From contig NZ_JARFTP010000023.1 of assembly GCF_029167375.1 (NCBI RefSeq), positions 1 to 64,000 of the forward strand: a stretch of DNA of 64,000 bases. Direction: 5' to 3'. Source of the DNA: Tsukamurella sp. 8F. GTDB lineage: Bacteria > Actinomycetota > Actinomycetes > Mycobacteriales > Mycobacteriaceae. Shown piece by piece: positions 1-64,000 of this stretch (positions are counted from its first letter, which is position 1; each line of letters begins with the position of its first letter). The translations under genes and the position numbers were made by a program. The notes below the pieces were generated by a model, which had not been told where the DNA came from, did no database searches, and saw only the letters and a list, made by a program, of their open reading frames with translations.

Positions 1-10
1 GGAGCACACC

Positions 11-301
11 ATGAACAACACCGACCAGCTCAACATCATCACCGCCATCGACACTGCAGAGAATCTCTACTCCGACCTGGTCGCCGGCGACGCCACCGAC
101 CCCGCCATCCACCGCGGATTCCGGGACCTGTTCCAGGCCCTCGGTGCCGCCGCACGTGACACTCATCTACACATGGGCTACCTCGACCCGATCCACCCCG
201 AGAAGCACCAGATCCCGATCTGGGAGGCCGGCCGCCGGGCCACCTGGACGGCACTTCAAGCCGACCAGCGGATCAACCCGCTTACCGAACTGCCCTTCTA
301 A
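11..301 (+). CDS. small hypothetical plasmid protein
   Basis: A 96-residue acidic soluble protein with no signal peptide or membrane segment. The start ATG follows a GGAG ribosome-binding site at positions 1-4 with seven bases between. I do not recognise the family. The sequence is mainly helical in appearance, with a DLFQALGAAARDTHLH stretch and a WEAGRRATW segment. It ends just before a strong hairpin at 310-331, so it is probably the last gene of an operon that begins to the left of the window. Its place upstream of the candidate oriT and relaxase suggests a transfer-region accessory role, which is inference only. Confidence 0.6.
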   Translation: MNNTDQLNIITAIDTAENLYSDLVAGDATDPAIHRGFRDLFQALGAAARDTHLHMGYLDPIHPEKHQIPIWEAGRRATWTALQADQRINPLTELPF

Positions 302-309
302 CCCGGTAG

Positions 310-331
310 GGGCCGTCCACACGGGCGGCCC
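310..331 (+). terminator. terminator-like hairpin after the first gene
   Basis: Bases 310-318 (GGGCCGTCC) pair with 323-331 (GGGCGGCCC) around an ACAC loop, a nine-base-pair stem with one G-T pair, starting nine bases after the stop codon. There is no long T tract, as is common in GC-rich actinobacteria. A second perfect hairpin, GTCCGG-TTGC-CCGGAC, follows at 345-360. Confidence 0.5.
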
Positions 332-606
332 TTCCGGTGTGCTTGTCCGGTTGCCCGGACCCGGCGGCGGCTCGTGCACACCGAGGGTTCCCGCCCTCAC
401 GGCCTGGCGGCCGTGTCGCGGGAGCGCGGCAACCGTGGCCGAGTTGTCGCGCACTGTGCCGACTACCCCGCTCTAGCTCTGACTCATCTACAGACACAGT
501 CCAGCTCGACCCCTATCGAATCCCCCCAACAACGAAAGGAGCACTCCGTTCCACTTCAGTGCATCTGCACCTCCTTCCACTACCGTGCTCAATTCTGGAG
601 AAGAGC

Positions 607-761
607 TTTACTTGCGTAAATCTTTTCTCACCAAATCTCTGGCACACTGGCACCTTCGGTGCAATACTGGGCGTGCGCCCCCGTTTGGGTGTGCGTCTCA
701 CGGTGTTCGACCGCCGCTGCGCGGCGTGGCCCGCTCCGCGGAGCCCAACGCTTCGCGTTGG
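607..761. other. hairpin cluster before the relaxase, candidate oriT
   Basis: This non-coding stretch between the first gene and the relaxase is packed with inverted repeats. They are TTTAC-TTGC-GTAAA at 607-620 in a locally AT-rich patch, GCACC-TTC-GGTGC at 650-662, CGCCGC-TGC-GCGGCG at 712-726, the palindrome GCTCCGCGGAGC at 733-744, and CCAACGC-TTC-GCGTTGG at 745-761. MobF relaxases generally act on an oriT near their own gene that carries inverted repeats next to the nick. The position and structure fit that role. No nick site can be assigned from sequence alone, and some hairpins could instead regulate relaxase expression. Confidence 0.45.
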
Positions 762-821
762 TAACGAGCTGGCGGTGAGTGCTTTGGGGTTCCGACGACC
801 GCGTGGATGGAGGTGCAGCAG

Positions 822-3797
822 GTGCTGACGATCGCGCGTCTGTCGAAGTGGGGTGTGAAGTACTACAGCGACACAGCGCGGGCGGTTGAGGCGACGCTGC
901 AGGACCAGCGGTCGAGTGAACGTGTCGCGGCGGGTGTGAGCGTCGGCGCAGCAGAGCCGGTCACGGGGGCATCCGATCACGACGAGAGTGCGGTGGAGCG
1001 GTCGAAGCGGTCGGCCGGAGGTGGACTGGGGGAGTACTACACCGAGCACAACACGCGGGCTCCGGTGTGGATCACCGCCGGCGACCGCCCCACGGTCGAG
1101 GGCATCGTCGGTGTCACCGACGGAGTGACGGCCAGTAACGACGCGGTCGACAAGTGGATGCAGGAGGGGGTCGCACCGTCGGGGGCGACCGGACAGAAGA
1201 TCCCGGAGGCGCTGTCGGGGAAACGCGCCCCGGTGCACGGCTTCGATCTGACGTTCTGCGCGCCGAAGAGCATCTCGATCATGCGCGGTTGCGCCACAGG
1301 TTCCGATGAGGCGGATGTGCTGCGACGCGCGCACGACACGGCGGTGCGGTCGGCGATGGAGTACCTCGCCGAGCACGCCGGATACTCACGGGTGCCGAAC
1401 AAAAAGACCGGCAAGAAAGATCTGGTGAAGCTGCCGGGGCTGACAGCAGCGGCGTATCAGCACGAGACCTCCCGCGCGGGGGATCCGCACCTGCACACGC
1501 ACGTGGTGATGCCGAACCGGCAGGCACGCGCCGACGGCAAACTCGTATCGATCGACTCCAAATCGCTGTACCACGAAGCCCGCGCCGCTGGCACCATCTA
1601 CCAGGCCGTGCTCCGCGACGAGGTCGCCCGCGAGCTCGGGTGGATGTGGCGTGACGTCGACACCCGCACCGGGCAGGCCGAGCTCGCGATGGTCTCGCGG
1701 CAGTCGATCAAGGACTGGTCGAAGCGGGCGACCCGACTGCGAGAGTGGGCGCAGCAACACTACGGCGATCGCACGAGCGCGCCGTCTCCGAAACAGCTCG
1801 AAGTCGCTCAGAGAGCCACCCGACCTGTGAAGGCCGAAGAGCTCACGTGGGCACAGTTGCAGCAGAAGTGGGCCGATGATTCCCGCACCGTCACCGTCGA
1901 CCATGACGGGCACAACCAGGCGGCCGAGAAGTTCGCCGCCCGCGACCGCACCATCCCCGACGCGCGGTCGATCCGCGAATGGGTGGCCGCCGCCGACAAG
2001 ACCGAACTGACCCGCGCCGACCTCGTCGAGATCCTCGCCGCGCACTGGCCCACCCTCGCCCAAGACCTACCTGCCGACGACGTGCGCGGCGGCATCGAGG
2101 CCGCAACCGCGGGGGTGCTGCTACCGATCCAGGCGAGCCGCGAAGCACACCAACGGGAAGGATCGATCACCTACACGAGCGAGGAGATCGTTCTCGAAGA
2201 ATTGGAAGCGCTCGAAGCGGCCGTGGAGTCCGACGAGGACACCCGATTCTTCGTCGACCGCGACGCAGACATCGCACCGTTCAAGCTGTCCGAGGACCAG
2301 TCCGAGGCGATCAGCGAGATCGCCGCGTCACCGCACCGGGTGCAGGTCGTGCAAGCCCCCGCCGGCGCCGGCAAGACGCGATCGCTGAAAGCGCTGCGCC
2401 ACATCGTCGAGGACAACCGGTACCGCAACCACCGCGCGAACATGTGGGTCCTCGCCCCTACCGGCAAAGCCGCCGACGGTGCCGCGCAGGACGGTGCCGC
2501 CGCACACGAAAGGTGCGCGACCATCGCCAAGATCCTCGGCGACATCGACCGCGACGACCACGCCGCCTCGCTGCCGTTCGGCAAGCGTGACGTCATCGTC
2601 GTCGACGAAGCCGGCATGGTCGGCAACGACAAGATCGCGCGGCTCATCGCCCACACGAAGGAGACCGGCGCCAAACTCGTCCTAGTCGGCGACAGTCACC
2701 AGCTGCAGCCGGTCGCCGCCCGCGCCGGACTATTCGACGACCTGCACCGCAACCTGCCATGGAGCCACGACTATCGACAGGTATTCCGAGTTCGCAGCGA
2801 AGAAGAACGCAAAGCCGGGCTGTGGCTGCGCCACGGCACCGGCCTCGAGAAGCGCGCAGCCATCTCCTGGTACGGCTCCAACGACCGCTTGCACGCCGGC
2901 GACGAAGTCGTCATGGCCGACAAGGCATGGAACGCGTTCGTCGACGACCGAGACGCCGGCCGCGACACCATGCTGGTCGCCGGCACCCGCGAGATGGTGT
3001 GGTCGCTCAACCGCCGCACCCAGCAGTACCTCCACGGACACGACGACGTCGACCGCGAGATTCAATACGGGCGCCAGGTGTCCGCGCACAGCGTGCCGAT
3101 CGCCAACGAACACCGCGCGATGATCGGCGACACCATCATCACCCGCAGCAACGACCCCACCCTCGCCATCGCACCCCACAAGGAAGGCGACGACGTCGAC
3201 CAAGTCCGCAACGGCCACCGCTGGACCGTGCACAACATCCTCGCCGACGGCACCATCCACGCCGTCCGCACCCACGACGACGCCCGCGCCGTCCTCACAC
3301 CGGACTACGTCCGCGAGAACGTCGACCTCGGCTACGCGGCCACCGTCCACACCGCCCAAGGCGCCACCGTCGACCGCACCCACGCACTGATCAACACCGG
3401 ACGCGCCACCGCCGAAATGCTGTACGTCGCCATCACCCGCGGCCGCGACCGCAACGACATCTACATGCAGCACAGCGACGACATCTCCGACCACGGACAC
3501 GAACCCCACCGCGACCCCGATGACATCATCGAATACGAGCGCCCAGTCGCCGCATCGATGATGCACCAGGTCGTCGCCCGCAGCAGTCGCCAGCGCACCA
3601 CCATGCAAGCCATCGACGACGCCCACCACGACAACAACGCCGCCCCATGGACCGGCCGCGCCCGCGACATCGCCGACGCACTAAGGCAGCGAGCCCACGA
3701 CGCCTACGACCACGACAACAACCGCCGCCGCGGCCGCACCGACGATGCCGCACGAGACGCCGGCCGCACCGACGACGGACCGACGCTGGACCTCTAG
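822..3797 (+). CDS. traA: MobF-family conjugative relaxase-helicase (TraA/TrwC type)
   Basis: Nicks oriT, stays covalently bound to the transferred strand and unwinds it. The N-terminal TrwC-type domain starts LTIARLSKWGVKYYSD, with candidate nucleophile tyrosines. The metal-binding three-histidine motif is in HETSRAGDPHLHTH near residue 214. A superfamily-1 helicase follows, with Walker A APAGAGKT near residue 515, Walker B VIVVDEAGM, LVGDSHQLQPV (motif III), VHTAQGATVDRT (motif V) and YVAITRGRDR (motif VI). The C-terminus is rich in Arg and Asp. About 990 residues is usual for two-domain MobF relaxases. I prefer GTG 822 over ATG 807 because GGAGG at 809-813 is eight bases upstream and gives the usual MLTI start. 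The gene appears intact, and it has no downstream partner close enough to be an operon. Confidence 0.93.
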   Translation: MLTIARLSKWGVKYYSDTARAVEATLQDQRSSERVAAGVSVGAAEPVTGASDHDESAVERSKRSAGGGLGEYYTEHNTRAPVWITAGDRPTVEGIVGVTDGVTASNDAVDKWMQEGVAPSGATGQKIPEALSGKRAPVHGFDLTFCAPKSISIMRGCATGSDEADVLRRAHDTAVRSAMEYLAEHAGYSRVPNKKTGKKDLVKLPGLTAAAYQHETSRAGDPHLHTHVVMPNRQARADGKLVSIDSKSLYHEARAAGTIYQAVLRDEVARELGWMWRDVDTRTGQAELAMVSRQSIKDWSKRATRLREWAQQHYGDRTSAPSPKQLEVAQRATRPVKAEELTWAQLQQKWADDSRTVTVDHDGHNQAAEKFAARDRTIPDARSIREWVAAADKTELTRADLVEILAAHWPTLAQDLPADDVRGGIEAATAGVLLPIQASREAHQREGSITYTSEEIVLEELEALEAAVESDEDTRFFVDRDADIAPFKLSEDQSEAISEIAASPHRVQVVQAPAGAGKTRSLKALRHIVEDNRYRNHRANMWVLAPTGKAADGAAQDGAAAHERCATIAKILGDIDRDDHAASLPFGKRDVIVVDEAGMVGNDKIARLIAHTKETGAKLVLVGDSHQLQPVAARAGLFDDLHRNLPWSHDYRQVFRVRSEEERKAGLWLRHGTGLEKRAAISWYGSNDRLHAGDEVVMADKAWNAFVDDRDAGRDTMLVAGTREMVWSLNRRTQQYLHGHDDVDREIQYGRQVSAHSVPIANEHRAMIGDTIITRSNDPTLAIAPHKEGDDVDQVRNGHRWTVHNILADGTIHAVRTHDDARAVLTPDYVRENVDLGYAATVHTAQGATVDRTHALINTGRATAEMLYVAITRGRDRNDIYMQHSDDISDHGHEPHRDPDDIIEYERPVAASMMHQVVARSSRQRTTMQAIDDAHHDNNAAPWTGRARDIADALRQRAHDAYDHDNNRRRGRTDDAARDAGRTDDGPTLDL

Positions 3798-4473
3798 CTG
3801 TTGCGGGGCGGAACGTATTGACGGCGCTCAACCGTCAGAAGTTGGACGGCGTGGGCTCGTCGACGCCCTCGGAGTCTCGTTCATGGCACTGTGTCCCAGT
3901 TTTAGATCACGCTAGGTGGCTACTGGCCGGGCCGTGTTGTGTACCAGTGTGTGAAGCGTCGCAAGTTCCGGAAGCGGACGGCCGTTGAGCTGTCGATTCA
4001 TCTGTAGTGGAATGGTGGGTGTTTTGTACTGCGTCATACGGTTGCTGGATGTGGATCTCGCTCCATACAAGCCGTTCTTATCTGTGGTGTCGCACACGGG
4101 AGTCACATCGCTGACTGGACTTGCCGGGGGTGAGGCGAACGTTCTTTCGAATAGCAGCGACATCTGCGTTGACCCCGGGGGCGTTCACGGAGTTCGTCCT
4201 CCGCGCGTTCTACAACGCGGCGTCGCGGCGACATTCCGCAGACCTGCCGAGATACTCCCACCGATTCGCGACGACGATCAGTTCTAATGAGCAGCGGCTG
4301 GTCCACATCGGTGTTCCTGATGTCGATCTTTGAGGATGGGGCATCTCTCGAACGATGCTCAGTTCGAGCGGTCGAGCATCTTGCCTAGGGGCCGACCCCT
4401 GCCAGGCCGACCGCCGCGACGGGGTACTGAGATTCCTCGGTATCCCGTATCGCCGGCGACCCGAGCCGCGGGT
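3798..4473. other. 676-bp region without a confident gene
   Basis: No reading frame here has a convincing start, ribosome-binding site and recognisable protein. A weak hairpin, TGACGG-CGCTCAA-CCGTCA at 3819-3837, lies 22 bases after the relaxase stop and may end its transcript. A plus-strand frame that closes with KRRKFRKRTAVELSIHL at about 3950-4008 has no start of its own and may be the decayed tail of a lost gene. The composition is less GC-rich than the neighbouring genes, consistent with degraded sequence. Confidence 0.4.
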
Positions 4474-5088
4474 TCAGTCTCGTTCGGCGAGAGGGCGCAG
4501 GTCGATCCGTCGGCGGCTTTTAGCGGAGATCATCCCGGGTGCGAGGGTGGTCCAGAAGGTGTGGATGCGCGCAACGAGGTCGGCGCGATTGGTCAGCGCT
4601 TCGCTGACCACTTGAGTGCCTGCGACTGCCGAGACGATGATGTGGGTGGCGGCCTCGGGTGGGATCGTCAGTTCGCCGCGGCTGTCGGCTGCGTCGAGGT
4701 GGGGACGGATGTCGTCGATCCATGCTTGGTACTGGTCGGGTTCGTCCGGATGTCGTTCGAAGGTGTTGCGTTCGAGGGTGAGTCGGACGCTGGCGCGTGC
4801 GAGGACGTCGGTCTCGAGGGCTCGGGCGAAGCGGTAGACGAGGTCGACGACGTGTTGTAGCGAGGCAGAGCCCGGCCTGGCATCGGGGGATCGCCACTCG
4901 GCCTGCTCGGCGACGATGGCACGAGCAAGCGCCTCTTTCGACTCGAAGTGAAAGTAGGCAGCGCCCTTGGTGACATTCCCCTCGGACAGGATCTCAGCGA
5001 TGGTGGCTGCCGCGTATCCGCGGCGCTCGAATACGGACGCAGCGGCGTGGAGCACGGTGGTTCGGGTTGTCGTCGCTCGTTCTTGCAC
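4474..5088 (-). CDS. TetR-family regulator, gamma-butyrolactone receptor type (ScbR/ArpA-like)
   Basis: A 204-residue TetR-family repressor. The N-terminal helix-turn-helix spans about residues 5-55 and includes TTVLHAAASVFERRGYAAAT and GNVTKGAAYFHFESKEALA. The KGAAYFHF form is typical of the ArpA/ScbR group, whose members bind gamma-butyrolactones or butenolides and then release ARE operators. The C-terminal ligand domain has the usual length. The gene is divergent from an AfsA homologue across 135 bases that contain a strong palindrome, the arrangement of classical autoregulator loci in Streptomyces. It probably represses both itself and afsA. Ligand identity cannot be read from sequence. 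Confidence 0.85.
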   Translation of the reverse strand: MQERATTTRTTVLHAAASVFERRGYAAATIAEILSEGNVTKGAAYFHFESKEALARAIVAEQAEWRSPDARPGSASLQHVVDLVYRFARALETDVLARASVRLTLERNTFERHPDEPDQYQAWIDDIRPHLDAADSRGELTIPPEAATHIIVSAVAGTQVVSEALTNRADLVARIHTFWTTLAPGMISAKSRRRIDLRPLAERD

Positions 5089-5168
5089 GTTGGTGATTGT
5101 TTCACTGTCCCGGGGCCTCGGCGGCTCCTGCCCTTGCGTACTAGTAGGTCGCTGGTCACACTAGCACG

Positions 5169-5188
5169 CGAACCGCATGGACGGTTCG
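5169..5188. promoter_or_regulatory. ARE-like operator between the TetR regulator and afsA
   Basis: CGAACCG at 5169-5175 and CGGTTCG at 5182-5188 form a perfect inverted repeat around CATGGA. The ACCG-N6-CGGT core resembles autoregulatory elements bound by ArpA/ScbR repressors. It lies 36 bases before the afsA start and about 80 bases before the divergent regulator start, so one bound dimer could control both promoters. A near copy lies at 7004-7023. Confidence 0.65.
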
Positions 5189-5223
5189 TTCCTGGTGAGC
5201 TCGTCGACACAGAGGAGGGTGTT

Positions 5224-6102
5224 GTGACCGATGTGATGGAGGAGCCGGTCTCTGACGGGCTCTGTGATCTCGTGCATAAGACCGTCGAGACCGCGGCATT
5301 GATCCAGAGCTGTCAGGTCGGTGATCGTGGGCGATGTACCGCCGGAGTCGACTGGTCGCCGTATCGGACCGCCACGTACTCCCGTGCCGGGGCCGTAGAT
5401 CTGGTCGTTCTGGCGGAGACCGTGCGGCAGCTGTCGATGGCGGTGGCTCACGTCGGGTTCGCGGTGCCGCGAGCGTCGGCGTTCGCGATGTCGCGTTTGA
5501 CTGCCGAGGTCGGAACGGGAATGGATGCGCTCACGCCATCGGAGCGGGTCGAGGTCACAGCGGAGGCGACGTGCCGGGACGTTGTGATGCGCGCCGGCGC
5601 ATTGGACCGGATGTCGGTCGACGTCGACCTGGTGGCATCCGATCGACGGATCGGTCGCGGTTCCAGCTACTTTCGCGTTCTTCCTGCCCAGGTCTACAGA
5701 CGCCTCCGAGGGTCGCGCCGACCTCGGGGGCGGGTCAGCAGTCGCTCACGGTTCCCACCTACGCAGGTAGGGTGCGGCTCCGCTCGGGACGTTCTCTTGG
5801 GGCCGGCGGCCTCCGACGACGGTGTGCATCTCGTCGTCGATACCACGCATCGCGGCTACTTCGATCACCCGAACGACCATGTTCCCGGAATGGTGGTGGT
5901 GGAAGCCAGTAGGCAGATGTACCAGCTCCGCCGGCGGCGTGTGCCGACGAAGATGGACGCCCGCTTCCACGTCTACCTCGAACTCGCCGCGGACCCGCTG
6001 ATCGAGATCGACGATGGGATCGACGGGTCGCCGGTGATCCGTACGTACCAGGCGGATACATCCGCTGCGGAAGTGTCCTTTGGCAAGACTGTCCCGCAAT
6101 GA
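5224..6102 (+). CDS. AfsA-family gamma-butyrolactone/butenolide autoregulator synthase
   Basis: A 292-residue AfsA/ScbA homologue, the enzyme that condenses a beta-ketoacyl chain with dihydroxyacetone phosphate to start A-factor-type signal synthesis. Two AfsA hot-dog repeats are visible. The first includes VRQLSMAVAHVGFAVP near residue 65, and the second HPNDHVPGMV at residues 215-224 followed by EASRQM. E227 and R230 match the position of the catalytic Glu-Arg pair described for ScbA. The GTG start at 5224 has GAGGAGGG 5-12 bases upstream. The gene overlaps the next by four bases and is divergent from its likely repressor. The segment before repeat two contains an Arg-rich stretch, but both halves look intact. 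Confidence 0.88.
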   Translation: MTDVMEEPVSDGLCDLVHKTVETAALIQSCQVGDRGRCTAGVDWSPYRTATYSRAGAVDLVVLAETVRQLSMAVAHVGFAVPRASAFAMSRLTAEVGTGMDALTPSERVEVTAEATCRDVVMRAGALDRMSVDVDLVASDRRIGRGSSYFRVLPAQVYRRLRGSRRPRGRVSSRSRFPPTQVGCGSARDVLLGPAASDDGVHLVVDTTHRGYFDHPNDHVPGMVVVEASRQMYQLRRRRVPTKMDARFHVYLELAADPLIEIDDGIDGSPVIRTYQADTSAAEVSFGKTVPQ

Positions 6103-6950
6103 CTTTCGCGCTGCTCGTGACGGGCGGCGCCGGGTTCATCGGTTCGGCCGTCGCACGGGAGCTGAGTGCGCGCGACGATATCCGGGTGACCTGGGTAGCG
6201 CACCATCGGCGGGTGCCGTCGCAGCCGGGCCGGAGCCGGGTGATCACACGCAATATAGCAGATCCTGCGTCCATTCGCGGGATCACCGTCGGTGCGGATG
6301 CGGTTCTCCATCTCGCCCACGCGATCACGGGTCCTGTCGAACGCCTTGTCGCGGTCAACGATGTGGGGGCCCGGACGATCGCGCACGAGGCCGCCACGAC
6401 GGCAACGCGGCTGGTGGCTGTGAGCACCGCCGCGGTCTACGGCCACGCCCTGTCTCCGGGTGTGGACATCCACCAGCTCCGCGAAGCTCCCGGTTCTGCT
6501 GTCAGTGCGACCCGAACCGCAGGCGACAAGCACATCGTGGACGCCGGCGGAACCGTCGTGCGGCCCCATCTCGTACTCGGTGCCGGCGACCGCTGGGTCA
6601 TCCCCCGCGCGGCTGATCTCGTGGCCCGGTTCGGTTGGGCGATCACCGGCGACGCGGTGCACTCCGTCATCGACGTCGATGACCTCGCCGTCCGCCTGAT
6701 CTCGGCCGCCGTCGATGATCCCGCGCCCCCCGGCGTGTGGCTCGCCGCCGAACGTACGCCGCGGTCCCTGCGCCCTTCCATCGCGACCGAACTGCAGCGC
6801 AGAGGCCTGCGACCCGCCGATCCGACCGAACCGGCACGCATTACGTCGTCGGCGGAGTCTCAGGCGCTTGAGCACGACCGCATGCTCCTGTCGACGAACC
6901 ACTACCTGACGTGCACCTGCGCGAATGCTCCGGCCGCGTTCCGAACCTGA
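6099..6950 (+). CDS. NAD(P)-dependent epimerase/dehydratase-like protein (ScbB-like position)
   Basis: A 283-residue extended short-chain dehydrogenase fold protein. The Rossmann motif VTGGAGFIGSAV is at residues 7-18, and VSTAAVYG in the middle is the serine-region strand of this family. The usual YxxxK catalytic pair is altered: the lysine of GDKHIV has threonine four residues before it instead of tyrosine. The gene overlaps afsA by ATGA, so the two are probably translationally coupled. In Streptomyces clusters ScbB-type proteins sit beside AfsA and act in reduction of the signal precursor, so a role in tailoring the signal is likely by context. With the missing tyrosine it could instead be a binding or atypical reductase protein. 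Confidence 0.75.
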   Translation: MTFALLVTGGAGFIGSAVARELSARDDIRVTWVAHHRRVPSQPGRSRVITRNIADPASIRGITVGADAVLHLAHAITGPVERLVAVNDVGARTIAHEAATTATRLVAVSTAAVYGHALSPGVDIHQLREAPGSAVSATRTAGDKHIVDAGGTVVRPHLVLGAGDRWVIPRAADLVARFGWAITGDAVHSVIDVDDLAVRLISAAVDDPAPPGVWLAAERTPRSLRPSIATELQRRGLRPADPTEPARITSSAESQALEHDRMLLSTNHYLTCTCANAPAAFRT

Positions 6951-7003
6951 AACAGACTGCACCAGAGAGGCATTCCATACACATCAGTTGCGCTTCTGGC
7001 AAG

Positions 7004-7023
7004 CAAACCGCATGTGCGGTACG
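7004..7023. promoter_or_regulatory. second ARE-like operator, upstream of the Rieske gene
   Basis: ACCGCATGTGCGGT at 7007-7020 is a perfect 14-base palindrome. Across 23 aligned bases (7003-7025 with 5168-5190) it matches the operator before afsA at 19 positions, with the ACCG-N6-CGGT core spaced identically. It lies about 72 bases before the oxygenase start, suggesting that the same TetR repressor controls the biosynthetic genes. Confidence 0.65.
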
Positions 7024-7094
7024 TTGTCGTCGACGCCGACGTTCGGCGTGACCGAGACGAAGTCAGTACGCCTGTAGCTGATAGGAGGAACCTG

Positions 7095-8258
7095 ATGGTG
7101 GACTGGTCGGCAGCCCGCTTCCACGGACGACACGAGTACGAACAGGAGGAGGACGCGATCTTCCGCAGCCGATGGATGTGCACGGTCAAGGCCTCGGAGC
7201 TGTCCGAGCGCGGTAGCTTCCGCACAGTGGAGGTCGGCGGCGAGTCGATCCTGCTGGTGCGCTCCAAGGACGGCATCGCCGGATATGTGAACCTGTGTCT
7301 GCACCGAGGATATCCTTTGTGCGAGAATGCGAGCGGTCGGTTCCGTGGCGCCATCACGTGCGGATACCACGGTTGGGCATACGGATTCGACGGCAAGCTC
7401 AAGGGCATCCCACTGCGGCAGGATTTCGAGGACGTGCCGCAGGGGAGCCTGCACCGCGTGCAGACCGACGAATGGCTCGGTTACGTGTGGGTCAACCTCG
7501 ATCCGCACGCGCGATCGCTCCACGCCCAGATCGATCCGCTGCTGGAGGCTCGGTTCGGCGATCTCGACCTGCCTGCCCTGTACCGCCCGGATCAGTTGGA
7601 GGTCGCCGCATCACGTGAGTATGTGGTGGAGGCGAACTGGAAACTGATCGTCGAGAACTTCTGCGAGTGCTACCACTGCCCGACAATGCACCCCGAGATC
7701 TGTAAAGCGCTGCCGGAGTGGCGATCCGGCTACGGAACCGTCAGCGGTCACGAGGGCAGGCCGAACACCGACGGATCCCAGCTCTCCCCCAAAGCCACCG
7801 GCTTCTCCCTCTCCGGTACGGCCGTCGCCGCCCCCCTGCCCACCGTGCCGGACCGGTACCTACGCACCTTTCATGGCCTGTTGCTGTGGCCGAACGTGCA
7901 CGTGATGTTCCTGCCGGACCACGTGATGTGCCAACGTTTCTTCCCACTGTCGGCGACACGCACCAAGATCGTCTCGGACTGGCTCTTCCACCCGGAGGCG
8001 ATCGCCGCCCCCGGATTCGACCCTTCCGATGCGGTCGGCCTCGTCGATACGACCGCCCGGCAAGACTTCGACGCATGCGAGCGGGTCCAGCGAGGGGTCA
8101 CCTCGCGATTCTTCAGCGAGCGCCACACACCCCATGAACAGCTCATCGCGGGATTCAGGGCATGGATCGACGCTCAGCTGGGTGCCTCGCTGGACGATTC
8201 CGTCGAGCCCGGTACATCCAGCGCCGACGACCTTTCCGACGCGCACGCCGCAGTCTGA
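7095..8258 (+). CDS. Rieske non-heme iron oxygenase, alpha subunit
   Basis: A 387-residue ring-hydroxylating-type oxygenase. The Rieske [2Fe-2S] ligands are C68-L-H70 and C89-G-Y-H92. The mononuclear iron site is in ENFCECYHCPTMH, with H194 and H199 as ligands, and a QDFDAC stretch near the C-terminus supplies the probable carboxylate. ATG 7095 has AGGAGG seven bases upstream. No ferredoxin, reductase or beta subunit is encoded nearby, so electrons must come from host proteins, as in GbcA/choline-monooxygenase-like Rieske enzymes that it resembles in overall form. It sits 26 bases before the polyketide synthase, so it probably oxidises the polyketide or its precursor. The substrate is unknown. 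Confidence 0.85.
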   Translation: MVDWSAARFHGRHEYEQEEDAIFRSRWMCTVKASELSERGSFRTVEVGGESILLVRSKDGIAGYVNLCLHRGYPLCENASGRFRGAITCGYHGWAYGFDGKLKGIPLRQDFEDVPQGSLHRVQTDEWLGYVWVNLDPHARSLHAQIDPLLEARFGDLDLPALYRPDQLEVAASREYVVEANWKLIVENFCECYHCPTMHPEICKALPEWRSGYGTVSGHEGRPNTDGSQLSPKATGFSLSGTAVAAPLPTVPDRYLRTFHGLLLWPNVHVMFLPDHVMCQRFFPLSATRTKIVSDWLFHPEAIAAPGFDPSDAVGLVDTTARQDFDACERVQRGVTSRFFSERHTPHEQLIAGFRAWIDAQLGASLDDSVEPGTSSADDLSDAHAAV

Positions 8259-8284
8259 TCCACCCGACGCTGAGGGAGGCCCGC

Positions 8285-9457
8285 ATGGTCACATCGATTC
8301 CCACGCTCCACAAACCAGCCACCTATCTCCCCGACCACGTCATCACACTCGAGGAGACGCTCGCACTGATCACGCGCGAGCACGCGAACGCCCGAGCCCT
8401 CGATCAGGCCCTCAGCATGATCGCCAACACAGGTGTCCAGGCCAGGCACCTCATCGACCCCATCGACCGCGTGACAGCCCCTCGCGGATTCGGAGAGCGC
8501 AACCGCACATTCGAAGCCGAGGCCAAGCGTGTCACACCGGCGCTCGTCGACGAAGCCCTCGACCATGCTGGACTCGACCGCCCCGACATCGACGCCGTGA
8601 TCTTCGTGTCCTGCACGGGGTTCATGATGCCGTCCATGACCGCATGGCTGATCAATCGGCTGCGCCTGGACCCGACGACCGTCCAGATCCCGATCTCCCA
8701 ACTCGGCTGTGCCGCCGGCGCGGCCGGAATCAACCGCGCAGCAGACCACGTGCGCGCACACCCTGGAGCGAACGCCGTAGTCGTCAGCTGCGAACTATGC
8801 TCCCTGTGCTATCAACCCGCCGACGACAGCGTCGGAAGCCTGCTGTCGAAGGGCCTGTTCGGTGACGCGATGTCCGCCGCGATCGTTTCCTCAGGCCCCA
8901 CAGCGACCGACGCAGACGGCCTCCAGATCCACAAGGTCGGCAGCTATCTCATCCCAGACACCGAGAGATGGATCTCTTACGACGTGCTCGACAGCGGCTT
9001 CCACTTCCGCCTGGACAAGCGAGTGCCATCGATGATGGCCCCCATCGCACCCCGGATCGCACAGTTCGCCGCCGACTACGCCTGGGACGTCGACGACCTG
9101 GACTTCTACATCATCCATGCCGGCGGGCCGCGGATCCTCGACGAACTCGGCACCAGCCTCGAAATCCCCCTCGACGAGTTCCACCACAGCCGCGAGACCC
9201 TCACCCAGTGTGGGAACATCGCCAGCTCCGTCGTTCTCGAAGCGACCGCCAGAAGCTGGGATGCCGGGGTCATCAGCCCCGGAGCACGTGGCCTGCTCGC
9301 AGGGTTCGGCCCAGGAATCACCACCGAATCCTCCCTGCTGACCGCCGTCGGCGAATTCCCCACCACGCAGACCCTGCCGACGGCATCCACACCGATGCGC
9401 GGCTCGCACGGCGACCGCGAACTCGTAGCCGCCCACACCCCGGCCAAGCCACGTTGA
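8285..9457 (+). CDS. type III polyketide synthase (chalcone synthase superfamily, RppA-like)
   Basis: A 390-residue homodimeric-type ketosynthase that extends a CoA starter with malonyl-CoA and cyclises the product. The Cys-His-Asn triad is visible: C142 in QLGCAAGAAG, H278 in FYIIHAGGPRIL and N311 in CGNIASS. GFGPGIT near the C-terminus is the family's conserved loop. Length and motif spacing match bacterial RppA-type tetrahydroxynaphthalene synthases, but alkylpyrone or alkylresorcinol synthesis is equally possible. The start ATG has GGGAGG at 8274-8279. It follows the Rieske gene by 26 bases and overlaps the exporter gene by TTGA, so all three form one operon, probably under the operator at 7004-7023. 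Confidence 0.88.
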   Translation: MVTSIPTLHKPATYLPDHVITLEETLALITREHANARALDQALSMIANTGVQARHLIDPIDRVTAPRGFGERNRTFEAEAKRVTPALVDEALDHAGLDRPDIDAVIFVSCTGFMMPSMTAWLINRLRLDPTTVQIPISQLGCAAGAAGINRAADHVRAHPGANAVVVSCELCSLCYQPADDSVGSLLSKGLFGDAMSAAIVSSGPTATDADGLQIHKVGSYLIPDTERWISYDVLDSGFHFRLDKRVPSMMAPIAPRIAQFAADYAWDVDDLDFYIIHAGGPRILDELGTSLEIPLDEFHHSRETLTQCGNIASSVVLEATARSWDAGVISPGARGLLAGFGPGITTESSLLTAVGEFPTTQTLPTASTPMRGSHGDRELVAAHTPAKPR

Positions 9458-10068
9458 CGCACACCCTCCTGAGCGGATACGTCGCCGGGTTCGCGCTTGC
9501 GATGCCACTAGGGCCGTTCGCGATCCTCCTGATCGGTATCGCCGCCCGCAGCTCGATCCGAGTCGCCCTATGGGGCGCACTCGGTGCCGCCCTGGCGGAC
9601 GCCGTCTACGCCACCGTGGCGGTCTTCGCCGGGGCAGCAGCCGCACGGATCATCGCCCCGGTCGAAAGCGAGCTCCGGATCGCGGCCGGAGTCATCCTCA
9701 TCGGCATGGCCCTCTACATCGCGTCGAGTGCCCTCAGACAGGACAAAGGCGACACTCCTCAACGCGCGATCACGCTGACACCGATCCGCGTGTTCCTGAC
9801 CCTCTTCACCCTGACACTGGTCAATCCGTGGCCGCTGGTGTACTTCACCGCACTGGTACTCGGCGGCGGAATCGGCACAGGCTCAGTGATATTCAACCTC
9901 GGCTACGTGATCGCCGTCCTACTCGGATCACTCACCTGGCAAGCACTCATCGCCTCGGCAGGCGGGCTCGTCGGACGACGGATCCTCGCCGGAGCAGGAC
10001 GCACGGTCTCCAGCCTCCTATCCGCCGCTCTGATCATCGCCCTGTCCATCTTCATGATGGTCGGATGA
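9454..10068 (+). CDS. LysE/RhtB-family exporter
   Basis: A 204-residue integral membrane protein with about six hydrophobic helices. The N-terminal GFALAMPLGPFAILLIG carries the PxGP signature of LysE-type transporters, and VNPWPLVYF fits the conserved NP motif of the fourth helix. The TTG start overlaps the polyketide synthase stop by four bases, giving translational coupling. Family members export amino acids and small metabolites. In this operon the likely cargo is the polyketide product or the butyrolactone-type signal, which is inference. Confidence 0.78.
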   Translation: MTHTLLSGYVAGFALAMPLGPFAILLIGIAARSSIRVALWGALGAALADAVYATVAVFAGAAAARIIAPVESELRIAAGVILIGMALYIASSALRQDKGDTPQRAITLTPIRVFLTLFTLTLVNPWPLVYFTALVLGGGIGTGSVIFNLGYVIAVLLGSLTWQALIASAGGLVGRRILAGAGRTVSSLLSAALIIALSIFMMVG

Positions 10069-10304
10069 GCTGGCTACCCGAGGGTCCGTTCTAGCGCAAC
10101 ATACGCACCGCAGAGGGGCGGAAGCTCGCCGAAGAAGTCATGGGAATCGGTGCGTACTCGGTTCAGCCGCTCCAGCTCTTCCCTCAAGATAGGTTGCCCC
10201 GGGTAGCTGCCGAGCTGGATCCTGCGCTCACGTCGCCGGGCTTGGATCGTCGAGTCGGGGAGACGTCGGCGTTGTGGTCTGGTCGCTGCAGGGTGTCGGC
10301 TGCG
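10069..10304. other. gap with a possible MarR-like C-terminal remnant
   Basis: No intact gene is seen in these 236 bases between convergent operons. A plus-strand frame at about 10096-10200 reads TAEGRKLAEEV and then a short tail. It resembles the winged-helix end of a MarR-type regulator but has no start or DNA-binding helix before it. I treat it as a possible decayed fragment. Confidence 0.25.
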
Positions 10305-10958
10305 TTAGGTCGTCGGGGGCAGGCCGAATAGTCGGAGTGCGGTGTGGGCGATGTGTGGTGGTCCGTCGGTGTGGAAGTGTCCGGTGGTGGCCGCGTCGGT
10401 GATGGACATCGTTCCTGAGCCGATGGCGGCGAGGGTGGGGAGGTCGGTGGTCACTGTCAGGTCTGGTGGGCGGGATTGGTCGGTGGTGACGGTGACGGTG
10501 GCGTTGGTGACCAGGGCGTAGAGGGTGGCGGCGGGGGTGTCGAGGCGGTAGCAGTGGTCGACGTCGGTTGCGTGTTCGGGGTGGAATGCGGAGGTGATGG
10601 TGAAGGCGAGCCAGTCGGGGTCCCAGTGGTCGGAGGGCGGCGCTGGTGGGAGGGTGGCCGCACCCCAGCGTGTCAGGGGTGCGAGTGCTGCTGCGAGTGC
10701 TCGGCCGTGGTCGGTGAGTCGGTAGACGATGCCGCTGGGTTCGCTGGTGACGGCTCGCTCGATGATGTCGTCGTGTTCGAGTTGCTTGAGGCGGTTCGAC
10801 AGGAGGCTGGTGCCCAGACCGGGGAGACCGTCGAGCAGTTCGCCGAAGCGGCGGGGGCGGACGGCCACGTCTCGGACTATCAGCAGTGTCCATCGTTCGC
10901 CCACGAGGTCTAGTGCGTGTGCGAGTCCGCAGTACTGGCGGTAGCTCCTGCGTGTCAC
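10305..10958 (-). CDS. HxlR-family transcriptional regulator with SCP2-like C-terminal domain
   Basis: A 217-residue protein. Residues 1-100 form an HxlR winged helix: YCGLAHALDLVGERWTLLIV, then RRFGELLDGLPGLGTSLLSNRL and the wing region ending in YRLTDHGRAL. Residues 110-217 look like a sterol-carrier-type C-terminal domain (LTVTTDLPTLAAIGSG), a known actinobacterial fusion that probably senses a hydrophobic ligand. The GTG start overlaps the stop of the upstream membrane protein gene by four bases, so the two are co-transcribed. A long open frame continues upstream without a usable start, so I do not extend the gene. It probably controls the divergent hydrolase promoter. Confidence 0.82.
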   Translation of the reverse strand: MTRRSYRQYCGLAHALDLVGERWTLLIVRDVAVRPRRFGELLDGLPGLGTSLLSNRLKQLEHDDIIERAVTSEPSGIVYRLTDHGRALAAALAPLTRWGAATLPPAPPSDHWDPDWLAFTITSAFHPEHATDVDHCYRLDTPAATLYALVTNATVTVTTDQSRPPDLTVTTDLPTLAAIGSGTMSITDAATTGHFHTDGPPHIAHTALRLFGLPPTT

Positions 10959-11764
10959 AGTGTTGCAGTATCCCTGACCGGCGGCGTCGTCGTCGGGAGG
11001 TGGGTGCGGCGTAGCGCTTGGATCATCAGCACGTGGAGGGTGGTCGCGGTGGTCACCAGGAACGTGGGGAACAGCAGCATCGGTGGCTCGGCGAACATCG
11101 CCGTGTCTGCCGATCCGTGGAATATGCGCAGGACGCCGGGGTAGTTCCCCAGCCCGAGGGTGACGGCCATGAGCATCTCTGCGAATCCGGCGACACCCCA
11201 TGCCAGGAACAGCCGGCGCCAGCGTGTTCCCGGGGTGTGTACCTGTGCATGACGGAGATAGACGATCGCCGCGGCACCGGGGGCGGTCACACCGATAGCG
11301 ACGTCGCCCCAACCGGCGGGGTAGGCGAACAGCGCCGGCAGCGTGCCGCGGTGATGCAGTTCGATGAATACCGATCCGACTACCCGCCCGGTTTCGAACA
11401 GGGTCAGCAGCGTGAGCGGTACCCGCGCGCCGAGCCCGCGCAGCAGGTCGCCGGATCGCCGCGCCAGGGCGGGGACGACGACGATCGGTATCGCCCAGGT
11501 GATCAGTACCCACAGCGGAACCCATCGGCCGGCGTCGGCACCGAACAGGATTCCGGCCCGGGCCAGCGCGACCACGGCGACGAGCCATGCGATCCAGACC
11601 GCGCACGCCGCCGCGCCCCACCGTGCCGCATCGGCGCGGCCGCTGGATGTGCGCCGTGCCAGGTAGACGATGCCGCCGATCGCGAGTGGCACCACGCCGA
11701 TGGCCGTCAGTACCGGTACCGCGACTTCTGTGGGGATGACGACCCCCTGTGATGTGGTTAACAT
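10955..11764 (-). CDS. polytopic membrane protein of unknown function
   Basis: A 269-residue protein with about seven hydrophobic segments, for example VAVPVLTAIGVVPLAIGGIV, AVWIAWLVAVVALARAG and LWVLITWAIPIVVVPAL, and no recognised catalytic motif. It is translationally coupled to the HxlR regulator and divergent from an alpha/beta hydrolase gene across a 60-base promoter region. The context suggests a small stress- or substrate-responsive unit of membrane protein, sensor and hydrolase. I do not assign transport or enzyme activity. Confidence 0.7.
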   Translation of the reverse strand: MLTTSQGVVIPTEVAVPVLTAIGVVPLAIGGIVYLARRTSSGRADAARWGAAACAVWIAWLVAVVALARAGILFGADAGRWVPLWVLITWAIPIVVVPALARRSGDLLRGLGARVPLTLLTLFETGRVVGSVFIELHHRGTLPALFAYPAGWGDVAIGVTAPGAAAIVYLRHAQVHTPGTRWRRLFLAWGVAGFAEMLMAVTLGLGNYPGVLRIFHGSADTAMFAEPPMLLFPTFLVTTATTLHVLMIQALRRTHLPTTTPPVRDTATL

Positions 11765-11766
11765 TC

Positions 11767-11779
11767 AAGTAGAGTACTT
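11767..11779. promoter_or_regulatory. palindrome in the divergent HxlR-operon/hydrolase promoter
   Basis: AAGTA-GAG-TACTT forms a 13-base inverted repeat in an AT-rich patch, three bases upstream of the membrane-protein start and 46 bases upstream of the hydrolase start. The similar string ACAAGTAG follows at 11785-11792. The size and place suit an HxlR-dimer operator for both promoters. Confidence 0.45.
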
Positions 11780-11824
11780 CTAAAACAAGTAGCACACAAC
11801 GGTGTGTCGTCCAGGAGGTCTCCC

Positions 11825-12724
11825 ATGGATGTCTATCGCCGCTACGACGTCGATCTCGTCGTCGACGGCACGCCCTGCGCCGCGTGGCTGTACCGGCCCA
11901 CGGGCGGAGGGGCCTATCCGATCGTGGTGATGGCGCACGGCCTGGGAGGGCAGCGCGTGTTCGGCCTGGAGCCGTTCGCCGAGGGGTTCGCGGCGGCCGG
12001 GTACGCGGTGCTGCTGTTCGACTACCGATACTTCGGCGGCAGCGGAGGACAACCGCGTCAGCTCGTCGACATACGACGTCAGCTCGACGACTGGCGCGCC
12101 GCGATCGCCTTGGCGCGGGTGCTTCCGGACGTGGACGCCGACCGCATCGCACTGTGGGGCACGTCGCTGTCCGGCGGACACGTACAGGTGTTGGCGGCGC
12201 ATGATCGCCGCATCGGGGCGGTCATCGCCCAGGTGCCGTTCGTCGACGGTCTGGTCTCCGCCGCGTCCACCCCGCCCCGGCAGGGTGCTCGGCTGATCGC
12301 GGCAGGGATGCGTGACGTGATCGGGACCCGCCTCGGCCGCGCCCCGCACCGGATCCGGTTGTTCGGTCCGGCCGGTGGCACCGCGGTGATGTCGGGCCCC
12401 GGCGTCGAGGAAGCCATCCGCACCATGATGCCGCCCGGCCAGTGGGATGAGACGGTACCCGCGCGCCTCGTACCGCAACTCGCCCGCTACCGGCCCGGGC
12501 GCTGCGCCGGCGACGTCACCTGCCCGATGCTCTACCTGATCGGCGACCACGACGACATCACCTCACCCACCGCCGCAGCACGCGTCGCACGCCGAGCACC
12601 CGACGCCGAGCTCATCCATTACCCGATCAACCACTTCGACATCTACACCGACAGATGGCGCGACACCGCGATCGCCGACCAACGCGACTTCCTCGACCGG
12701 AACCTTCCCCTCCGCTACCGCTGA
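11825..12724 (+). CDS. alpha/beta hydrolase (X-Pro dipeptidyl-peptidase/dienelactone hydrolase-like)
   Basis: A 299-residue serine hydrolase. The oxyanion region is VVMAHGLGG, the nucleophile elbow is WGTSLSGGH with serine of GTS as nucleophile, the acid is in GDHDDITSP, and the catalytic histidine is in NHFDIYTD near the C-terminus, in the usual order. ATG 11825 follows AGGAGG by seven bases. No signal peptide is seen, so it is cytoplasmic. It diverges from the HxlR/membrane-protein operon and is probably controlled by that regulator. Its substrate, an ester or amide, cannot be deduced. Confidence 0.82.
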   Translation: MDVYRRYDVDLVVDGTPCAAWLYRPTGGGAYPIVVMAHGLGGQRVFGLEPFAEGFAAAGYAVLLFDYRYFGGSGGQPRQLVDIRRQLDDWRAAIALARVLPDVDADRIALWGTSLSGGHVQVLAAHDRRIGAVIAQVPFVDGLVSAASTPPRQGARLIAAGMRDVIGTRLGRAPHRIRLFGPAGGTAVMSGPGVEEAIRTMMPPGQWDETVPARLVPQLARYRPGRCAGDVTCPMLYLIGDHDDITSPTAAARVARRAPDAELIHYPINHFDIYTDRWRDTAIADQRDFLDRNLPLRYR

Positions 12725-12887
12725 TCACCCGCCGGCATGGCCGGGTAGCAGGCGCGCGTCATCGGGACGCCGGATCGGGATGGACGATCGTCGGCGACCG
12801 AGTACGCCACGCCCAGGTCGCCGGAGAGGTGGCTGTTCGGCACCACTGTGCTCCAACTGCCCGGACGGATCGGCTGGGTGGCCGTGT

Positions 12888-13205
12888 TCAGGCGTGGAGG
12901 TATCTGCGGAGGAAGGTGTGCCATGTTCGGGTGTAGCTCTCGGCGAGTGTCGAGTCGGGTGCCAGTCTGTCCCAGGCGTGGAAGGCGCCCGCGTAGACGT
13001 GCAGATCAGTCGGAATGCCTGCGGTGATGAGTCGTCGTGCGAAGTCGATGTCCTCGTCGCGGAAGACATCGAACTGGGCTGCGGCGATGCGGGACGGCGG
13101 GAAACCGCTGAGGTCGCTCGCTCGGCCTGGGGCGGCGACGGGGTCGACGACAGCGGCACCGGTGTCATCGACAGCCCATCCCATACCACCCCCAGCAAAG
13201 GCCAC
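12888..13205 (-). pseudogene. C-terminal fragment of an Aes-type esterase/lipase (alpha/beta hydrolase fold 3)
   Basis: The 105 residues match only the last third of hormone-sensitive-lipase-type esterases: FDVFRDEDIDFARRLITAG supplies the catalytic-aspartate strand and VYAGAFHAWDRL the histidine. The oxyanion HGGG and the GDSAG nucleophile, normally about 100 and 170 residues further upstream, are absent. Sequence beyond 13205 is unrelated. This is the remnant of a gene truncated by a deletion or insertion at about 13200. Confidence 0.65.
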
Positions 13206-13569
13206 CGCGCCCTACAACAGCTGGCCGAGAACCGGTGGGACCTCGCAGTGAGACCGAACCGCTACGTGGACGCACCCACCGCCGTCGCCGACCGCGATCG
13301 GATCCACGGCAGCAACTACAACTGGACCAGAGAGGAACTCGTGCAACGGTGCGGCAAAGAGCTGGATCACACGCTGCTGGCGGACTGGGCGCGTACGAAG
13401 ACCAACGCCGTGCGGCTTCTACGAGGCGGTCGCCGCACATGACGACGGGACGAAGCGTGGGAACAGCCCGGCTTGAAGGTGTCGTCCACGGCCGCGGCTT
13501 CCCCATCGCGTGCCGGCGGCGATCACCGGTACTGATCGGCCCTACCAGAGTCGGCAGTGATCGAGCTCA
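13206..13569. other. region with only a short unassigned frame
   Basis: No confident gene. A plus-strand frame from GTG 13248 to 13442 would encode 64 residues, including YNWTREELVQRCGKELDHTLL, that look protein-like but match no family I recognise, and no ribosome-binding site is clear. The frame stays open further upstream without a start, so this may be the tail of a gene lost at the same junction that truncated the neighbouring esterase. Confidence 0.25.
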
Positions 13570-14745
13570 TCATCTCTGAGGCGCAGCCGTAGATGCGCCT
13601 GACGTTCGCGCTCGGTGAGTCGTGAGCATGTGGGTTGCGATCGCTACCAGAGCCAGGGCGGCGGCGACCCAGGGCAGATGAACGAATCCGACTCCGATGC
13701 CGAGTGCGATACCACCGGCGCCCGCGCCGAGGGCCTCGCCGAGGTAGAGGGCCGACGAGTTCAGCGAGACGGCGACGGTGGGCTGGTCGGGTGCCTCGGC
13801 GATCAGGCGGTGCTGCTGGGGCGGGGTGAATGCGACCATGGCCGCGCCCCACACCAGGGCGATCACGGCGACGACAGTGACAGAGCCCGCGAGGGGCACG
13901 ACCAGCAAAGTGAGAAGGAGCAGTAGCAGGGTGCCGGTGATGGTGGCGTCTGCCCCGACGTGGTCGGTCAGTACTCCAGAGGCCAACGACCCGACGAAGG
14001 CGCCGATCCCGTAGAGCACCAGCAGCACGGTCAGGACCGTCCCGTCGACGTCGACGGTGGCGTGCAGGATGTCGGCGATGTAGGTGTAGGCGGTGATGCC
14101 GGCTCCGACGGCGAACGTGGTGACCGCCAGCACCGACAGGATCCGAGGGTGTGCCAGCAGACCGACCCGCACGCGTAGTGATGCGGCGCCGCTCTCCTGC
14201 GCGGGCGGGTCCCCCAACGCGGCGCCGATCGCGACGGCCGCGCACGCGCCCATGGCAGCGACTAGCAGGAGCGCGGCACGCCACGTGAATGTCTGGGCCA
14301 GAGTGGTGCCGGCCGGGACGCCGACCGCGATGGCGCCGTTGAGCCCGCTCATCACGACTGCGACCGCACGCCCGCGATGCTGGGCGGATACCAAGGCCGT
14401 GGCCGTGCCGACGGCGGCGGGCGTGAATGCCGCCGCACCGAGCGCTGCCACCCCACGGGTCGCCAACAACACCGACAGGGTCGGCGACATCGCTGTACCC
14501 AGGTTGGCCGCGGTGAAGACGGTCAGGGCCGCCACCAAGACCCTGCGCGGCGGCAGGTGCGCCGTGGTGGCTGCGATGACCGGCGTCGCGACCGCGTACA
14601 CCACCGCGAACACCGTGACCGCCTGCCCTGCGGCGGCCTGCGTAGTCGACAGCGATGCCGCCAACGCGGGCAGAATCCCGCCGAGGATGAACAGGTCGGT
14701 GCCGATTGCGAACGCCCCGAAGCCGAGCAACCACACCTTGCGCAT
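13570..14745 (-). CDS. MFS transporter (AraJ/chloramphenicol-efflux type)
   Basis: A 391-residue major-facilitator permease with about 12 hydrophobic helices. It starts MRKVWLLGFGAFAIGTDLFI, typical of DHA1-type drug efflux proteins. RRVLVAALTVF after helix two is the conserved loop A region, and GVPAGTTLAQTFTWR near helix five is the antiporter motif C region. The ATG has GGGAGG upstream. It lies 133 bases downstream of a LysR regulator on the same strand, which may control it. Likely function is proton-coupled export of a small molecule or drug. Confidence 0.82.
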   Translation of the reverse strand: MRKVWLLGFGAFAIGTDLFILGGILPALAASLSTTQAAAGQAVTVFAVVYAVATPVIAATTAHLPPRRVLVAALTVFTAANLGTAMSPTLSVLLATRGVAALGAAAFTPAAVGTATALVSAQHRGRAVAVVMSGLNGAIAVGVPAGTTLAQTFTWRAALLLVAAMGACAAVAIGAALGDPPAQESGAASLRVRVGLLAHPRILSVLAVTTFAVGAGITAYTYIADILHATVDVDGTVLTVLLVLYGIGAFVGSLASGVLTDHVGADATITGTLLLLLLTLLVVPLAGSVTVVAVIALVWGAAMVAFTPPQQHRLIAEAPDQPTVAVSLNSSALYLGEALGAGAGGIALGIGVGFVHLPWVAAALALVAIATHMLTTHRARTSGASTAAPQR

Positions 14746-14878
14746 GGCCAGACCTCCCGTGTCGAATCCGGGCTCCGGTGTGTTCCGGTGCCCATCGACC
14801 AGACGACCACGCCGCGACCACGGGATCGAGAAGCAGATCGCGCACGAGCGTTCATCTCAGATGAACGGTCCCACGAAG

Positions 14879-15781
14879 CTATGAGTCAGCCGCCAGCTCA
14901 GTGCGCAATTCGGGGATCAGCCCGACCACGGCGGCGACGCCGGGTTCGTCAGTTCGGTCGCGCCAGACCAGGTGGAGTCGGTGCTGCGGACCGCGCTCGA
15001 CCAGTGGGATCACTCGCACACCCGGATGGGTGATGTCCGCACGGTGCGAATGCACCAGAGCGGAGCCCGCGCCGGCGGCGACCAGCGACAGCTGTTGTTC
15101 CTGCTCGTGCAGCCGATGCAGTCGCCAGACCGGGCGTACCTGCTGCTCGGCGAAGAATCGTACGGTTGCATCGTGCACCCCGGGTGCGGTGTCGCGTTCG
15201 TTGAGCAGGAACCGCTGCCCGTCGAACTGCGCCATCGACAGCCGAGTACGCCCGGCCAACGGCCCTGGCGCGGCGACCGCGACGAAACTGTCCTGGTAGG
15301 TCGCCACCACCGTCGAGTCGACCCCGTCGGCGGGCAGCGGGTCCCGGACGATCCCCAACGAGAGGTCACCGCGCAACAGCGCGGCCAGCACGTCCAGGCT
15401 CCACATCGACTCAGCCACCAACTCCACCCCAGGTCTGCGCGCGGCCACGCGACGACCGAGAGCATCGATCAGGTGCGCCGAACCCGGCGCGAATCCCACC
15501 CTCAGCCGGGCCTGTTCGCCGGTACGCATCCGAGACGCGTCCTCCGACAGCTGGTCCGCGGCGACCAAGACAGCCTGTGCGCGCCTCAGTAGCTGCGTCC
15601 CCGCATCGGTCAACGCCACCCGCCGACTCGTGCGCTCGAACAGCACAACGCCCAGCTCACGTTCCAACGCCTGGATCCGCTGCGTCACCGACGCCGGCAC
15701 AATACGCAACCTGTCCGCCGCACGACCGAAGTGCAGCTCCTCAGCAACCGCGACAAAAAACTCCAGATCCCGTAGCTCCAC
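14879..15781 (-). CDS. LysR-family transcriptional regulator
   Basis: A 300-residue LysR regulator. The N-terminal winged helix reads VELRDLEFFVAVAEELHFGR, AADRLRIVPASVTQRIQALE and LFERTSRRVALTDAG, followed by a periplasmic-binding-fold effector domain (LRVGFAPGS to VRVIPLV). I chose GTG 15781, with GGAG seven bases upstream; another GTG at 15799 would add six residues. It precedes the MFS gene on the same strand and may regulate it. Confidence 0.85.
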   Translation of the reverse strand: MELRDLEFFVAVAEELHFGRAADRLRIVPASVTQRIQALERELGVVLFERTSRRVALTDAGTQLLRRAQAVLVAADQLSEDASRMRTGEQARLRVGFAPGSAHLIDALGRRVAARRPGVELVAESMWSLDVLAALLRGDLSLGIVRDPLPADGVDSTVVATYQDSFVAVAAPGPLAGRTRLSMAQFDGQRFLLNERDTAPGVHDATVRFFAEQQVRPVWRLHRLHEQEQQLSLVAAGAGSALVHSHRADITHPGVRVIPLVERGPQHRLHLVWRDRTDEPGVAAVVGLIPELRTELAADS

Positions 15782-15900
15782 CACCCCACTCCAACACACC
15801 GACCGAACAGCCAGCGGCTCCCGATTGATGAGGCATCATCTCCGACGGTGAGGGAGTGCAGCGCCGGGCCGTCAGTTCTGGTCTATGAGCTGGCGGATCG

Positions 15901-16344
15901 TCACGTCGAGCGGGTCGAGGTGCACCGACGACCGGGGGCCATGACGTTCGTGAGACGCGGTGCGAGATCGGCACAGGCTACCCTCGGCGGGGTGGCTAGC
16001 CGCAGCAGCGCCTGTCGTGGCAGCCGACTGTCCGGTCCGGCGATCGCTATCGAGCCGAGCACCGCCTCGTCGACCGGGTCGACAAGCGGGGCTGCGACGC
16101 CGGCGTGATTGTCGTTGAGGGACAGAGAGTAGCCGTCCTCCCGGGCCTGTGCGAGGAGGTCCGGGAGTCGCCCCGCCTTCTCGGCGTGGCGAAGCGCCTG
16201 CGAAGCTGCTCCGCGGTCTACCGGTACTGGTCCGCCGGCGAGGGCGAGCGCGTTCACCGGGACCTCGCGAGCGAGCATCAGGCGATCTGCCCAGCCGTGG
16301 TGGACGGAGATCCGGAGCTGTGCGCATGACTGCTCACCGACCAC
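15901..16344 (-). pseudogene. truncated IclR-family regulator (effector domain only)
   Basis: The frame encodes an IclR C-terminal effector domain: EDGYSLSLNDNHAGVAAPLVD followed by EAVLGSIAIAGPDSRLP is the typical closing of the ligand-binding fold. The N-terminal helix-turn-helix, about 80 residues, and part of the effector domain are missing, and sequence upstream of 16344 belongs to another gene fragment. The product could not bind DNA. I read it as a decayed gene. Confidence 0.6.
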
Positions 16345-16406
16345 ATCGAGACGACCGCCCGGCTGATGCTCGACAAGCAGCCGACCTCCGCATCGAGCGC
16401 ATCGTG

Positions 16407-16931
16407 TTAGGGACCGGGTTCATCCGTGCGCCACGCTCTCATGGCCACGTCGACGGATCTGCGCAGCCGATCACGGGAGACACCGTCCCGTGCCTGCGCG
16501 GCGAGGCCGGTGAGAACCGTGTCCAGGTAGGTCGAGAGCGCATCCGCCTCGGCGACGGACGGCAGCTCACCGTCGTCGACAGCGTGCCGCAGGCGATCGC
16601 GGATCCGGTCGCGGGTGATCACGCGGCGCGGCGCCAGCATCGGCTCACCCATGACGAGGCATCCCGGCGGATGGTCGTCCGCGGTGAAGTGGTCGACCGC
16701 GGAATGCAAGAGCCGCTCGACGGCGTCGCGGACGACCGGCTCGCCCAAGTCCCGGTCCAGGCCTTCGTCGAGCCGCGCAGTGTAGAGGGCGACCGCCTGA
16801 TCGTAGAGCGAGCGCTTGTCACCGAACGCCGCATCGATGCTGGGCGGCGCGACTCCCATGGCCGCCGACAGCCGGGCGATCCCGACTTTCTCGTATCCGT
16901 CGCGCCAGAACTCCTCGAGTCCAAGACGGCG
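16407..16931 (-). pseudogene. TetR-family regulator lacking its N-terminus
   Basis: The frame is open from 16931 and reads LEEFWRDGYEKVGIARLSAA, then MGVAPPSIDAAFGDKRSLYD, a TetR helix-turn-helix of the type that normally begins 15-20 residues earlier. An in-frame stop lies just upstream and no start codon precedes the first helices; the first ATG, 16859, falls inside the recognition region. The C-terminal domain is complete (HPPGCLVMGEP, TYLDTVLTGLAAQARDG). It is probably a 5'-truncated regulator. Confidence 0.6.
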
Positions 16932-16970
16932 TCACCAACGTCAGCCCTCATACATCTAGCGAGGAAGCGA

Positions 16971-17126
16971 TTACCGGGGCAGTAGGTCGGTGCGTGCTCC
17001 GCGGCGGTTCGCCTGCCACTCGTCGATCGTTGCCCGGGCCCAACCGCGGGTCCGACCGGCCTCGACGTCATGCTCCGGCATCAGCCCCTTCTCCATCAGC
17101 TCGGAGCGCTTGCCGCCGCAGCGCAC
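16971..17126 (-). pseudogene. excisionase/AlpA-like helix-turn-helix remnant
   Basis: A 51-codon frame from GTG 17126 reads ELMEKGLMPEHDVEAGRT and GWARATIDEWQANRRG. This matches the second half of small MerR/excisionase-type DNA-binding proteins, in which an RTxGW turn and a terminal xxTIxxW helix are conserved. The first recognition helix is missing or shifted out of frame. Such proteins control integration and excision or transfer in actinobacterial mobile elements, so this may be the footprint of an older integrative element. Confidence 0.4.
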
Positions 17127-17287
17127 TCATCGATCACCCAGACCGACTACGCACCACCGATCTGGGTATGCCCTATTTGCCGCCGCCTCCAGGTCACCAG
17201 AGGAAGCCTGTACGTCGTCAGCTGACGTTGCCACGGTAGTGATGAATGGGCCATCGGTGTACCGGTCCATGCCCGCGAGGAAGTGTG

Positions 17288-17315
17288 TTGCAGGACAGCA
17301 GGTCCGCCACATACT
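17288..17315 (+). promoter_or_regulatory. candidate leaderless promoter of the ParB-like operon
   Basis: TTGCAG at 17288-17293 and CATACT at 17310-17315 are separated by 16 bases, and the ATG at 17323 follows the -10 element by seven bases, leaving no space for a ribosome-binding site. This suggests a leaderless transcript, common in Mycobacteriales. A perfect palindrome, CGTCAGCTGACG at 17216-17227, lies about 60 bases upstream and could be an operator. Confidence 0.4.
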
Positions 17316-17322
17316 GACGTCC

Positions 17323-17724
17323 ATGAGCGACACCACGCCCTCCAAGGAATCCCTGATCGACGCCGAGCTCGCCCGCGTACGGGACACCATTGCCACACGC
17401 GTCTCCGACCTCGTAGACGCATACCGCGAGTACAACGAGCTCAAAGACGCCGCCCGCGACATCATCGCGCGGCGCGATGCCGCCGAGAAGCGATACCGGG
17501 ACGCGCGTGACTGCGCGCAGCGCGACGGCGTCGGCGCGGACACCCTCGCCAACTTCACCCGTCCTCCCACCGCACCGAACCGGCCCCAGCAGAAGCGCGC
17601 AGTCAAGACCGGTACCGGGAAGGGCCGTCGATCGATCGCCAACGCTCAGAACAACCGCAAGACCGCAGCCGCGCAGAACACCACCGCGCAGCCGCACGAA
17701 CAGCCAACCGGAGTGCCGGCGTGA
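17323..17724 (+). CDS. small coiled-coil, basic-tail protein of a plasmid operon
   Basis: A 133-residue hydrophilic protein. Residues 10-70 form a charged, heptad-like helix (LARVRDTIATRVSDLVDAYR, ARDIIARRDAAEKRYRDARD). The tail, from about residue 75, is Pro/Lys/Asn/Gln-rich and basic. It overlaps the next gene by GTGA. I do not recognise the family. A nucleic-acid-binding or partition-accessory role fits the composition and the ParB-like neighbour, as inference. Confidence 0.6.
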   Translation: MSDTTPSKESLIDAELARVRDTIATRVSDLVDAYREYNELKDAARDIIARRDAAEKRYRDARDCAQRDGVGADTLANFTRPPTAPNRPQQKRAVKTGTGKGRRSIANAQNNRKTAAAQNTTAQPHEQPTGVPA

Positions 17725-18566
17725 CCCACTCCCAAGCAGCGCAGGAGACCGTGTACATCACGGCCCTCCCTGTCTCGGACATGTTCGTCGACCACACCTA
17801 CCAACGTGACTTGGACGAACGACGTGCCCGCGCCATGGCTGCCGCCTGGGACCCTCGTCTGGTCGGTGTCGTCGACGTCTCGGACCGCGGCCCGACCCGA
17901 CGACCACGCTTCGCTCTCGTCAATGGGCAGCACCGGTGGGCGGCGTGCACGATCGCTCGTGCTGCCACCCATCTCGTCGCGAACGTCCATGTCGGACTCA
18001 GCATCGCCGACGAGGCGCGACTGTTCGGCGCCATCGACCGCACCACCCGACCATTGACCACCTGGGCCCGCTGGAAGGGCCGCCGCGCCGCCGGAGACCC
18101 GGTCGTGCTCGGTATCGACGAGATCGCCGGACGTTATGGGCTGCGAGTCGCTCAACAACGCGGATACGTGCTCATGTGCTTCGCGACGCTCGAACACTGC
18201 TACACCGTCGACCCCACTGCACTCGCCCTCACACTCGAACTCATCACCGACGTGTGGCACCGCAACACCGACGGCCTGCGGTCCGGCATCGTGCGCGCAC
18301 TGTTCGAGATCATCCGCTCCGACGAGTGCGACTCCGGTCCACTGGCGGACGCCCTCGACGAGATCACTCCCACAGACCTGCACAGCACCGCGGTCGCGGC
18401 ATCACGGGACTGGCGAGCCGGACAGCACTGGATGCACTGCGCCCGAGTGATCATCGACGCCTACAACACCGTCGCTCCAGCAGGCGCCGCGGCCCACTTC
18501 ACCGAGATCCTGCAGCAGGCCGCCGCCACACCCGAGACAGACAACCGGAAGGACCCGTCGACGTGA
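17721..18566 (+). CDS. ParB/sulfiredoxin-like domain protein
   Basis: A 281-residue protein with an N-terminal ParB/Srx-type fold. ALPVSDMFVDHTYQRDLDE is the box I region and ALVNGQHRWAACTIA the box II region, where GQHRWAA stands for the GxHRxxA of ParB nucleases. It lacks the HTH domain of chromosomal ParB. It resembles plasmid proteins of the DUF6551 type. It overlaps genes on both sides by four bases, so three proteins are made together. With no ParA in view a partition role is unproven; nuclease or regulatory function is possible. Confidence 0.7.
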   Translation: MTHSQAAQETVYITALPVSDMFVDHTYQRDLDERRARAMAAAWDPRLVGVVDVSDRGPTRRPRFALVNGQHRWAACTIARAATHLVANVHVGLSIADEARLFGAIDRTTRPLTTWARWKGRRAAGDPVVLGIDEIAGRYGLRVAQQRGYVLMCFATLEHCYTVDPTALALTLELITDVWHRNTDGLRSGIVRALFEIIRSDECDSGPLADALDEITPTDLHSTAVAASRDWRAGQHWMHCARVIIDAYNTVAPAGAAAHFTEILQQAAATPETDNRKDPST

Positions 18567-19078
18567 CCACGGCCGGCACCGCCGTCAATCTCCCCGCACT
18601 CCGCGCACTCGTCACGGACCTGCTGCCCCCCGACGTGACCGCGACCGCCCGCCGCTGGCCGCGAGCGCGTCTCGACCGCTTCATCGGCGACGAGCTGCCG
18701 CTCGGCCTCGCTCCGGCTCATGCGCTCGGTGCCGTCGCCGCGCTCTACGGTCCGTTCCGTGCGGACCTGTGGCTGCGTCACCGCACCTGGGCGATCACCG
18801 AGCACGAACCCGGCAACCTCGAGCATCTCGCGGACGCGGTCGCCGTCCTCCGCTCGCACCGCTGGGCTCTCGGAATCGAGCTCTTCGATCGCGAGAACAT
18901 CGACGGCGGAACGGGCATCTGGGCCCCCGAGCTCTATGTCGCCGGATCCACCCCGGCACGCATCATCGCCGCCGCCCGGCGCGTTCTCGACGGCTGGCAG
19001 CTCGCACACAGCCCTACATCGCAGACACCGCACTACATCTGGTACTGGAGCCGGGCCACCACACCGGCCAGCTCTTAG
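18563..19078 (+). CDS. hypothetical protein, third gene of the ParB-like operon
   Basis: A 171-residue soluble protein with aromatic-rich patches (FRADLWLRHRTWAITE, HYIWYWSRA) and no recognised motif. The GTG start overlaps the ParB-like gene by four bases and the gene ends 12 bases before the convergent coupling-ATPase gene. Strict coupling suggests that it works with its two upstream partners. I do not assign a function. Confidence 0.55.
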   Translation: MTTAGTAVNLPALRALVTDLLPPDVTATARRWPRARLDRFIGDELPLGLAPAHALGAVAALYGPFRADLWLRHRTWAITEHEPGNLEHLADAVAVLRSHRWALGIELFDRENIDGGTGIWAPELYVAGSTPARIIAAARRVLDGWQLAHSPTSQTPHYIWYWSRATTPASS

Positions 19079-19090
19079 CGCTGCAATAGG

Positions 19091-20575
19091 TCAGAACAGG
19101 ATCGACCCGACGAGTTCGAACAGCCAGCCGCAAGCGATCAGCTTCACGACCGTAGCCGCAGCACCGATCCCCGCCGCGGCGAAGCCGCCGTACATCAGAC
19201 CACGGGCACTGTCGCGCCGGCGGCCGATCTGCTGCGGACCGCGACCTTCCAGCTCGGCTCGCACCGCCTGCTCGTACCGCTCGTTCACGACCTCCCACGT
19301 CGGCAGGTCCACCATCACCCCGGGTGTGCCCTTGCGGATCAGCCGCGCCTCCTCCATCGTTCGCGGCAGCAGCTCCTGCCACTCGAGCATCGCCCCGAAT
19401 CGGCCACTGTTGGTGGTATCGCCCGTGATCGTGTACGAGTCACCGCGGCGCGTGGTCAGCCCCGCCCAGTGCGCGGCGGTCTGCATGATCTCCTGCTCGT
19501 CCGCGCCGTACAGCACCAAGACCGCCGGGAAACTGTCCCGCAACGCCTCCCCGTAGTCGCGGCCGTAGACCTGATCGATCGTCGACGTCGCCTGCACAGC
19601 GATCACGAAAGAAACACCCAGGCCCCGGCCCTCGTTGACATACTTGATGAGCTTCGGCATCGGACAGATACTGGAGAACTCATCGATGATGCACTTGATC
19701 TGCATCACCTCGTCCCACTCGGCGACCCGACTACGTTGGCGACGTACAAGATTGTCGACGAGAGTGATCGCGGCCGCCGCCGCCGACCCGTCCAGCGGGG
19801 CGAGAACATACAGCGTCGCCTGCGGATCATCGAGGAAGTCCGGGTCGAAGAAGGGCAGACCGGTGTCGGTCCCGATCGACCTCAGCCACGGCATGATCGC
19901 CTTCCCCACGGACAGCATGATCGAATCACGTTGCCGCTGCTCCATTCCCAGGACGCGCCGCACCTTCGCCGCGAGAACCCGTCCCGCCGCGCCCCCGCGC
20001 TCGACCAGAGTCCGCGCGACGGTCTCCCAACTCGGGGTGTGCGCCGTAGCGTCCTCACCGGACTCGTTGTACTCGACCGCTTCGAGCGCCCACTCCATCC
20101 CGATCCCGATGCCCGCGGGGCTCGCTGTGAACAACAGGCCCGCCAGCGGACCCGTAGCCTGCAGCTCCCACACCGGGTCGGAATTCCGCGCTCCGTTGAT
20201 GTTGCCGCCGATACCCACCGAACTCATCAGCAACAACGTGTCCGCGAGGGTCTGCGCGTCCGTCAGCGAGAACACCGCCATCGTCGGATCGTGTCGGACC
20301 AGCGTCACGTCGCCCGGGTAATGCGGTGAGATCACGGACCGAAGATCCAGCAGCTGGGCCGGCCCTGGACGCTTCGCGAGCAACAACTGCATCAGGTCGT
20401 CCTTCGACGACATCACCACCGCCGGCCCCGGGTGCAACAGACCGTTCGGCGCAAGAACGCGGAACGTCTTCCCGGACTCGGTCTGCGCCGAGACCATCAT
20501 GTGGGCGCCGTTCTCCGCCAGGACGGTCACCCCATCCCGCAGCACGAATCCGCCGTACGGCCTCGGCATACCCAT
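19091..20575 (-). CDS. VirD4/TraG-type conjugative coupling ATPase (T4CP)
   Basis: A 494-residue ATPase that would link the relaxase-DNA complex to the T4SS channel. Walker A is SAQTESGKTF at residues 29-38, and Walker B is in IIDEFSSICPMPKLI followed by GRGLGVSFVIAVQ and LVLYGADEQE, as in TraG/TraD C-terminal blocks. Unlike most T4CPs it has no N-terminal membrane anchor; its only hydrophobic stretch is at the C-terminus (about residues 465-494). It may thus be anchored in reverse, or the N-terminal anchor may be supplied by another protein. It is divergent from a Fic toxin-antitoxin pair. Confidence 0.82.
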   Translation of the reverse strand: MGMPRPYGGFVLRDGVTVLAENGAHMMVSAQTESGKTFRVLAPNGLLHPGPAVVMSSKDDLMQLLLAKRPGPAQLLDLRSVISPHYPGDVTLVRHDPTMAVFSLTDAQTLADTLLLMSSVGIGGNINGARNSDPVWELQATGPLAGLLFTASPAGIGIGMEWALEAVEYNESGEDATAHTPSWETVARTLVERGGAAGRVLAAKVRRVLGMEQRQRDSIMLSVGKAIMPWLRSIGTDTGLPFFDPDFLDDPQATLYVLAPLDGSAAAAAITLVDNLVRRQRSRVAEWDEVMQIKCIIDEFSSICPMPKLIKYVNEGRGLGVSFVIAVQATSTIDQVYGRDYGEALRDSFPAVLVLYGADEQEIMQTAAHWAGLTTRRGDSYTITGDTTNSGRFGAMLEWQELLPRTMEEARLIRKGTPGVMVDLPTWEVVNERYEQAVRAELEGRGPQQIGRRRDSARGLMYGGFAAAGIGAAATVVKLIACGWLFELVGSILF

Positions 20576-20605
20576 AGCCGCAGTCTGACCGTGCTGCCGT
20601 CGCGC

Positions 20606-20688
20606 TCACCACACTTCCTCCGAGCGTGGGGACCGCTCGCAGACCGCGCGACCGAGTGTGGTGACTGCAGGCACGTCACATCGATACT
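20606..20688 (+). promoter_or_regulatory. inverted repeat and leaderless promoter of the VbhA/Fic operon
   Basis: TCACCACACT at 20606-20615 and AGTGTGGTGA at 20655-20664 are perfect inverted copies 39 bases apart, between the divergent coupling ATPase and antitoxin genes. GTGACT at 20661-20666 and GATACT at 20683-20688 form a plausible -35/-10 pair with 16-base spacing. The ATG at 20695 follows the -10 by six bases, so the transcript would be leaderless. The right arm overlaps the -35, as expected for autoregulation by a toxin-antitoxin complex. Confidence 0.45.
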
Positions 20689-20694
20689 GGCGCA

Positions 20695-20919
20695 ATGACC
20701 GACTACACCCCCGACTGGCTCAAGCCCCAGCAACACCTCCTCGACCAACTCCCCGCCGCAGACCGCCGCCGCGTCATCGCGGCGCTGCACTCCGGCTGGC
20801 TCGAAGGAGTCGACTACGACGACGACGCGGTCAAGGCCGTCATCGACGGCATCGACCACGGAATGGAACCTGCAGACCTCGCCCGACGCGTCCTCGAACA
20901 GCGACGTGAGCAGCGGTGA
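20695..20919 (+). CDS. VbhA-like antitoxin of a Fic toxin
   Basis: A 74-residue helical protein. SGWLEG at residues 33-38 matches the inhibitory motif (S/T)xxxE(G/N) of class I Fic antitoxins, whose glutamate, here E37, blocks the ATP site of the partner. WLEGVDYDDDAVKAVIDGI continues the helix pair typical of VbhA. The gene overlaps the toxin gene by 14 bases. It would neutralise the downstream enzyme and may repress the operon. Confidence 0.8.
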   Translation: MTDYTPDWLKPQQHLLDQLPAADRRRVIAALHSGWLEGVDYDDDAVKAVIDGIDHGMEPADLARRVLEQRREQR

Positions 20920-21646
20920 ACGCGTGGACCAGGATCTGAACTGGACCATCGACGAAGACCGCGAGCGGTTCCGGTCCTACCTCATCCCCGGAACATCCGT
21001 CCTACGCAACCGATTCGACGTCGACGACCCCGGTGAACTACGTCTCCTCGAAGGTATCGCGACAGCGATCCGCACGCACCGCCTCGCCGACGACCACACC
21101 CTCGCCGGACCGGCCACACTCGACTACCCACACCTACGGCGGGTCCACGGCTACCTGTTCCAAGACGTCTACGACTGGGCTGGCGAGGAACGCACATGCC
21201 ACGGACTCCGCAAGGGGGACAAGCCATTCGCCGACCTCCACGAGATCCCCACGTACCTCTCCAGCGCGCACCGAGTCCTCGTCAGCGACGACTTCCGCAG
21301 CTCCGACGCCGAAGCCTTCGCCACGGCGGGCGCCGAAGCCTTCGTCCTCGTGAACCAGGCACACCCATTCCGCGAGGGAAACGGCCGCTCTACACGAGCA
21401 CTCCTCGAACTCGCCGCAGACCACCAAAACCCGTATCACAAACTGTATTTCACACGATGGGACGACAAGCTCGAATGGAACCAGGCATCCCACGACTCTC
21501 GTCCGCCGCGTGGAACCGCACTCGTGGACGCCGTTCCCATGCAAGAGATCTTCCGCACCATCACCGCCGAACGGCGGTGTGCCACGCAGCACCGCCACAT
21601 CGACATCGACGCCGACCAGGGCATCGACTACGGCAACGACCTCTGA
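20906..21646 (+). CDS. Fic-family AMP-transferase toxin
   Basis: A 246-residue Fic-domain protein. The catalytic loop HPFREGNGRSTR starts at residue 153 and matches the HPFx(D/E)GNGR motif, with its histidine as base. YLFQDVYDWAGEERT is the conserved helix before the flap, and the flap includes FADLHEIP. Proteins of this VbhT/FicT group AMPylate cellular targets such as topoisomerases and stop growth unless bound by the antitoxin encoded just upstream. GTG 20906 overlaps the antitoxin; an in-frame GTG at 20924 is also possible. A maintenance or transfer-linked function is likely. Confidence 0.87.
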   Translation: MSSGERVDQDLNWTIDEDRERFRSYLIPGTSVLRNRFDVDDPGELRLLEGIATAIRTHRLADDHTLAGPATLDYPHLRRVHGYLFQDVYDWAGEERTCHGLRKGDKPFADLHEIPTYLSSAHRVLVSDDFRSSDAEAFATAGAEAFVLVNQAHPFREGNGRSTRALLELAADHQNPYHKLYFTRWDDKLEWNQASHDSRPPRGTALVDAVPMQEIFRTITAERRCATQHRHIDIDADQGIDYGNDL

Positions 21647-21685
21647 AACGAAACACCCACCCGCACAACATCAGGAGAACCACCC

Positions 21686-21862
21686 ATGGCGATCAGCTTC
21701 CGCGACAGCCAGAAACTCGGACCGATCCGCCTCACCGAGTCGAGAGCGGGAATCTCATGGTCCATCGGGCTCGGCAAACATGTGCGCTTCACCCGCCACG
21801 CCGGCGGTCGATGGACCCACGGCGTCAACGTCTTCGGATGGCGCAAGACCACACGACTCTGA
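21686..21862 (+). CDS. small DUF4236-like protein
   Basis: A 58-residue basic protein with AGGAG at 21672-21676, ten bases before ATG. MAISFRDSQKLGPIRLTESR followed by GISWSIGLGKHVRF and a closing WRKTTRL resembles DUF4236, small beta-rich proteins of unknown role found on mobile elements. It lies 39 bases after the Fic toxin on the same strand and may be its third operon member. Confidence 0.55.
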   Translation: MAISFRDSQKLGPIRLTESRAGISWSIGLGKHVRFTRHAGGRWTHGVNVFGWRKTTRL

Positions 21863-21966
21863 TCGGGGCAAACCGCGCCCAGCGCACTCACCCTCCCATA
21901 CCGTTAGCCGACGCTCCCACGACGAGAGAGGCATAGTCGATGACCGAGAGCCGCAGCGCGCAAGTG

Positions 21967-22094
21967 CGGTCCTTCAGGGCCGGGTTAGCGCATCAACTTC
22001 GGCCTACCCGGACCACGGGGCGGTCGCTGCTGCTGCTCGATGTACCGCCGGATGATCGGACAGGGAGCGCAGACTCCGTCCTTGAGGGCGGAGT
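21967..22094 (+). repeat. two IS605-type hairpins upstream of tnpB
   Basis: CGGTCC-TTCA-GGGCCG at 21967-21982 and ACTCCGTCC-TTGA-GGGCGGAGT at 22073-22094 are stable stems with TTCA/TTGA loops, the shape of subterminal hairpins in IS200/IS605 elements. The second is the best candidate for the left end of the tnpB element. The first, which is followed by GCGCATCAAC, may be a degenerate end of another copy. The 295 bases between 21863 and 22157 hold no other convincing feature. Confidence 0.4.
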
Positions 22095-22157
22095 GAGCGA
22101 TCGCTTCGTGGGTGTGTCGCTGGAAAGGTGTCGTACCCCACCGGCACACTGGTTTTC

Positions 22158-23426
22158 ATGAGTATCCGGCAGCGTGCGTGCCCGACGGTGGGTTCGCAGC
22201 TCGACGTGCTCACCATGCACTGCTCCCACGCCAGGTACGTCTACAACGTCGGTCTGGAGTTTCGTCGGCTCGCATATCAGCACAAGCTCCGGTTCGGTCA
22301 CCGCGATGGGTACCCGGACCGGGTTCCCGGCGGTGGGTACGTCGCGCAGGCCGCGCAACTGACCGAAGCCCGGCGGGAGTTCGCGTGGCTGAGAGAGGGT
22401 TCGACTGTTGTGCAGCAGGGGGCGCTGCGTGATCTGGACCGCGCGTTCGCGAACTTCTTCTCCGGTCGTGCCCGGTTCCCGCGGTTCCGCACGGCACGCG
22501 ACGTCCGGCAGGGTTTCGTCGTCCGCGATCTGCGTCTTCGTCGGTTGAACCGCCGGTGGGGTGCGGTCCTCGTCCCGAAGGCCGGGTGGCTGCGGTTCAA
22601 GATCAGTCGGCAGTGGAGTGACCTCCTGGCGTGCACGTCCGCCCGGGTGACTGTGGAGCGTGGGCGATGGCACGTGGCGTTCGTCTGCCCGCCTCCGGTG
22701 AAGCGCGCCCCGGGCACAGGCGCCGTGGTCGGGATCGACCGCGGTGTCACGATCACCGCCGCGACCTCCGACGGGGAGCTGCTGCACATCCCCGGTCTCA
22801 CCGCAGGTGAGCGGGGACGCATGATCAGACTGGAACAGAAGCTCGCGGCGCAGCCGCGTGCACCGCGTGGTTCCGGGCAACGGTCCCGACGCCGGGAGGC
22901 GACCCTTGCGAAGATCACCGCCCTGCGCAACCGGCTGGCGGAGCGCCGGCGGGACTGGATCGAGAAGACCAGCACCGACCTCGCGTCCCGGTACGACCGG
23001 GTCGCGGTAGAAGACCTGCGGACCGCGAACATGATCCGCCGGGCGGAGCCGCAACCCGACCCCGACAGCCCCGGGAACTTCCTTCCCAACGGGGCTGCGG
23101 CGAAGACCGGGCTGAACCGGGAGATCAGCGCGAGCTGCTGGAACCGCCTCGCCACCCGCCTGCACCACAAGACCGAGGTGACGGAGGTACCCGCATTCCA
23201 CACCTCCCAATGCTGCAACCGCTGCAACCGCATCACCGACGGGAACCGCGAGAGCCAAGCGGTGTTCGTCTGCAAACGATGCGGCCACGAAGCGAACGCG
23301 GACGTCAACGCAGCACGCAACATCCGTGACCTCGCCTACCGCGGTGTCACACTCGGCCGAGGGACACCGGCCGCCGCGCGAAACACGGCGACACCGTGCG
23401 ACGCGAACCTACAGACGGCGTCCTAG
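22158..23426 (+). CDS. tnpB: TnpB, RNA-guided nuclease of an IS200/IS605-type element
   Basis: A 422-residue TnpB. The split RuvC site is visible as GIDRGVTITAAT (first Asp), AVEDLRTANM (Glu) and NADVNAARNI (last Asp). A zinc ribbon lies between, with CCNRC and CKRCGHEAN supplying its cysteines. The N-terminal helix bundle includes RYVYNVGLEFR. TnpB cuts DNA next to a short motif under guidance of an RNA made from the element's right end, Cas12-like, and preserves the element. No tnpA transposase lies nearby, so movement would need a partner elsewhere. ATG 22158 is preferred; GTG 22128 would add ten residues. Confidence 0.88.
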   Translation: MSIRQRACPTVGSQLDVLTMHCSHARYVYNVGLEFRRLAYQHKLRFGHRDGYPDRVPGGGYVAQAAQLTEARREFAWLREGSTVVQQGALRDLDRAFANFFSGRARFPRFRTARDVRQGFVVRDLRLRRLNRRWGAVLVPKAGWLRFKISRQWSDLLACTSARVTVERGRWHVAFVCPPPVKRAPGTGAVVGIDRGVTITAATSDGELLHIPGLTAGERGRMIRLEQKLAAQPRAPRGSGQRSRRREATLAKITALRNRLAERRRDWIEKTSTDLASRYDRVAVEDLRTANMIRRAEPQPDPDSPGNFLPNGAAAKTGLNREISASCWNRLATRLHHKTEVTEVPAFHTSQCCNRCNRITDGNRESQAVFVCKRCGHEANADVNAARNIRDLAYRGVTLGRGTPAAARNTATPCDANLQTAS

Positions 23427-23429
23427 CCG

Positions 23430-23469
23430 TGCTGGAATCCCGGTCGTTCACGGCAGGGAGGATGTCAAC
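23430..23469 (+). ncRNA. 3' end of the TnpB-associated guide (omega) RNA
   Basis: Just after the tnpB stop, TCCC at 23438-23441 pairs with GGGA at 23456-23459, and GTCG with CGGC around a TTCA loop. The block continues GGATGTCAAC, ending at 23469. GGAATC-hairpin-GGATGTCAA is the recurrent right end of actinobacterial TnpB elements and forms the guide-RNA scaffold end. The guide would then be the roughly 16-20 bases from 23470 on. The 5' end of the RNA, expected inside tnpB, cannot be placed. Confidence 0.55.
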
Positions 23470-23472
23470 GTT

Positions 23473-23613
23473 GTGCGACTCATCGCCGATCGCCTCGCGT
23501 CCGAGCTCGGCCTCGGATCGGCACCGAACCTCTCGCCGGGAACCGGTCAGGTCGTGATCCGGCCCGCCGGCGCCGAGAGCCACGTACACGCTGTCATCGC
23601 CCGCGCCGACTGA
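23473..23613 (+). CDS. short ORF or gene tail at the right edge of the TnpB element
   Basis: A 46-codon frame from GTG 23473 (LIADRLASELGLGSAPNL to HAVIARAD) starts within four bases of the element end. It lacks a ribosome-binding site other than GGGAGG at 23456-23461, which belongs to the guide-RNA hairpin. It may be the 3' part of a gene cut off by insertion of the TnpB element. I do not recognise the protein. Confidence 0.35.
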   Translation: MRLIADRLASELGLGSAPNLSPGTGQVVIRPAGAESHVHAVIARAD

Positions 23614-23630
23614 CCCGGGCACACCACAGA

Positions 23631-23659
23631 ACGCTAATCGGATAATATCCGATTAGCGT
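23631..23659. promoter_or_regulatory. 29-base perfect palindrome and leaderless promoter
   Basis: ACGCTAATCGGATA at 23631-23644 is followed by one A and its exact reverse complement at 23646-23659, an AT-rich perfect palindrome in a GC-rich region. TAGAGT at 23662-23667 is a plausible -10 and ATG 23674 follows it by six bases, so a protein bound to the palindrome would cover the -35 zone. It looks like a high-affinity operator for the following gene. Confidence 0.6.
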
Positions 23660-23673
23660 GTTAGAGTGTTGGC

Positions 23674-25254
23674 ATGGGTGCATACGACTACCTTCATCCC
23701 GGGGCCCGCTGGACCGCAGCCGAGGTCGCGACACAACTCGGCATCAAAGAGGACTCCGTCGCCGACCTCGCACGGAGCAGCGCGAACTTCCCACGCCCCG
23801 TCGACAGAGGACCGAACGAGTGGCGCGCGTACGACGTCCTCGCCTACCAGATCACCCACGGCCGCGGCCCCCGGCGCCAGCCGATCCCGCGGATGTTCCC
23901 CCGTCGACCGTTGACCGCGGGACTACCCCGCACATCCTTCGTCGAAGCTGCGGTGATCGGGGAATTCGTGGCGCTGCAGTTCGAGCCGCACGACGGTGGG
24001 GGATCGGTCGCCGTCTGCTACGGCACCGACCGCGACCACCCGATGCCGGTCGATCAGCGCGACGCCGACGCACTGTGGCTGCAGGTCCAGCAGCGGCTCG
24101 TCGGCGTCACGGCCGTCGCGGTCGTCACGGTGTCGATGTCCCCGACGCGGTCGACCACCGATCGGTGGGCGTACGCCCCCGACCTGGCCGTCATCGAAGA
24201 GGGGAGAAGACCCACCGCCGCTCGGTGGGACGATCTCGTCACCAGGGTTCTCGAACTCGACTCCCTTCCGTGGTGGCCGGAGGCCTTGCGGAGCGCGGAT
24301 GTGCTGGGCCGGTGGCAACCGGGGAGCCCCCCGCTCGCTGTGATCCCGCCCGGGACACAGGCGCCGCTGGTCGACCGGCTCGCCGAGCTCGCCGACCGTC
24401 AGCCCGCCGGATCCGTTCTCCGCGACGGTGTCGAGTGTCTGCGCACGGGTCTCATCAAAGCGGCCCTGCCCGACCGTGTGTGCACCGAGCTCCTCGCCGC
24501 CGCCACCGTCACGATCCCCGTGTACAACGCCTACGACGTCGACGATCATCTCGCACTGCAACCGGCGCCGACCATCGACGCCCGCACGGCAACCGCGCTG
24601 CTGGGCGCACGCATGACCGCCGACGACGCCCGCGACCTGTGCGCCGCACACGATGTCCGCGGCCGAGAGTGGGACGGCCCGCTCGTCGCCGTCCGCCGCC
24701 ACCACGTCGCCGACCTCGAAACCACCACCGGGCTCGGCGCCCGCTGGTGGACGAGGCTGACCGAGGTCGACCTCGACCCCACCGGCGTCGAGGTCGGGTA
24801 CATCGCTCTGGCCCGGGGCGACGGGATCACCGACCTGTTCGACGGCACCACACGGGCCTACCGCGACCCGTTGGAGCCTGCGTCATGGATCCTCGCGACC
24901 GGTGCGTCGGTCAGCATCGGTATCGGCGACGCCGTGCCGGCGGCCTCCGGTGCCCTCGAACTCAGCGAGATCGCCCGCCCGCGCCACGGCGACGGTGAGG
25001 TCCTGGCGTTCCTGCAGGACAGCGCCGGGGTCACGTGGCCGGCGCCGACCACAGCCACACAGCAGCTCAACATCGGATACCACGGCGGCGGACCGCTACA
25101 GACCGCATACGTGTTCGGCGAGCTCGCCGAACACGGCGCAGCCACTCGCCTCAACGGCTACCACTACCCGAACGACACACCGGGCAGGGACCTCGTCCTC
25201 GGAGGCGGCACCTCCCACCTGCTCCGCGGGGCCGACTGGCTGCCACGCACCTGA
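23674..25254 (+). CDS. large hypothetical protein with an N-terminal HTH-like region
   Basis: A 526-residue soluble protein. Residues 10-50 (RWTAAEVATQLGIKEDSVAD) look like a short helix-turn-helix, and the rest shows alternating strands and helices with no catalytic motif I can name. Tandem-like sections begin near ADDARDLCAAHDVRGREWDG and IGYHGGGPLQTAYVFGELAE. It is preceded by a 29-base palindrome that could be its own operator, and it ends 19 bases before the convergent T4SS operon. Given the HTH and location it may be a plasmid regulator, but that is inference. Confidence 0.6.
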   Translation: MGAYDYLHPGARWTAAEVATQLGIKEDSVADLARSSANFPRPVDRGPNEWRAYDVLAYQITHGRGPRRQPIPRMFPRRPLTAGLPRTSFVEAAVIGEFVALQFEPHDGGGSVAVCYGTDRDHPMPVDQRDADALWLQVQQRLVGVTAVAVVTVSMSPTRSTTDRWAYAPDLAVIEEGRRPTAARWDDLVTRVLELDSLPWWPEALRSADVLGRWQPGSPPLAVIPPGTQAPLVDRLAELADRQPAGSVLRDGVECLRTGLIKAALPDRVCTELLAAATVTIPVYNAYDVDDHLALQPAPTIDARTATALLGARMTADDARDLCAAHDVRGREWDGPLVAVRRHHVADLETTTGLGARWWTRLTEVDLDPTGVEVGYIALARGDGITDLFDGTTRAYRDPLEPASWILATGASVSIGIGDAVPAASGALELSEIARPRHGDGEVLAFLQDSAGVTWPAPTTATQQLNIGYHGGGPLQTAYVFGELAEHGAATRLNGYHYPNDTPGRDLVLGGGTSHLLRGADWLPRT

Positions 25255-25273
25255 TCCTCCCGCAGCGCGACGA

Positions 25274-27481
25274 TCACCGGTTGGGGCGACCCGGCCCCGG
25301 CCGCGGCTCGTCGTCTCGCGACGGTGGCGGTGCAAGGGACCGATCGTAGAGGCGGTTCAGACCATCAGGTTCCGGCTCGGCCGCGACGCGTCGATGTGCC
25401 GCCGTCGAGGCTCCGGCGGAACGCCCTGACGCGGCACCGCGACGTGTAGGACCGGCGGACGCCGAAGGCGGCGAAGGGACCGGACCCTGCGCAGGCCTGC
25501 CCTCACGCGCATCCACAGAACCCTGCCCATTCTCTGTGCGCGTCCCGCCGCGCCCAGCAGCGCCGCGCCCCGCAGCGCCGCGCCGCGCCATAGACTGCGC
25601 CGCCACAGCAGGGACCACGACCTCCGGAGCGGCCACGGCGGCCGCTCCCTCCATGGCACCGGCCTCGGCTGCGGGCGCGGTCGCTGATGCCGCCGATCCG
25701 CCGCGACTCGCCGCGGCCGACGTTGCGGCGCGCGCCGGGGTCCTCGCCGCCGCGTGATCCGCCCCGCGCGCACCTGGCGTGGCCGTCACCGACGGCGCGT
25801 CCTGTTCGCTCTCAGTGCCTGCCGTCCCCACAGAGGCCGCCGAACGCCCGCCCGCATCCGCACCGGTGCCCGGCTTCGGGCCCGCCGCATCATGTTGTAG
25901 ACGACCTGCACCCGGGCCCTCACCGGTATGTCCGACGCTGCCCTTGTGCACCGGAGAACGTCGGAACATCGCGTCCAGACCAGAACCCGATTCCGTCTCC
26001 CGGCCGCCCCGGAGCCGATCGAGACCGCGGGACGCCCCCTCGGAGTAAGGCTTGAAATCGGAAGTGTGCCGTGCGACCGACTCCCTCGTCGACGCCACGG
26101 GATGCCGCATGCTGTGCCACATCGTGTGCGTCGCAGGCATACCCAGCCACTTCTTCACATGATGGAACAGCACGAGCATCGCCAACGATCCGATCACCAT
26201 CAGCAGAACCCGAACCAGAGCCGAATCCCCGCCCAGGCTCTGCGTCACCTTCGGATCGCTGAGGAGGATCCCGAGCACCTGCGCCGAGACACCCAGATAG
26301 GCCACCAGCACGAAGTAGCTCACCAGGTGCATGAACACTTCGACGGCGCCGGTCAACGCCCGGTGCCGCGGCGGCCCGGGCACCATCCCGACGATCATCA
26401 ACGGCGTGATCACGATCGCCCACCACCACGCCTTCGCGCCCGTGAGGAACACCAACAGCGCGACCGTCGTGATGAAGAATCCGAACACCAAGATCCCAAT
26501 GATCATCAGCGCCCCGAGTAGGACGTTCGCCGGATCCAGATTCGCCGCGTAGTTCCAGGCCGCGTTGTCGCCGCACGACTGCATCGCCTTCACAGGACCA
26601 TCCGACGCTCCGTTCATGATCGCCTGGTTCCATGCCCCCGCACAGCCGCTGTTCCCGTCGATCACATGCCCGAAGTTGAGGACCTCCACCGGGCGCCGGG
26701 CAGCATTGTCGATCAGCGTCCCGATGAACTGCTGCATGTGCTCTTGCGCGCTGCCCGAACCCATCCGGCCGTTGTGCACCACCGCATCCGACGCTGAGAA
26801 ACCGAGCTCGCGGACTTGCGACATCCAGCCGTCCGGCGAGTACAGCTCCCGCATCGGATCCGCGAACACCGTCCATATCAGCAGGGCGATGAACGTGGTC
26901 ATCGCCATCACCGCCAGGCCGCGGCCGCGCAGACCCAGGCTCCACAGCACCGCGCCCGCGCACAACCCGACGAAGAAGCAGAACGGCGCCAGGTGGAACT
27001 GATGGCAGATCTCCGCCACCGTCATCACCGCGCCGGACCCCAGATTCGCCAGCCACTGCAACCACAGAGCCGACAGCGCGATCTTGAGCACCCACAGCAC
27101 CAACGTCAGTATCAGCACGATCGCGCCGACCTCCAACGCCAGCAACGACGCGGTCACGGTGGAGTACTCCATCGTCCGCGACAGCCCCTCGATCAGCTTC
27201 GGAACCCACCCCGCGGGGTTGAACCCCACGGACCGCAACGTCATCTTCAGCTGATCTTGAACGCTCACCGTCGAGATGTAGTAGTCCGCCAGCGGCACCC
27301 CGTACGAGTCCTTCAAACCCGCCGAGCCGACCACCTGCGTACCGATCTGCGCCGACGCGGTCGGCGCCGACAACGACAGGAACAGCATCGTCGTCCAGAT
27401 CGTCGCCGCCGCACGCATTGCCCAGGCCGTCGATCGATGACCTTCGGCGAACACCAGCCACCGACCACGCAGCCCCGTCAT
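25274..27481 (-). CDS. T4SS polytopic membrane channel protein (VirB6/TrbL-like)
   Basis: A 735-residue protein. A signal-like N-terminus, IWTTMLFLSLSAPTASAQ, is followed by about eight hydrophobic helices in residues 110-480 (for example VGAIVLILTLVLWVLKIALS and ALMIIGILVFGFFITTVALL). The long tail, residues 490-735, is low-complexity Ala/Gly/Arg/Pro-rich and probably cytoplasmic. Topology and position directly after the VirB4 gene, with ATGA overlap, match VirB6/TrbL-type inner membrane subunits of Gram-positive conjugation systems. It would form part of the DNA channel. Confidence 0.75.
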   Translation of the reverse strand: MTGLRGRWLVFAEGHRSTAWAMRAAATIWTTMLFLSLSAPTASAQIGTQVVGSAGLKDSYGVPLADYYISTVSVQDQLKMTLRSVGFNPAGWVPKLIEGLSRTMEYSTVTASLLALEVGAIVLILTLVLWVLKIALSALWLQWLANLGSGAVMTVAEICHQFHLAPFCFFVGLCAGAVLWSLGLRGRGLAVMAMTTFIALLIWTVFADPMRELYSPDGWMSQVRELGFSASDAVVHNGRMGSGSAQEHMQQFIGTLIDNAARRPVEVLNFGHVIDGNSGCAGAWNQAIMNGASDGPVKAMQSCGDNAAWNYAANLDPANVLLGALMIIGILVFGFFITTVALLVFLTGAKAWWWAIVITPLMIVGMVPGPPRHRALTGAVEVFMHLVSYFVLVAYLGVSAQVLGILLSDPKVTQSLGGDSALVRVLLMVIGSLAMLVLFHHVKKWLGMPATHTMWHSMRHPVASTRESVARHTSDFKPYSEGASRGLDRLRGGRETESGSGLDAMFRRSPVHKGSVGHTGEGPGAGRLQHDAAGPKPGTGADAGGRSAASVGTAGTESEQDAPSVTATPGARGADHAAARTPARAATSAAASRGGSAASATAPAAEAGAMEGAAAVAAPEVVVPAVAAQSMARRGAAGRGAAGRGGTRTENGQGSVDAREGRPAQGPVPSPPSASAGPTRRGAASGRSAGASTAAHRRVAAEPEPDGLNRLYDRSLAPPPSRDDEPRPGPGRPNR

Positions 27482-30018
27482 CGGATGCCCCGCGCCAACT
27501 CGCCCTCGAAACGTTCGAGCGACGCCGGATCGGTGTCGAAGGCCTCACGGTCAGCCGGATCCGGCGCGGAGAACACCTGAATCTTGCCGGTACGCCCGAA
27601 CTCGTCGACCATGTACGCCTCACCCTCACGGCCTAGCTGAGGCCGACCGTGCTGCTCTACCGACATGCCGCCACCGAGACCCGCCGGTGCGGCGCGCAGG
27701 TCCTCCGGCGACGTGTTGTACCGGTAGTCCTCGAGCACCTCCGGGTACTCGTCGGGGTCGATCCCGAGCCATCGCAGGTGCGCCTTCGACAAATCGTCGT
27801 CCTTGGTGCGGAACAGGATCTTCTGATGAATGAACTCATCGCCCATACCAGCGTGATCGTCCGGGCCGTTCTGAGTGATCGATATCCACCCCGACCGGGT
27901 GCGCCGGCCACGACGGGTCAACAGATGTGCCGTCCTACGGCCCCCCGGCGTCGACAGCCACTGCTTGTCCTCCTCCGTGACCAGGAACCCGAACTGGTGT
28001 GGCCGCTCGTAGAAGGTCTGCTCCGCCAACGCCGCAGCGAGCCCATACAGCATCCGACCCGCCTGCTGGGTCGTCGTCATCGTCTCCAGCGCGTCCGCGG
28101 AGTCGACGTCCTGCAGGTCCAGACGCCCCGTCTTCCACACCACCACCGGAGCCGCACCGAAGTTCGGCACCGACAAAGAATCGTCGAACACCGACTGCAA
28201 CGTCGGCTCACTCGCCCACGACATCAGACGTGTCACAAGCTCGTCTCCGGCCCCATACGTGCGCTCGAGATACGACAGCAACTCCGGCATCGACCGGATC
28301 CGCTCACGCTCACGCACCTGCGGGCTCACCGCGACCCGGAACCGCGAACCGTATGTCGACATCGGCTCCAACCCCAACAGCGGAAGAACGTGGTTCGCCG
28401 CCACAGTCCCGGCTATCTCCGTCGGGAACAGCCGCAGCACGTCGGTCGACACATCCGCGTGTGCCAGATCGACGAACACCGCCCCCGGGGTGTCCTCGAA
28501 CGCCAGGTGCCATTCGACACCCGGGTCCATGACGACCGCCTGCGAACCCCGCCGAACCTCACTCTTCGCGATCCGCTTGCCCGTGTACGACTTCCCGCCG
28601 CCCGGATCACCGCCGAGCACCAACACCGCACTGTGCCGGCGGCGTGAGGCACCCGACATGTCGAGAAACACCGGCGGATTCAGCGCCGTGCTCACCGCCC
28701 GCCCCAGCGGAACCCCGGAGGCGTTGCCCAGCTGCCCGCTCAGTACAGGCACGGTCTTGGCCCAGTCCTCGGGCGTCGTCGGATGCGACAGCGTCTCCGC
28801 CGCGCGCGGCTTGACGTTCCCCGGCAACGATGCCGCGAGGAAACGCGCCTGCGGTCCCGACCAGGCATCAACACGGACCCCGATGTCCTGATAGGACCGA
28901 CTCAGTGACTTCACCGCCGAACGCACCACCCGCCGGTTCGCACCCGAAACCACCACGTACCCAGTCATATTCGCCTGGAACCCGTGCTGCGACGCCGTCA
29001 AAGCCGACGTCAGCTCGCCCGCCGACACCCGCTTGCGGGCCAAACTGTCGTCCACCTGGGCCTGGCGCCCCTGCTGGTCCTGCTGATCGGAGAGATTCTT
29101 GTCCACCCAGGCGTAGTGACGCGCCGCCTGCTCGGCGGGAGTCTTGGTCACGTACTGCATCCAGTCGACCGTCGCCCCAGGCAATCTCTCGTCGTCGCAT
29201 ACAGCGAAGATCTCGCTGCCGGGAAACGCTATGCCCCGTTCGGAGAACGAGGTCACCGTCAATGCCGACTGGAAACTGTCCGCCAGCCCGCCCGTCTCCA
29301 GTCGGGCGCCCGGCCACCGCGACGGAGGAAACCGGCGACCGTGGTGCGCCTGATCGCCCTCGTCGAGGCGGATCTTCGGAAAGTCCTCCGCGTCGAGGCG
29401 TTCGAGCCCGAGCGATTCGGGCAGGGACACCCGCTGCCCACCGCGGCCGACTGTGTGCATCCAGTGCCAATACACCAATTCCGGGGTGACCGGGACAGGG
29501 GCCAACTCGGACGGCAGCGCGGCGGCGAACTCGTCGCCGAGCGCGATGTACTCCGCGACACTCGATGCGGTGTCGACATCGCGGCCGCGGATCACATCCA
29601 GTGCCTTCTGTGTGCGCCCTAGAGCGGTCAGTCCCTCAGTGCCGTGATCGACCGGCACCGACAGCCAGAACAGCCGATCCGAGGCGCTCAGGCCGTCCAG
29701 AATGGGCTCCCAGCGGCGGCATTCGGAGACCCATGCCGCGCGGTCGCGGTAACCGTCGAGCATCCGCAGGATCATGCCGGTCGTGTCCATCGGGGCCGTC
29801 AGCCCCGACAGCCAGAACCCGGACGGCAACGCAGAGACCATCGCTTCGTGCCGCTGGGCCGCGCGCTCCTGCACCGCCCGCGGGCGGCGGGCGTATTCGA
29901 GGCCGGACAAGAGGAATTCGGCGAAGATACCGTGTCGGGCGAACCGCAGGTTGCCGATCACCGTCGGTCGCGTCAACAGATCCGATGCCGCGAAGCCGCG
30001 TTCAGTCGTCGTCGACAT
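27478..30018 (-). CDS. virB4: VirB4-type conjugation ATPase
   Basis: An 846-residue motor that powers T4SS assembly and transport. Walker A is VLGGDPGGGKSYTGKRIAK near residue 465, followed by VMDPGVEWHLA. The Walker B block is FGFLVTEEDKQWLSTPGG, with TEED in place of the usual DE, then RTRSGWISITQN, the motif IV region. The N-terminal 400 residues form the less conserved VirB4 platform domain. It overlaps the small membrane gene upstream by 17 bases and the VirB6-like gene downstream by four, so translation is coupled through the operon. Confidence 0.87.
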   Translation of the reverse strand: MSTTTERGFAASDLLTRPTVIGNLRFARHGIFAEFLLSGLEYARRPRAVQERAAQRHEAMVSALPSGFWLSGLTAPMDTTGMILRMLDGYRDRAAWVSECRRWEPILDGLSASDRLFWLSVPVDHGTEGLTALGRTQKALDVIRGRDVDTASSVAEYIALGDEFAAALPSELAPVPVTPELVYWHWMHTVGRGGQRVSLPESLGLERLDAEDFPKIRLDEGDQAHHGRRFPPSRWPGARLETGGLADSFQSALTVTSFSERGIAFPGSEIFAVCDDERLPGATVDWMQYVTKTPAEQAARHYAWVDKNLSDQQDQQGRQAQVDDSLARKRVSAGELTSALTASQHGFQANMTGYVVVSGANRRVVRSAVKSLSRSYQDIGVRVDAWSGPQARFLAASLPGNVKPRAAETLSHPTTPEDWAKTVPVLSGQLGNASGVPLGRAVSTALNPPVFLDMSGASRRRHSAVLVLGGDPGGGKSYTGKRIAKSEVRRGSQAVVMDPGVEWHLAFEDTPGAVFVDLAHADVSTDVLRLFPTEIAGTVAANHVLPLLGLEPMSTYGSRFRVAVSPQVRERERIRSMPELLSYLERTYGAGDELVTRLMSWASEPTLQSVFDDSLSVPNFGAAPVVVWKTGRLDLQDVDSADALETMTTTQQAGRMLYGLAAALAEQTFYERPHQFGFLVTEEDKQWLSTPGGRRTAHLLTRRGRRTRSGWISITQNGPDDHAGMGDEFIHQKILFRTKDDDLSKAHLRWLGIDPDEYPEVLEDYRYNTSPEDLRAAPAGLGGGMSVEQHGRPQLGREGEAYMVDEFGRTGKIQVFSAPDPADREAFDTDPASLERFEGELARGIR

Positions 30019-30382
30019 CGGGACTCTCCATCATCGCGGGCCAGTACGAACTACACAGCCACCCCAGGCGGATACCCGCCGAAGGAGGCCCCGTCGGCAC
30101 CAGCCGTCGCACAGCGATCACCAACAGGCACGTCGTGCCGAGACCGAAAAGCAGGATCAGCCACAGCCTTCCGGATCCCAGGCTGTGCCACGCCCACAAC
30201 CCGGTACCGATCACACCGGCCGCGGCGATCACCCCGTCCAGCCCACCCCACGGGCCGCCCCAAAAACGGCGGCCGTCGCCGAGATCACCGACCTTGATCG
30301 GTACGTGCTTGAGCTCCGAACGGAATCGGACTGCGCCGGAGGGCTCCGACGGATCATCCTGTGTCTGTGGGTGTCTGGACAT
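30002..30382 (-). CDS. small T4SS membrane protein (VirB3/PrgI-like)
   Basis: A 126-residue protein with two hydrophobic helices, GVIAAAGVIGTGLWAW and LWLILLFGLGTTCLLVIAV, and an acidic C-terminus. Proteins with this topology immediately before, and overlapping, a VirB4 gene are typically VirB3/PrgI equivalents that dock the ATPase to the membrane. Assignment rests on position and topology; sequence similarity cannot be judged by eye. Confidence 0.6.
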   Translation of the reverse strand: MSRHPQTQDDPSEPSGAVRFRSELKHVPIKVGDLGDGRRFWGGPWGGLDGVIAAAGVIGTGLWAWHSLGSGRLWLILLFGLGTTCLLVIAVRRLVPTGPPSAGIRLGWLCSSYWPAMMESPDVDDD

Positions 30383-30406
30383 ACTCAGGTGCGGCCCTTC
30401 GGCATA

Positions 30407-30688
30407 TCAGCGGCAGTAGGGTCCGCACGTACCAGACTGGACTCCGTGCTGATGCAGTTCCTGCCCGCCGGAGTTGTAGATGCCGTAGGCATTGCCGGCG
30501 ATGACGGCGACGGCGATGCACCCCAACGCCGCGGCGATCGCCGCTCCCACGCCGCGCTTGAACAGCTCGCGCATCGCAACGTATGCCACCGCGGCCAGGA
30601 TGAAACCCACGCCCACGTACGACGCCTGCTTCTCGATATCGCCGACAGCGGAGAAGATCCCGCTCGCGACCATCACAGTCGAACTCAT
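30407..30688 (-). CDS. small membrane protein of the T4SS operon (VirB2/TcpD-like)
   Basis: A 93-residue protein with two hydrophobic segments, YVGVGFILAAVAYVAMREL and AAIAAALGCIAVAVIAGNAY, joined by a basic turn (KRG), the plan of VirB2-type pilin precursors and of actinobacterial TcpD-like subunits. The C-terminal SGTCGPYC carries two cysteines. It is the second gene after the TcpC-like subunit in the operon. It may form a pseudopilus or channel ring; that is inference from topology. Confidence 0.55.
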   Translation of the reverse strand: MSSTVMVASGIFSAVGDIEKQASYVGVGFILAAVAYVAMRELFKRGVGAAIAAALGCIAVAVIAGNAYGIYNSGGQELHQHGVQSGTCGPYCR

Positions 30689-30706
30689 TTTCTCTGTCTC
30701 CCTTGG

Positions 30707-31612
30707 TTATTGACCAGACGATGAATAATCGACCCGAACCGTCGGGTCGATCTCCTGCACACTCCACGCACCCGCGCCGCCGACGATGGTCAGCGGATAC
30801 TGCATCGTCATCGGGTTGTAGTCCGACGTGGTCGCGACCACCGTCACCAACAGGTGCACCGTCTGTCCGTCCGTCGGGTTGTCCGGAACATCCTCGGAGG
30901 CCTCAACGGACTGCACCTGCACCTGCTCGTAACCGCCCACCGGGGACAAAGGCGAATTCGCTGTTGTGTACCGCTCGATCCCCGACGTCCCCGTCAGGTA
31001 CGCAGTCAAGAACCCCGACGCCAGCGCCCACGCCTTCGACCCCGAATTCTGCTGGGACTTATAGTCGACCTGATACGCGTGCCCCTTGGGCGGTGGCTGC
31101 ACCTTCGACGGCATCGCCGTCGCCAACATCGCCGCCCCGTCATCCACCGACACGGACACCTGATAGAAGGCCCGCGCCGGCGTAGCCGACGCGTAAGGAC
31201 GCTCGAACACCGACACGATGACGGAGAACATGGACGTCTCCGCCGACGACGTCGACGGATCGAACACGATCGACGTGGGCGTCGGCGCAGTGATCACCGT
31301 CCCCAACGTCGTCGGCAGTTGTAGCCGCACCTGCGGCGACACGAACGCGCGCAGCGTGCTCTCATGGCCGGCGGTCAAGGTCAACCACGTCGTCACATAC
31401 TCGACTGCGAACGACCCCACCAACGCGTTCTGATTGGCCACCACCCGGCCAGGGGTCACCAGGTCCGGCGGATCCGGTCGATCCACCCACCTCCACACCT
31501 GCCCGATGCCACCGACCGCCCCCAACACCACCAGCGCGACCACCAGCCACGACCACCACCGAGACGACGCGCGCTCAAGCCGCCGCTGCCACGTGCGCGT
31601 CAGGAAACTCAT
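30707..31612 (-). CDS. TcpC-like conjugation channel protein (VirB8-type fold)
   Basis: A 301-residue protein with one N-terminal transmembrane helix (WWSWLVVALVVLGAVGGI, residues 19-36) and a large extracytoplasmic region. That region looks like two NTF2-like domains: residues 70-185, ending YQVSVSVDD, and residues 195-295, containing WALASGFLTAYLTG and MQYPLTIVGGAGAWSVQEID. This is the architecture of TcpC of Gram-positive conjugative plasmids, which is essential for transfer. It begins the compact block TcpC, VirB2-like, VirB3-like, VirB4, VirB6-like. Confidence 0.78.
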   Translation of the reverse strand: MSFLTRTWQRRLERASSRWWSWLVVALVVLGAVGGIGQVWRWVDRPDPPDLVTPGRVVANQNALVGSFAVEYVTTWLTLTAGHESTLRAFVSPQVRLQLPTTLGTVITAPTPTSIVFDPSTSSAETSMFSVIVSVFERPYASATPARAFYQVSVSVDDGAAMLATAMPSKVQPPPKGHAYQVDYKSQQNSGSKAWALASGFLTAYLTGTSGIERYTTANSPLSPVGGYEQVQVQSVEASEDVPDNPTDGQTVHLLVTVVATTSDYNPMTMQYPLTIVGGAGAWSVQEIDPTVRVDYSSSGQ

Positions 31613-31800
31613 GCCTGCTCAGTCCTTCTCCGAATCGCATCCGACCACTGTCAGCGCGATCGTCACACACCACCCCCTGCCCGCACAGACATCGCAAACC
31701 ACACCGACCCACGCGGGGCACCTGCCGGACCACGGACACCTACGCCAACGTGCACCGTCTCCCGCGCAGAGCGTCGGGAAACGGTGCACGCCACCAGGTG

Positions 31801-33024
31801 TCAGTTAGGGGTGTGTCCGAGGACCTTCATAGAAGCCACCGCGAACTGTGCATCGATCGGGTCCGTCGACGTCGACCCGTCATCTGCAGTCGACGGCGTC
31901 GTGTCCGTCGTATCCGCCAGCGGGGGAGTGCCACCGTCGGCACCGATCCCACTGGAATCGAACGGATCCCCGTCGTCGTTCTCGCTCGACGGGGCCGCGG
32001 CCGTCGTCGAGGTATCCGCGTGCTGCGGAGGGCGAGACGTCTGCAAAATCAACATCGTCACCTTCGACGCCAGGATGCCCGGAACAGGCACCGTCACCTC
32101 GCCGTGGGCATTGCCCGTCTGCTGCGTCACGATCGTATGCGCCGCATCGTTGAACGTGTACTGCACCGTGGTCACCACACGGTGATTCATCCACTCGTCG
32201 GCAGCGCCACCCGACTTCGCCACGTCACCGGGAACGATCGAGATCGCACTGACCCGATACACCTGCCCCTCATCGAACGAAATCGTCGCGGTCTCACCAT
32301 CGATCCCGCCCCGAGAGCACAACCATGCAGACCCCGAAGGATTCGCCATATCCTGCGCCGGCGTCGACCCCGGGCCGCAGAACCCGGTCGCGTGATACGG
32401 GATCGGCTGGTCCAACCCGGTCCCGTCAGGCGCCGCGGACGTCGTCGGATCCGGTACCACCGACCGCGACGGTGTGTAATGCTGTTCAGGTTGCGCCGCA
32501 GTACGTTTCGGTGACCCGCTCGCCAAGAACGCCAACACCAGAACAATGATCACCACGATCACCGCTACAGCGATGACGAACGTGATCGCCGCGGCAGACA
32601 GACCTCGGCGAGAAGAACCGTCCCCATCGGACTCATCGTCCGCCCCGACCAGCCCACCGTCACCGTCACCGTCCGGCTCCGGCGGCACGGGCGATTCCTC
32701 GAACGACGATGCCGCAGGCTCGAGGTCGCCGTACACGACACGATCGAACAGCCCGTCGTAGTCGCCGGGATCAGCGTCTACCAGGTCCTCGTCGCCATCG
32801 CGCACCTGTCCCGCGCCGTCGTCCCACTCCACCCCATCGCCGAACTGTTCCTCCACGGACGGCCCGTCGTTCGCGACCGGGGCTGAACCCGCGGGACTGG
32901 TCACCGTCTCCCGGGCAGGAAGAGACAAGCGCTGAGGCGCCGGAGGGCGTCCGCTCCCCGCCGCAGGAAAACGGGACAGGAACTCCTCGTTCTCTGCCGC
33001 CTCGTCCCGCTCGTCCGAACTCAT
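31801..33024 (-). CDS. single-pass membrane protein with secreted domain, T4SS operon
   Basis: A 407-residue protein: an acidic cytoplasmic N-terminus of about 150 residues, one helix (AAAITFVIAVAVIVVIIVLV), then an extracytoplasmic domain. ATGFCGPGSTPAQDM and WLCSRGGIDGETATISF hold a likely disulfide, and VTVPVPGILASKVTMLILQT suggests a beta-sandwich of discoidin type. The tail is Thr/Asp/Ser-rich. ATG 33024 overlaps the upstream gene by four bases; the frame is open further upstream, but that lies inside the other gene. It is probably a cell-surface component of the transfer apparatus. Confidence 0.65.
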   Translation of the reverse strand: MSSDERDEAAENEEFLSRFPAAGSGRPPAPQRLSLPARETVTSPAGSAPVANDGPSVEEQFGDGVEWDDGAGQVRDGDEDLVDADPGDYDGLFDRVVYGDLEPAASSFEESPVPPEPDGDGDGGLVGADDESDGDGSSRRGLSAAAITFVIAVAVIVVIIVLVLAFLASGSPKRTAAQPEQHYTPSRSVVPDPTTSAAPDGTGLDQPIPYHATGFCGPGSTPAQDMANPSGSAWLCSRGGIDGETATISFDEGQVYRVSAISIVPGDVAKSGGAADEWMNHRVVTTVQYTFNDAAHTIVTQQTGNAHGEVTVPVPGILASKVTMLILQTSRPPQHADTSTTAAAPSSENDDGDPFDSSGIGADGGTPPLADTTDTTPSTADDGSTSTDPIDAQFAVASMKVLGHTPN

Positions 33025-33434
33025 CGTTCGCTCACGTCCGGTCCGCCGACACCGCCCTCCTCGGCTGAGCCGTGCAACTCTACCCACGCATCCGGCACGA
33101 ACGTCAGCTCGTCCGCCTGCCGTGCCGCACGCGCAGCAGGCGGTTGCGGCGGCGGCGCGACAGGTGCGTACCGCACCACGCGATGTACCTCGTACTCCTC
33201 GACGACTCTCATCGCATGCTCCGGCGGCCGAGTTTGTACCGCGGCCGAGGAGGTCGAGCCGTACACCACCGGCGTAGGTGCAGGAGCACGACCGCCCTGC
33301 CGGCCCGCGCGGTACGCAACGAACCCGACCACCGCCGCGATCACCACGACACCCGTCAGCAGCACCGGCACCAGCACCGCCGCCAGGATACCGAGCACCA
33401 TCAGGCTGCCGACCACCGAACCTAAGACCTTCAT
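33021..33434 (-). CDS. small membrane protein, first gene of the T4SS operon
   Basis: A 137-residue protein with a long hydrophobic N-terminus (SLMVLGILAAVLVPVLLTGV and VVIAAVVGFVAY, one long or two short helices) followed by a Pro/Ala-rich cytoplasmic tail with EEYEVHRVVRYAPVAPPP. It overlaps the next gene by ATGA and follows a 100-base gap that probably holds the operon promoter. I do not recognise the family. Confidence 0.6.
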   Translation of the reverse strand: MKVLGSVVGSLMVLGILAAVLVPVLLTGVVVIAAVVGFVAYRAGRQGGRAPAPTPVVYGSTSSAAVQTRPPEHAMRVVEEYEVHRVVRYAPVAPPPQPPAARAARQADELTFVPDAWVELHGSAEEGGVGGPDVSER

Positions 33435-33535
33435 CGCTGCGCCCCCTTCTCATCTCGGCGTCATCTCCCCGGATTGAACCACCCCCCACCGACACCCCAC
33501 AGACATCGCACGCCCATACCGACGCGCAGTGGCGA

Positions 33536-33841
33536 TCAGAAGATGCGATTGATTCCGAGAAGCTCGGCGGCCTCGATCAACGGCGCAGTGTGTTTGCCGA
33601 TCGAGTCCGATGTGGGCGCGACGACGTCGACGCCTGTTCCGTCGTCGGTCTTCCGCATCCACACGGCCCAGTTCTGTATGCCGGTGCCTTTCTTCGACGG
33701 GTAGGCGATGCCGACAGGTCGGGACCCGTCGTCGAGCGTGATCTGCTCGCGGATGCGGGATGCGATCGCCGTCGTCAGCCGCCAGAGGCGGAGTAAGTCA
33801 GCGCCGCAACCTCTTTCAAGAGCCGGTGTCCGCGAGGACAT
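33536..33841 (-). pseudogene. C-terminal gene fragment (RES-domain-like)
   Basis: The reliable part, about 80 residues, reads RLTTAIASRIREQITLDDGS, then GIAYPSKKGTGIQNWAVWMR and ends LGINRIF. The IAYPSKKG...WAVWMR pattern resembles the end of RES-type NAD-degrading toxin domains (I-x-Y-x-S-R-H-G...WALF), though I am unsure. The frame continues upstream only by overlapping the next gene, and no ribosome-binding site is suitable, so it looks like a tail cut off from its gene. Confidence 0.4.
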
Positions 33842-36449
33842 CTCCAGGATCCACGCCGCTCTGCAGCGCCAGATACACCAAATCCTCCAGCATGGGAGCG
33901 CCTGCCGGGCGGACACATAGCAGCGTCTCCCGCAGGATCATCAGCGAGAACGCCGCCTCGTACGCCTGCTGCAGCCGACGATCCACACCAGGTGCGCCAA
34001 CGCCGATACTGCGCCCAGCCACCGCTGCGTTCATCGTCGCCATGCCAGCCGCATGCTCGAACTCCAACCACTGCTGATCCGTCAAATCGCCCGCGATGAA
34101 CCCCTTCACCATCGCCTCGTCGATCGACTCGACGACCTCAGTCGGCGTCTTCGCGATGATCCGGTCCGCCAACGCCAGCCCGGCCACCTGCCGCCGGTCA
34201 TCCGCGACCGCTGGCACCAGACGCGCATAATCCGGCCACGTCGCCGCCAACCGCGAACGACCACCCTTCACCGCCTCTGGCGCCGAACGACCCGCCGGAC
34301 GCCCGACATGCGCGAACACAGGACCCACCGGCCGGGCATCGTCGGAAACCGACGTCGCCACCGCCCGCCACTTCAACTCCGGCGCCACAGCCTCCGCATA
34401 CGCGTTCAGCGTCTCGACCGGACGACTATGCCCCACAAACCGCTCATCCCAACCGGCAGGCCCGAGAGGATCGACCCGCGCGATCGACACCGACACAGGA
34501 ACCCGCGCCGTCGGTGGCAGATACGAACGCCCGTCTGTCGACACCAACACCACATGCCGGCCGTTCTCATGCTCGAACACACCCACGGCGTACTCGGTAT
34601 AGAACTCCGCCGTCGACACCAACAGCGCATTCACCACCGACTTCGCCAGCTCAAGATCAGGATTCGACGCGCTAGGTCCGGCACCGTAGTAGCCGCCCGC
34701 ACTGGCAGCACCGCCAGTGCCGACGACACCCGCAGGAGATACGCCACCAGGACCTGAACCAGTACCCGAGCCGGAACCGCTGCCACCACTCACAGGACCA
34801 GCCCCCTGACCGCTCCCCGCAGCGCCGGACGGTGCCGAACCGGCCCCGCCGGTCTGCGGAGGTGCGGCCGAGCCGGGAGGTGCCAAGCCGCCCGGAGCGA
34901 CACCCGCAGCCCCCGAACCCGCAACCATAGGCATCGGCCCAGCTACCCCACTCCCCGAACCCGCAGCCGCACCAGGGCCAGCCGACCCCGGTGAACCGGC
35001 CGCCGCCGACGCCGCCGCCGAATGCTCCACACTACCCGAGGCTCCACCCGTCACAGCAGGTACAGCGCCCGACACGCCACCACCCGCAGACGGCCTACCC
35101 GCGCCTGCCGACGCCCCACCAGGAGCCGTCGACACACCGCCACCAGAACCCGGACGTGCACCCCCAGAGCCCAACGACACCGCGCCCGCGCCGCCACCCG
35201 CCGCCGACTCAGCAGACGCCAACCCACGCGAAAACGCCGCACCAAGCCCCGGAGCCGACGCCGCCGACCCGCCACCTGCCCCAGACCCACCAGCGCCGCC
35301 ACCCGCCGCTGGAGACGACCCCGAGCCAGCACCCACGACCCCGCCGCCGCTATCCAGCCCAGACGACGACGGCACCTGACCTACCGGACTACCGCTACCG
35401 GTATCGCTCAGACCAGACAGTCCAGACGCCGGAGACGAGCCACTCCCCAACGAGGGCAAAGAGGGCGCCGACGTCGAAGGCGCAGATGGCGCCGAACTAG
35501 AAGGTGCGGACACGGCCCCCAACCCCGAACCGCTGTCGCTACCAACATCGGACGGGTCGGCTGCACCACGACCCGGTACGTCCTTTCCCCACCCAGTGCT
35601 TGTGCCGGACTCGCGCACTGGATCAGAGCCTGAGGTGTGATCGCTGCGCCCGAACTGTGCGCCCTTCGCGGGCTCCGTCGTTGTCGATGCTTTGTCGCGT
35701 CCGAACTGCGTCGATGCGGCAGAACCCATATCGGTCGCGCCGGTGGGCGATTGGGCACCAGAGGCGGAGTGATCTTTGCCGAATCCTGCGGCGGCGTTCA
35801 TTGCGTTCGTGCCTCCGCCAACGAGCTGATCCTTGCTCGCGGGCCCTCCTGCGCTCGGACTTGACGACGGTCCCCCCGCGCTCGCTACTTGCGGGATGCT
35901 GGGCGGAGGCGGAGGAGTGAAAGCACTCGCCTGGGACCCACCAGCGACGTCGATAGCGGCGATGTCGGACATGGCGGCGAAGAATATGGCGTTAAACGTT
36001 GCTTGGAGCGCTGCGATTTCCGCGGTCTTCTGCTCAGCTGAGAGGCTCGGGTTCTGGCCGACTGCCGTGGCGGCTTTGTTGCACTCCTCAAGCTTGGCGT
36101 TTGCGTCGACGGCCAGGGCTCCAATCTCATTCTTAATACCTTCGATGAGCTTGGCGAGCTGGCCGCTAATCTGCGCGCGTCGATCCAGCCACGAGGCCAC
36201 GTCGTTGTTGATCGCATCGGCCAGCCGACGTTTCGAGTCAAGCGAGGCGGTGATCCACTGCCCGGCTGGGTTGGAGGCTTCGACCTGTGCGACCTGGCGG
36301 CGTAGGTCTGACGCAGAGTCGCGGGCACCCTGAGCGTTGCGCTCTTCGGACAGTTGTATAGCGGACAGCACGTCCTCGCCGTCGATGGCCGGCCAGTGTG
36401 TGCCGATCAGGTCTTTCACGTACTTGCCAGGAGGTGGCGCCTGCCCCAT
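33816..36449 (-). CDS. ESX-associated large protein with Gly/Ser/Pro/Ala-rich linker
   Basis: An 877-residue protein in three parts. Residues 1-180 are helical, like WXG100/PPE-type secreted helix bundles (SEERNAQGARDSASDLRRQV, EQKTAEIAALQATFNAIFFA). Residues 190-660 are low-complexity Ser/Gly/Ala/Pro. Residues 665-877 form a folded domain beginning VVNALLVSTAEFYTEYAVGV and VLVSTDGRSYLPP, similar to the DUF5631/DUF5632 region of mycobacterial ESX-linked proteins such as Rv3899c. ATG 36449 has AGGAG upstream. It is probably secreted through, or assembled with, the T7SS. The next gene upstream is a small membrane protein. Confidence 0.65.
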   Translation of the reverse strand: MGQAPPPGKYVKDLIGTHWPAIDGEDVLSAIQLSEERNAQGARDSASDLRRQVAQVEASNPAGQWITASLDSKRRLADAINNDVASWLDRRAQISGQLAKLIEGIKNEIGALAVDANAKLEECNKAATAVGQNPSLSAEQKTAEIAALQATFNAIFFAAMSDIAAIDVAGGSQASAFTPPPPPSIPQVASAGGPSSSPSAGGPASKDQLVGGGTNAMNAAAGFGKDHSASGAQSPTGATDMGSAASTQFGRDKASTTTEPAKGAQFGRSDHTSGSDPVRESGTSTGWGKDVPGRGAADPSDVGSDSGSGLGAVSAPSSSAPSAPSTSAPSLPSLGSGSSPASGLSGLSDTGSGSPVGQVPSSSGLDSGGGVVGAGSGSSPAAGGGAGGSGAGGGSAASAPGLGAAFSRGLASAESAAGGGAGAVSLGSGGARPGSGGGVSTAPGGASAGAGRPSAGGGVSGAVPAVTGGASGSVEHSAAASAAAGSPGSAGPGAAAGSGSGVAGPMPMVAGSGAAGVAPGGLAPPGSAAPPQTGGAGSAPSGAAGSGQGAGPVSGGSGSGSGTGSGPGGVSPAGVVGTGGAASAGGYYGAGPSASNPDLELAKSVVNALLVSTAEFYTEYAVGVFEHENGRHVVLVSTDGRSYLPPTARVPVSVSIARVDPLGPAGWDERFVGHSRPVETLNAYAEAVAPELKWRAVATSVSDDARPVGPVFAHVGRPAGRSAPEAVKGGRSRLAATWPDYARLVPAVADDRRQVAGLALADRIIAKTPTEVVESIDEAMVKGFIAGDLTDQQWLEFEHAAGMATMNAAVAGRSIGVGAPGVDRRLQQAYEAAFSLMILRETLLCVRPAGAPMLEDLVYLALQSGVDPGDVLADTGS

Positions 36450-36462
36450 CCGGGTATCTCCT

Positions 36463-37035
36463 TTACTTGCAGGCCGCAGTAATTTGATCGCTAGCGGCCT
36501 GCTGGGCATCGCCGCCCGCCGTACCAGCCTGAAGATTCGCGATAGCGTATTTGCGGTAGCCGTCCAGTACGCCTTGGGGGGCGTTCGGATGCAGTGCCGC
36601 AGCAATCTCAAGTGTGGAGTAAATCGTGAGATACCGTTGGGGGTTATTCTGCTTTTCAGCCCGACCCGCCGCCGTGACTGCTGCGATGGTGTTGAACAGG
36701 TCGCCTGTGCATAGCGCAGCTTTAGCTTGCTGCGGAGTTTCGTTCACGTAGGGAGAGATAATGCCGGTTGGAGTCGATGGCATCGAAGGTGGACTGAACT
36801 CGATCGATGATGGTGCCGCGGCCGAAGCCGATGGAGTGTTTCGCCCGGTGATCGCGAGGATCAATGCAGCAATCGACAGGATCACCGCGACACCGACACC
36901 GGCGGCGACCGCCGGACCTCGCCACGACGAGCCAGGGCGCTGCGGGAAGTGACCGGGACCGGGAGCCTGTGGTGGCTGCATCAAAGGCGGCGGGCTGCCA
37001 GGCGACTGCTGGCTGGTGGGATCAGGGTAGCTCAC
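36463..37035 (-). CDS. single-pass membrane protein of the ESX accessory cluster
   Basis: A 190-residue protein: Pro-rich cytoplasmic N-terminus, one helix (GPAVAAGVGVAVILSIAALI, about residues 40-62), then a small helical extracytoplasmic domain with two cysteines (ALCTGDLF and the C-terminal TAACK) that can form a disulfide. It lies 13 bases upstream of the 877-residue gene and overlaps the 91-residue gene by ATGA. A gene pair of this kind also occurs in mycobacterial ESX-2-type loci. The role is unknown; an anchor for the large neighbour is plausible. Confidence 0.6.
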   Translation of the reverse strand: MSYPDPTSQQSPGSPPPLMQPPQAPGPGHFPQRPGSSWRGPAVAAGVGVAVILSIAALILAITGRNTPSASAAAPSSIEFSPPSMPSTPTGIISPYVNETPQQAKAALCTGDLFNTIAAVTAAGRAEKQNNPQRYLTIYSTLEIAAALHPNAPQGVLDGYRKYAIANLQAGTAGGDAQQAASDQITAACK

Positions 37036-37307
37036 GCTGGCGCAACCTTCGACAGCGTGACGCCGTTGCGTGCATCGTCCGACTCAGAAGAAGCCGAACT
37101 CGTCTGATCTGCGCCGCTGAGAGAACCCACCGCAGACTCCACTTCGCTGTGAACGGTCGCGAGTGATGCGCTATTGCTCGCGGTCACCGCCGCGATCGAG
37201 CCGTCGACCACAGCGGTCCCTCCTGGATACTCCGGGGGCGGGGTAACACTGAAAGTTACTGGCGTCGCCGCAGCGGCGACGGCATCTGTGTCAACCTGGT
37301 AGTCCAT
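37032..37307 (-). CDS. small ESX-linked protein, paralogue A
   Basis: A 91-residue acidic Ser/Ala-rich protein. VTFSVTPPPEYPGGTAVVDG near the N-terminus is followed by a helical segment (ASLATVHSEVESAVGSLSGA). It shares the pattern P-x-(T/P)-F-(S/T)-(V/L)-T-x-P-x-x-Y-x-G-G with the next gene upstream, so the two arose by duplication. The size resembles EspC-type ESX substrates, but no WXG or YxxxD/E is seen. It overlaps the membrane-protein gene by four bases. Confidence 0.55.
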   Translation of the reverse strand: MDYQVDTDAVAAAATPVTFSVTPPPEYPGGTAVVDGSIAAVTASNSASLATVHSEVESAVGSLSGADQTSSASSESDDARNGVTLSKVAPA

Positions 37308-37311
37308 ACGC

Positions 37312-37530
37312 TCAGCCTTCCGCGCTACCTTTTGCGTCTTCTTCCAGTGAGCTGGCCGCGCTGAAGAGCCTGCCCACCTGTGCGATCGCCGCCTCGTCGA
37401 CTAGCGAAGATCCACCTAGGTATGGGATCGGGGCGGTCAGGGTAAACGGCGCAGGTGCAGCGGTGTCAACTTGGCATCTCGTCGTGCCGCTCTTCGAGTC
37501 GTCCTCGTCCGGGAGCTGCAGGTGATCCAT
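37312..37530 (-). CDS. small ESX-linked protein, paralogue B
   Basis: A 72-residue protein with APFTLTAPIPYLGGSSLVDE, aligned to the N-terminal block of paralogue A, and a short helical end (VGRLFSAASSLEEDAKG). It starts this four-gene unit (72, 91, 190 and 877 residues), with a four-base gap to paralogue A. The tandem paralogues may form a heterodimer, as small Esx proteins do. This is inference. Confidence 0.5.
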   Translation of the reverse strand: MDHLQLPDEDDSKSGTTRCQVDTAAPAPFTLTAPIPYLGGSSLVDEAAIAQVGRLFSAASSLEEDAKGSAEG

Positions 37531-37613
37531 GTCTGTTAGTCCATCACACCACCGCGAGGAGCCGCCACAGTTCGTCGCGAGGAGGCATCGGCAAGTCGGT
37601 TTCGGATCGAGGC

Positions 37614-38681
37614 CTAATGCTGTTTGCGGAGTTCAGCGACGGCCATCGCCCTCGTGGTCACGCGATGGTTCTGGATGCGAAACGTCCTCGGGTCGTCGGT
37701 TGCGTAACCGTACCGCCACAGCGCGCCATCGAACCGGACGATGCCGACGACGATGTCCCCGGTCCGGATGTATTCGCCTCCGGCGAACTCGCCGGTCAGG
37801 TTGTCGTCGCATGAACACCTGGCCGGGATCGTGTCGACGAGCGTCCAGCCAGCAAGCGTTCGGCGGTATAGGTCGATCGTCGATCCGGCTGCCAGGTTCG
37901 CGCGCGCATCGATGACAGCCGCCATCACCTCCAAGCGGTCGTCGCCGCTCACGATCTCGGCGCCGACGTCGACGGAACCGACGGTCCGGGTGGCCGCAAC
38001 CCACCGCGGCTTGCGCCGGTGTGCGCGCAATCCAATATCCCGTCGGCTCTGTCCCCGGACTGTGCGAGCGTCGCCAGGTCCTCCCGCAGTCTCGGCGGCG
38101 GCATGAGCCGCTTTATCCACCGCGGCGGCTGCGCGGTCCGGGCCGATTCCACGCCACAGATCTTCGAGACTCCAGCCCTCGGGCAGACAGCCACTGATGC
38201 GGCGTTGGATCGTTCCGTCGGGAAGCTGCTCAAGCTCGCTGTCGGCGGTTCCGCCATGTGCCCGGATGGTCTCCTCGAGATCGTCGAACCTTCGCTCCTC
38301 CACGTGCTCGTCGAGGTCGGTGATGGCCTGGCGGACCTCGTGAAACTCGGGAGGCGGAGCGAAGCTGTGCGGCGGCGGTGTTGTCAGCACTGCAGTGACC
38401 ATCGAGTCGAGCTTCTGCGTCAGACCAGCGCATGCAGCGCGCGCTGCGACTTGGTGCAGTGCCAGAGCGAACGTTCCTCCCAACTCGTCGGAGCCGGGCT
38501 CCGGTTCGGTCGCGTAGTCCATGGCAGCCCTGACGTCAGCGACGTTGATCACAACTGCGTCGCGGTATCGGCGCAGTTCCTCGTCTGTGGTCCGGCTAGG
38601 GTCTGATGGCTCATGAGCGAATAACTCGGTGAGTGCAGCTTCTGCGCGTCTGCGAGCCATTAAGACGGCCTCGATGGTCAC
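37614..38681 (-). CDS. hypothetical protein upstream of the ESX accessory unit
   Basis: A 355-residue soluble protein with an N-terminal helical part (MARRRAEAALTELFAHEPSD, DAVVINVADVRAAMDYATEP) and a C-terminal beta-rich part with DAEI-type strands and the pair CSCDD. I do not recognise it. GTG 38681 has GGGAGG five bases upstream; the frame stays open further upstream but without another good start. It may belong with the ESX accessory genes that follow, separated by 83 bases. Confidence 0.55.
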   Translation of the reverse strand: MTIEAVLMARRRAEAALTELFAHEPSDPSRTTDEELRRYRDAVVINVADVRAAMDYATEPEPGSDELGGTFALALHQVAARAACAGLTQKLDSMVTAVLTTPPPHSFAPPPEFHEVRQAITDLDEHVEERRFDDLEETIRAHGGTADSELEQLPDGTIQRRISGCLPEGWSLEDLWRGIGPDRAAAAVDKAAHAAAETAGGPGDARTVRGQSRRDIGLRAHRRKPRWVAATRTVGSVDVGAEIVSGDDRLEVMAAVIDARANLAAGSTIDLYRRTLAGWTLVDTIPARCSCDDNLTGEFAGGEYIRTGDIVVGIVRFDGALWRYGYATDDPRTFRIQNHRVTTRAMAVAELRKQH

Positions 38682-38731
38682 TGGTGCCTCCCTTGTCGTG
38701 GTGCCCGTCCCGTCGTAATGGAACCACGTGG

Positions 38732-38920
38732 GCGTGGCGATTCCGCCGGTCGCCAACACGACTTTGCGACTAATTTCCGCCCGACCCGCTCTCACCACGG
38801 CGGTACTCCAACAGCACCGGGGGAGTGATGTCATCGGCGCCGAGCAACTCCGGCAACTGCACAGGCGGATCCCCGGGTACATGCGGCCACAGATCCGTCG
38901 ACCCCGGCACCGACAGCCAG
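38732..38920 (+). repeat. left copy of a 189-bp direct repeat
   Basis: Bases 38732-38920 repeat at 39955-40143 in the same orientation, with a constant offset of 1223 and only a few substitutions. The right copy contains the last part of the 206-residue membrane protein gene; this left copy is a detached duplicate of it. Between the copies lie a VapC fragment and an intact YefM/YoeB pair. Confidence 0.85.
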
Positions 38921-38930
38921 CCTCCAAGCG

Positions 38931-39011
38931 CTGTTCGACGCCCGCCTGTGCACCCGTAACCCCGCCGACTTCCGCGGTCTCGAGGACCTGGTGGACGTCG
39001 TCACGGTCTGA
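38931..39011 (+). pseudogene. VapC PIN-domain toxin, C-terminal remnant
   Basis: Twenty-six codons read LFDARLCTRNPADFRGLEDL and end VDVVTV. This is the usual end of VapC toxins, where the TRNPxDF motif supplies late acidic active-site residues. Everything before it is absent and replaced by the direct repeat at base 38920. It marks an earlier toxin-antitoxin module at the same place. Confidence 0.6.
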
Positions 39012-39084
39012 CCCGGTTGCCTCGCCTGCACTCAAGTACGTACAATTTCATGTACGTGATGAGTGAGTGGGAGAGGGGACTCCG

Positions 39085-39339
39085 TTGAAGACTATGAGCT
39101 ACTCCGAGTCTCGCGCGAAGTACGCGGAGACGCTGGACGCCGTGACCGACGACCGCGAGGAGGTCGTCATCACCCGAGCCGGGCACGAACCCGTGGTGAT
39201 CGTCTCCCTTGACGACTACCAGTCCTTGAAGGAGACCGCCTACCTGCTGCGGAGCCCGGAGAACGCGCGGCGTCTGATCGGCGCGATCGAACGGCTCGAG
39301 GCAGGCGGTGGCGACGAGCACGGACTCGTCGACGGATGA
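39085..39339 (+). CDS. yefM: YefM/Phd-family antitoxin
   Basis: An 84-residue antitoxin. The N-terminal DNA-binding half (MSYSESRAKYAETLDAVTDD, EEVVITRAGHEPVVIVSLDDYQ-type pattern) is the Phd/YefM fold, and the C-terminal helix (YLLRSPENARRLIGAIERLE) would wrap the toxin. The TTG start at 39085 with a GAGGGG site upstream gives the family's usual M-K/L-T-x-S-Y-S-E beginning; ATG 39094 is an alternative. It overlaps the toxin by ATGA and probably represses its own promoter. Confidence 0.88.
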   Translation: MKTMSYSESRAKYAETLDAVTDDREEVVITRAGHEPVVIVSLDDYQSLKETAYLLRSPENARRLIGAIERLEAGGGDEHGLVDG

Positions 39340-39599
39340 CGCTCGTCTGGGACTCGCTCGCCTGGAACGACTACGTCCGCTGGCAGAGGGAGGACCGGAA
39401 GATCCTCAAACGGATCAACATGCTGATCAGGGACATCGACAGGAACGGCAACGAGGGGATAGGCAAACCCGAACCGCTCAAGCACGGATTCCAGGGGTAC
39501 TGGTCGCGGCGGATCACCGACGAGCACAGACTGGTCTACAAGATCGTCGACGGCGAGATCCGCATCGCCGCGTGCCGGTACCACTACGGCCGCGACTAG
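39336..39599 (+). CDS. yoeB: YoeB/Txe-family mRNA endonuclease toxin
   Basis: An 87-residue RelE-superfamily toxin that cuts mRNA on the ribosome. All residues known as catalytic in E. coli YoeB are present at the same numbers: E46 in KPEPLK, R65 in DEHRLVY, and H83 and Y84 in ACRYHYG. Full length and intact reading frame suggest an active toxin held by the upstream antitoxin. The pair lies inside a duplicated segment next to a VapC remnant, so it is a recently exchanged stability module. Confidence 0.92.
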   Translation: MTLVWDSLAWNDYVRWQREDRKILKRINMLIRDIDRNGNEGIGKPEPLKHGFQGYWSRRITDEHRLVYKIVDGEIRIAACRYHYGRD

Positions 39600-39954
39600 C
39601 CCGTGCCGACGTGCCGGACATCCTCGACGAAGTCGAGGATCGTGAGGCCGAGATCGATGCGAATCTACTGGCGATGCTCGATGGGCTCGACCTCTGACAT
39701 CGCCCTCGGCTCAACACCCTGTGCCGGGATCGATTCAGGTGATGGCGAAGTTTCATTCCCGGGTTTACCCCTGATCGCGGACAGGAGCGCGGCGCCGGGA
39801 TTCGGTCCGCGGCCACGGTTACCGCGCCGCATGTATTCAGGCGTCGGCGCTAGAATCTTGGGGTTTCTTAGATACCACTGCGGAGTAGGCATAGCTCAAG
39901 GTTACCGACCTGCCCAGGGCGTGACCCGGACGTTTAGCGCCTCGAACTCGGTGA
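39600..39954. other. gap after yoeB with two weak frames
   Basis: Directly after yoeB a plus-strand frame without a start ends DEVEDREAEIDANLLAMLDG at 39697; it looks like the tail of a lost gene. A minus-strand frame at 39665-39892 (75 codons, MPTPQWYLRNPKILAPTPEY) has protein-like composition and an ATG but a weak ribosome-binding site, and could be a small gene. Neither is confident. Confidence 0.25.
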
Positions 39955-40143
39955 GCGTGGCGATTCCGCCGGTCGCTGACACGAATTTGCGACTAATTTC
40001 CGCCCCGTCCGCTCTCACCACGGCGGTACTCCAACAGCACCGGGGGAGTGATGTCGTCGGCGCCGAGCAACTCCGGCAACTGCACAGGCGGGTCCTCGGG
40101 TACATGCGGCCACAGATCCGTCGACCCCGGCACCGACAGCCAG
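39955..40143 (+). repeat. right copy of the 189-bp direct repeat
   Basis: This copy matches 38732-38920 with few differences. Its bases from 39993 on are the C-terminal coding part of the 206-residue membrane protein gene on the minus strand, so this is the original context of the repeat. Confidence 0.85.
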
Positions 40144-40613
40144 CCCTCCAACACCCCATAGATCCCGGCCGCGAAGAACATCGCCGGCAACTGCACCAGT
40201 AGATACACGCCGACAGGCGACATCCCCGAGCCCACCAGTAGCAGGATCGGCAGCCCGACCGCGACGGCCGACCACACCAACGCCGTGATCGGATACGACA
40301 CGATCCGACGTGGGATCTGCGACACCAACCCTTTGTGCAGGCAGTATCCCGCGAGCCAGCCGATCGGGGCGGCACACAAACACATCAGCACCGCGGCGCC
40401 CTCGACAGTCAGTGCAGGCGCCGGCCCGGTGCGTGCCCAGATCGGCTGGATCACCGTGTCCTCATGCGGGTTGGGGCGCGCCCCGGTCTGCTCCCGCACC
40501 CGGCGCCGGATCTGTCGCGCCAGCAGCTCCGCTCTGCGGGTCTGGATTCTCGACCACCCCTGATGGTCGGCGATCCACGCCCGCCGCTCGTCGTCGAACA
40601 CGTCCCGCACCAT
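39993..40613 (-). CDS. membrane protein at the end of the T7SS operon
   Basis: A 206-residue protein with a basic helical N-terminus (RIQTRRAELLARQIRRRVRE) and about four hydrophobic stretches from residue 72 (AVLMCLCAAPIGWLAGYCLH, ALVWSAVAVGLPILLLVGSG, GVYLLVQLPAMFFAAGIYGV). It follows eccA by five bases and is the last gene of the T7SS operon. The family is unknown. Its 3' end is duplicated upstream of the toxin-antitoxin genes, evidence that the insertion happened at this operon boundary. Confidence 0.6.
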   Translation of the reverse strand: MVRDVFDDERRAWIADHQGWSRIQTRRAELLARQIRRRVREQTGARPNPHEDTVIQPIWARTGPAPALTVEGAAVLMCLCAAPIGWLAGYCLHKGLVSQIPRRIVSYPITALVWSAVAVGLPILLLVGSGMSPVGVYLLVQLPAMFFAAGIYGVLEGWLSVPGSTDLWPHVPEDPPVQLPELLGADDITPPVLLEYRRGESGRGGN

Positions 40614-40618
40614 GTCCG

Positions 40619-42532
40619 TTACACCGCCGACGCGGCGAGATCGTCGATCTCGTCTGCGGTCAATGTGTGCACATCGCTCACCATCAGCCGCGCCGACACC
40701 GCCTGCAACATCGCCTCGCCGAGGTCGCGGCGCGCGATCTGCTCGACCGCGCGCACCGCACCGGGCAGCACATGACGCGCGTGCAGCATCCGTACCACGT
40801 CCAGCGGAGGTTCCTCGCCGCTGCGCACCAACGGAGCCATCTCCCGGTTGCGGATCTTCCCGGCATTGGCCACGACCCTGCGGATGAACCGCGCGTTGTT
40901 CAGGTGGTCGATGCCGCGCTCTTCCACCGTATTACCGTCCGGGCCGGTCTCGCTGTACGCGAAGTCGTACACGGTCGAGCACACCTGCTGCAGCATCCAC
41001 GCCGCCTGGTCGGTGAGCTTGTCCCGCTTCGCGCTCGATTCCGCCATCACCGAGGCGATCTTCACCAGCGCATCAGGAGGGTAACTGTCGAATCGGATGC
41101 GGATCGCGAAACGCCCTCGCAGGCCACGGTTCTGCCGCAGCACGTCCTCGACCTGATCGGTGTAACCGGCACCGATCACAAGCATTTCGTTGCGATGGTC
41201 CTCCATCCACTTCAGCAGCGCGGAGATCATCGCGTTGCCGTACGCGTCCTCGTCCCCGGAGTACCCCCGCTGATGCAGGTCGTGGAACTCATCGACGAAC
41301 GCGGTGCCCGGAGTCGCCTCCTCAAGCATCTCCTTCGTCGACACCGTCGCATCACCCATGTACCTGCCCTCCAACTTCGTTCGAGAGGTCTCGACGAAGT
41401 TGTCCACAGGGACCAGGCCCATGCCGAAGAACTTCTTGTGCAGAACGCGTGCGATCTCGGTCTTGCCTACCCCCGCAGGCCCTTCCAACAAGATGTGCAT
41501 CGAGTCGTCGTCACCGGACGCCTCACCTCGATCCAGCCGGTACTTGAGAACCACCAGATCATCCTCGAGCTCGGCGATCTGGTCTTTGACCGTGTCCATC
41601 CCATGTAAGCGGGCCAGCATCTCGTCCGCTTCGAGCAACGCTGCCGCGCGCGCATCCTGGGTCTCTGCGGCGTTCAGATCCGCCGACGAAGGTTGTGTCG
41701 ACGGATCCCAGTAGTCGGTGCGCGCGGCGATCGCCTCGACTGTCACCACGGGAATGCCGATAGTGACGTCCTTACGGGCCTCCCACGCGGAAGTGAACTC
41801 GGGGAAGACCGACAGAAGTTCGTCGAGAGCCGCGGTTGCATCGTCGGCACGGTCCATGTGCCGCAAGGACAACGCCTTCCAGTACGTCGCGTCGCCCCAC
41901 GGCTGCGACCGGGGTTCTGTGTGCTCGGCCTCGTTCACGGCGCGGTCGAACAGGCCGAGCCGTGCGGCCGCCTCCGCGCACTGTGCCGACGCCGCTGACT
42001 GGAGCAGTGTTACCGCGCGGCCCTCGGAGAGGATCGGGCAGCGCGAATACACCGACAGAGCGTCCGCCCACCGTTGGGTCTCGATCCACACTTGCGCCGC
42101 CGCCATCGCGAGCTGCGGGTGCTCGATCTGCATCGGCAATGCGGCGAGTGCATCTCGGGCCGCGTCGAAGCTCCGGTGCTGCACCAGGTCGCAGATCCAC
42201 GCCGCCGCCACGTCGTCGGCCGAGTGCACCGGCGCGTTCAGGTATGGCGTGAGCCCGAACGTCACATTCAACACGCCGAGACCACCGTCGACCATGCGGG
42301 CGAGGGCGGCACCAGCGCGGTCGCGGTGTTCTGCCGCACGCGCCAACGCATATGAGCGCTGCCGTGGGTCGACAGTCGACAGTGCCAGCCACGCGTCGGC
42401 CATCGTCGGGTCCAGCTCCACGGCTTGCTGCAGGACCTGGGCGGCCGTGTTCTGACGCGTGTGTTGTCGTGTCGTGCCGCCGCTCCACAGCTCGTCCAGC
42501 GCTGCACGGAAGCACTCGTATGCGTCGACCAT
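40619..42532 (-). CDS. eccA: EccA, T7SS AAA+ ATPase chaperone
   Basis: A 637-residue CbxX/CfqX-type AAA+ protein. Residues 1-290 form a TPR-like helical domain (AWLALSTVDPRQRSYALARA). The ATPase has Walker A LLEGPAGVGKTEIARVLHK near residue 350, Walker B GTAFVDEFHDLHQ and an arginine finger region GLRGRFAIRIRF. EccA is cytosolic and acts on substrates such as PE/PPE pairs with EspG. Length is slightly above the mycobacterial 570-620. ATG 42532 is preferred over GTG 42541. Here it sits last among the secretion core genes, whereas chromosomal ESX loci usually have it first. Confidence 0.93.
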   Translation of the reverse strand: MVDAYECFRAALDELWSGGTTRQHTRQNTAAQVLQQAVELDPTMADAWLALSTVDPRQRSYALARAAEHRDRAGAALARMVDGGLGVLNVTFGLTPYLNAPVHSADDVAAAWICDLVQHRSFDAARDALAALPMQIEHPQLAMAAAQVWIETQRWADALSVYSRCPILSEGRAVTLLQSAASAQCAEAAARLGLFDRAVNEAEHTEPRSQPWGDATYWKALSLRHMDRADDATAALDELLSVFPEFTSAWEARKDVTIGIPVVTVEAIAARTDYWDPSTQPSSADLNAAETQDARAAALLEADEMLARLHGMDTVKDQIAELEDDLVVLKYRLDRGEASGDDDSMHILLEGPAGVGKTEIARVLHKKFFGMGLVPVDNFVETSRTKLEGRYMGDATVSTKEMLEEATPGTAFVDEFHDLHQRGYSGDEDAYGNAMISALLKWMEDHRNEMLVIGAGYTDQVEDVLRQNRGLRGRFAIRIRFDSYPPDALVKIASVMAESSAKRDKLTDQAAWMLQQVCSTVYDFAYSETGPDGNTVEERGIDHLNNARFIRRVVANAGKIRNREMAPLVRSGEEPPLDVVRMLHARHVLPGAVRAVEQIARRDLGEAMLQAVSARLMVSDVHTLTADEIDDLAASAV

Positions 42533-42537
42533 TCTTC

Positions 42538-44229
42538 TCACCTCGTTGCAGGGGCCAGGTGCTGTAGGAACTTCGGTTCCGCGCGGGAGACACGGATGCC
42601 GAGAGCCGATTCGAATCGGCTGGTCACGAACCGTATCGTGCGGTCGTCGATTTGGCTGATGGCGATGTCCGCGTCCCGCTCGTCGAGGGTGCGGCAGAGC
42701 ACCAGCAGCGTCGAACCGGCTGTCGTCGGCGGCGATACCGTCGAATCCCCGAGATCATCGACGATCATCGACACCGAATGCGAGGTGCTGGCGTCCGCCA
42801 ACATCACCACGCCGCGATGCAGGATAGGTCGCCACATCTGCGGGCGGTCCGTGAAGATAGCGACAGTGTCCCCGGTCGCTGCCGCGCGGCCGACGATCTG
42901 TACTGCGACGTAGTCCGCGGAAAACACCTTCACCGTCGTCGCCGACAACCGGTCCGACAGTGGCACGGTGACCGGGTAACCCGTTCCGGAGATACCGAGG
43001 ATCTGCCCGTCTGCGCCGGGAATCATGCGCAGCGCAGCCAATTCCGTCGGTGTCTTGCGCGCGGTACGCATCCGGTACCGCAACGCCGCCCGACCCAACG
43101 GTGTCGTCGCGAAGAAGGCGTCCCGGGCGCGTCCGTGCACCGGCAGAAGGTTCAACAGCGGTGGATGCGCCAGCGGCCCCTCCGTGTGCATCCGCACCAG
43201 GGCCCCGGCGCGGACGCCTCCATGGCCGTCCGGTGACAGCCTGACCGTCACGACCGTCAGTCGGGTTCGCGTCGCCCACAGCGCCGACAGCGTCGTATTC
43301 GTGATCGCCGCCGCCGGCACCTCGTACAGGTTGACGTAGTCGCCGTCGGTCGGCGCAATACCGCGCCAGGTCTCCTCGACGGTGCCGGGGGACTGATGGT
43401 GCAACAGCACCGTCGTCGACCGCGCCAGCTCCTGTGCCCGCAGACTCACCGCGCGGCAACCGGTCTCCTCGATCGCGATGCGGATCCGCTCCGTCGCGGC
43501 CGCGGCCGCGAGCTCGACACTTGCCCGCCATGACAATGCCGCGGCGCACCGCTGAGGGTTCAGACGCGCAACAACCATCGTCGATCGCTGTCCCATCGCC
43601 GGGCGGTCGCCCACGATCGCGTCGTACGCCCTCGCGTAGTCCGTCCCGGCTACCCGGCGGCCCGACGTCACAAGGTCGAGAGCCTCGTACACCAGGCCAT
43701 GCTGGCGGACCAACCCGGCGATCGCCGGCACCGGCACCACCGACTCCGACACTCCCGCCGAGCCCATGAGCACCGTCGGTGTGTGCGCGGTCCCGAACAG
43801 TTCCACCACAGACACCAGGCACTCACCGTCCCAGCGCAATCCGACGGTTCCGACACCCGGGACCTCCACGTCGAACGGCTCGGACCGGTCCCGGTTGTCC
43901 TGCGGATCCTCCGAGTCCCTCGACTGCCCGTCCCGGCGGCGCAGCCTGTGCCATCGGTAGCGGACGGCCCGCCCGAACCAGACCGGGGAGGTCGCCTGGT
44001 CGAACGCCACGAAGGCCACCAGCAGAGCCACTGCGGCCACTACCGCCGCGATCAGCACCGACCAGTGGAACGCGATCGCTGCTGCCAGGACCAGGACCTC
44101 GACCGGGATCAGATACCGCAGATACGGCTGCACACTCAGCCGTGACCACACGGTCGGCGGCTTCACAGCCGCCAGCGAACGCTCCTCGTCGTCAGTGTCA
44201 GGAGCGGCGTGCGCAGGCGCGGTGGTCAT
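42538..44229 (-). CDS. eccE: EccE, T7SS membrane component
   Basis: A 563-residue protein with two N-terminal helices (RYLIPVEVLVLAAAIAFHW and VLIAAVVAAVALLVAFVAF, residues 40-80) followed by a large cytosolic domain containing the conserved TVGLRWDGECLVSVVELFG region. EccE lies at the edge of the ESX core complex and stabilises it. Length is in the family range of 400-560. It overlaps mycP by ATGA and precedes eccA by five bases. Confidence 0.9.
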   Translation of the reverse strand: MTTAPAHAAPDTDDEERSLAAVKPPTVWSRLSVQPYLRYLIPVEVLVLAAAIAFHWSVLIAAVVAAVALLVAFVAFDQATSPVWFGRAVRYRWHRLRRRDGQSRDSEDPQDNRDRSEPFDVEVPGVGTVGLRWDGECLVSVVELFGTAHTPTVLMGSAGVSESVVPVPAIAGLVRQHGLVYEALDLVTSGRRVAGTDYARAYDAIVGDRPAMGQRSTMVVARLNPQRCAAALSWRASVELAAAAATERIRIAIEETGCRAVSLRAQELARSTTVLLHHQSPGTVEETWRGIAPTDGDYVNLYEVPAAAITNTTLSALWATRTRLTVVTVRLSPDGHGGVRAGALVRMHTEGPLAHPPLLNLLPVHGRARDAFFATTPLGRAALRYRMRTARKTPTELAALRMIPGADGQILGISGTGYPVTVPLSDRLSATTVKVFSADYVAVQIVGRAAATGDTVAIFTDRPQMWRPILHRGVVMLADASTSHSVSMIVDDLGDSTVSPPTTAGSTLLVLCRTLDERDADIAISQIDDRTIRFVTSRFESALGIRVSRAEPKFLQHLAPATR

Positions 44230-45608
44230 CGGCGGCCTTTCCGGCGACGGTTGAGGATGGAGACGGCGATACCGGCGGCCAGCCCCACTCCGGCCACGAC
44301 CGCGGTGCCGATGACGGCCGTGTAGAACGGCCTCCGATCCGGTGGCGGTGGGGGAGGAGGCAGCACGAGCGGCCGGCTCAGATGCTCGACCGGCTTGGGG
44401 TCACCGGTCGGCACGTCGAAGGTCGCAGCGGCGATCGGATCGATCACCCCGTACCCGATCTCGTTGTCGACGCCGCCCGCAGGATTGTGGGCGGTTTGCG
44501 TGATCCGCAGAGCGATCTGGTGTGCGGTCAGGCTGGGGAATCGGCTGCGCAGCACCGCAGCCAAACCGGTCACCTCGGCCGCAGAAAAACTCGTCCCGAA
44601 CAGCGGCTGCCACTTCTGGTCGCTGCCCATGGCCTCATTGACCACATGCCCGCTCGCGCCGACCGCAGCCACCGTGTTCGGGGTCGCCGGCGCCGCCACC
44701 GACACCCACGGGCCAGCCGCGGTGACCTTCGTGGCCGGAACTCCCTTCGTGTCGACGGTCCCGACCGAGAGCACGTAGTCGGAGAACCACGACGGGGTGC
44801 TCACTGTGCTCACTCCACCCCAGTTACGGGCATCCTTCGGTGTGGTGGGGTCGATGTCGGGGTTCGCGGCGCAGTTGTTCTCGTCGATGTTGCCCGCCGC
44901 GGCGATGACGAGCGCGTCCTTGACTACCGACGCCCACCGCACCGCCGCACCGAGTGCACGCTGATCGACCGGCTTGTTCACCGGTGTGCACGCGACGACG
45001 CTGATATTGATGACCTTCGCCCCGCGCGCGGCCGCGTGCACTACCGCCCGGGCTAACGATGCGACGTCACCAGCGCGTGAATCGCTGCTATCACCGTTGA
45101 CCGGCTGGTAGGCGCCCGAGCTCTGGCGGATCGAGATCAGGTTCGCGTCCGGGGCGATGCCCACCACCCCGTCCGACGACGAGGGTGCGGCGTTGATGAT
45201 CGAGGCAACGATGCTGCCGTGCGCGTCGCAGTCGGCCAGGCCGTCGCCGTCGGCGACGTAGTCGCCTCCGGCCGACAGATGCGGGAAGCGGGAGTTTTTG
45301 TTCACTCCGGTGTCGATCATCGCGACGGTCACACCGGAGCCACGGCCGGCGACCTTCCACAGCTGCGGGAGCCGCATGAAGGCCTGCGCTGGCGGGACCG
45401 ACGCCGGGTCGCTCTTCGGAGCCAGCCGCAGGGGAGTGCACACCGATCGCTTCTGCATCGGCTGCTCAGGTGCCGGTGTCGAGTCGTGGGGCGTGGCCTG
45501 GGGGTCGACGATCGGCGGCGCGATCGCCGCCGCGGGACCGGCTCCTACAGCGATCACCGCCACCGCGACCACGGTCACCGCCGCGGCGCGCCGCCCGGCC
45601 GCGGGCAT
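44226..45608 (-). CDS. mycP: MycP, mycosin subtilisin-like protease
   Basis: A 460-residue membrane-anchored serine protease needed for ESX complex stability. A signal peptide (VTVVAVAVIAVGAGPAAAIA) leads to the S8 domain with D99 in VAMIDTGVN, H130 in CDAHGSIVAS, oxyanion N240 in AAAGN and S340 in FGTSFSAAEV. A Pro-rich linker and a C-terminal helix (AVIGTAVVAGVGLAAGIAVS) then anchor it with a basic tail. The histidine loop reads DAHGS instead of the common DGHGT, a conservative change. The start overlaps no gene but directly follows the eccD stop. Confidence 0.93.
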   Translation of the reverse strand: MPAAGRRAAAVTVVAVAVIAVGAGPAAAIAPPIVDPQATPHDSTPAPEQPMQKRSVCTPLRLAPKSDPASVPPAQAFMRLPQLWKVAGRGSGVTVAMIDTGVNKNSRFPHLSAGGDYVADGDGLADCDAHGSIVASIINAAPSSSDGVVGIAPDANLISIRQSSGAYQPVNGDSSDSRAGDVASLARAVVHAAARGAKVINISVVACTPVNKPVDQRALGAAVRWASVVKDALVIAAAGNIDENNCAANPDIDPTTPKDARNWGGVSTVSTPSWFSDYVLSVGTVDTKGVPATKVTAAGPWVSVAAPATPNTVAAVGASGHVVNEAMGSDQKWQPLFGTSFSAAEVTGLAAVLRSRFPSLTAHQIALRITQTAHNPAGGVDNEIGYGVIDPIAAATFDVPTGDPKPVEHLSRPLVLPPPPPPPDRRPFYTAVIGTAVVAGVGLAAGIAVSILNRRRKGRR

Positions 45609-47120
45609 CTAGTGCCACCTCGCGAAGTGGATCGCGCCGAACAACCACAACGCCAGCGGGAACAGTGGGCCGATCATCAGCCAGCCGAGCAGCCCGATCC
45701 GGTACCGCAGCGGGGACGAGAACACCCGGACCGGAACGATCACCGTGGCCAGCAGGCCGAGCAGTGCCACACCGAGGACCGTCGCCGCGCAGATCGCACC
45801 CGCTGCCGCCGAGTGCCACGTGAACGCCATGCGTGCCGCGGCTCCCGACAGCGCGGCCACGGCCGAGACCACCAGCCAGATCGCCTGCCACCGGTTCGCG
45901 AAACTCCGGCCCCGAAGGATGAATACCCCGGCTATCAGCGCCACATACAGGACCCGCAGCACAAAGAACGGCTTATCGGGTGACACCACGATCGGTGCGG
46001 CTGAGATGACCGCCAGCCCTGCCGCGGTCACCAGTGCCGACGCCCAGGCTGTGCCGGTCTCCGATATCTGTAGCAGTCGCGCCGGCGACGGCGGCTCCCA
46101 GCCGGACTCGGTGGCCGTCATCGCCTCATCCGCGAGGTCGGTGGCGCTGTCGAACACCAATCCTCCGGTCACGGTAGGGAACGGAGGCAACAGCGCTGCG
46201 ATACGGGCGATCCGTGCCCCGATGTGCGGTGCCACCGCCGGACTGGCCAGCAGTACTGCGGCCAGCATCGTTCCGATCGCGATCTGATCGACCGACCATC
46301 CCACGAGCAGCCGCAGAGCGCCGACCACGGCGACACCCAGGGCGGCCACCAGGGCAGTAGGCCAGGCTAGGCGCGGTGGCGCGCCGAGCTGGACGATCAC
46401 CGCCGCGGCCACCGCGGTCGCGACGGACGCGAGCAATATGTGCGCCGCACCGGGGGTCGATGGCACGACGAAGAAACCTACGGCGCCCGTGCAGATCACG
46501 GCCGACGCCACCGTGCCGGCCGTCGCTGCGGGCCGCTTCCACAGCAGCGACGTCACTGCCGCTGTCGAGAACAGCACGACCGCGGCCACGGCGAACACGA
46601 TCGCCGTGGCCGGGTTCCAACCGTTCCCTGCCGTGTGCCGCCAGCCCAGGTAGGCCACCCCCACCGAGGCGGCGGCGGTACCCGCCAGCAGCGCACCGCC
46701 GGTGACCACGGCCGCCTCCTCGGTGATCGTCGGGAACCGCTTCTCCGACACCTCGGCCAAAGCCGTCGAGATCTCCTCGGTGATCAGCTGCAGCGTCCTG
46801 GGCGCGGGGACGGCGGTCAGCACGAGCAGATCGCCGTCCGTCAATGATTCGCCGACGGTGCGGGAGCCGTCCAGGACCGTGCCGTCCACCCGGCGCAGCA
46901 CTATCGCGCCTTTCAGATGAGGGATCTCGTGACCGCGAGAGCGGTACAGGTCCGTCAGCAGCGGAACCAGCTTGTGTGCAGTTTCCGCCACCGATGCCGC
47001 TGACGGCAGTAGGACGTCGGCCTTCTCCGACCCGAAGATCACCGCTGCGCGTGTCGCGTCCGGGGCCGCCATCCGGTCGGGCTCCGCAGCCCCCGGATCG
47101 GTCTGCGGGTCGACGCTCAT
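45609..47120 (-). CDS. eccD: EccD, T7SS channel membrane protein
   Basis: A 503-residue protein with an N-terminal ubiquitin-like domain (about residues 25-105, including RRVDGTVLDGSRTVGESLTD) and 11 predicted hydrophobic helices afterwards (for example TAIVFAVAAVVLFSTAAVTS and SVATAVAAAVIVQLG). EccD forms dimers that enclose the inner membrane pore. Length is as expected. It ends directly before mycP and overlaps the MinD-like gene by four bases. Confidence 0.92.
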   Translation of the reverse strand: MSVDPQTDPGAAEPDRMAAPDATRAAVIFGSEKADVLLPSAASVAETAHKLVPLLTDLYRSRGHEIPHLKGAIVLRRVDGTVLDGSRTVGESLTDGDLLVLTAVPAPRTLQLITEEISTALAEVSEKRFPTITEEAAVVTGGALLAGTAAASVGVAYLGWRHTAGNGWNPATAIVFAVAAVVLFSTAAVTSLLWKRPAATAGTVASAVICTGAVGFFVVPSTPGAAHILLASVATAVAAAVIVQLGAPPRLAWPTALVAALGVAVVGALRLLVGWSVDQIAIGTMLAAVLLASPAVAPHIGARIARIAALLPPFPTVTGGLVFDSATDLADEAMTATESGWEPPSPARLLQISETGTAWASALVTAAGLAVISAAPIVVSPDKPFFVLRVLYVALIAGVFILRGRSFANRWQAIWLVVSAVAALSGAAARMAFTWHSAAAGAICAATVLGVALLGLLATVIVPVRVFSSPLRYRIGLLGWLMIGPLFPLALWLFGAIHFARWH

Positions 47121-48502
47121 CGCGCGGCCCCCGCATCGAAGTGGCCCGCCTGGTCGGACGAGGTCGAGAACAGCTCGGCCAAGGATGCGGCGATCTCCGT
47201 GAACGCCAGCTGCGAGGCCCGGGACGTCCGGTCCAGATCGAGGGCGCCGGCGGTGGCGATGTGTTTGTCGTAGCCGATCGCCCGCACCGTGTGCACCATC
47301 CCGCGGAACTTGCTCTCGAGCTTCTTGCGGGCGGTCTTGTCGCGCGCGTCGTAGATGTCCGACAGCACCACGATCGCGTTGCGGATCAGCTTGTCGTAGC
47401 CGCGGCTTTCGAGGAAGTCCAGGGTGTTACCGGCACCCAGTGTGGAGTCCGCGCGTAACGCGGCGGCTATCACCACTGCGTCCGACGCCTTCACCGCCTC
47501 CTCGACCAGCGGTGAACGTAGATCGTTCGTGCAGTCGATCAGGATGATGTCGTACCAGCGGCGGGCGAATTCCAGCAGTGCATGCAACTCGCCCGGGGTC
47601 ATGCCCGCTACCGACTCGTCCGCGGAGTTCTCGCCGCCGAGCACGTTCAGTCGTTCCCTGGTGAAGCCGACGTAGTTCCCGAGGTCGGTCGCCGCCTGTA
47701 CCGACGACTTCTGCTCCCGCGCCAGCAGCTCCCGGAAACCCTGCGGAGGCGGGTTCAGGACACGTTCCCCGAGGTTGCCGAACGCGATGTCGGCGTCGAT
47801 CGCCAATACTCGGGGAGCGCGCCGGTACTTTGCGAAGGCTGATCCGATCCCGAGTGTCACGGACGTCTTCGTCGACGCTCCCTTGTGGTTGAGGACCGCG
47901 CACACGAACGGGTTGCGGACCGGGAACTGGATCCGCTCGATCTGCGCGTTCTCGAGACGTTCGACCGCCGAGGGCCCGATCATCCGCAGTCCCATGCCGT
48001 GTAGCGCGCGGCGCCAGCCATATCGCGGTGCGATGCGCGGCGGCTCGGCGGTCCCGAAGTCTTGATGCCCTAGACGATCCCTATACCGCGACCCCGCGCT
48101 TTCGACCGGTCTCGGTTGCGCGGCTGCCAGCATGCCGCCGACACCGGGGTCTGCTGGCCTCGCGGTACCAGGAGCCCACCCCTGCTGCTGGTTGGGAGGC
48201 GCGAATCCGCCCGGTACCTGCTGTGGGCCGGGGGGTTGCATACGTGTCGTCGGCGCGTTGCCGGGCGCGTATCCCCGGCCACCGGGCGTCGGGCCCGGAT
48301 GTGCTGAACTCTGTGGCGGAGCGGCCGGCGGCTGCGAGGGATCGGCGTAAGGCGCCGGTCCGGGTGCGGGCACCTGTCCCGTGGGGTCCTCATCCGGCGC
48401 GCGTCGGGCAGGCATCGCATGCCGCGGAGCCTCGTCACTCCCAGCGGATGGGTCGTTCGGGTCGTCGGGCCTGTTGAACATGCCACCGTAGATGTCGCTC
48501 AC
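47117..48502 (-). CDS. EspI-like MinD/ParA-family ATPase of the ESX locus
   Basis: A 461-residue protein. Residues 1-150 are Pro/Gly/Gln-rich and disordered. The C-terminal half is a MinD/SIMIBI ATPase with deviant Walker A NHKGASTKTSVTLGIG, switch I region LAIDADIAFGNLGERV and Walker B DIILIDCTNDLRSPLVEE. This architecture is that of EspI and related ESX ATPases, which regulate secretion in response to energy state in ESX-1. It is the gene between espG and eccD, its usual place. Confidence 0.85.
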   Translation of the reverse strand: MSDIYGGMFNRPDDPNDPSAGSDEAPRHAMPARRAPDEDPTGQVPAPGPAPYADPSQPPAAPPQSSAHPGPTPGGRGYAPGNAPTTRMQPPGPQQVPGGFAPPNQQQGWAPGTARPADPGVGGMLAAAQPRPVESAGSRYRDRLGHQDFGTAEPPRIAPRYGWRRALHGMGLRMIGPSAVERLENAQIERIQFPVRNPFVCAVLNHKGASTKTSVTLGIGSAFAKYRRAPRVLAIDADIAFGNLGERVLNPPPQGFRELLAREQKSSVQAATDLGNYVGFTRERLNVLGGENSADESVAGMTPGELHALLEFARRWYDIILIDCTNDLRSPLVEEAVKASDAVVIAAALRADSTLGAGNTLDFLESRGYDKLIRNAIVVLSDIYDARDKTARKKLESKFRGMVHTVRAIGYDKHIATAGALDLDRTSRASQLAFTEIAASLAELFSTSSDQAGHFDAGAAR

Positions 48503-48612
48503 GCCCTTGAAACTAACAGGGGGCTACCGGGGCCGACCACACTTGTGCGGCATGCTCTTCTAGTTTCCTTCCCCCAGGTCACACCCCGAATTCCGGCGCT
48601 TTGGACGTCCGG

Positions 48613-49431
48613 TCAGAGCAGCCTCGGGCTGAACCAGCGTGTGCGTGGAGGCATCTGCGTCTCGACACCGCACACGGCTTCGACGATCTTCGCCGTGGTC
48701 CCGGACTGGATCTGGATCCAGTCCTCGCCGTCACCGCTGCCTGCCAATGGGCCCATCACCAGTCGTCCGTTCTCGGTGTCGGTCACAGCCGCACCGACCG
48801 GATGCACGTCCGGTTCACCGTCGGCATAGGTGACCAGGACGAACGAGGTCTCCCGTGTCGGAGAGTCGACCGCGTCTGCAAGCAGCGTCGCCTGCTCCGC
48901 CTTCACGCCCGCCCGTTCCAGATGCCGCCGCGGAGTGGTCTCGGGGTCGGCGATCATCGCCGAGATCACCGTTTCGAGCGCGCGGGCCGGCATCGCTACC
49001 GGCGTGGTGACAGCCGGTTCCGCGGCCGGGAGGATCGACTGGGCGCACTCGGCGACCTCCGAGAACGACGTCATCGCGGGCAGGGGGTAGACGCACAAGT
49101 CATCACCTACACGGACGGCCGCCACCTGTTCCGCGCCGGACCGTACGATCGACGCTCGCATCTTCACCGGCCCATCGACCCGGATCGCCAGTTCGATCTC
49201 CGGATGGCCGAGCATCCGCAGCCAGTGTTCGACGTCGGGGTGTATCTCATCCGCTCCGGACAGCACGCCGGCGTCTCGGAGCGTCTGCACCCCCGGGTGC
49301 GTCGTTGCCGCGTCGGTCCCGCCGGCGGTGATGTAGGGCAGCAGTGCCAGGTTGATCGGCAGTTGCCCGATCCCGAGCAACCCTTGCAGGATCCACATGC
49401 CCTCGCACGTGATGTCCAGTGAGCGGACCAT
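48613..49431 (-). CDS. espG: EspG, PE/PPE-specific cytosolic chaperone
   Basis: A 272-residue protein matching EspG in length and order. It starts with a beta-strand region (SLDITCEGMWILQGLLG) and has the late block SFVLVTYADGEPDVHPVG typical of this fold. EspG binds the tip of the PPE protein and prevents aggregation before export. It lies directly downstream of PE, PPE and two Esx-like genes. Identification rests on context plus overall pattern, since EspG proteins diverge strongly. Confidence 0.8.
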   Translation of the reverse strand: MVRSLDITCEGMWILQGLLGIGQLPINLALLPYITAGGTDAATTHPGVQTLRDAGVLSGADEIHPDVEHWLRMLGHPEIELAIRVDGPVKMRASIVRSGAEQVAAVRVGDDLCVYPLPAMTSFSEVAECAQSILPAAEPAVTTPVAMPARALETVISAMIADPETTPRRHLERAGVKAEQATLLADAVDSPTRETSFVLVTYADGEPDVHPVGAAVTDTENGRLVMGPLAGSGDGEDWIQIQSGTTAKIVEAVCGVETQMPPRTRWFSPRLL

Positions 49432-49553
49432 GGTCGTCTGGCCTTCCGTGAATCGCTATGGGGGAGCGGGAGGTAGAAAGACGAACGACCGGGAACCTAC
49501 CCGTGTATCGGGCATGTGGCTCCCGGCCGGTTCGGCTCGCCTCGCGAGGTGGT

Positions 49554-49844
49554 TTACAGGTGGTACATGCCCGACAGGCCCTGGTCGTTTTCCACCGTGC
49601 CCTGGTGCACGGCGCCGATCGCCTGCTGCACCCCCTGGAAGGTCTCCGCCAGGTTGGAGTAGAAGGCGTGGCCGTGCATACCCAGTTCGGTAGCCTGCTC
49701 GATGGTCATGCCCCTGTTCGCGCCGGAGTCGGCGTGGATCTGCTGCATGAACCGGTCCCTGTGCTCGTTCATCACGCCGACGATCGTCCCCACGCTGTGG
49801 TTGGCGTCGTCCATGATCCCGTAGTTGGCGCTGATCACTGACAT
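49554..49844 (-). CDS. EsxA-like WXG100-family protein
   Basis: A 96-residue helical-hairpin protein that would pair with the product of the next gene. The turn usually occupied by W-x-G reads GMHGHAFYSN, so tryptophan is replaced by histidine. The first helix is SVGTIVGVMNEHRDRFMQQI and the second AETFQGVQQAIGAVHQG. No C-terminal YxxxD/E is seen. Size, gene order between EsxB-like and EspG, and helix pattern support the call. Confidence 0.75.
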   Translation of the reverse strand: MSVISANYGIMDDANHSVGTIVGVMNEHRDRFMQQIHADSGANRGMTIEQATELGMHGHAFYSNLAETFQGVQQAIGAVHQGTVENDQGLSGMYHL

Positions 49845-49888
49845 GTCTCGTACGTCCTTTCAGACTCTGTGGCTCTGTGGGTGGGCTG

Positions 49889-50215
49889 CTACGCGTTCAC
49901 GTACTTGTGAAAGAGCGCTGCGTGGCTCGCGTCCGCCGTGGCGTTCTGGTGCACTTCCGTCATCTTGTGCCCGGCTGCCGTGTTGAACAGCTCGCCGCAC
50001 TGACGCTGCAGAGTGTTCACCCGCTCCGACAGTGCATTGAACGCCACGGTGTGCTTACCGTCCTGGGTCATGTACTGATCGAGAGTGTTCTGCATCCAGG
50101 AGATGCACTGCTGCGCCGCGGCGTGCATATCCGTGTAGTTCTGGTGCGACTGCAGAGTGTTCTCTGCGTCGTGCCGGAACTGGCCGGCGCCGCCGCCACC
50201 GGGGGTATCTGACAT
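49889..50215 (-). CDS. EsxB-like WXG100-family protein
   Basis: A 108-residue helical protein, the partner of the EsxA-like gene 44 bases downstream. Helix one contains NYTDMHAAAQQCISWMQNTL and helix two AFNALSERVNTLQRQCGELF. The turn reads MTQDGKHTVAF, without a clear WXG, and the C-terminus HKYVNA lacks YxxxD/E. It follows the PPE gene by 106 bases. Export signals may be noncanonical or provided by the heterodimer. Confidence 0.75.
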   Translation of the reverse strand: MSDTPGGGGAGQFRHDAENTLQSHQNYTDMHAAAQQCISWMQNTLDQYMTQDGKHTVAFNALSERVNTLQRQCGELFNTAAGHKMTEVHQNATADASHAALFHKYVNA

Positions 50216-50321
50216 GGTGTTCTCCTTCGATCAAACTCGGATCATCTTCGGTTTCTCGTCCTTCGTCCCCGGGGAACGAGGCCTGACCAGCACCTATTCC
50301 GTCTACATAACGGTGCTGGGG

Positions 50322-51650
50322 TCAATGTAGAACCTCCTCCCCCTGTCGCGCCACACTTCCCGTCGTCACAGGTGACGGGAACGTCGTAGGCGTGAACGAA
50401 GTGGTAGGGGAGGGCTCCTCGACTGTGCGTGCCCCGGTGATCATGGGGATGTACGCGGCCGACGACAGGCGCACCGGAGCAGTCTTCCCCGAGCGATCGG
50501 AACCGTCGCGACCGCGGCCGGCGGCACCGGCACCCATCGGGACTGCGCCTGTCGTGCCGCCGCCGGTCGTGGGCCGTCCCTCCGCGGTGCGCGCGGAGGC
50601 CAGCTTCGAGGTCGTCGGCGGGGGCGCGGTGATCGCACCCGAGGACGACAGCTGCGCCGCGGCCGCACCGGATGCCCCCGAAGGCAGACGCAGTGCGGGG
50701 GCACCGCCTGCCCCGACCCCAGCACCCGCACCCGACAGGGATGCCCCGACCGCCGGGGCACCGGCGCCGGCACCCGAGGAACCGAGCGCGGACAGCGCAC
50801 CGGGACCGACCCCGAGGTCCGCGCCGTTGAGGTGCCCGAACTGGGACGCGAGCGACTGCGGCCCCGACATCAACGACGAGGACATCTCCATCGGCAGCTG
50901 TGCCAGCTGCATCGGGGCTTGCAAGACTTGCATCGGAGCCGACAACATCCCCATCGGCGCGGACGCCATCGAGGGCAGGATCCCGGCAGCCTCCCCGGCC
51001 ATCGACATGGGGTTTCCCGCACCCGACGCGAGACTCGCCGCCTTCGGCGCCGCGTGGTTGGCCACCGTGCTCTTCGCCGCGCCTTCTGCAGGTGCGGCCG
51101 CCTCGGCGGGATTGGTCATCGGCGGGGCGGGCGGTACCGGAGAGGAGGCGATGGACCCGAGAGTGCCTGCTGCCATGGTGTTGTAGGTCATCATGTTCGC
51201 CGCGGACGGCACCCACATCCGGCCGGTGTACACCGCGTCGTTCGCCATGATTGCCGGCGTAAGGAAGCCCAGGAAGTTGTGCGCGACCAGATTCGACTCG
51301 GTCGTGCGGTTCGCCGCCACCTCGGCCGGTGTCGGCGTCGCGGCACGCAGCGCCTCCCATGTCGTCCCCAGACCTGTCAGCGCACCGCCGTGCGCCTGCA
51401 TCAACCCACCCGCGACGGCGTACCACGCGGCGCGTCCCAGCGCCGGTGGCACCGTCGCGCTTCCCGCGACGCTCTGCCACGCGGCCTGCACCGCGCCGGT
51501 GTTCACACCCATGTCGGCGGCCAGGCCTTCATAACCTGCGCCGGTCGCGATCAGCCCCGCCGCTGTCTTCAGCAGCGTTCCCGCGCCGGTGCCGTTCCAG
51601 AACGCCGCGGAGTTCCGCTCCGGCGGGTAGGCGAACCAGGGCTCGAACAC
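50322..51650 (-). CDS. PPE-family protein
   Basis: A 442-residue PPE protein. YPPERNSA at residues 8-15 is the N-terminal Pro-Pro-Glu signature, and the 180-residue helical PPE domain contains AAWQSVAGSATVPPALGRAA and NFLGFLTPAIMANDAVYTGR. The rest is Ala/Gly/Ser/Pro/Met-rich with repeated hydrophobic PM motifs (MGMLSAPMQVLQAPMQLAQL). The gene is directly downstream of a PE gene (three-base gap), so they form a secreted PE-PPE heterodimer handled by EspG. Confidence 0.92.
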   Translation of the reverse strand: MFEPWFAYPPERNSAAFWNGTGAGTLLKTAAGLIATGAGYEGLAADMGVNTGAVQAAWQSVAGSATVPPALGRAAWYAVAGGLMQAHGGALTGLGTTWEALRAATPTPAEVAANRTTESNLVAHNFLGFLTPAIMANDAVYTGRMWVPSAANMMTYNTMAAGTLGSIASSPVPPAPPMTNPAEAAAPAEGAAKSTVANHAAPKAASLASGAGNPMSMAGEAAGILPSMASAPMGMLSAPMQVLQAPMQLAQLPMEMSSSLMSGPQSLASQFGHLNGADLGVGPGALSALGSSGAGAGAPAVGASLSGAGAGVGAGGAPALRLPSGASGAAAAQLSSSGAITAPPPTTSKLASARTAEGRPTTGGGTTGAVPMGAGAAGRGRDGSDRSGKTAPVRLSSAAYIPMITGARTVEEPSPTTSFTPTTFPSPVTTGSVARQGEEVLH

Positions 51651-51653
51651 GGG

Positions 51654-51968
51654 TTACGCGAGGCCCGCGCTGGCCAGCAGGATCGCTTCGTTCGCCGCGT
51701 CCGACGCCTCGTACGCCGACCCGGACGTCGCATGGGTGGCGCCGTAGGCGAACTTGTCGATGACTGCGGGCTGCGCGATCCCCTCCAGCTCCGCATGGTA
51801 GGCCGCCATCGAGGCCGACAGGAACGCCGACACCGAGTCCAGCCCCGGTGGGGTGGTCGCGGCGCCGAGGGCGGTCTGCGCGGATGTGATCGATTCCAGC
51901 GTGCCTGCGCCGGCTGCCATATTTCCGGCAGACGAGTACAGGGCTTCGGGCTCAACGAACATTGACAT
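51654..51968 (-). CDS. PE-family protein
   Basis: A 104-residue PE protein consisting of the PE helix pair only. VEPEAL at residues 5-10 carries the Pro-Glu signature, and YEASD at 86-90 fits the T7SS export motif YxxxD/E. It partners the PPE protein encoded three bases downstream and follows eccCb by 55 bases. It is the only member of the Esx/PE/PPE group in the operon with a clear YxxxD/E. Confidence 0.92.
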   Translation of the reverse strand: MSMFVEPEALYSSAGNMAAGAGTLESITSAQTALGAATTPPGLDSVSAFLSASMAAYHAELEGIAQPAVIDKFAYGATHATSGSAYEASDAANEAILLASAGLA

Positions 51969-52023
51969 CCTCCGTACGGTGGTAACTATCGCGAATGGTA
52001 ACCACGATCATGGGTGCTGCGCA

Positions 52024-55000
52024 TCACTTGAGGGGGGGGACTGGTGCGAGTCCGGCAAGTGCGATTTGCACGGTCTCCCTGCCGTCGGGCGTCAACCATC
52101 GTGCGCGTCCACGAGGCATGTTCAACCGCCCCTTCTCGCCGTAGACCGTCACCAGGTCGTCCTTCGTGGTGTTCAACACAAGCACGGGTGCGGTGGCATT
52201 GAGCAGCTTCTTGCCCACTGGTGTCATGGTGAACGGCATCCAGTTGCGGCTGGTCGTGGCACCGATCAGGTGCATACCCAGTTGGTCGGCGAAGTCCAGG
52301 TCGTTGACGATCGCCTCCATGAAGTAGCCGGCGAACGGGTCCGCCGGGGGAGCGGTCTGCAGATCGTCGGCGATGATGAAGACCTCCGGGCCACTGTACG
52401 CACGCGCACCGGACAGTCGATCGCTCTGGGAGAGCGCCTCCTTGGGCCGACGCGGGTCGAGAAGCCCCTCCTTAAGGCCCTGCAAGAAGTCCTTCAGTTC
52501 CGCTGCGCGTGTCGTGTAGCCCACCGCGTAGTTATTCGGGGCTGTCTCCGGGATGAATCCGAGCATCGTCTGGCGTGGATCGAACACCACGAAGATCGCC
52601 TCACTCTCGGCCGCGTGCGTCGACATGATCGCCGCCGCCACCGATTTGAGGGCTTCCGTCTTGCCGTGCTGCGACATGCCACAGACCATCAGGTGCGGGT
52701 GCCTTTGGTAATTCCACACCGCTGGCTCGAGCTCACGTTCGCTCACGCCGAACCGCACCAGGTGCTTCGGCGTCTGCGGTGCGCGGGTCAAGACCTCACG
52801 CAGCTCGACCTCAGTGGGAAGCTGCGTCATCTTCGGCATGTCACCGGGGGTCTTGCTTTGTACCGTCGCGTTGATCTCTGCGATCAGCTCGCGCAGCGCG
52901 TCCGGGCCGGGATCGGAGAACCGGCCGGGCCCCGACATCAGGCTCGGGTCGGCGGCGAGGAACTGGTTGCCCGAGCGAGTGATACCACGGCCCGGGAAGT
53001 CGTCCGGCACGTTACGCGCGGGTCGGCGTAGTACCCCCGCCGATTTGATCGTCGACATGTCCGGGTTCGCCAGACGCAGCTCGATCCTGTGCGTGACCTT
53101 GTTCTCGAGGTCTTGGGGCAGCATGTTCGCGTTCGTCAGGATCATGTGCACGCCGTAGGTGGAGCCTTCCACCGCGATCTCCGACAGGGCAGTGTCCATC
53201 GCGTACTTGAGCCGGAACTCGTCAACCGGATCCACAACGAGGAACACGTCCCCGTACCGTCCACCGAGCGCTGTGCGGGGCAGTCGACCCGCGGCGCGCT
53301 CGCCCCGGAATTCGACCATCGAACTCAGTTTGTGTTCTGCGAACAGCACGCGGCGGGACTCGATGATCTCCTTCACCACCGATAGCACCCGGTCCTTGCC
53401 GGCCTCGTCGCCGATCACTGCCGAGCCGGCCGCGTGCGCCAGGCCTAGCTCTTCGAGGCGGATCACCGCACGCCCCAGCCCGAAGAACTGCACGTCGGCG
53501 GGGCTGTGCTGCATTGCGAGCGCCAACAGGACGTCCTGCACCAGTGTGGTGCGTCCCATGCCCGCGGCTCCCGTCACGGCGAGGTGCCCGCCCGACTGGT
53601 GCAATGGCAGCACGTATGTGTCGCGGCGGTGCTCGAACGGCAGGTCGATCTGCCCGCACGGTGCCAGCAGTCCCTCTGACGTCGTCACCGGGTACGCGTC
53701 CTGCCACCGCGTTCGTGCCCCGGCAGTGGCCGAGATCTTGTCGTCGACCAGCGCGGACAGAGGCTCGCGGCCGTGCTCTTCGAGCATCGGCAGCCAGATG
53801 TGATGCCCGGCATCGCCTCCGGCGTCCACCAACTGGTCGATGACGTACTCCATCATCGTCCGCGTCTCCACCGGTCCCTCCGGTTCGTCGACTGCGGTCA
53901 CTGCCGCCGCCGGCGGAATCTCCGGTGGCAGAACATCATCGTCCGAGGTGAACAATCGCGGGCCCGGCAGCTCTGCCACCGGCCGTCCCAAGGAGTCCTC
54001 CGACGGCCCCTTCTTGGGTGGGATGTACGGCGCGTCCAGATAGAACGACCGCCACCGCACCAGTCCCGATTCCTCCCGCGTGTACCCGGTCCCGGCCTCG
54101 TTCTTCGAGATGTCCGCTGCGATCCGGCTGCCGATCTGCGCGTACGAGTCACCTTCCGAGGACTTCATCGCGTGCTTGGTGTGGGTGTTGTCATTGAGCT
54201 TTTGCACCTTGCTCAGCTGCATGCTCTGCCCGTTGACGAACAGGTGGACATCGGCGGCGCGGCCCTGCAGTGCGATGTCGTTGAAGATCTGCGCGTGGTC
54301 ACCAGCGTGGTCGATCATGAAGTTGAACTCGTCGACCACGATGATCAACGCAGGGAGGGCAGGAAGGCGAGCGCCTTCCGGGGTGCGGCGCTTGAGCTCG
54401 TAGTCGACAGCGTTCGATACCCCGGCCGCCTTGACGATGTTGAGCCGGCGGGTGATCTCGCCCTGGAGGAACTGCACCACTCGATCCAGAAGGGCGGTGT
54501 CTTTCGCGTTGTTGGTGAACACCGCATGCACGCAAGGCAATCGTCGCAGCGGTTCGAGCTCGGCGCCCTCCTTGAAGTCGATCAGGAGGAACTGCAGGTG
54601 GTCTGGGCTGTGCCGCAGTGCGAGGTTCAGCACGACCGAGAGGATGAACTTGCTCTTGCCCGCGCCCGTCATCCCGGCCGTCGAGATGTGCGGCCCCTGC
54701 CCCTCCAGCTCCGAACCGTGTCGGAAATTCATCGAGTACGGCTGGCCGGTAGAGGTGATAGCGAACTCGGCCTCGAGACGTCGCTCCGCCAGTGGCCATG
54801 CCGCCCACGTCTTCCTCGGGTCGATCACGCGGTCGCCGGCCCCGGGTAACGCAGCGAAGAACGCATCGGACGACGACGTCGCCGTTCGGGCGATCTCTGC
54901 CGCCTCCGAGGACAGGTGGTGCCCGGCGACCAGCCGCGCCAGCATCTCGGCTTCTTCCAGCGACAAGGAGTCGGCGTGCGCGAACAGTTGCAGTGGCCCC

Positions 55001-55056
55001 CATTCCTCATGCGTCGGCACCTGATGGGCGGTGGCGTCGCGGTCTGCGAGGGTCAT
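52024..55056 (-). CDS. eccCb: EccCb, T7SS FtsK/SpoIIIE-type motor with three ATPase domains
   Basis: A 1010-residue motor protein with three FtsK-like domains. Walker A motifs are GMTGAGKS at 128-135, TGAAGMGRTT near 495 (arginine in place of lysine) and GMSQHGKTEA near 790. Walker B-like strands are IIVVDEFNFM, VFLVVDPVDEF and FIIADDLQ. The last domain binds export signals of substrates in other systems. ATG 55056 with AGGAG upstream is chosen, although the frame is open to 55425 over eccCa. In ESX-1-like split systems the first ATPase domain is in EccCa; here all three are in EccCb. Confidence 0.92.
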   Translation of the reverse strand: MTLADRDATAHQVPTHEEWGPLQLFAHADSLSLEEAEMLARLVAGHHLSSEAAEIARTATSSSDAFFAALPGAGDRVIDPRKTWAAWPLAERRLEAEFAITSTGQPYSMNFRHGSELEGQGPHISTAGMTGAGKSKFILSVVLNLALRHSPDHLQFLLIDFKEGAELEPLRRLPCVHAVFTNNAKDTALLDRVVQFLQGEITRRLNIVKAAGVSNAVDYELKRRTPEGARLPALPALIIVVDEFNFMIDHAGDHAQIFNDIALQGRAADVHLFVNGQSMQLSKVQKLNDNTHTKHAMKSSEGDSYAQIGSRIAADISKNEAGTGYTREESGLVRWRSFYLDAPYIPPKKGPSEDSLGRPVAELPGPRLFTSDDDVLPPEIPPAAAVTAVDEPEGPVETRTMMEYVIDQLVDAGGDAGHHIWLPMLEEHGREPLSALVDDKISATAGARTRWQDAYPVTTSEGLLAPCGQIDLPFEHRRDTYVLPLHQSGGHLAVTGAAGMGRTTLVQDVLLALAMQHSPADVQFFGLGRAVIRLEELGLAHAAGSAVIGDEAGKDRVLSVVKEIIESRRVLFAEHKLSSMVEFRGERAAGRLPRTALGGRYGDVFLVVDPVDEFRLKYAMDTALSEIAVEGSTYGVHMILTNANMLPQDLENKVTHRIELRLANPDMSTIKSAGVLRRPARNVPDDFPGRGITRSGNQFLAADPSLMSGPGRFSDPGPDALRELIAEINATVQSKTPGDMPKMTQLPTEVELREVLTRAPQTPKHLVRFGVSERELEPAVWNYQRHPHLMVCGMSQHGKTEALKSVAAAIMSTHAAESEAIFVVFDPRQTMLGFIPETAPNNYAVGYTTRAAELKDFLQGLKEGLLDPRRPKEALSQSDRLSGARAYSGPEVFIIADDLQTAPPADPFAGYFMEAIVNDLDFADQLGMHLIGATTSRNWMPFTMTPVGKKLLNATAPVLVLNTTKDDLVTVYGEKGRLNMPRGRARWLTPDGRETVQIALAGLAPVPPLK

Positions 55057-56273
55057 CGCGGTCGCTCCTGACTCGGTGTCGGGTGAAGTACCCGCCCGTC
55101 CGGTTCGATGTGGAAATAGGTGTCTCGGTTGTGCGCGAAGATCGTGTCGCGGTCCCCGGACAGATCGAGGAAACACACACCCGATCTGCCTTCCGCCCCG
55201 AAGAGCTCCCGCCACGCGGCCCGCGCCTCGAAGCTCTCCTGATCGGTATCGACGATCACCAACAGAAGCGACTCCTGCGGCCGTGTCGCGGTGACCATAT
55301 GCTTGCCGGCCTTGTCCACCTGCGGAAACGCCTCGCGGAATCGCGCCGGCGACGCGAACACTGCACGCCGTGGCCCCTGCATGTCCTCGGTCTCGCAGCG
55401 CGCATGGGGAAGCCACTTGACCCACTCCCAGTGCTCGGTCTCCGTCGCTACCACCGCCACCGACAGTTCCCCCGGTGCGTGCGCGACGGCGGCCTGCAGA
55501 ACCATCGCTCGGACCATAGCCCTGGTGGTATCTCGATCACCGAACAGAGCCAGGCCAGGGTAATCGCACAAAGCCACCGGCTTCGGCACGCCGTGGATGA
55601 CCGGCTGCACGCGCAGGAACTCCCGCAACCCCAGGCCTGTCCGCGGCTCGATCTCCTCCGGCGGCGGGATCTGCGTGGGAGGGTCGATCTTGCGTAGCCG
55701 CTGGCTGATCCCCGTCCCCATCCGCACATCGCCGAAATTCCGTCGCGCCGCCGCGGCACCGCCTCGCTCCGCTGCCGCCGAGCCGGGCTGCCGTTCCCAC
55801 ATCCGGCGCGTGTCGATCCGGCTCGCCAACTCCATCGGATGTGGATGGAACCAGACGATCTCCTCGTACTGTTCCTCCGCAGCCTTATGCAGCTCGAGCC
55901 GCTTGCGATCGAGCTTCTCGTCGAAGTCCCGGCGTGCGGCCTCGATCTGCAGACGAGACTTCTTGCCCGTCACTCCGCCGCGCGAACCCCGATACATCCC
56001 CGCCATGCCACCGAGCATCATGCCGCCGTACAAGAGCCTCGTCGGTGCCATCATCAACATGCTGGAGCTACCCGCTCCACCACCGCCGTTGCGGTACATG
56101 TCGACGAAGAACCACACCACCCCGGCTATCAACAGCACAGGCCACACCCAGATCGGCACCCGTGTAGGCATCGGTTTCGGTATGCGATCCGGTGCCGGTA
56201 TATCGCCGATCGGCTTCGGTGCGATCTCCGGCGGTGCCTCGGGCGTCCGCCTGATGAATCCGCGTGTTCCCAT
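55053..56273 (-). CDS. eccCa: EccCa, membrane-anchor part of the split EccC
   Basis: A 406-residue N-terminal part of EccC. Two hydrophobic helices (VPIWVWPVLLIAGVVWFF, and LLYGGMMLGGMAGMYRG) are followed by a charged stalk (KLDRKRLELHKAAEEQYEEI) and the DUF/ATPase-like stalk domain with GDVRMGTG, LALFGDRDTTRAMVR and LLVIVDTD. No P-loop is present, so it cannot hydrolyse ATP by itself. It overlaps eccCb by ATGA, so both halves are made together and presumably rejoin in the membrane complex. Confidence 0.9.
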   Translation of the reverse strand: MGTRGFIRRTPEAPPEIAPKPIGDIPAPDRIPKPMPTRVPIWVWPVLLIAGVVWFFVDMYRNGGGGAGSSSMLMMAPTRLLYGGMMLGGMAGMYRGSRGGVTGKKSRLQIEAARRDFDEKLDRKRLELHKAAEEQYEEIVWFHPHPMELASRIDTRRMWERQPGSAAAERGGAAAARRNFGDVRMGTGISQRLRKIDPPTQIPPPEEIEPRTGLGLREFLRVQPVIHGVPKPVALCDYPGLALFGDRDTTRAMVRAMVLQAAVAHAPGELSVAVVATETEHWEWVKWLPHARCETEDMQGPRRAVFASPARFREAFPQVDKAGKHMVTATRPQESLLLVIVDTDQESFEARAAWRELFGAEGRSGVCFLDLSGDRDTIFAHNRDTYFHIEPDGRVLHPTPSQERPR

Positions 56274-56290
56274 CGTTCGTCACTTCCTCG

Positions 56291-57778
56291 TCAGGATCCG
56301 CCCGACGTCGACGACCCCGCCAGTACCCCCGGCGTGTCGTCGGTCGGCAGTGTGTCGTGTGTGGTCATCGCGGCAGCCTTCGACAGATTCGGCCCCGCAG
56401 GCAGCCACCGCACGATGAACCACGGCGCCCACGTCGTACTCGTTCCCACTCCGAGAGCATCGACCGAGTTCTCGTCGGTCGGCACCCCGAACCGCACTCC
56501 TGCAGGAGTGATCCACCACTGCGATTCGGTGCCCGAGTCCGCGGGATCGGTACCCACGACGCGCACGAAGTTCGCGGCATCGACGCCCACGTACCCCTCA
56601 TCGGCGACCGACATTCCCGCGCTCGCCTGCACAAACGGCCGGATGCGCTGCGCCTGGTCATCGGTCAGCGGTAGTCGTCGGCCCGAGACCACAGACAACA
56701 ACGCGGCCGGATCACGATGGTTTCGCGACCACCGCAGGCAGGTCACCGGTTCCGCCGCCTTGTCGACCACTTGCACCGGCTGCGAGGGGAACTGGTCGAC
56801 GTGCAGGGTCGTCGACTGAGGCAACTGCGACAGGACGTCCGACGGGATGGTCTCCGGCGCCGTCTGGCCGTGTGAGTCGGCGTTACGAAGGACTTGCGCT
56901 ACCACCGGATTGACCTCCTCCACGCCATCGGACAACACGGCGAACAGTTCTCGGCCGCGTGCGTCCTGTTCCGCCACCACCGAACCGACCACCAGGTTCT
57001 CCCCGGCAGGAGAGTAGCGTGCGCGCCGCCCCTCCTCGCTGATCTTCGGAACCGACAGAGCCGCAGTCGCCGGGATCGCATCGAACACCGCCTGCGAGAG
57101 CGGCGTAGGGGAAACCTCACCCGTGATCCCCAGTGCGAGCGCGACCCGCTCGTCCGACAGGTCCACCTGAGTACGATGTCCGTTCATGATCAGCCACGTC
57201 GTGCCGTCGTGAAGCCCCAGGATCGCCGACCGTCCGCTCACCGTGTGCGCCTGATCGCTCAGATTCAACGGCCCGTCCAGAACCGTCACACGAGGGACGA
57301 CCTGCGAACCCGGAGAGGCGACGGTGTCGCACAACGACCACGTCGTCGTCTCCGGAGTCGACACGGTCAGATCACTGGGAGCGCCGGGAATCCCGACATA
57401 CGGTCCTGACGGATATTTCCTGATCTCCTCCCCAGGTACGTACTGCGGCGCCTCGTTCGTGCCCACGATCAGCCGTGCCGACGCGAGGTTCAACGCCGGA
57501 TCGAGCGCGTTGCCCACCCGCACATACAACTGGGAGGAATCGCGGCTCGCGATGATCGACCCGTCGCCCAACTGCCCTTTCGGTGAGAACCACGACAACG
57601 CGAAGCCCGCCACCATCAACACCACCCCGGCGACGACCGACACCACCATCGCGGCGCGGTCGGCGTCTGCGGGCTGGAACAACTGCCGGACCCGATGCCC
57701 ACCGATCGCCGTCGCGTTCCTGCGCAACCAGTATTTCCATGCCGAGCTCATCAAGCCCGTCTGGTAGTTCAACGGCAT
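56291..57778 (-). CDS. eccB: EccB, T7SS core periplasmic protein
   Basis: A 495-residue EccB: cytosolic N-terminus with TGLMSSAWKYWLRRNATAI (normally LMxxAxRRLxxAL), one transmembrane helix (MVVSVVAGVVLMVAGFALSW, residues 43-62), then a periplasmic domain with SRDSSQLYVRVGNALDPALN and ASARLIVGT, the hallmark of EccB. A conserved cysteine pair (SLCDTVA and TCLRWSR) probably forms a disulfide. It follows the NlpC/P60 gene on the operon strand and precedes eccCa by 17 bases. Confidence 0.93.
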   Translation of the reverse strand: MPLNYQTGLMSSAWKYWLRRNATAIGGHRVRQLFQPADADRAAMVVSVVAGVVLMVAGFALSWFSPKGQLGDGSIIASRDSSQLYVRVGNALDPALNLASARLIVGTNEAPQYVPGEEIRKYPSGPYVGIPGAPSDLTVSTPETTTWSLCDTVASPGSQVVPRVTVLDGPLNLSDQAHTVSGRSAILGLHDGTTWLIMNGHRTQVDLSDERVALALGITGEVSPTPLSQAVFDAIPATAALSVPKISEEGRRARYSPAGENLVVGSVVAEQDARGRELFAVLSDGVEEVNPVVAQVLRNADSHGQTAPETIPSDVLSQLPQSTTLHVDQFPSQPVQVVDKAAEPVTCLRWSRNHRDPAALLSVVSGRRLPLTDDQAQRIRPFVQASAGMSVADEGYVGVDAANFVRVVGTDPADSGTESQWWITPAGVRFGVPTDENSVDALGVGTSTTWAPWFIVRWLPAGPNLSKAAAMTTHDTLPTDDTPGVLAGSSTSGGS

Positions 57779-57847
57779 GCGGCGAACCCTACCGGGGTGT
57801 CTTCATTCCCTGCCACACTCCCGAAACATTCAGTCCCGCTCTAGGAT

Positions 57848-59086
57848 TCAGTTCGCGCCCGGCCTGCGGATCACGACATTCGTCGGGATCGGTGTCACAT
57901 GGATCGGGACACCGAAAGTGCTGGCCTGCACCACCTTTGTGGAACTGATGGCCAGCATCACGTGCCCGGGCTTACCGTTCTTGAACTCGCAGAACACCAG
58001 ATCTCCGGCCCGTACGTCCGAGCGACGGACATGGGTGTGCACCGCTGCGAACTGCTGCTGGGAGGTGCGCGGGAGATGCACACCCGCGTGCGCCCATGAG
58101 TCCCGTGTCAGACCGCTGCAGTCGTAGTTGCGCGGACCGTTCCCGCCCCACACGTATTTTCCTCCGACCTTCGTCAACCCGAACCGCGCGGCCGCCCGCC
58201 CACGCTTTGCCCCCGAGCTGCTATCCGACCCCGATACGGTCTCGGACGATCTTGTCTCGTCCGAGCCGTCGTCGTCGGCGCTCGAATGCTTGCGTGAGCG
58301 GCGGCGCTGGTGCGAGCTGCCGCCGCCGGAGGACGAGCCAGTATTGCGGGACAGGGAGGCGACAGGCGTCCCTCCCGTCGTGCTCGGCTGTGAGCCGGAC
58401 GCGGACACCGGCTGCGACGTCGTCATCGGCTGCGAGCTCGATACAGGCTGCGCGCTCGACATCGCTGGTGACGATGATGCCGCGGGCTGGGCGGTCCCAG
58501 CCGAGCTCGGAGACCCGGACCCTCCACCAGTCAGCCGCGGCACGCCGCCCCCGCCCCCGACCTTGCTCTTGCTCTTGCCGGCGCTGGTGGTGTCGTCGCT
58601 GCCGGTGCCGGATTTGTCGCCGCGGTAGCCGGTGTGGTGTAGGCGGTTCGCGATGCGTTGGGCGTCGTCGTCGGCGGTGGAGAGGGCGCTGCGGCCGTTG
58701 TTGATCCGGTGGGTCAGTGCGTTGATCAGGGCTTGGCGGCCGGCGGCGGTGTGGGCGTGCGGTCCGATCGCGGCGACGTCGTCGTGGGCGCCTTCGAGGG
58801 CGGTGACGAGGTGTTGGCGGCCGGTCGCGGAGCCGGTCTTGGCTTCGGCGAGGGCGGTCGCGACCTTCTTGTCGGAGGCTGCGATCCGGGCGAGCTCGGC
58901 GTGTAGGGAGGAGTCGGCCATGACTCTGCTCAGTGCGGTGCTGCCGGTGCCGGAGCCGGAGCTGTTCGGTGTGAGTGTCGGGGCGCTGGTCAGTCGAGGC
59001 ACTGCCGTCGTGGGCGACGCGAACGCGTCACGCCCGCTCCGCAGGGCATGACCCACCGACTCCACGAACCCGTCCAGACCCGACAC
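57848..59086 (-). CDS. NlpC/P60 cell-wall endopeptidase
   Basis: A 412-residue protein. Residues 50-150 are helical, residues 160-290 are a Ser/Thr/Gly/Pro-rich linker, and the C-terminal NlpC/P60 domain has the nucleophile C323 in NYDCSGLTRDSW and the histidine in GHVMLAISS. GGKYVWGGNGPRN opens the domain. No signal peptide is seen, so it may leave through the T7SS or T4SS. Such enzymes cut peptidoglycan stems and open the wall for conjugation or ESX machinery. It sits between eccB and the Ser-Asp-repeat protein gene in the operon. Confidence 0.87.
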   Translation of the reverse strand: MSGLDGFVESVGHALRSGRDAFASPTTAVPRLTSAPTLTPNSSGSGTGSTALSRVMADSSLHAELARIAASDKKVATALAEAKTGSATGRQHLVTALEGAHDDVAAIGPHAHTAAGRQALINALTHRINNGRSALSTADDDAQRIANRLHHTGYRGDKSGTGSDDTTSAGKSKSKVGGGGGVPRLTGGGSGSPSSAGTAQPAASSSPAMSSAQPVSSSQPMTTSQPVSASGSQPSTTGGTPVASLSRNTGSSSGGGSSHQRRRSRKHSSADDDGSDETRSSETVSGSDSSSGAKRGRAAARFGLTKVGGKYVWGGNGPRNYDCSGLTRDSWAHAGVHLPRTSQQQFAAVHTHVRRSDVRAGDLVFCEFKNGKPGHVMLAISSTKVVQASTFGVPIHVTPIPTNVVIRRPGAN

Positions 59087-59139
59087 CTACCACCCTCTCC
59101 TTCACCACCCATCCGGCAGTACCGACCCTTGCGTCTTCG

Positions 59140-61656
59140 TCAGCTCCCGATAGTCGGCGAGCTCCCGGTCCCACCGCTCGCCCCCGAAGGATCGGTACCA
59201 CCGGCCGGCGCCCCAGCCGCCGCCGGGGCCGCCGCACTCGCCGACGCCCCCGCAGACGCATCGGCCGCCGCGCCACCCGATGACGCCCCGTCCGCCGGCC
59301 GCATGAAGCCGAGGAAACCCGGGCCGGTCTGCAACTGCGACAGACTCTGCACCTGCCCGTTCACCACCACCTTGTCCCCGCCCAGAGAGAAGATCTGATG
59401 ATCCTTGAACTGCCCGACGTCACCGAACTGCAGAGCCGACGTCGACACCGGATCCGTCACGGGCGTCCCCGGCGGGGGCAGCTGGATACTCTGCCCCTTG
59501 AACGCGTCGGAGACCGACTGACCCTGCAGCACCGAACGACCGACCGACGCCAACTGCGCGTTCGGCGCCTGCACCGTCCCACCGTCGTTCGGCAGTGACA
59601 CGGACGTCGAACCAGCCGCCTGGCCACCGCCGGCAGGTTGTGCACCGGCCCCGGCCCCAACTCCCGAGTCGCCCGCCCCGTCGCCACTGTGCGTACTGTG
59701 CCCATCGCCGGTGCCCGCCGACGAGCCGTCACTGCTTCCGTCTCCCGAGCCGCCGTCACTGGAGCCGTCCCCGGACGAATCTCCGTCCCCGTCCGACCCG
59801 GTGTCGGAGCTGTCGTCGCTCGACCCGTCGTCACCGTCGTTCGACCCGTCGTCACCGGAGCCATGATGCTTCGACGCTCCGTCGCTACTGTCGCCGTCAC
59901 TGCTGTCGCCGGAACCGTCGTCGCCGGAATCTCCGCTGCTATCGGAGGAGTCGTCTCCCCCCGCATCGGATCCGTCCAGGCCGTAGCCACCGGATCCCGA
60001 GTCACCGGACCCCGAGTCGCCCGAGCCGGATCCGCCGGTCGGCGACGAACCGGTTCCGTCGCCGAGCATGCTCGACAGGTTCGGCACCATCCCTGAGACA
60101 TCCGGCATCGACGGCATCGACGGCATCGACATCTGCGGCATCGCCGACGAGGTCGGTGTGTACTGCTGCGTCGGTTGCTGATACTGCGTCGGTTGCTGGT
60201 ACTGCGTCGGATTCGACCCGCCGGTATCTCCTGTCCCGGTATCGCCGCTGTCGCCGTCCGAGCCGGTGTCGCCGTCCGAGCCGCTGTCGCCGGAGCCTTC
60301 CGAGCCGCTGTCGCCATCTGAGCCGCTGTCGCCGGAGCCGTCCGAGCCGCTGTCGCCATCTGAGCCGCTGTCGCCGTCCGAACCGTCGTCGCCGGAGCCG
60401 TCCGAGCCGCTATCGCCGCTGTCGCCGGAGCCGTCGTCACCGCCGTCGCCGGAGCCGCCGTTCCCGTCCGAGCCGTCGCCGCCGCCGTCGCCGGAGCCGC
60501 CGTCGCCGCCGGCACCACTGTCGCCGTCCGAGCCGAAGTCCCCGCCTGCGGGCGAGTACACGCCGCCTGTGTCATTGACCGACTGCGCCGCACCCGCATC
60601 CAACATGTGCGCGTCGCCGAGGATCTTCCGGCAGGCGTCCACCTGCTGCTGCACATACGCCAGGAACGCGGCCTTCCCCGGAGCGGTCGACAATTGATCG
60701 CCCATGTCCTTCGCGCGTTGCGCGACCAGCGCCCGCATCGCTGCGATCTGCGAACGCGCCTGCGCACTATGCGATTTCACGTCCTTGAGCAGCGATCGAA
60801 TCTTCTCGTCCGACTCGCTCAGGGCAGTCTGCCGCTCCAGTGCTCGAGCGTCGGCCCCATCGCGTGCGCCCTGGACGTTCGGTCCCGACGTGGGGCCTAT
60901 GCCCGGCGCGGTCAGCCCGGGCTCTGACGATCCGTCGGTGTTACCGCTGGCGAGGGCCTTCGTATAGGCATCTCGGCTGATCGGATTGCCTGCACCGTCT
61001 ACGTACGTCGGCTCAGTCTGCCCCTTCGCCTTGTTCGGGAGGATCATCCTGGAACCGTCTTTGGCCTGACGTGTCCACAGATCCGTACCCGGGTTCTGAT
61101 ACCAGGTAGTGCCACCAGGCCAGGTGGTCGGCAGCTTCTTACTCTGCGGAGCCTGCAAATTGGCCCCGTCCCGATTCACCGGGGCCGTCTGGCCGTCACT
61201 GCCGCGCGAGAATCCCCACGGCTGCTCCTTCGGCCCGATCACCTTGCCGTTCGACCACTCGCTGAAGGTGCCGTCGCCGTTGGACTGGTACTTGCGGCTG
61301 CCGTTGTCGTACACCGGAAGGTCCGGAATCGCCGTTCCGTCAGCGAACTGTGCCTGCGACCGCGTCCCGTTGGTGACGAAATGAGCACCGTTGCCGTGCG
61401 TTTCCAGCCCCGGCACATCCGGGCCACCGTTGTGTGTGCCCACGGGCGTGCCGGTCATCTCTCCCGTCGGCCCCAATCGGAGCCACTTGGCACCGATGCC
61501 CGGGCCGGCCGCCTGGAACGTCCCGTGCGCCGCCGAGGCCGGGGGAGTCCAGGACCAGTCCTGCTGACTCGTATCGGGTAGCCGGGCATTACCCGAACCC
61601 GCAGTGCCTACCGGCGCCCCCGGAGCGGGGGGCGTCGCCGTGGGGTGACCGGCCAC
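59140..61656 (-). CDS. large Ser-Asp-repeat ESX-associated protein with DUF4226-like helix
   Basis: An 838-residue protein. Residues 1-240 show small beta repeats with Trp/Gly (WYQNPGTDLWTRQAKDGS). Residues 270-360 form a helical DUF4226-like segment (ALVAQRAKDMGDQLST, AAFLAYVQQQVDACRKIL). Residues 370-460 and 550-660 are SDG/SGD-type Ser-Asp-Gly repeats, split by a Gln/Pro/Met section. Residues 690-780 form a compact domain (DAFKGQSIQLPPPGTPVTDP). No signal peptide is visible. It resembles surface-exposed ESX-linked proteins and may be a T7SS substrate. The repeats recall Sdr adhesin stalks but lack LPXTG. Confidence 0.7.
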   Translation of the reverse strand: MAGHPTATPPAPGAPVGTAGSGNARLPDTSQQDWSWTPPASAAHGTFQAAGPGIGAKWLRLGPTGEMTGTPVGTHNGGPDVPGLETHGNGAHFVTNGTRSQAQFADGTAIPDLPVYDNGSRKYQSNGDGTFSEWSNGKVIGPKEQPWGFSRGSDGQTAPVNRDGANLQAPQSKKLPTTWPGGTTWYQNPGTDLWTRQAKDGSRMILPNKAKGQTEPTYVDGAGNPISRDAYTKALASGNTDGSSEPGLTAPGIGPTSGPNVQGARDGADARALERQTALSESDEKIRSLLKDVKSHSAQARSQIAAMRALVAQRAKDMGDQLSTAPGKAAFLAYVQQQVDACRKILGDAHMLDAGAAQSVNDTGGVYSPAGGDFGSDGDSGAGGDGGSGDGGGDGSDGNGGSGDGGDDGSGDSGDSGSDGSGDDGSDGDSGSDGDSGSDGSGDSGSDGDSGSEGSGDSGSDGDTGSDGDSGDTGTGDTGGSNPTQYQQPTQYQQPTQQYTPTSSAMPQMSMPSMPSMPDVSGMVPNLSSMLGDGTGSSPTGGSGSGDSGSGDSGSGGYGLDGSDAGGDDSSDSSGDSGDDGSGDSSDGDSSDGASKHHGSGDDGSNDGDDGSSDDSSDTGSDGDGDSSGDGSSDGGSGDGSSDGSSAGTGDGHSTHSGDGAGDSGVGAGAGAQPAGGGQAAGSTSVSLPNDGGTVQAPNAQLASVGRSVLQGQSVSDAFKGQSIQLPPPGTPVTDPVSTSALQFGDVGQFKDHQIFSLGGDKVVVNGQVQSLSQLQTGPGFLGFMRPADGASSGGAAADASAGASASAAAPAAAGAPAGGTDPSGASGGTGSSPTIGS
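59700..60560 (-). repeat. Ser-Asp coding repeat tract
   Basis: Two blocks, about 59700-60030 and 60240-60560, are built from imperfect tandem hexa- and nonanucleotides coding Ser-Asp-Gly units, for example plus-strand CCGTCCGAGCCGCTGTCGCC recurring with small changes. Such tracts are prone to length change by slippage. Confidence 0.7.
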
Positions 61657-61669
61657 CGTCGCCTCCTCG

Positions 61670-61852
61670 TCAGTTCGATTGGAAGGCTGCGCGCCGGGGG
61701 ACCGGCTTCAGATCCGGCGTCTCACCTGTCCCGAACGCCGCGAGGGCGTCGTCGAACGCTTTCAAAGCAGCGTTGACCAGCGCCTGCGTCCCCGGGGAGT
61801 TGTCCACGGTCACCACGTCTCCCGCGGCGTCCGGCGATTCCGATTCAGCCAT
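61670..61852 (-). CDS. very small protein of the T7SS operon
   Basis: A 60-residue acidic protein with a central helix (TQALVNAALKAFDDALAAFG). It ends 13 bases before the Ser-Asp-repeat gene. Unrecognised; a small chaperone or ESX-associated partner is possible. Confidence 0.45.
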   Translation of the reverse strand: MAESESPDAAGDVVTVDNSPGTQALVNAALKAFDDALAAFGTGETPDLKPVPRRAAFQSN

Positions 61853-61896
61853 GTGGACGACCGTAGAGCGAACGGCTGCGACGCCGCCACACTTGC

Positions 61897-62238
61897 TCAG
61901 ACGTCGTACTCGTCGGTCAACTGCGCCAACCGCGCCGCCCCTTGACGGTCCGTCTCATGCGCGGCCTGCAGCTGGGTCTGTGCACGGCTGACCTGCTGTC
62001 GGACGAACGCGGCCAGCTGTGCTCGTCCCTCCGTCGTCTCGGCAATCGCTCCCAGGGCGTACGCGCGCTCGACGATCTCTTGTCGCAGACTCGTCAGGAA
62101 TTGGACGGAGTGGCTCCGATGTGCCGCGACCTCCTCCACGATCCGCGTCACCTCCGCATCGGCGACGGCGATACGGGCCTGCCGCGCCCGAGCGTCATCA
62201 TCCGCCCGATCGCGGGACTGCGCATGCCCTTCCACCAC
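61897..62238 (-). CDS. DUF4226-like helical protein
   Basis: A 113-residue helical protein. FLTSLRQEIVERAYALGAIA, TTEGRAQLAAFVRQQVSRAQ and a terminal LAQLTDEYDV align by pattern with the helical section of the 838-residue protein (AxMRALVAQRA..., T-x-x-G-(R/K)-A-x-(L/F)-x-A-(F/Y)-(V)-(R/Q)-QQV). So the operon has two copies of this module. Mycobacterial ESX loci also carry DUF4226 proteins. Probably forms an antiparallel helix pair. Confidence 0.6.
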   Translation of the reverse strand: MVEGHAQSRDRADDDARARQARIAVADAEVTRIVEEVAAHRSHSVQFLTSLRQEIVERAYALGAIAETTEGRAQLAAFVRQQVSRAQTQLQAAHETDRQGAARLAQLTDEYDV

Positions 62239-62282
62239 GCCTCTATCTTAAAACGGACTATGCGGGCTCGTAGGTCGGGCGT

Positions 62283-62609
62283 TCAGAAGAAGAGCCGTTC
62301 CTTCTCGTACGTATCGACCTCAGCGTGTGTACGCCACCCTGTTCCGATCGCGGTCGACTTACCGCCACGCGCCTCGATATCGGCTCGCATCTCGGCCAGC
62401 GCCCGCTCGAACGCGATGTCCGCGACCACTCGGATCTGCTCAGCGAGTTCATCCGAGCTGCGGAAACGCACCGCGGGTCCGAGAGTCACGATGTAATCGG
62501 GCATGGCACCTGCTGTCGACACCGAGACATGCACCGAACCATCCCGTGAGATGGCCTCGCCGACGCCACCGCCCACCGCGACAGGCGTGGCCTCGTCCGG
62601 GTTCGTCAT
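62283..62609 (-). CDS. YbaB/EbfC-like (EspL-type) protein, first gene of the T7SS operon
   Basis: A 108-residue protein. SVHVSVSTAGAMPDYIVTLG followed by the helix DELAEQIRVVADIAFERALA matches the YbaB/EbfC fold, used by EspL-type proteins in ESX loci. ATG 62609 is preferred since upstream codons lack a ribosome-binding site and extend into the divergent promoter. It starts the minus-strand operon that runs to 39993. A regulatory or chaperone role is likely. Confidence 0.55.
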   Translation of the reverse strand: MTNPDEATPVAVGGGVGEAISRDGSVHVSVSTAGAMPDYIVTLGPAVRFRSSDELAEQIRVVADIAFERALAEMRADIEARGGKSTAIGTGWRTHAEVDTYEKERLFF

Positions 62610-62710
62610 CCTCACATCCTTCGCGGTTCCAGAGTGTTGCCGCAGCTCACTAGCCAGGTCTACGGTCACGAATCGAAGGTTAATCCACCGCATCAGTGAG
62701 GACCACACTC

Positions 62711-63019
62711 ATGGCAAACGGCAGCAGCATCGACACCGAGCACGTCCAGCAGTGGGTCGGACACCAGGAGAAGAACGCCGAAGCCGTACGCGCCAGCGCG
62801 CAATGGGACACCACGGGGGTCTCAGCCTCGCTCGGTGACGCCTACCACGGGGTCAGCACCGCCCTCACCGCCCTCGCAGCTCGCCGTCAACCCGCAGTCC
62901 ACTCCCTGGCACAGCGGTCGGACTACCTCGCCTCCCGCGGACGTGCCGACATCGCGGGATTCGAGCGTACAGACGACGAGGCCCTCAACATCTACAACCA
63001 GTCAGTCGAGAACATCTGA
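62711..63019 (+). CDS. EspC/WXG100-like ESX substrate
   Basis: A 102-residue helical protein of ESX secretion-associated (DUF2580-like) type. DAYHGVSTALTALAARRQPA lies in the middle and GFERTDDEALNIYNQS near the end, where F-E-R-T-D takes the place of YxxxD. ATG 62711 has a weak upstream site. It diverges from the T7SS operon by 101 bases, a shared promoter region, and precedes by two bases a longer substrate-like gene with the same kind of N-terminus. Confidence 0.65.
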   Translation: MANGSSIDTEHVQQWVGHQEKNAEAVRASAQWDTTGVSASLGDAYHGVSTALTALAARRQPAVHSLAQRSDYLASRGRADIAGFERTDDEALNIYNQSVENI

Positions 63020-63021
63020 CA

Positions 63022-64000
63022 GTGTCCTCCGATCCTCGCGTCGACACAGATGGGCTGACCTCGGCAGCAGCGGACACCACCTCCGCGGCGGATTACGTCG
63101 CGGAGCCGCCGGCGCTCCTGCCGCCGGGCGGAGACGCGCACTCACTGGGCACTACCACGCACATCGCGGCCCGGGGCGCCGCACTGCACCAGGCCGCCAC
63201 TGCGGCTGCCCGGTACGCCGCGGACGGCGGCCTTCAACTCGGAGCCAACGCCGCGGACTACGCCTCGCTCGACGACGCCAACCAGCAGACCTACATCGCG
63301 GCCGCCGGCGGCGGTGCCGCCGCACCGACACCGGGGATCACAGCACTACCCACGTCGACCGACACGATCACCGGGATCCCCGTGCCCGCGCCGGTTGCGC
63401 CGACCGCCGACGCCGACCCCGAACAATTCGCCACCGACCTGCACACCGGCGGCGACGGCGGCGCGTCCCTGCAGTCCTGGGCGAACTGGGCGGACGCAGG
63501 CCACCGCGACGCCACCGCCCGGGCCGCGACACTGCGCCGCGCCGCCACCACCCTGGGTACTGCTTGGACCCACAGTGACGGCCCCGCGCCCGCAAGCCAC
63601 GCCGTGCACCAGCTCGCCGACTGGCATGATTCGGCGGCCGACGAATACCGCTCGATCGGAACCGCAGTCAATACCGCGCTCGGGCACTACCGCACCGCCG
63701 TCGAGCAGACCCCGCACCCGAAGACTTTCACCGCTGCACGCGAGAACATCGCATCCGCACAGCGCGCCAATATGGCCTCTGGCGGCCGCTTCACCCCCGT
63801 CGTCGCCTCACGCGTCGCGGAACTCGGCAAACTCCGCGGGTCTGCGGCAGGGGCCGATGCCACCTACGCCGGCACGGTGCCGCAAGCCACCACGCCCATC
63901 GCGGCTCCGCAGCCCGTCGTCGGCGGCGGCACCAAACCCGGCACCCGTGCCCACACCGCGACCAAGCGCAAGCCCGGCCGACACGACGCCACCGGCGACG
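63022..64000 (+). CDS. large ESX substrate-like protein (partial at window end)
   Basis: At least 326 residues, running off the window. The first 95 are a DUF2580/EspB-like helix pair ending GANAADYASLDDANQQTYIA, with YASLD fitting the YxxxD/E export motif. A second helical section includes SWANWADAGHRDATARAATL and HQLADWHDSAADEYRSIG, like a PPE-type bundle. The end is Pro/Gly/Lys-rich. It follows the EspC-like gene by two bases. Such gene pairs encode co-secreted ESX substrates. Confidence 0.65.
   Translation, partial: MSSDPRVDTDGLTSAAADTTSAADYVAEPPALLPPGGDAHSLGTTTHIAARGAALHQAATAAARYAADGGLQLGANAADYASLDDANQQTYIAAAGGGAAAPTPGITALPTSTDTITGIPVPAPVAPTADADPEQFATDLHTGGDGGASLQSWANWADAGHRDATARAATLRRAATTLGTAWTHSDGPAPASHAVHQLADWHDSAADEYRSIGTAVNTALGHYRTAVEQTPHPKTFTAARENIASAQRANMASGGRFTPVVASRVAELGKLRGSAAGADATYAGTVPQATTPIAAPQPVVGGGTKPGTRAHTATKRKPGRHDATGD

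Follow-up and report, generated by a model that had tools for sequence, protein, structure and literature searches.

A signaling module beside a polyketide synthase operon

The window (the whole 64,000-nucleotide stretch of DNA that was analyzed) carries a block of six genes between positions 4474 and 10068. All six have intact frames and stand in the order given by the original prediction, with receptor, AfsA-like synthase and coupled gene followed directly by genes for a Rieske oxygenase, a type III polyketide synthase (PKS) and a LysE exporter. The genes and two predicted operators are as follows.

4474..5088, minus strand: TetR-family autoregulator receptor (ScbR/GblR type), 204 aa; NF041196, 186.9 bits against a cut-off of 150
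5169..5188: candidate operator 1, a palindrome resembling autoregulatory elements (AREs), between tetR and afsA; motif comparison
5224..6102, plus strand: AfsA-family butyrolactone synthase relative, divergent, 292 aa; PF03756 in two stretches, E 2.4e-22
6099..6950, plus strand: NAD-epimerase/dehydratase, GblE/JadW2-like; PF01370
7004..7023: candidate operator 2, resembling operator 1 and placed 72 nt upstream of the start codon of the Rieske gene; motif comparison
7095..8258, plus strand: Rieske non-haem iron oxygenase alpha subunit, 387 aa; PF00355, PF00848
8285..9457, plus strand: type III PKS, RppA/tetrahydroxynaphthalene-synthase-like, 390 aa; 1u0m, E 1.1e-126; PF00195, PF02797
9454..10068, plus strand: LysE-family exporter; PF01810

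The afsA and epimerase genes overlap (ATGA), as do the PKS and LysE genes (TTGA), with the LysE start most likely at TTG 9454 and that of the Rieske gene at ATG 7095. For afsA, the start of the open reading frame at 4948 was rejected; the most likely start is GTG 5224, which is preceded by GAGGAGGG. No direct repeats of at least 24 nt were found within 3700-10700, and a sigma-70 consensus scan of 3800-10300 returned no promoters. The sampled genomes and loci searched contained no other instance of the six-gene block; entries for the window's own genome or for very close relatives may be absent from these collections.

The claim of an ScbR/ArpA-like repressor was borne out, given that the TetR protein exceeds the cut-off of the NCBIfam ScbR equivalog and is the sole match above it in the genome. 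AvaR1, a GBL receptor and CprB are among its best solved relatives, and it aligns with AvaR1 through the ligand domain, including one Trp that matters for the ligand. In a tree, its group also holds two receptors from Streptomyces plasmids and a third locus, L026 (support 97/94). This ScbR-family receptor is the divergent neighbor of the AfsA synthase gene, of which a single copy was found in the genome.

The predicted AfsA-like synthase stands as a two-domain protein, since PF03756 matches in two stretches (79.8 bits against a cut-off of 24), consistent with two hotdog domains. It falls just below the ScbA/BarX equivalog cut-off (NF041195, 188 against 200 bits), and we therefore call it AfsA-family rather than an ScbA/BarX equivalog. 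Among 13 columns that are invariant in 35 homologues, 11 are retained, including Glu65, Arg68, Asp214, His215 and His219; the two that are changed are Gln28 (Thr in 35/35) and Thr49 (His in 35/35). The protein is a long-branch outlier in its tree (2.23), where its best identity within the tree set is 31% and its placement lacks support (52/67). Given this divergence, the score below the cut-off and the two lost residues, its product may be a different signal or no signal at all.

The gene described earlier as a coupled reductase-like gene is indeed coupled to afsA, but its product is no plain reductase: it belongs to the PF01370 epimerase family and is GblE/JadW2-like. An epimerase homologue adjoins afsA in 13 of the 29 other loci, and a tetR gene divergent from an afsA-epimerase pair recurs in 7/29.

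Domain matches and gene order likewise confirmed the second half of the block. The Rieske protein scores above the Pfam cut-offs (PF00355, 58 bits; PF00848, 145 bits), its best relatives are 40-41% identical with none above 41%, and no reductase partner was found in the block. The best solved relative of the PKS is 1u0m, which we take to be the Streptomyces coelicolor tetrahydroxynaphthalene (THN) synthase; the alignment covers 346 residues and includes the Cys, His and Asn segments, which are presumably catalytic. Our literature search returned no paper on a type III polyketide synthase, a Rieske protein and tetrahydroxynaphthalene together.

Two near-identical predicted operators

Operators 1 and 2 are identical at 24 of 30 bases, whereas no other place in the window exceeds 20/30. 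With up to three mismatches allowed, the operator 1 20-mer matches only 5169-5188 and 7004-7023 in the 4.68-Mb genome, and the reversed 20-mer used as a control matches nowhere. None of 20,000 mononucleotide shuffles of the region upstream of the Rieske gene matched operator 1 as well. The occurrence of near-identical operators before the afsA and Rieske genes suggests that one switch controls both halves, and the autoregulator module and the type III PKS operon are probably under one repressor that would act through this common predicted operator.

Each operator lies two mismatches from the footprint-derived ARE consensus AAACVGNNBVNNCSGTTT, given in an excerpt of PMC7480387, and has the same 6-nt spacer. 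Matches as good arose in 243/20,000 shuffles for operator 1 and 318/20,000 for operator 2, each a 1-2% event. The consensus is common genome-wide at up to two mismatches (167 forward and 172 reverse matches; 125 and 127 for the reversed control), and its 12 matches in the window, against 7.28 expected, are not above chance, given that 12 of 100 shuffles reach that count. Scored with a position weight matrix built from other loci, operator 2 comes fourth among the places in the window and operator 1 sixteenth; 66 and 208, respectively, of 1,567,474 background positions score as high. When the region from -400 to +60 was scanned and only matches upstream of afsA were counted, ARE-like matches lay near 20/29 other afsA genes of the same order versus 19/2000 control segments, the control loci being mostly Streptomyces.

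Several candidates were set aside. In four loci (L015, L022, L023 and L025), perfect palindromes beside afsA stand past its 3' end, in the gap between two convergent genes, and may be terminators. The pattern CRWACCG-N6-CGGTWYG has five perfect places in the genome, two of which are operators 1 and 2, but it derives from an ArpA consensus and was written after both sites were known, so it is no independent test; its other three places fall in a ligase-like frame (judged by eye), in a possible ORF and in no likely ORF. A pattern built from both operators (2 found, 0.30 expected) was discarded as circular.

A contig of conjugative type

The original prediction had the module travel with T4SS/T7SS transfer genes, and we found such genes on the same contig.

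807..3797, plus strand: TrwC/MOBF-type relaxase-helicase; PF08751, E 5e-60
19091..20575, minus strand: type IV coupling protein; PF02534, PF12696
27478..30018, minus strand: VirB4-like conjugation ATPase; PF12846
30707..31612, minus strand: TcpC-like conjugation protein; PF12642
40619..59086, minus strand: T7SS block with EccA, EccE, S8 protease, EccD, MinD-like, EspG, FtsK-type, EccB and NlpC/P60 proteins

An FtsK/SpoIIIE protein occupies the place of EccC in the T7SS block and is EccC by position. A MOBF-type relaxase, a coupling protein, a VirB4-like ATPase and ecc genes are thus together on one contig, which is 66,023 bp long and has no exact end overlap of at least 15 bases. By its gene content, the contig appears to be of the known mycobacterial kind of plasmid with both T4SS and T7SS, and it may be able to transfer. 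Six stretches beside related relaxases have no cargo in common with the window; the relaxase itself is all that matches, apart from a 174-residue match to the ORF at 33816-36611 in one of them.

Discussion

We propose, with a probability of roughly 60%, that the block, which lies on a contig of the conjugative-plasmid type, forms a self-contained biosynthesis cassette gated by a signal. AfsA and the coupled epimerase would make a butyrolactone-type signal. While the signal is low, the ScbR-like repressor would occupy operator 1 and silence afsA, and probably its own gene too, and would occupy operator 2 and silence the Rieske-PKS-LysE operon. Once the signal accumulates, the repressor would leave both operators and afsA would be induced further. 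The PKS would then yield a tetrahydroxynaphthalene-type product that the Rieske oxygenase would modify and LysE would export. The earlier idea of a transferable, density-controlled polyketide pathway is retained to this extent, through the module joined to the PKS operon, the predicted common operator and the conjugative-type contig; its suggested link to transfer timing is not.

The block could instead consist of two independent pieces of cargo, a GBL module and a Rieske-PKS operon, that came to lie side by side by chance and are not co-regulated, which we consider unlikely. AfsA and the PKS lie within 340 kb of each other in none of the five other sampled genomes that have both, and flanks of 1.5 kb held no Rieske relative at any of 15 PKS loci and no PKS relative at any of 29 Rieske loci. 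Among the best 80 of 216 Rieske loci, only one (L085) has a PKS relative (35%), about 8 kb away, and no relatives of AfsA, the receptor, the epimerase or LysE were found at 1e-6. Halves that never co-occur elsewhere and are not co-regulated had been named in advance as evidence against the prediction. The lack of adjacency in the five genomes agrees with the first part, but the near-identical operator pair, confined to these two places in the genome and unmatched among the shuffles, speaks against the second.

A similarly improbable reading is that the receptor, like a pseudo-receptor, answers the polyketide or another antibiotic, with AfsA degenerate or making another product, and that the PKS operon is feedback controlled. 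The unusual divergence of AfsA and its two lost invariant residues would fit, but its frame is intact and most invariant columns are kept, and the receptor has a pI of 6.2, whereas pseudo-receptors are generally basic. An antibiotic-binding pseudo-receptor that shares its AREs with the receptor is described in PMC7480387. We regard it as very improbable that timing the conjugation of the element is a further role of the signal, or its main one, as the shared contig, one weak ARE-like match near the T7SS block (62251) and the higher intergeneric conjugation efficiency obtained with added GBL in another actinomycete (PMC10676335, a laboratory protocol into Nonomuraea and not self-transfer of an element) might suggest, given that no specific operator copy lies at any transfer gene, the published-motif matches in the window are at chance level and the 62251 match is poorly palindromic.

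The signal-gated cassette invites a further, tentative reading as an element-borne census. Because the element holds the sole AfsA and the sole ScbR-class receptor detected in the genome, the signal could report the density of carriers and switch on a new, carrier-encoded aromatic polyketide, possibly a THN core oxidized by an unusual Rieske enzyme, with the divergent AfsA making its own type of signal, private to the element. If true, the result would be a transferable module, of the public-good or competition type, under the control of carrier density, not host density. For butyrolactone control beyond Streptomyces, the locus is a compact example that lends itself to testing and has a predicted direct target operon, and it predicts a THN-derived compound made with the Rieske enzyme as well as a divergent AfsA signal. 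Such a case would show chemical signaling and its metabolic output traveling as a single cargo on a conjugative element of mycobacterial type. Scanning for AREs at afsA genes also suggests a route to predicting GBL regulons across the order.

Comparison with known systems

The original prediction's view of AfsA systems as best known from Streptomyces was overstated. They are not confined to that genus: among 397 genomes sampled from this order, 36 (the window's own included) have one, and they also occur in Rhodococcus and on plasmid pDF01. Systems of this type have been described in Rhodococcus, where gblA of R. jostii RHA1 is needed for a GBL-like molecule and gblR lies between gblA and gblE beside neighboring genes that are not conserved; the excerpts of PMC5735094 name no target operon of the receptor. 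The present module resembles the gblA-gblR-gblE cluster in being a Mycobacteriales set of AfsA homologue, TetR receptor and NAD-epimerase, but here tetR is divergent from the afsA-epimerase pair, which is followed by an operator-sharing PKS operon (PMC5735094).

There is precedent in Rhodococcus for a GBL module carried by a conjugative plasmid. Plasmid pDF01 of Rhodococcus sp. p52, typed as conjugative and MOBF, carries AfsA, ScbR and oxidoreductase genes; it differs in a second ScbR gene and in the order of the AfsA, ScbR and oxidoreductase genes, and no PKS or Rieske gene is annotated within the 24.8 kb examined. Identity between the AfsA of the window and the Rhodococcus plasmid members compared does not exceed 30-31%. 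RppA-like PKS genes on three Streptomyces plasmids lie beside cupin, aminotransferase, methyltransferase and aromatic prenyltransferase genes, whereas the window PKS lies beside the Rieske oxygenase and LysE genes only.

Like pJCM12603, the window combines the T7SS gene kinds with T4SS genes, a MOBF relaxase, a VirB4-like ATPase and a coupling protein, a conjugative plasmid kind that we take to be the pRAW type. Its VirB4 is 31-35% identical to those of mycobacterial plasmids among the 20 of 266 records listed, and its relaxase relatives are 42-48% identical; the signaling-PKS cargo sets it apart from the mycobacterial T4SS and T7SS plasmids. A plasmid-borne autoregulator also controls plasmid-borne polyketides in the SrrX/SrrA system of pSLA2-L, which differs in being a Streptomyces linear plasmid with large PKS clusters and other signal chemistry. 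Set beside these systems, the type of switch is already known, and the wiring and cargo look new.

Results

A signalling module and a Rieske-PKS-LysE operon share a candidate operator

All six genes of the original prediction were found as stated, with start positions corrected:

807-3797, +, TrwC relaxase gene, upstream of the cassette
4474-5088, -, tetR, divergent from afsA
5224-6102, +, afsA, ATGA overlap with the epimerase gene
6099-6950, +, epimerase gene, ATGA overlap with afsA
7095-8258, +, Rieske gene, first of the Rieske-PKS-LysE group
8285-9457, +, type III polyketide synthase (PKS) gene, TTGA overlap with lysE
9454-10068, +, lysE, TTGA overlap with the PKS gene
about 19-59 kb, coupling protein, VirB4-like, TcpC-like and type VII secretion genes

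The epimerase and Rieske genes are separated by 144 nt. The stretch that separates the cassette from the transfer genes (10228-15799) encodes an HxlR regulator, a 269-aa protein without a Pfam match, an MFS transporter and a LysR regulator, for which we saw no connection to the cassette.

The tetR-afsA intergenic region contains a perfect 7+7 palindrome with a 6-nt spacer (site 1, 5169-5188), and a similar sequence (site 2, 7004-7023) lies 72 nt ahead of the Rieske start. The 30-mers at the two sites are identical at 24 of 30 positions, compared with 20 for the runner-up position in the window. Across the 4.68-Mb genome, the site 1 20-mer alone, at up to 3 mismatches, matched at sites 1 and 2 and nowhere else; its reversed control had no match. 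When the Rieske upstream region was shuffled by mononucleotides 20,000 times, no shuffle matched site 1 as well as site 2 does. The case for these candidate operators rests on the likeness of the pair and on position, not on motif score. Both sites have the geometry of AAACVGNNBVNNCSGTTT, obtained by footprinting SfbR and SfbR2 of S. filipinensis (PMC7480387), with 2 mismatches each; however, shuffles of the two upstream regions reached 2 or fewer mismatches in 243 and 318 of 20,000 cases, and a PWM built from the other loci ranked site 1 16th and site 2 4th in the window. The window as a whole was not enriched for the published motif (12 matches versus 7.28 expected).

The encoded proteins

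TetR scored above the ScbR equivalog cut-off (186.9 versus 150), with AvaR1, a butyrolactone-type signal (GBL) receptor, a TetR regulator and CprB as closest solved relatives; no second regulator in the genome passed this cut-off, the runner-up reaching 70 bits. AfsA matched PF03756 in two stretches and missed the ScbA/BarX cut-off (188 versus 200). Aligned with 35 homologues, it kept 11 of 13 invariant columns (Gln28 and Thr49 are the altered ones), and its end branch was by far the longest in the tree (2.23 versus a median of 0.41). The genome held no further AfsA match.

The PKS aligned across 346 residues with 1u0m (E 1.1e-126), which we take to be the S. coelicolor tetrahydroxynaphthalene (THN) synthase. 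Both Rieske domains were above cut-off. The closest Rieske relatives in the 397 genomes of the order had 40% identity, and among the best 80 of 216 relatives from genome contigs of 84,980 species, none exceeded 41%.

Distribution in the order

A chromosomal nuoD-like gene of the genome that carries the cassette has 81.9% identity to Tsukamurella tyrosinosolvens and 75.7% to Mycobacterium intracellulare, and for a 20-kb chromosomal stretch the longest match was in Tsukamurella (29% covered, at 77%), in both cases in records filed as plasmids; the host is thus Tsukamurella or a near relative. Among 397 genomes of the order, taken in all counts as Mycobacteriales, 36 had AfsA relatives (E 1e-10 or better) and 14 the PKS (E 1e-60), own genome counted in both. 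Within the genus, 3 of 16 genomes, own included, had an AfsA relative at 1e-5, the two others having 30-37% identity along part of the length. At 29 other afsA loci of the order, the surrounding 1.5 kb included a receptor relative in 20 cases and an epimerase relative in 13, and tetR divergent from afsA-epimerase recurred in 7. Five other genomes of the 397 carried both AfsA and PKS at these thresholds, always on separate contigs or with 340 kb or more between them; thus, the six-gene block, whose conservation had been proposed as a check, is not conserved within the searched set.

Motif matches as good as those at sites 1 and 2 lay within -400 to +60 of afsA in 20 of the 29 other loci, compared with 19 of 2000 among 460-nt segments drawn at random from other actinobacterial loci, so GBL regulons across the order appear predictable. 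Across whole loci, motif density was 0.47 per kb versus 0.039 per kb in control loci, which are mainly Streptomyces; the rate in the window's own genome is similar to that of the controls (167 forward matches in 4.68 Mb). In L015, L022, L023 and L025, four of these afsA loci, perfect palindromes matching the autoregulatory element lie 3' of afsA between convergent genes, near 1240 or 2546; each may be a terminator or an operator.

The carrier element

The 66,023-bp contig showed no exact overlap of its ends and may be a plasmid or an integrated element. The genes it carries are those typical of mycobacterial T4SS+T7SS plasmids. Mycolicibacterium poriferae pJCM12603, typed MOBF, has a like set, with eccCa, espG, eccB, MinD-like, eccD, S8 protease, eccE, TraM-recognition protein, VirB4-like ATPase and eccA genes in a single stretch. 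Of 351 genomes of the family, 7 (own counted) had a relaxase relative at E 1e-150, and none of these was among the genus's 15 other members. A Fic/DOC-family gene (20906-21646) adjoins the coupling protein gene, and a small ORF, WXG100-like by eye (62696-63019), adjoins the type VII block but is encoded on the other strand. On the transfer-gene side, another perfect 7+7 palindrome with a 6-nt spacer (39038-39057), directly ahead of the start of ORF 37614-39035 (-), looks like a regulator operator, yet differs from that of sites 1 and 2.

Discussion

We consider it most likely that the repressor would sit on both promoters and that a butyrolactone-type signal would free them. A THN derivative is the likely product; the Rieske enzyme would oxidise it, with electron-transfer partners that would have to come from the host, and it would then be exported. 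The original prediction also offered that the signal might set the timing of element transfer. One report, in which added GBL aided laboratory conjugation into Nonomuraea (PMC10676335), leaves this timing link a little room; the operator evidence lends it no support, and we regard it as very improbable.

GBL-like signalling has been demonstrated in Rhodococcus, with gblA required, in a study that also places clusters of R. opacus R7 on two plasmids (PMC5735094). Plasmid pDF01, typed conjugative, has AfsA, ScbR and oxidoreductase genes; among 145 plasmid records in which an AfsA relative occurred, one is typed conjugative. Unlike the PKS in the window, three Streptomyces plasmid relatives of THN synthase have no Rieske gene nearby, and neighbor cupin, aminotransferase, methyltransferase and prenyltransferase genes. 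What is new here is the pairing of a GBL module with a PKS, their common candidate operator and the small Rieske-PKS-LysE operon.
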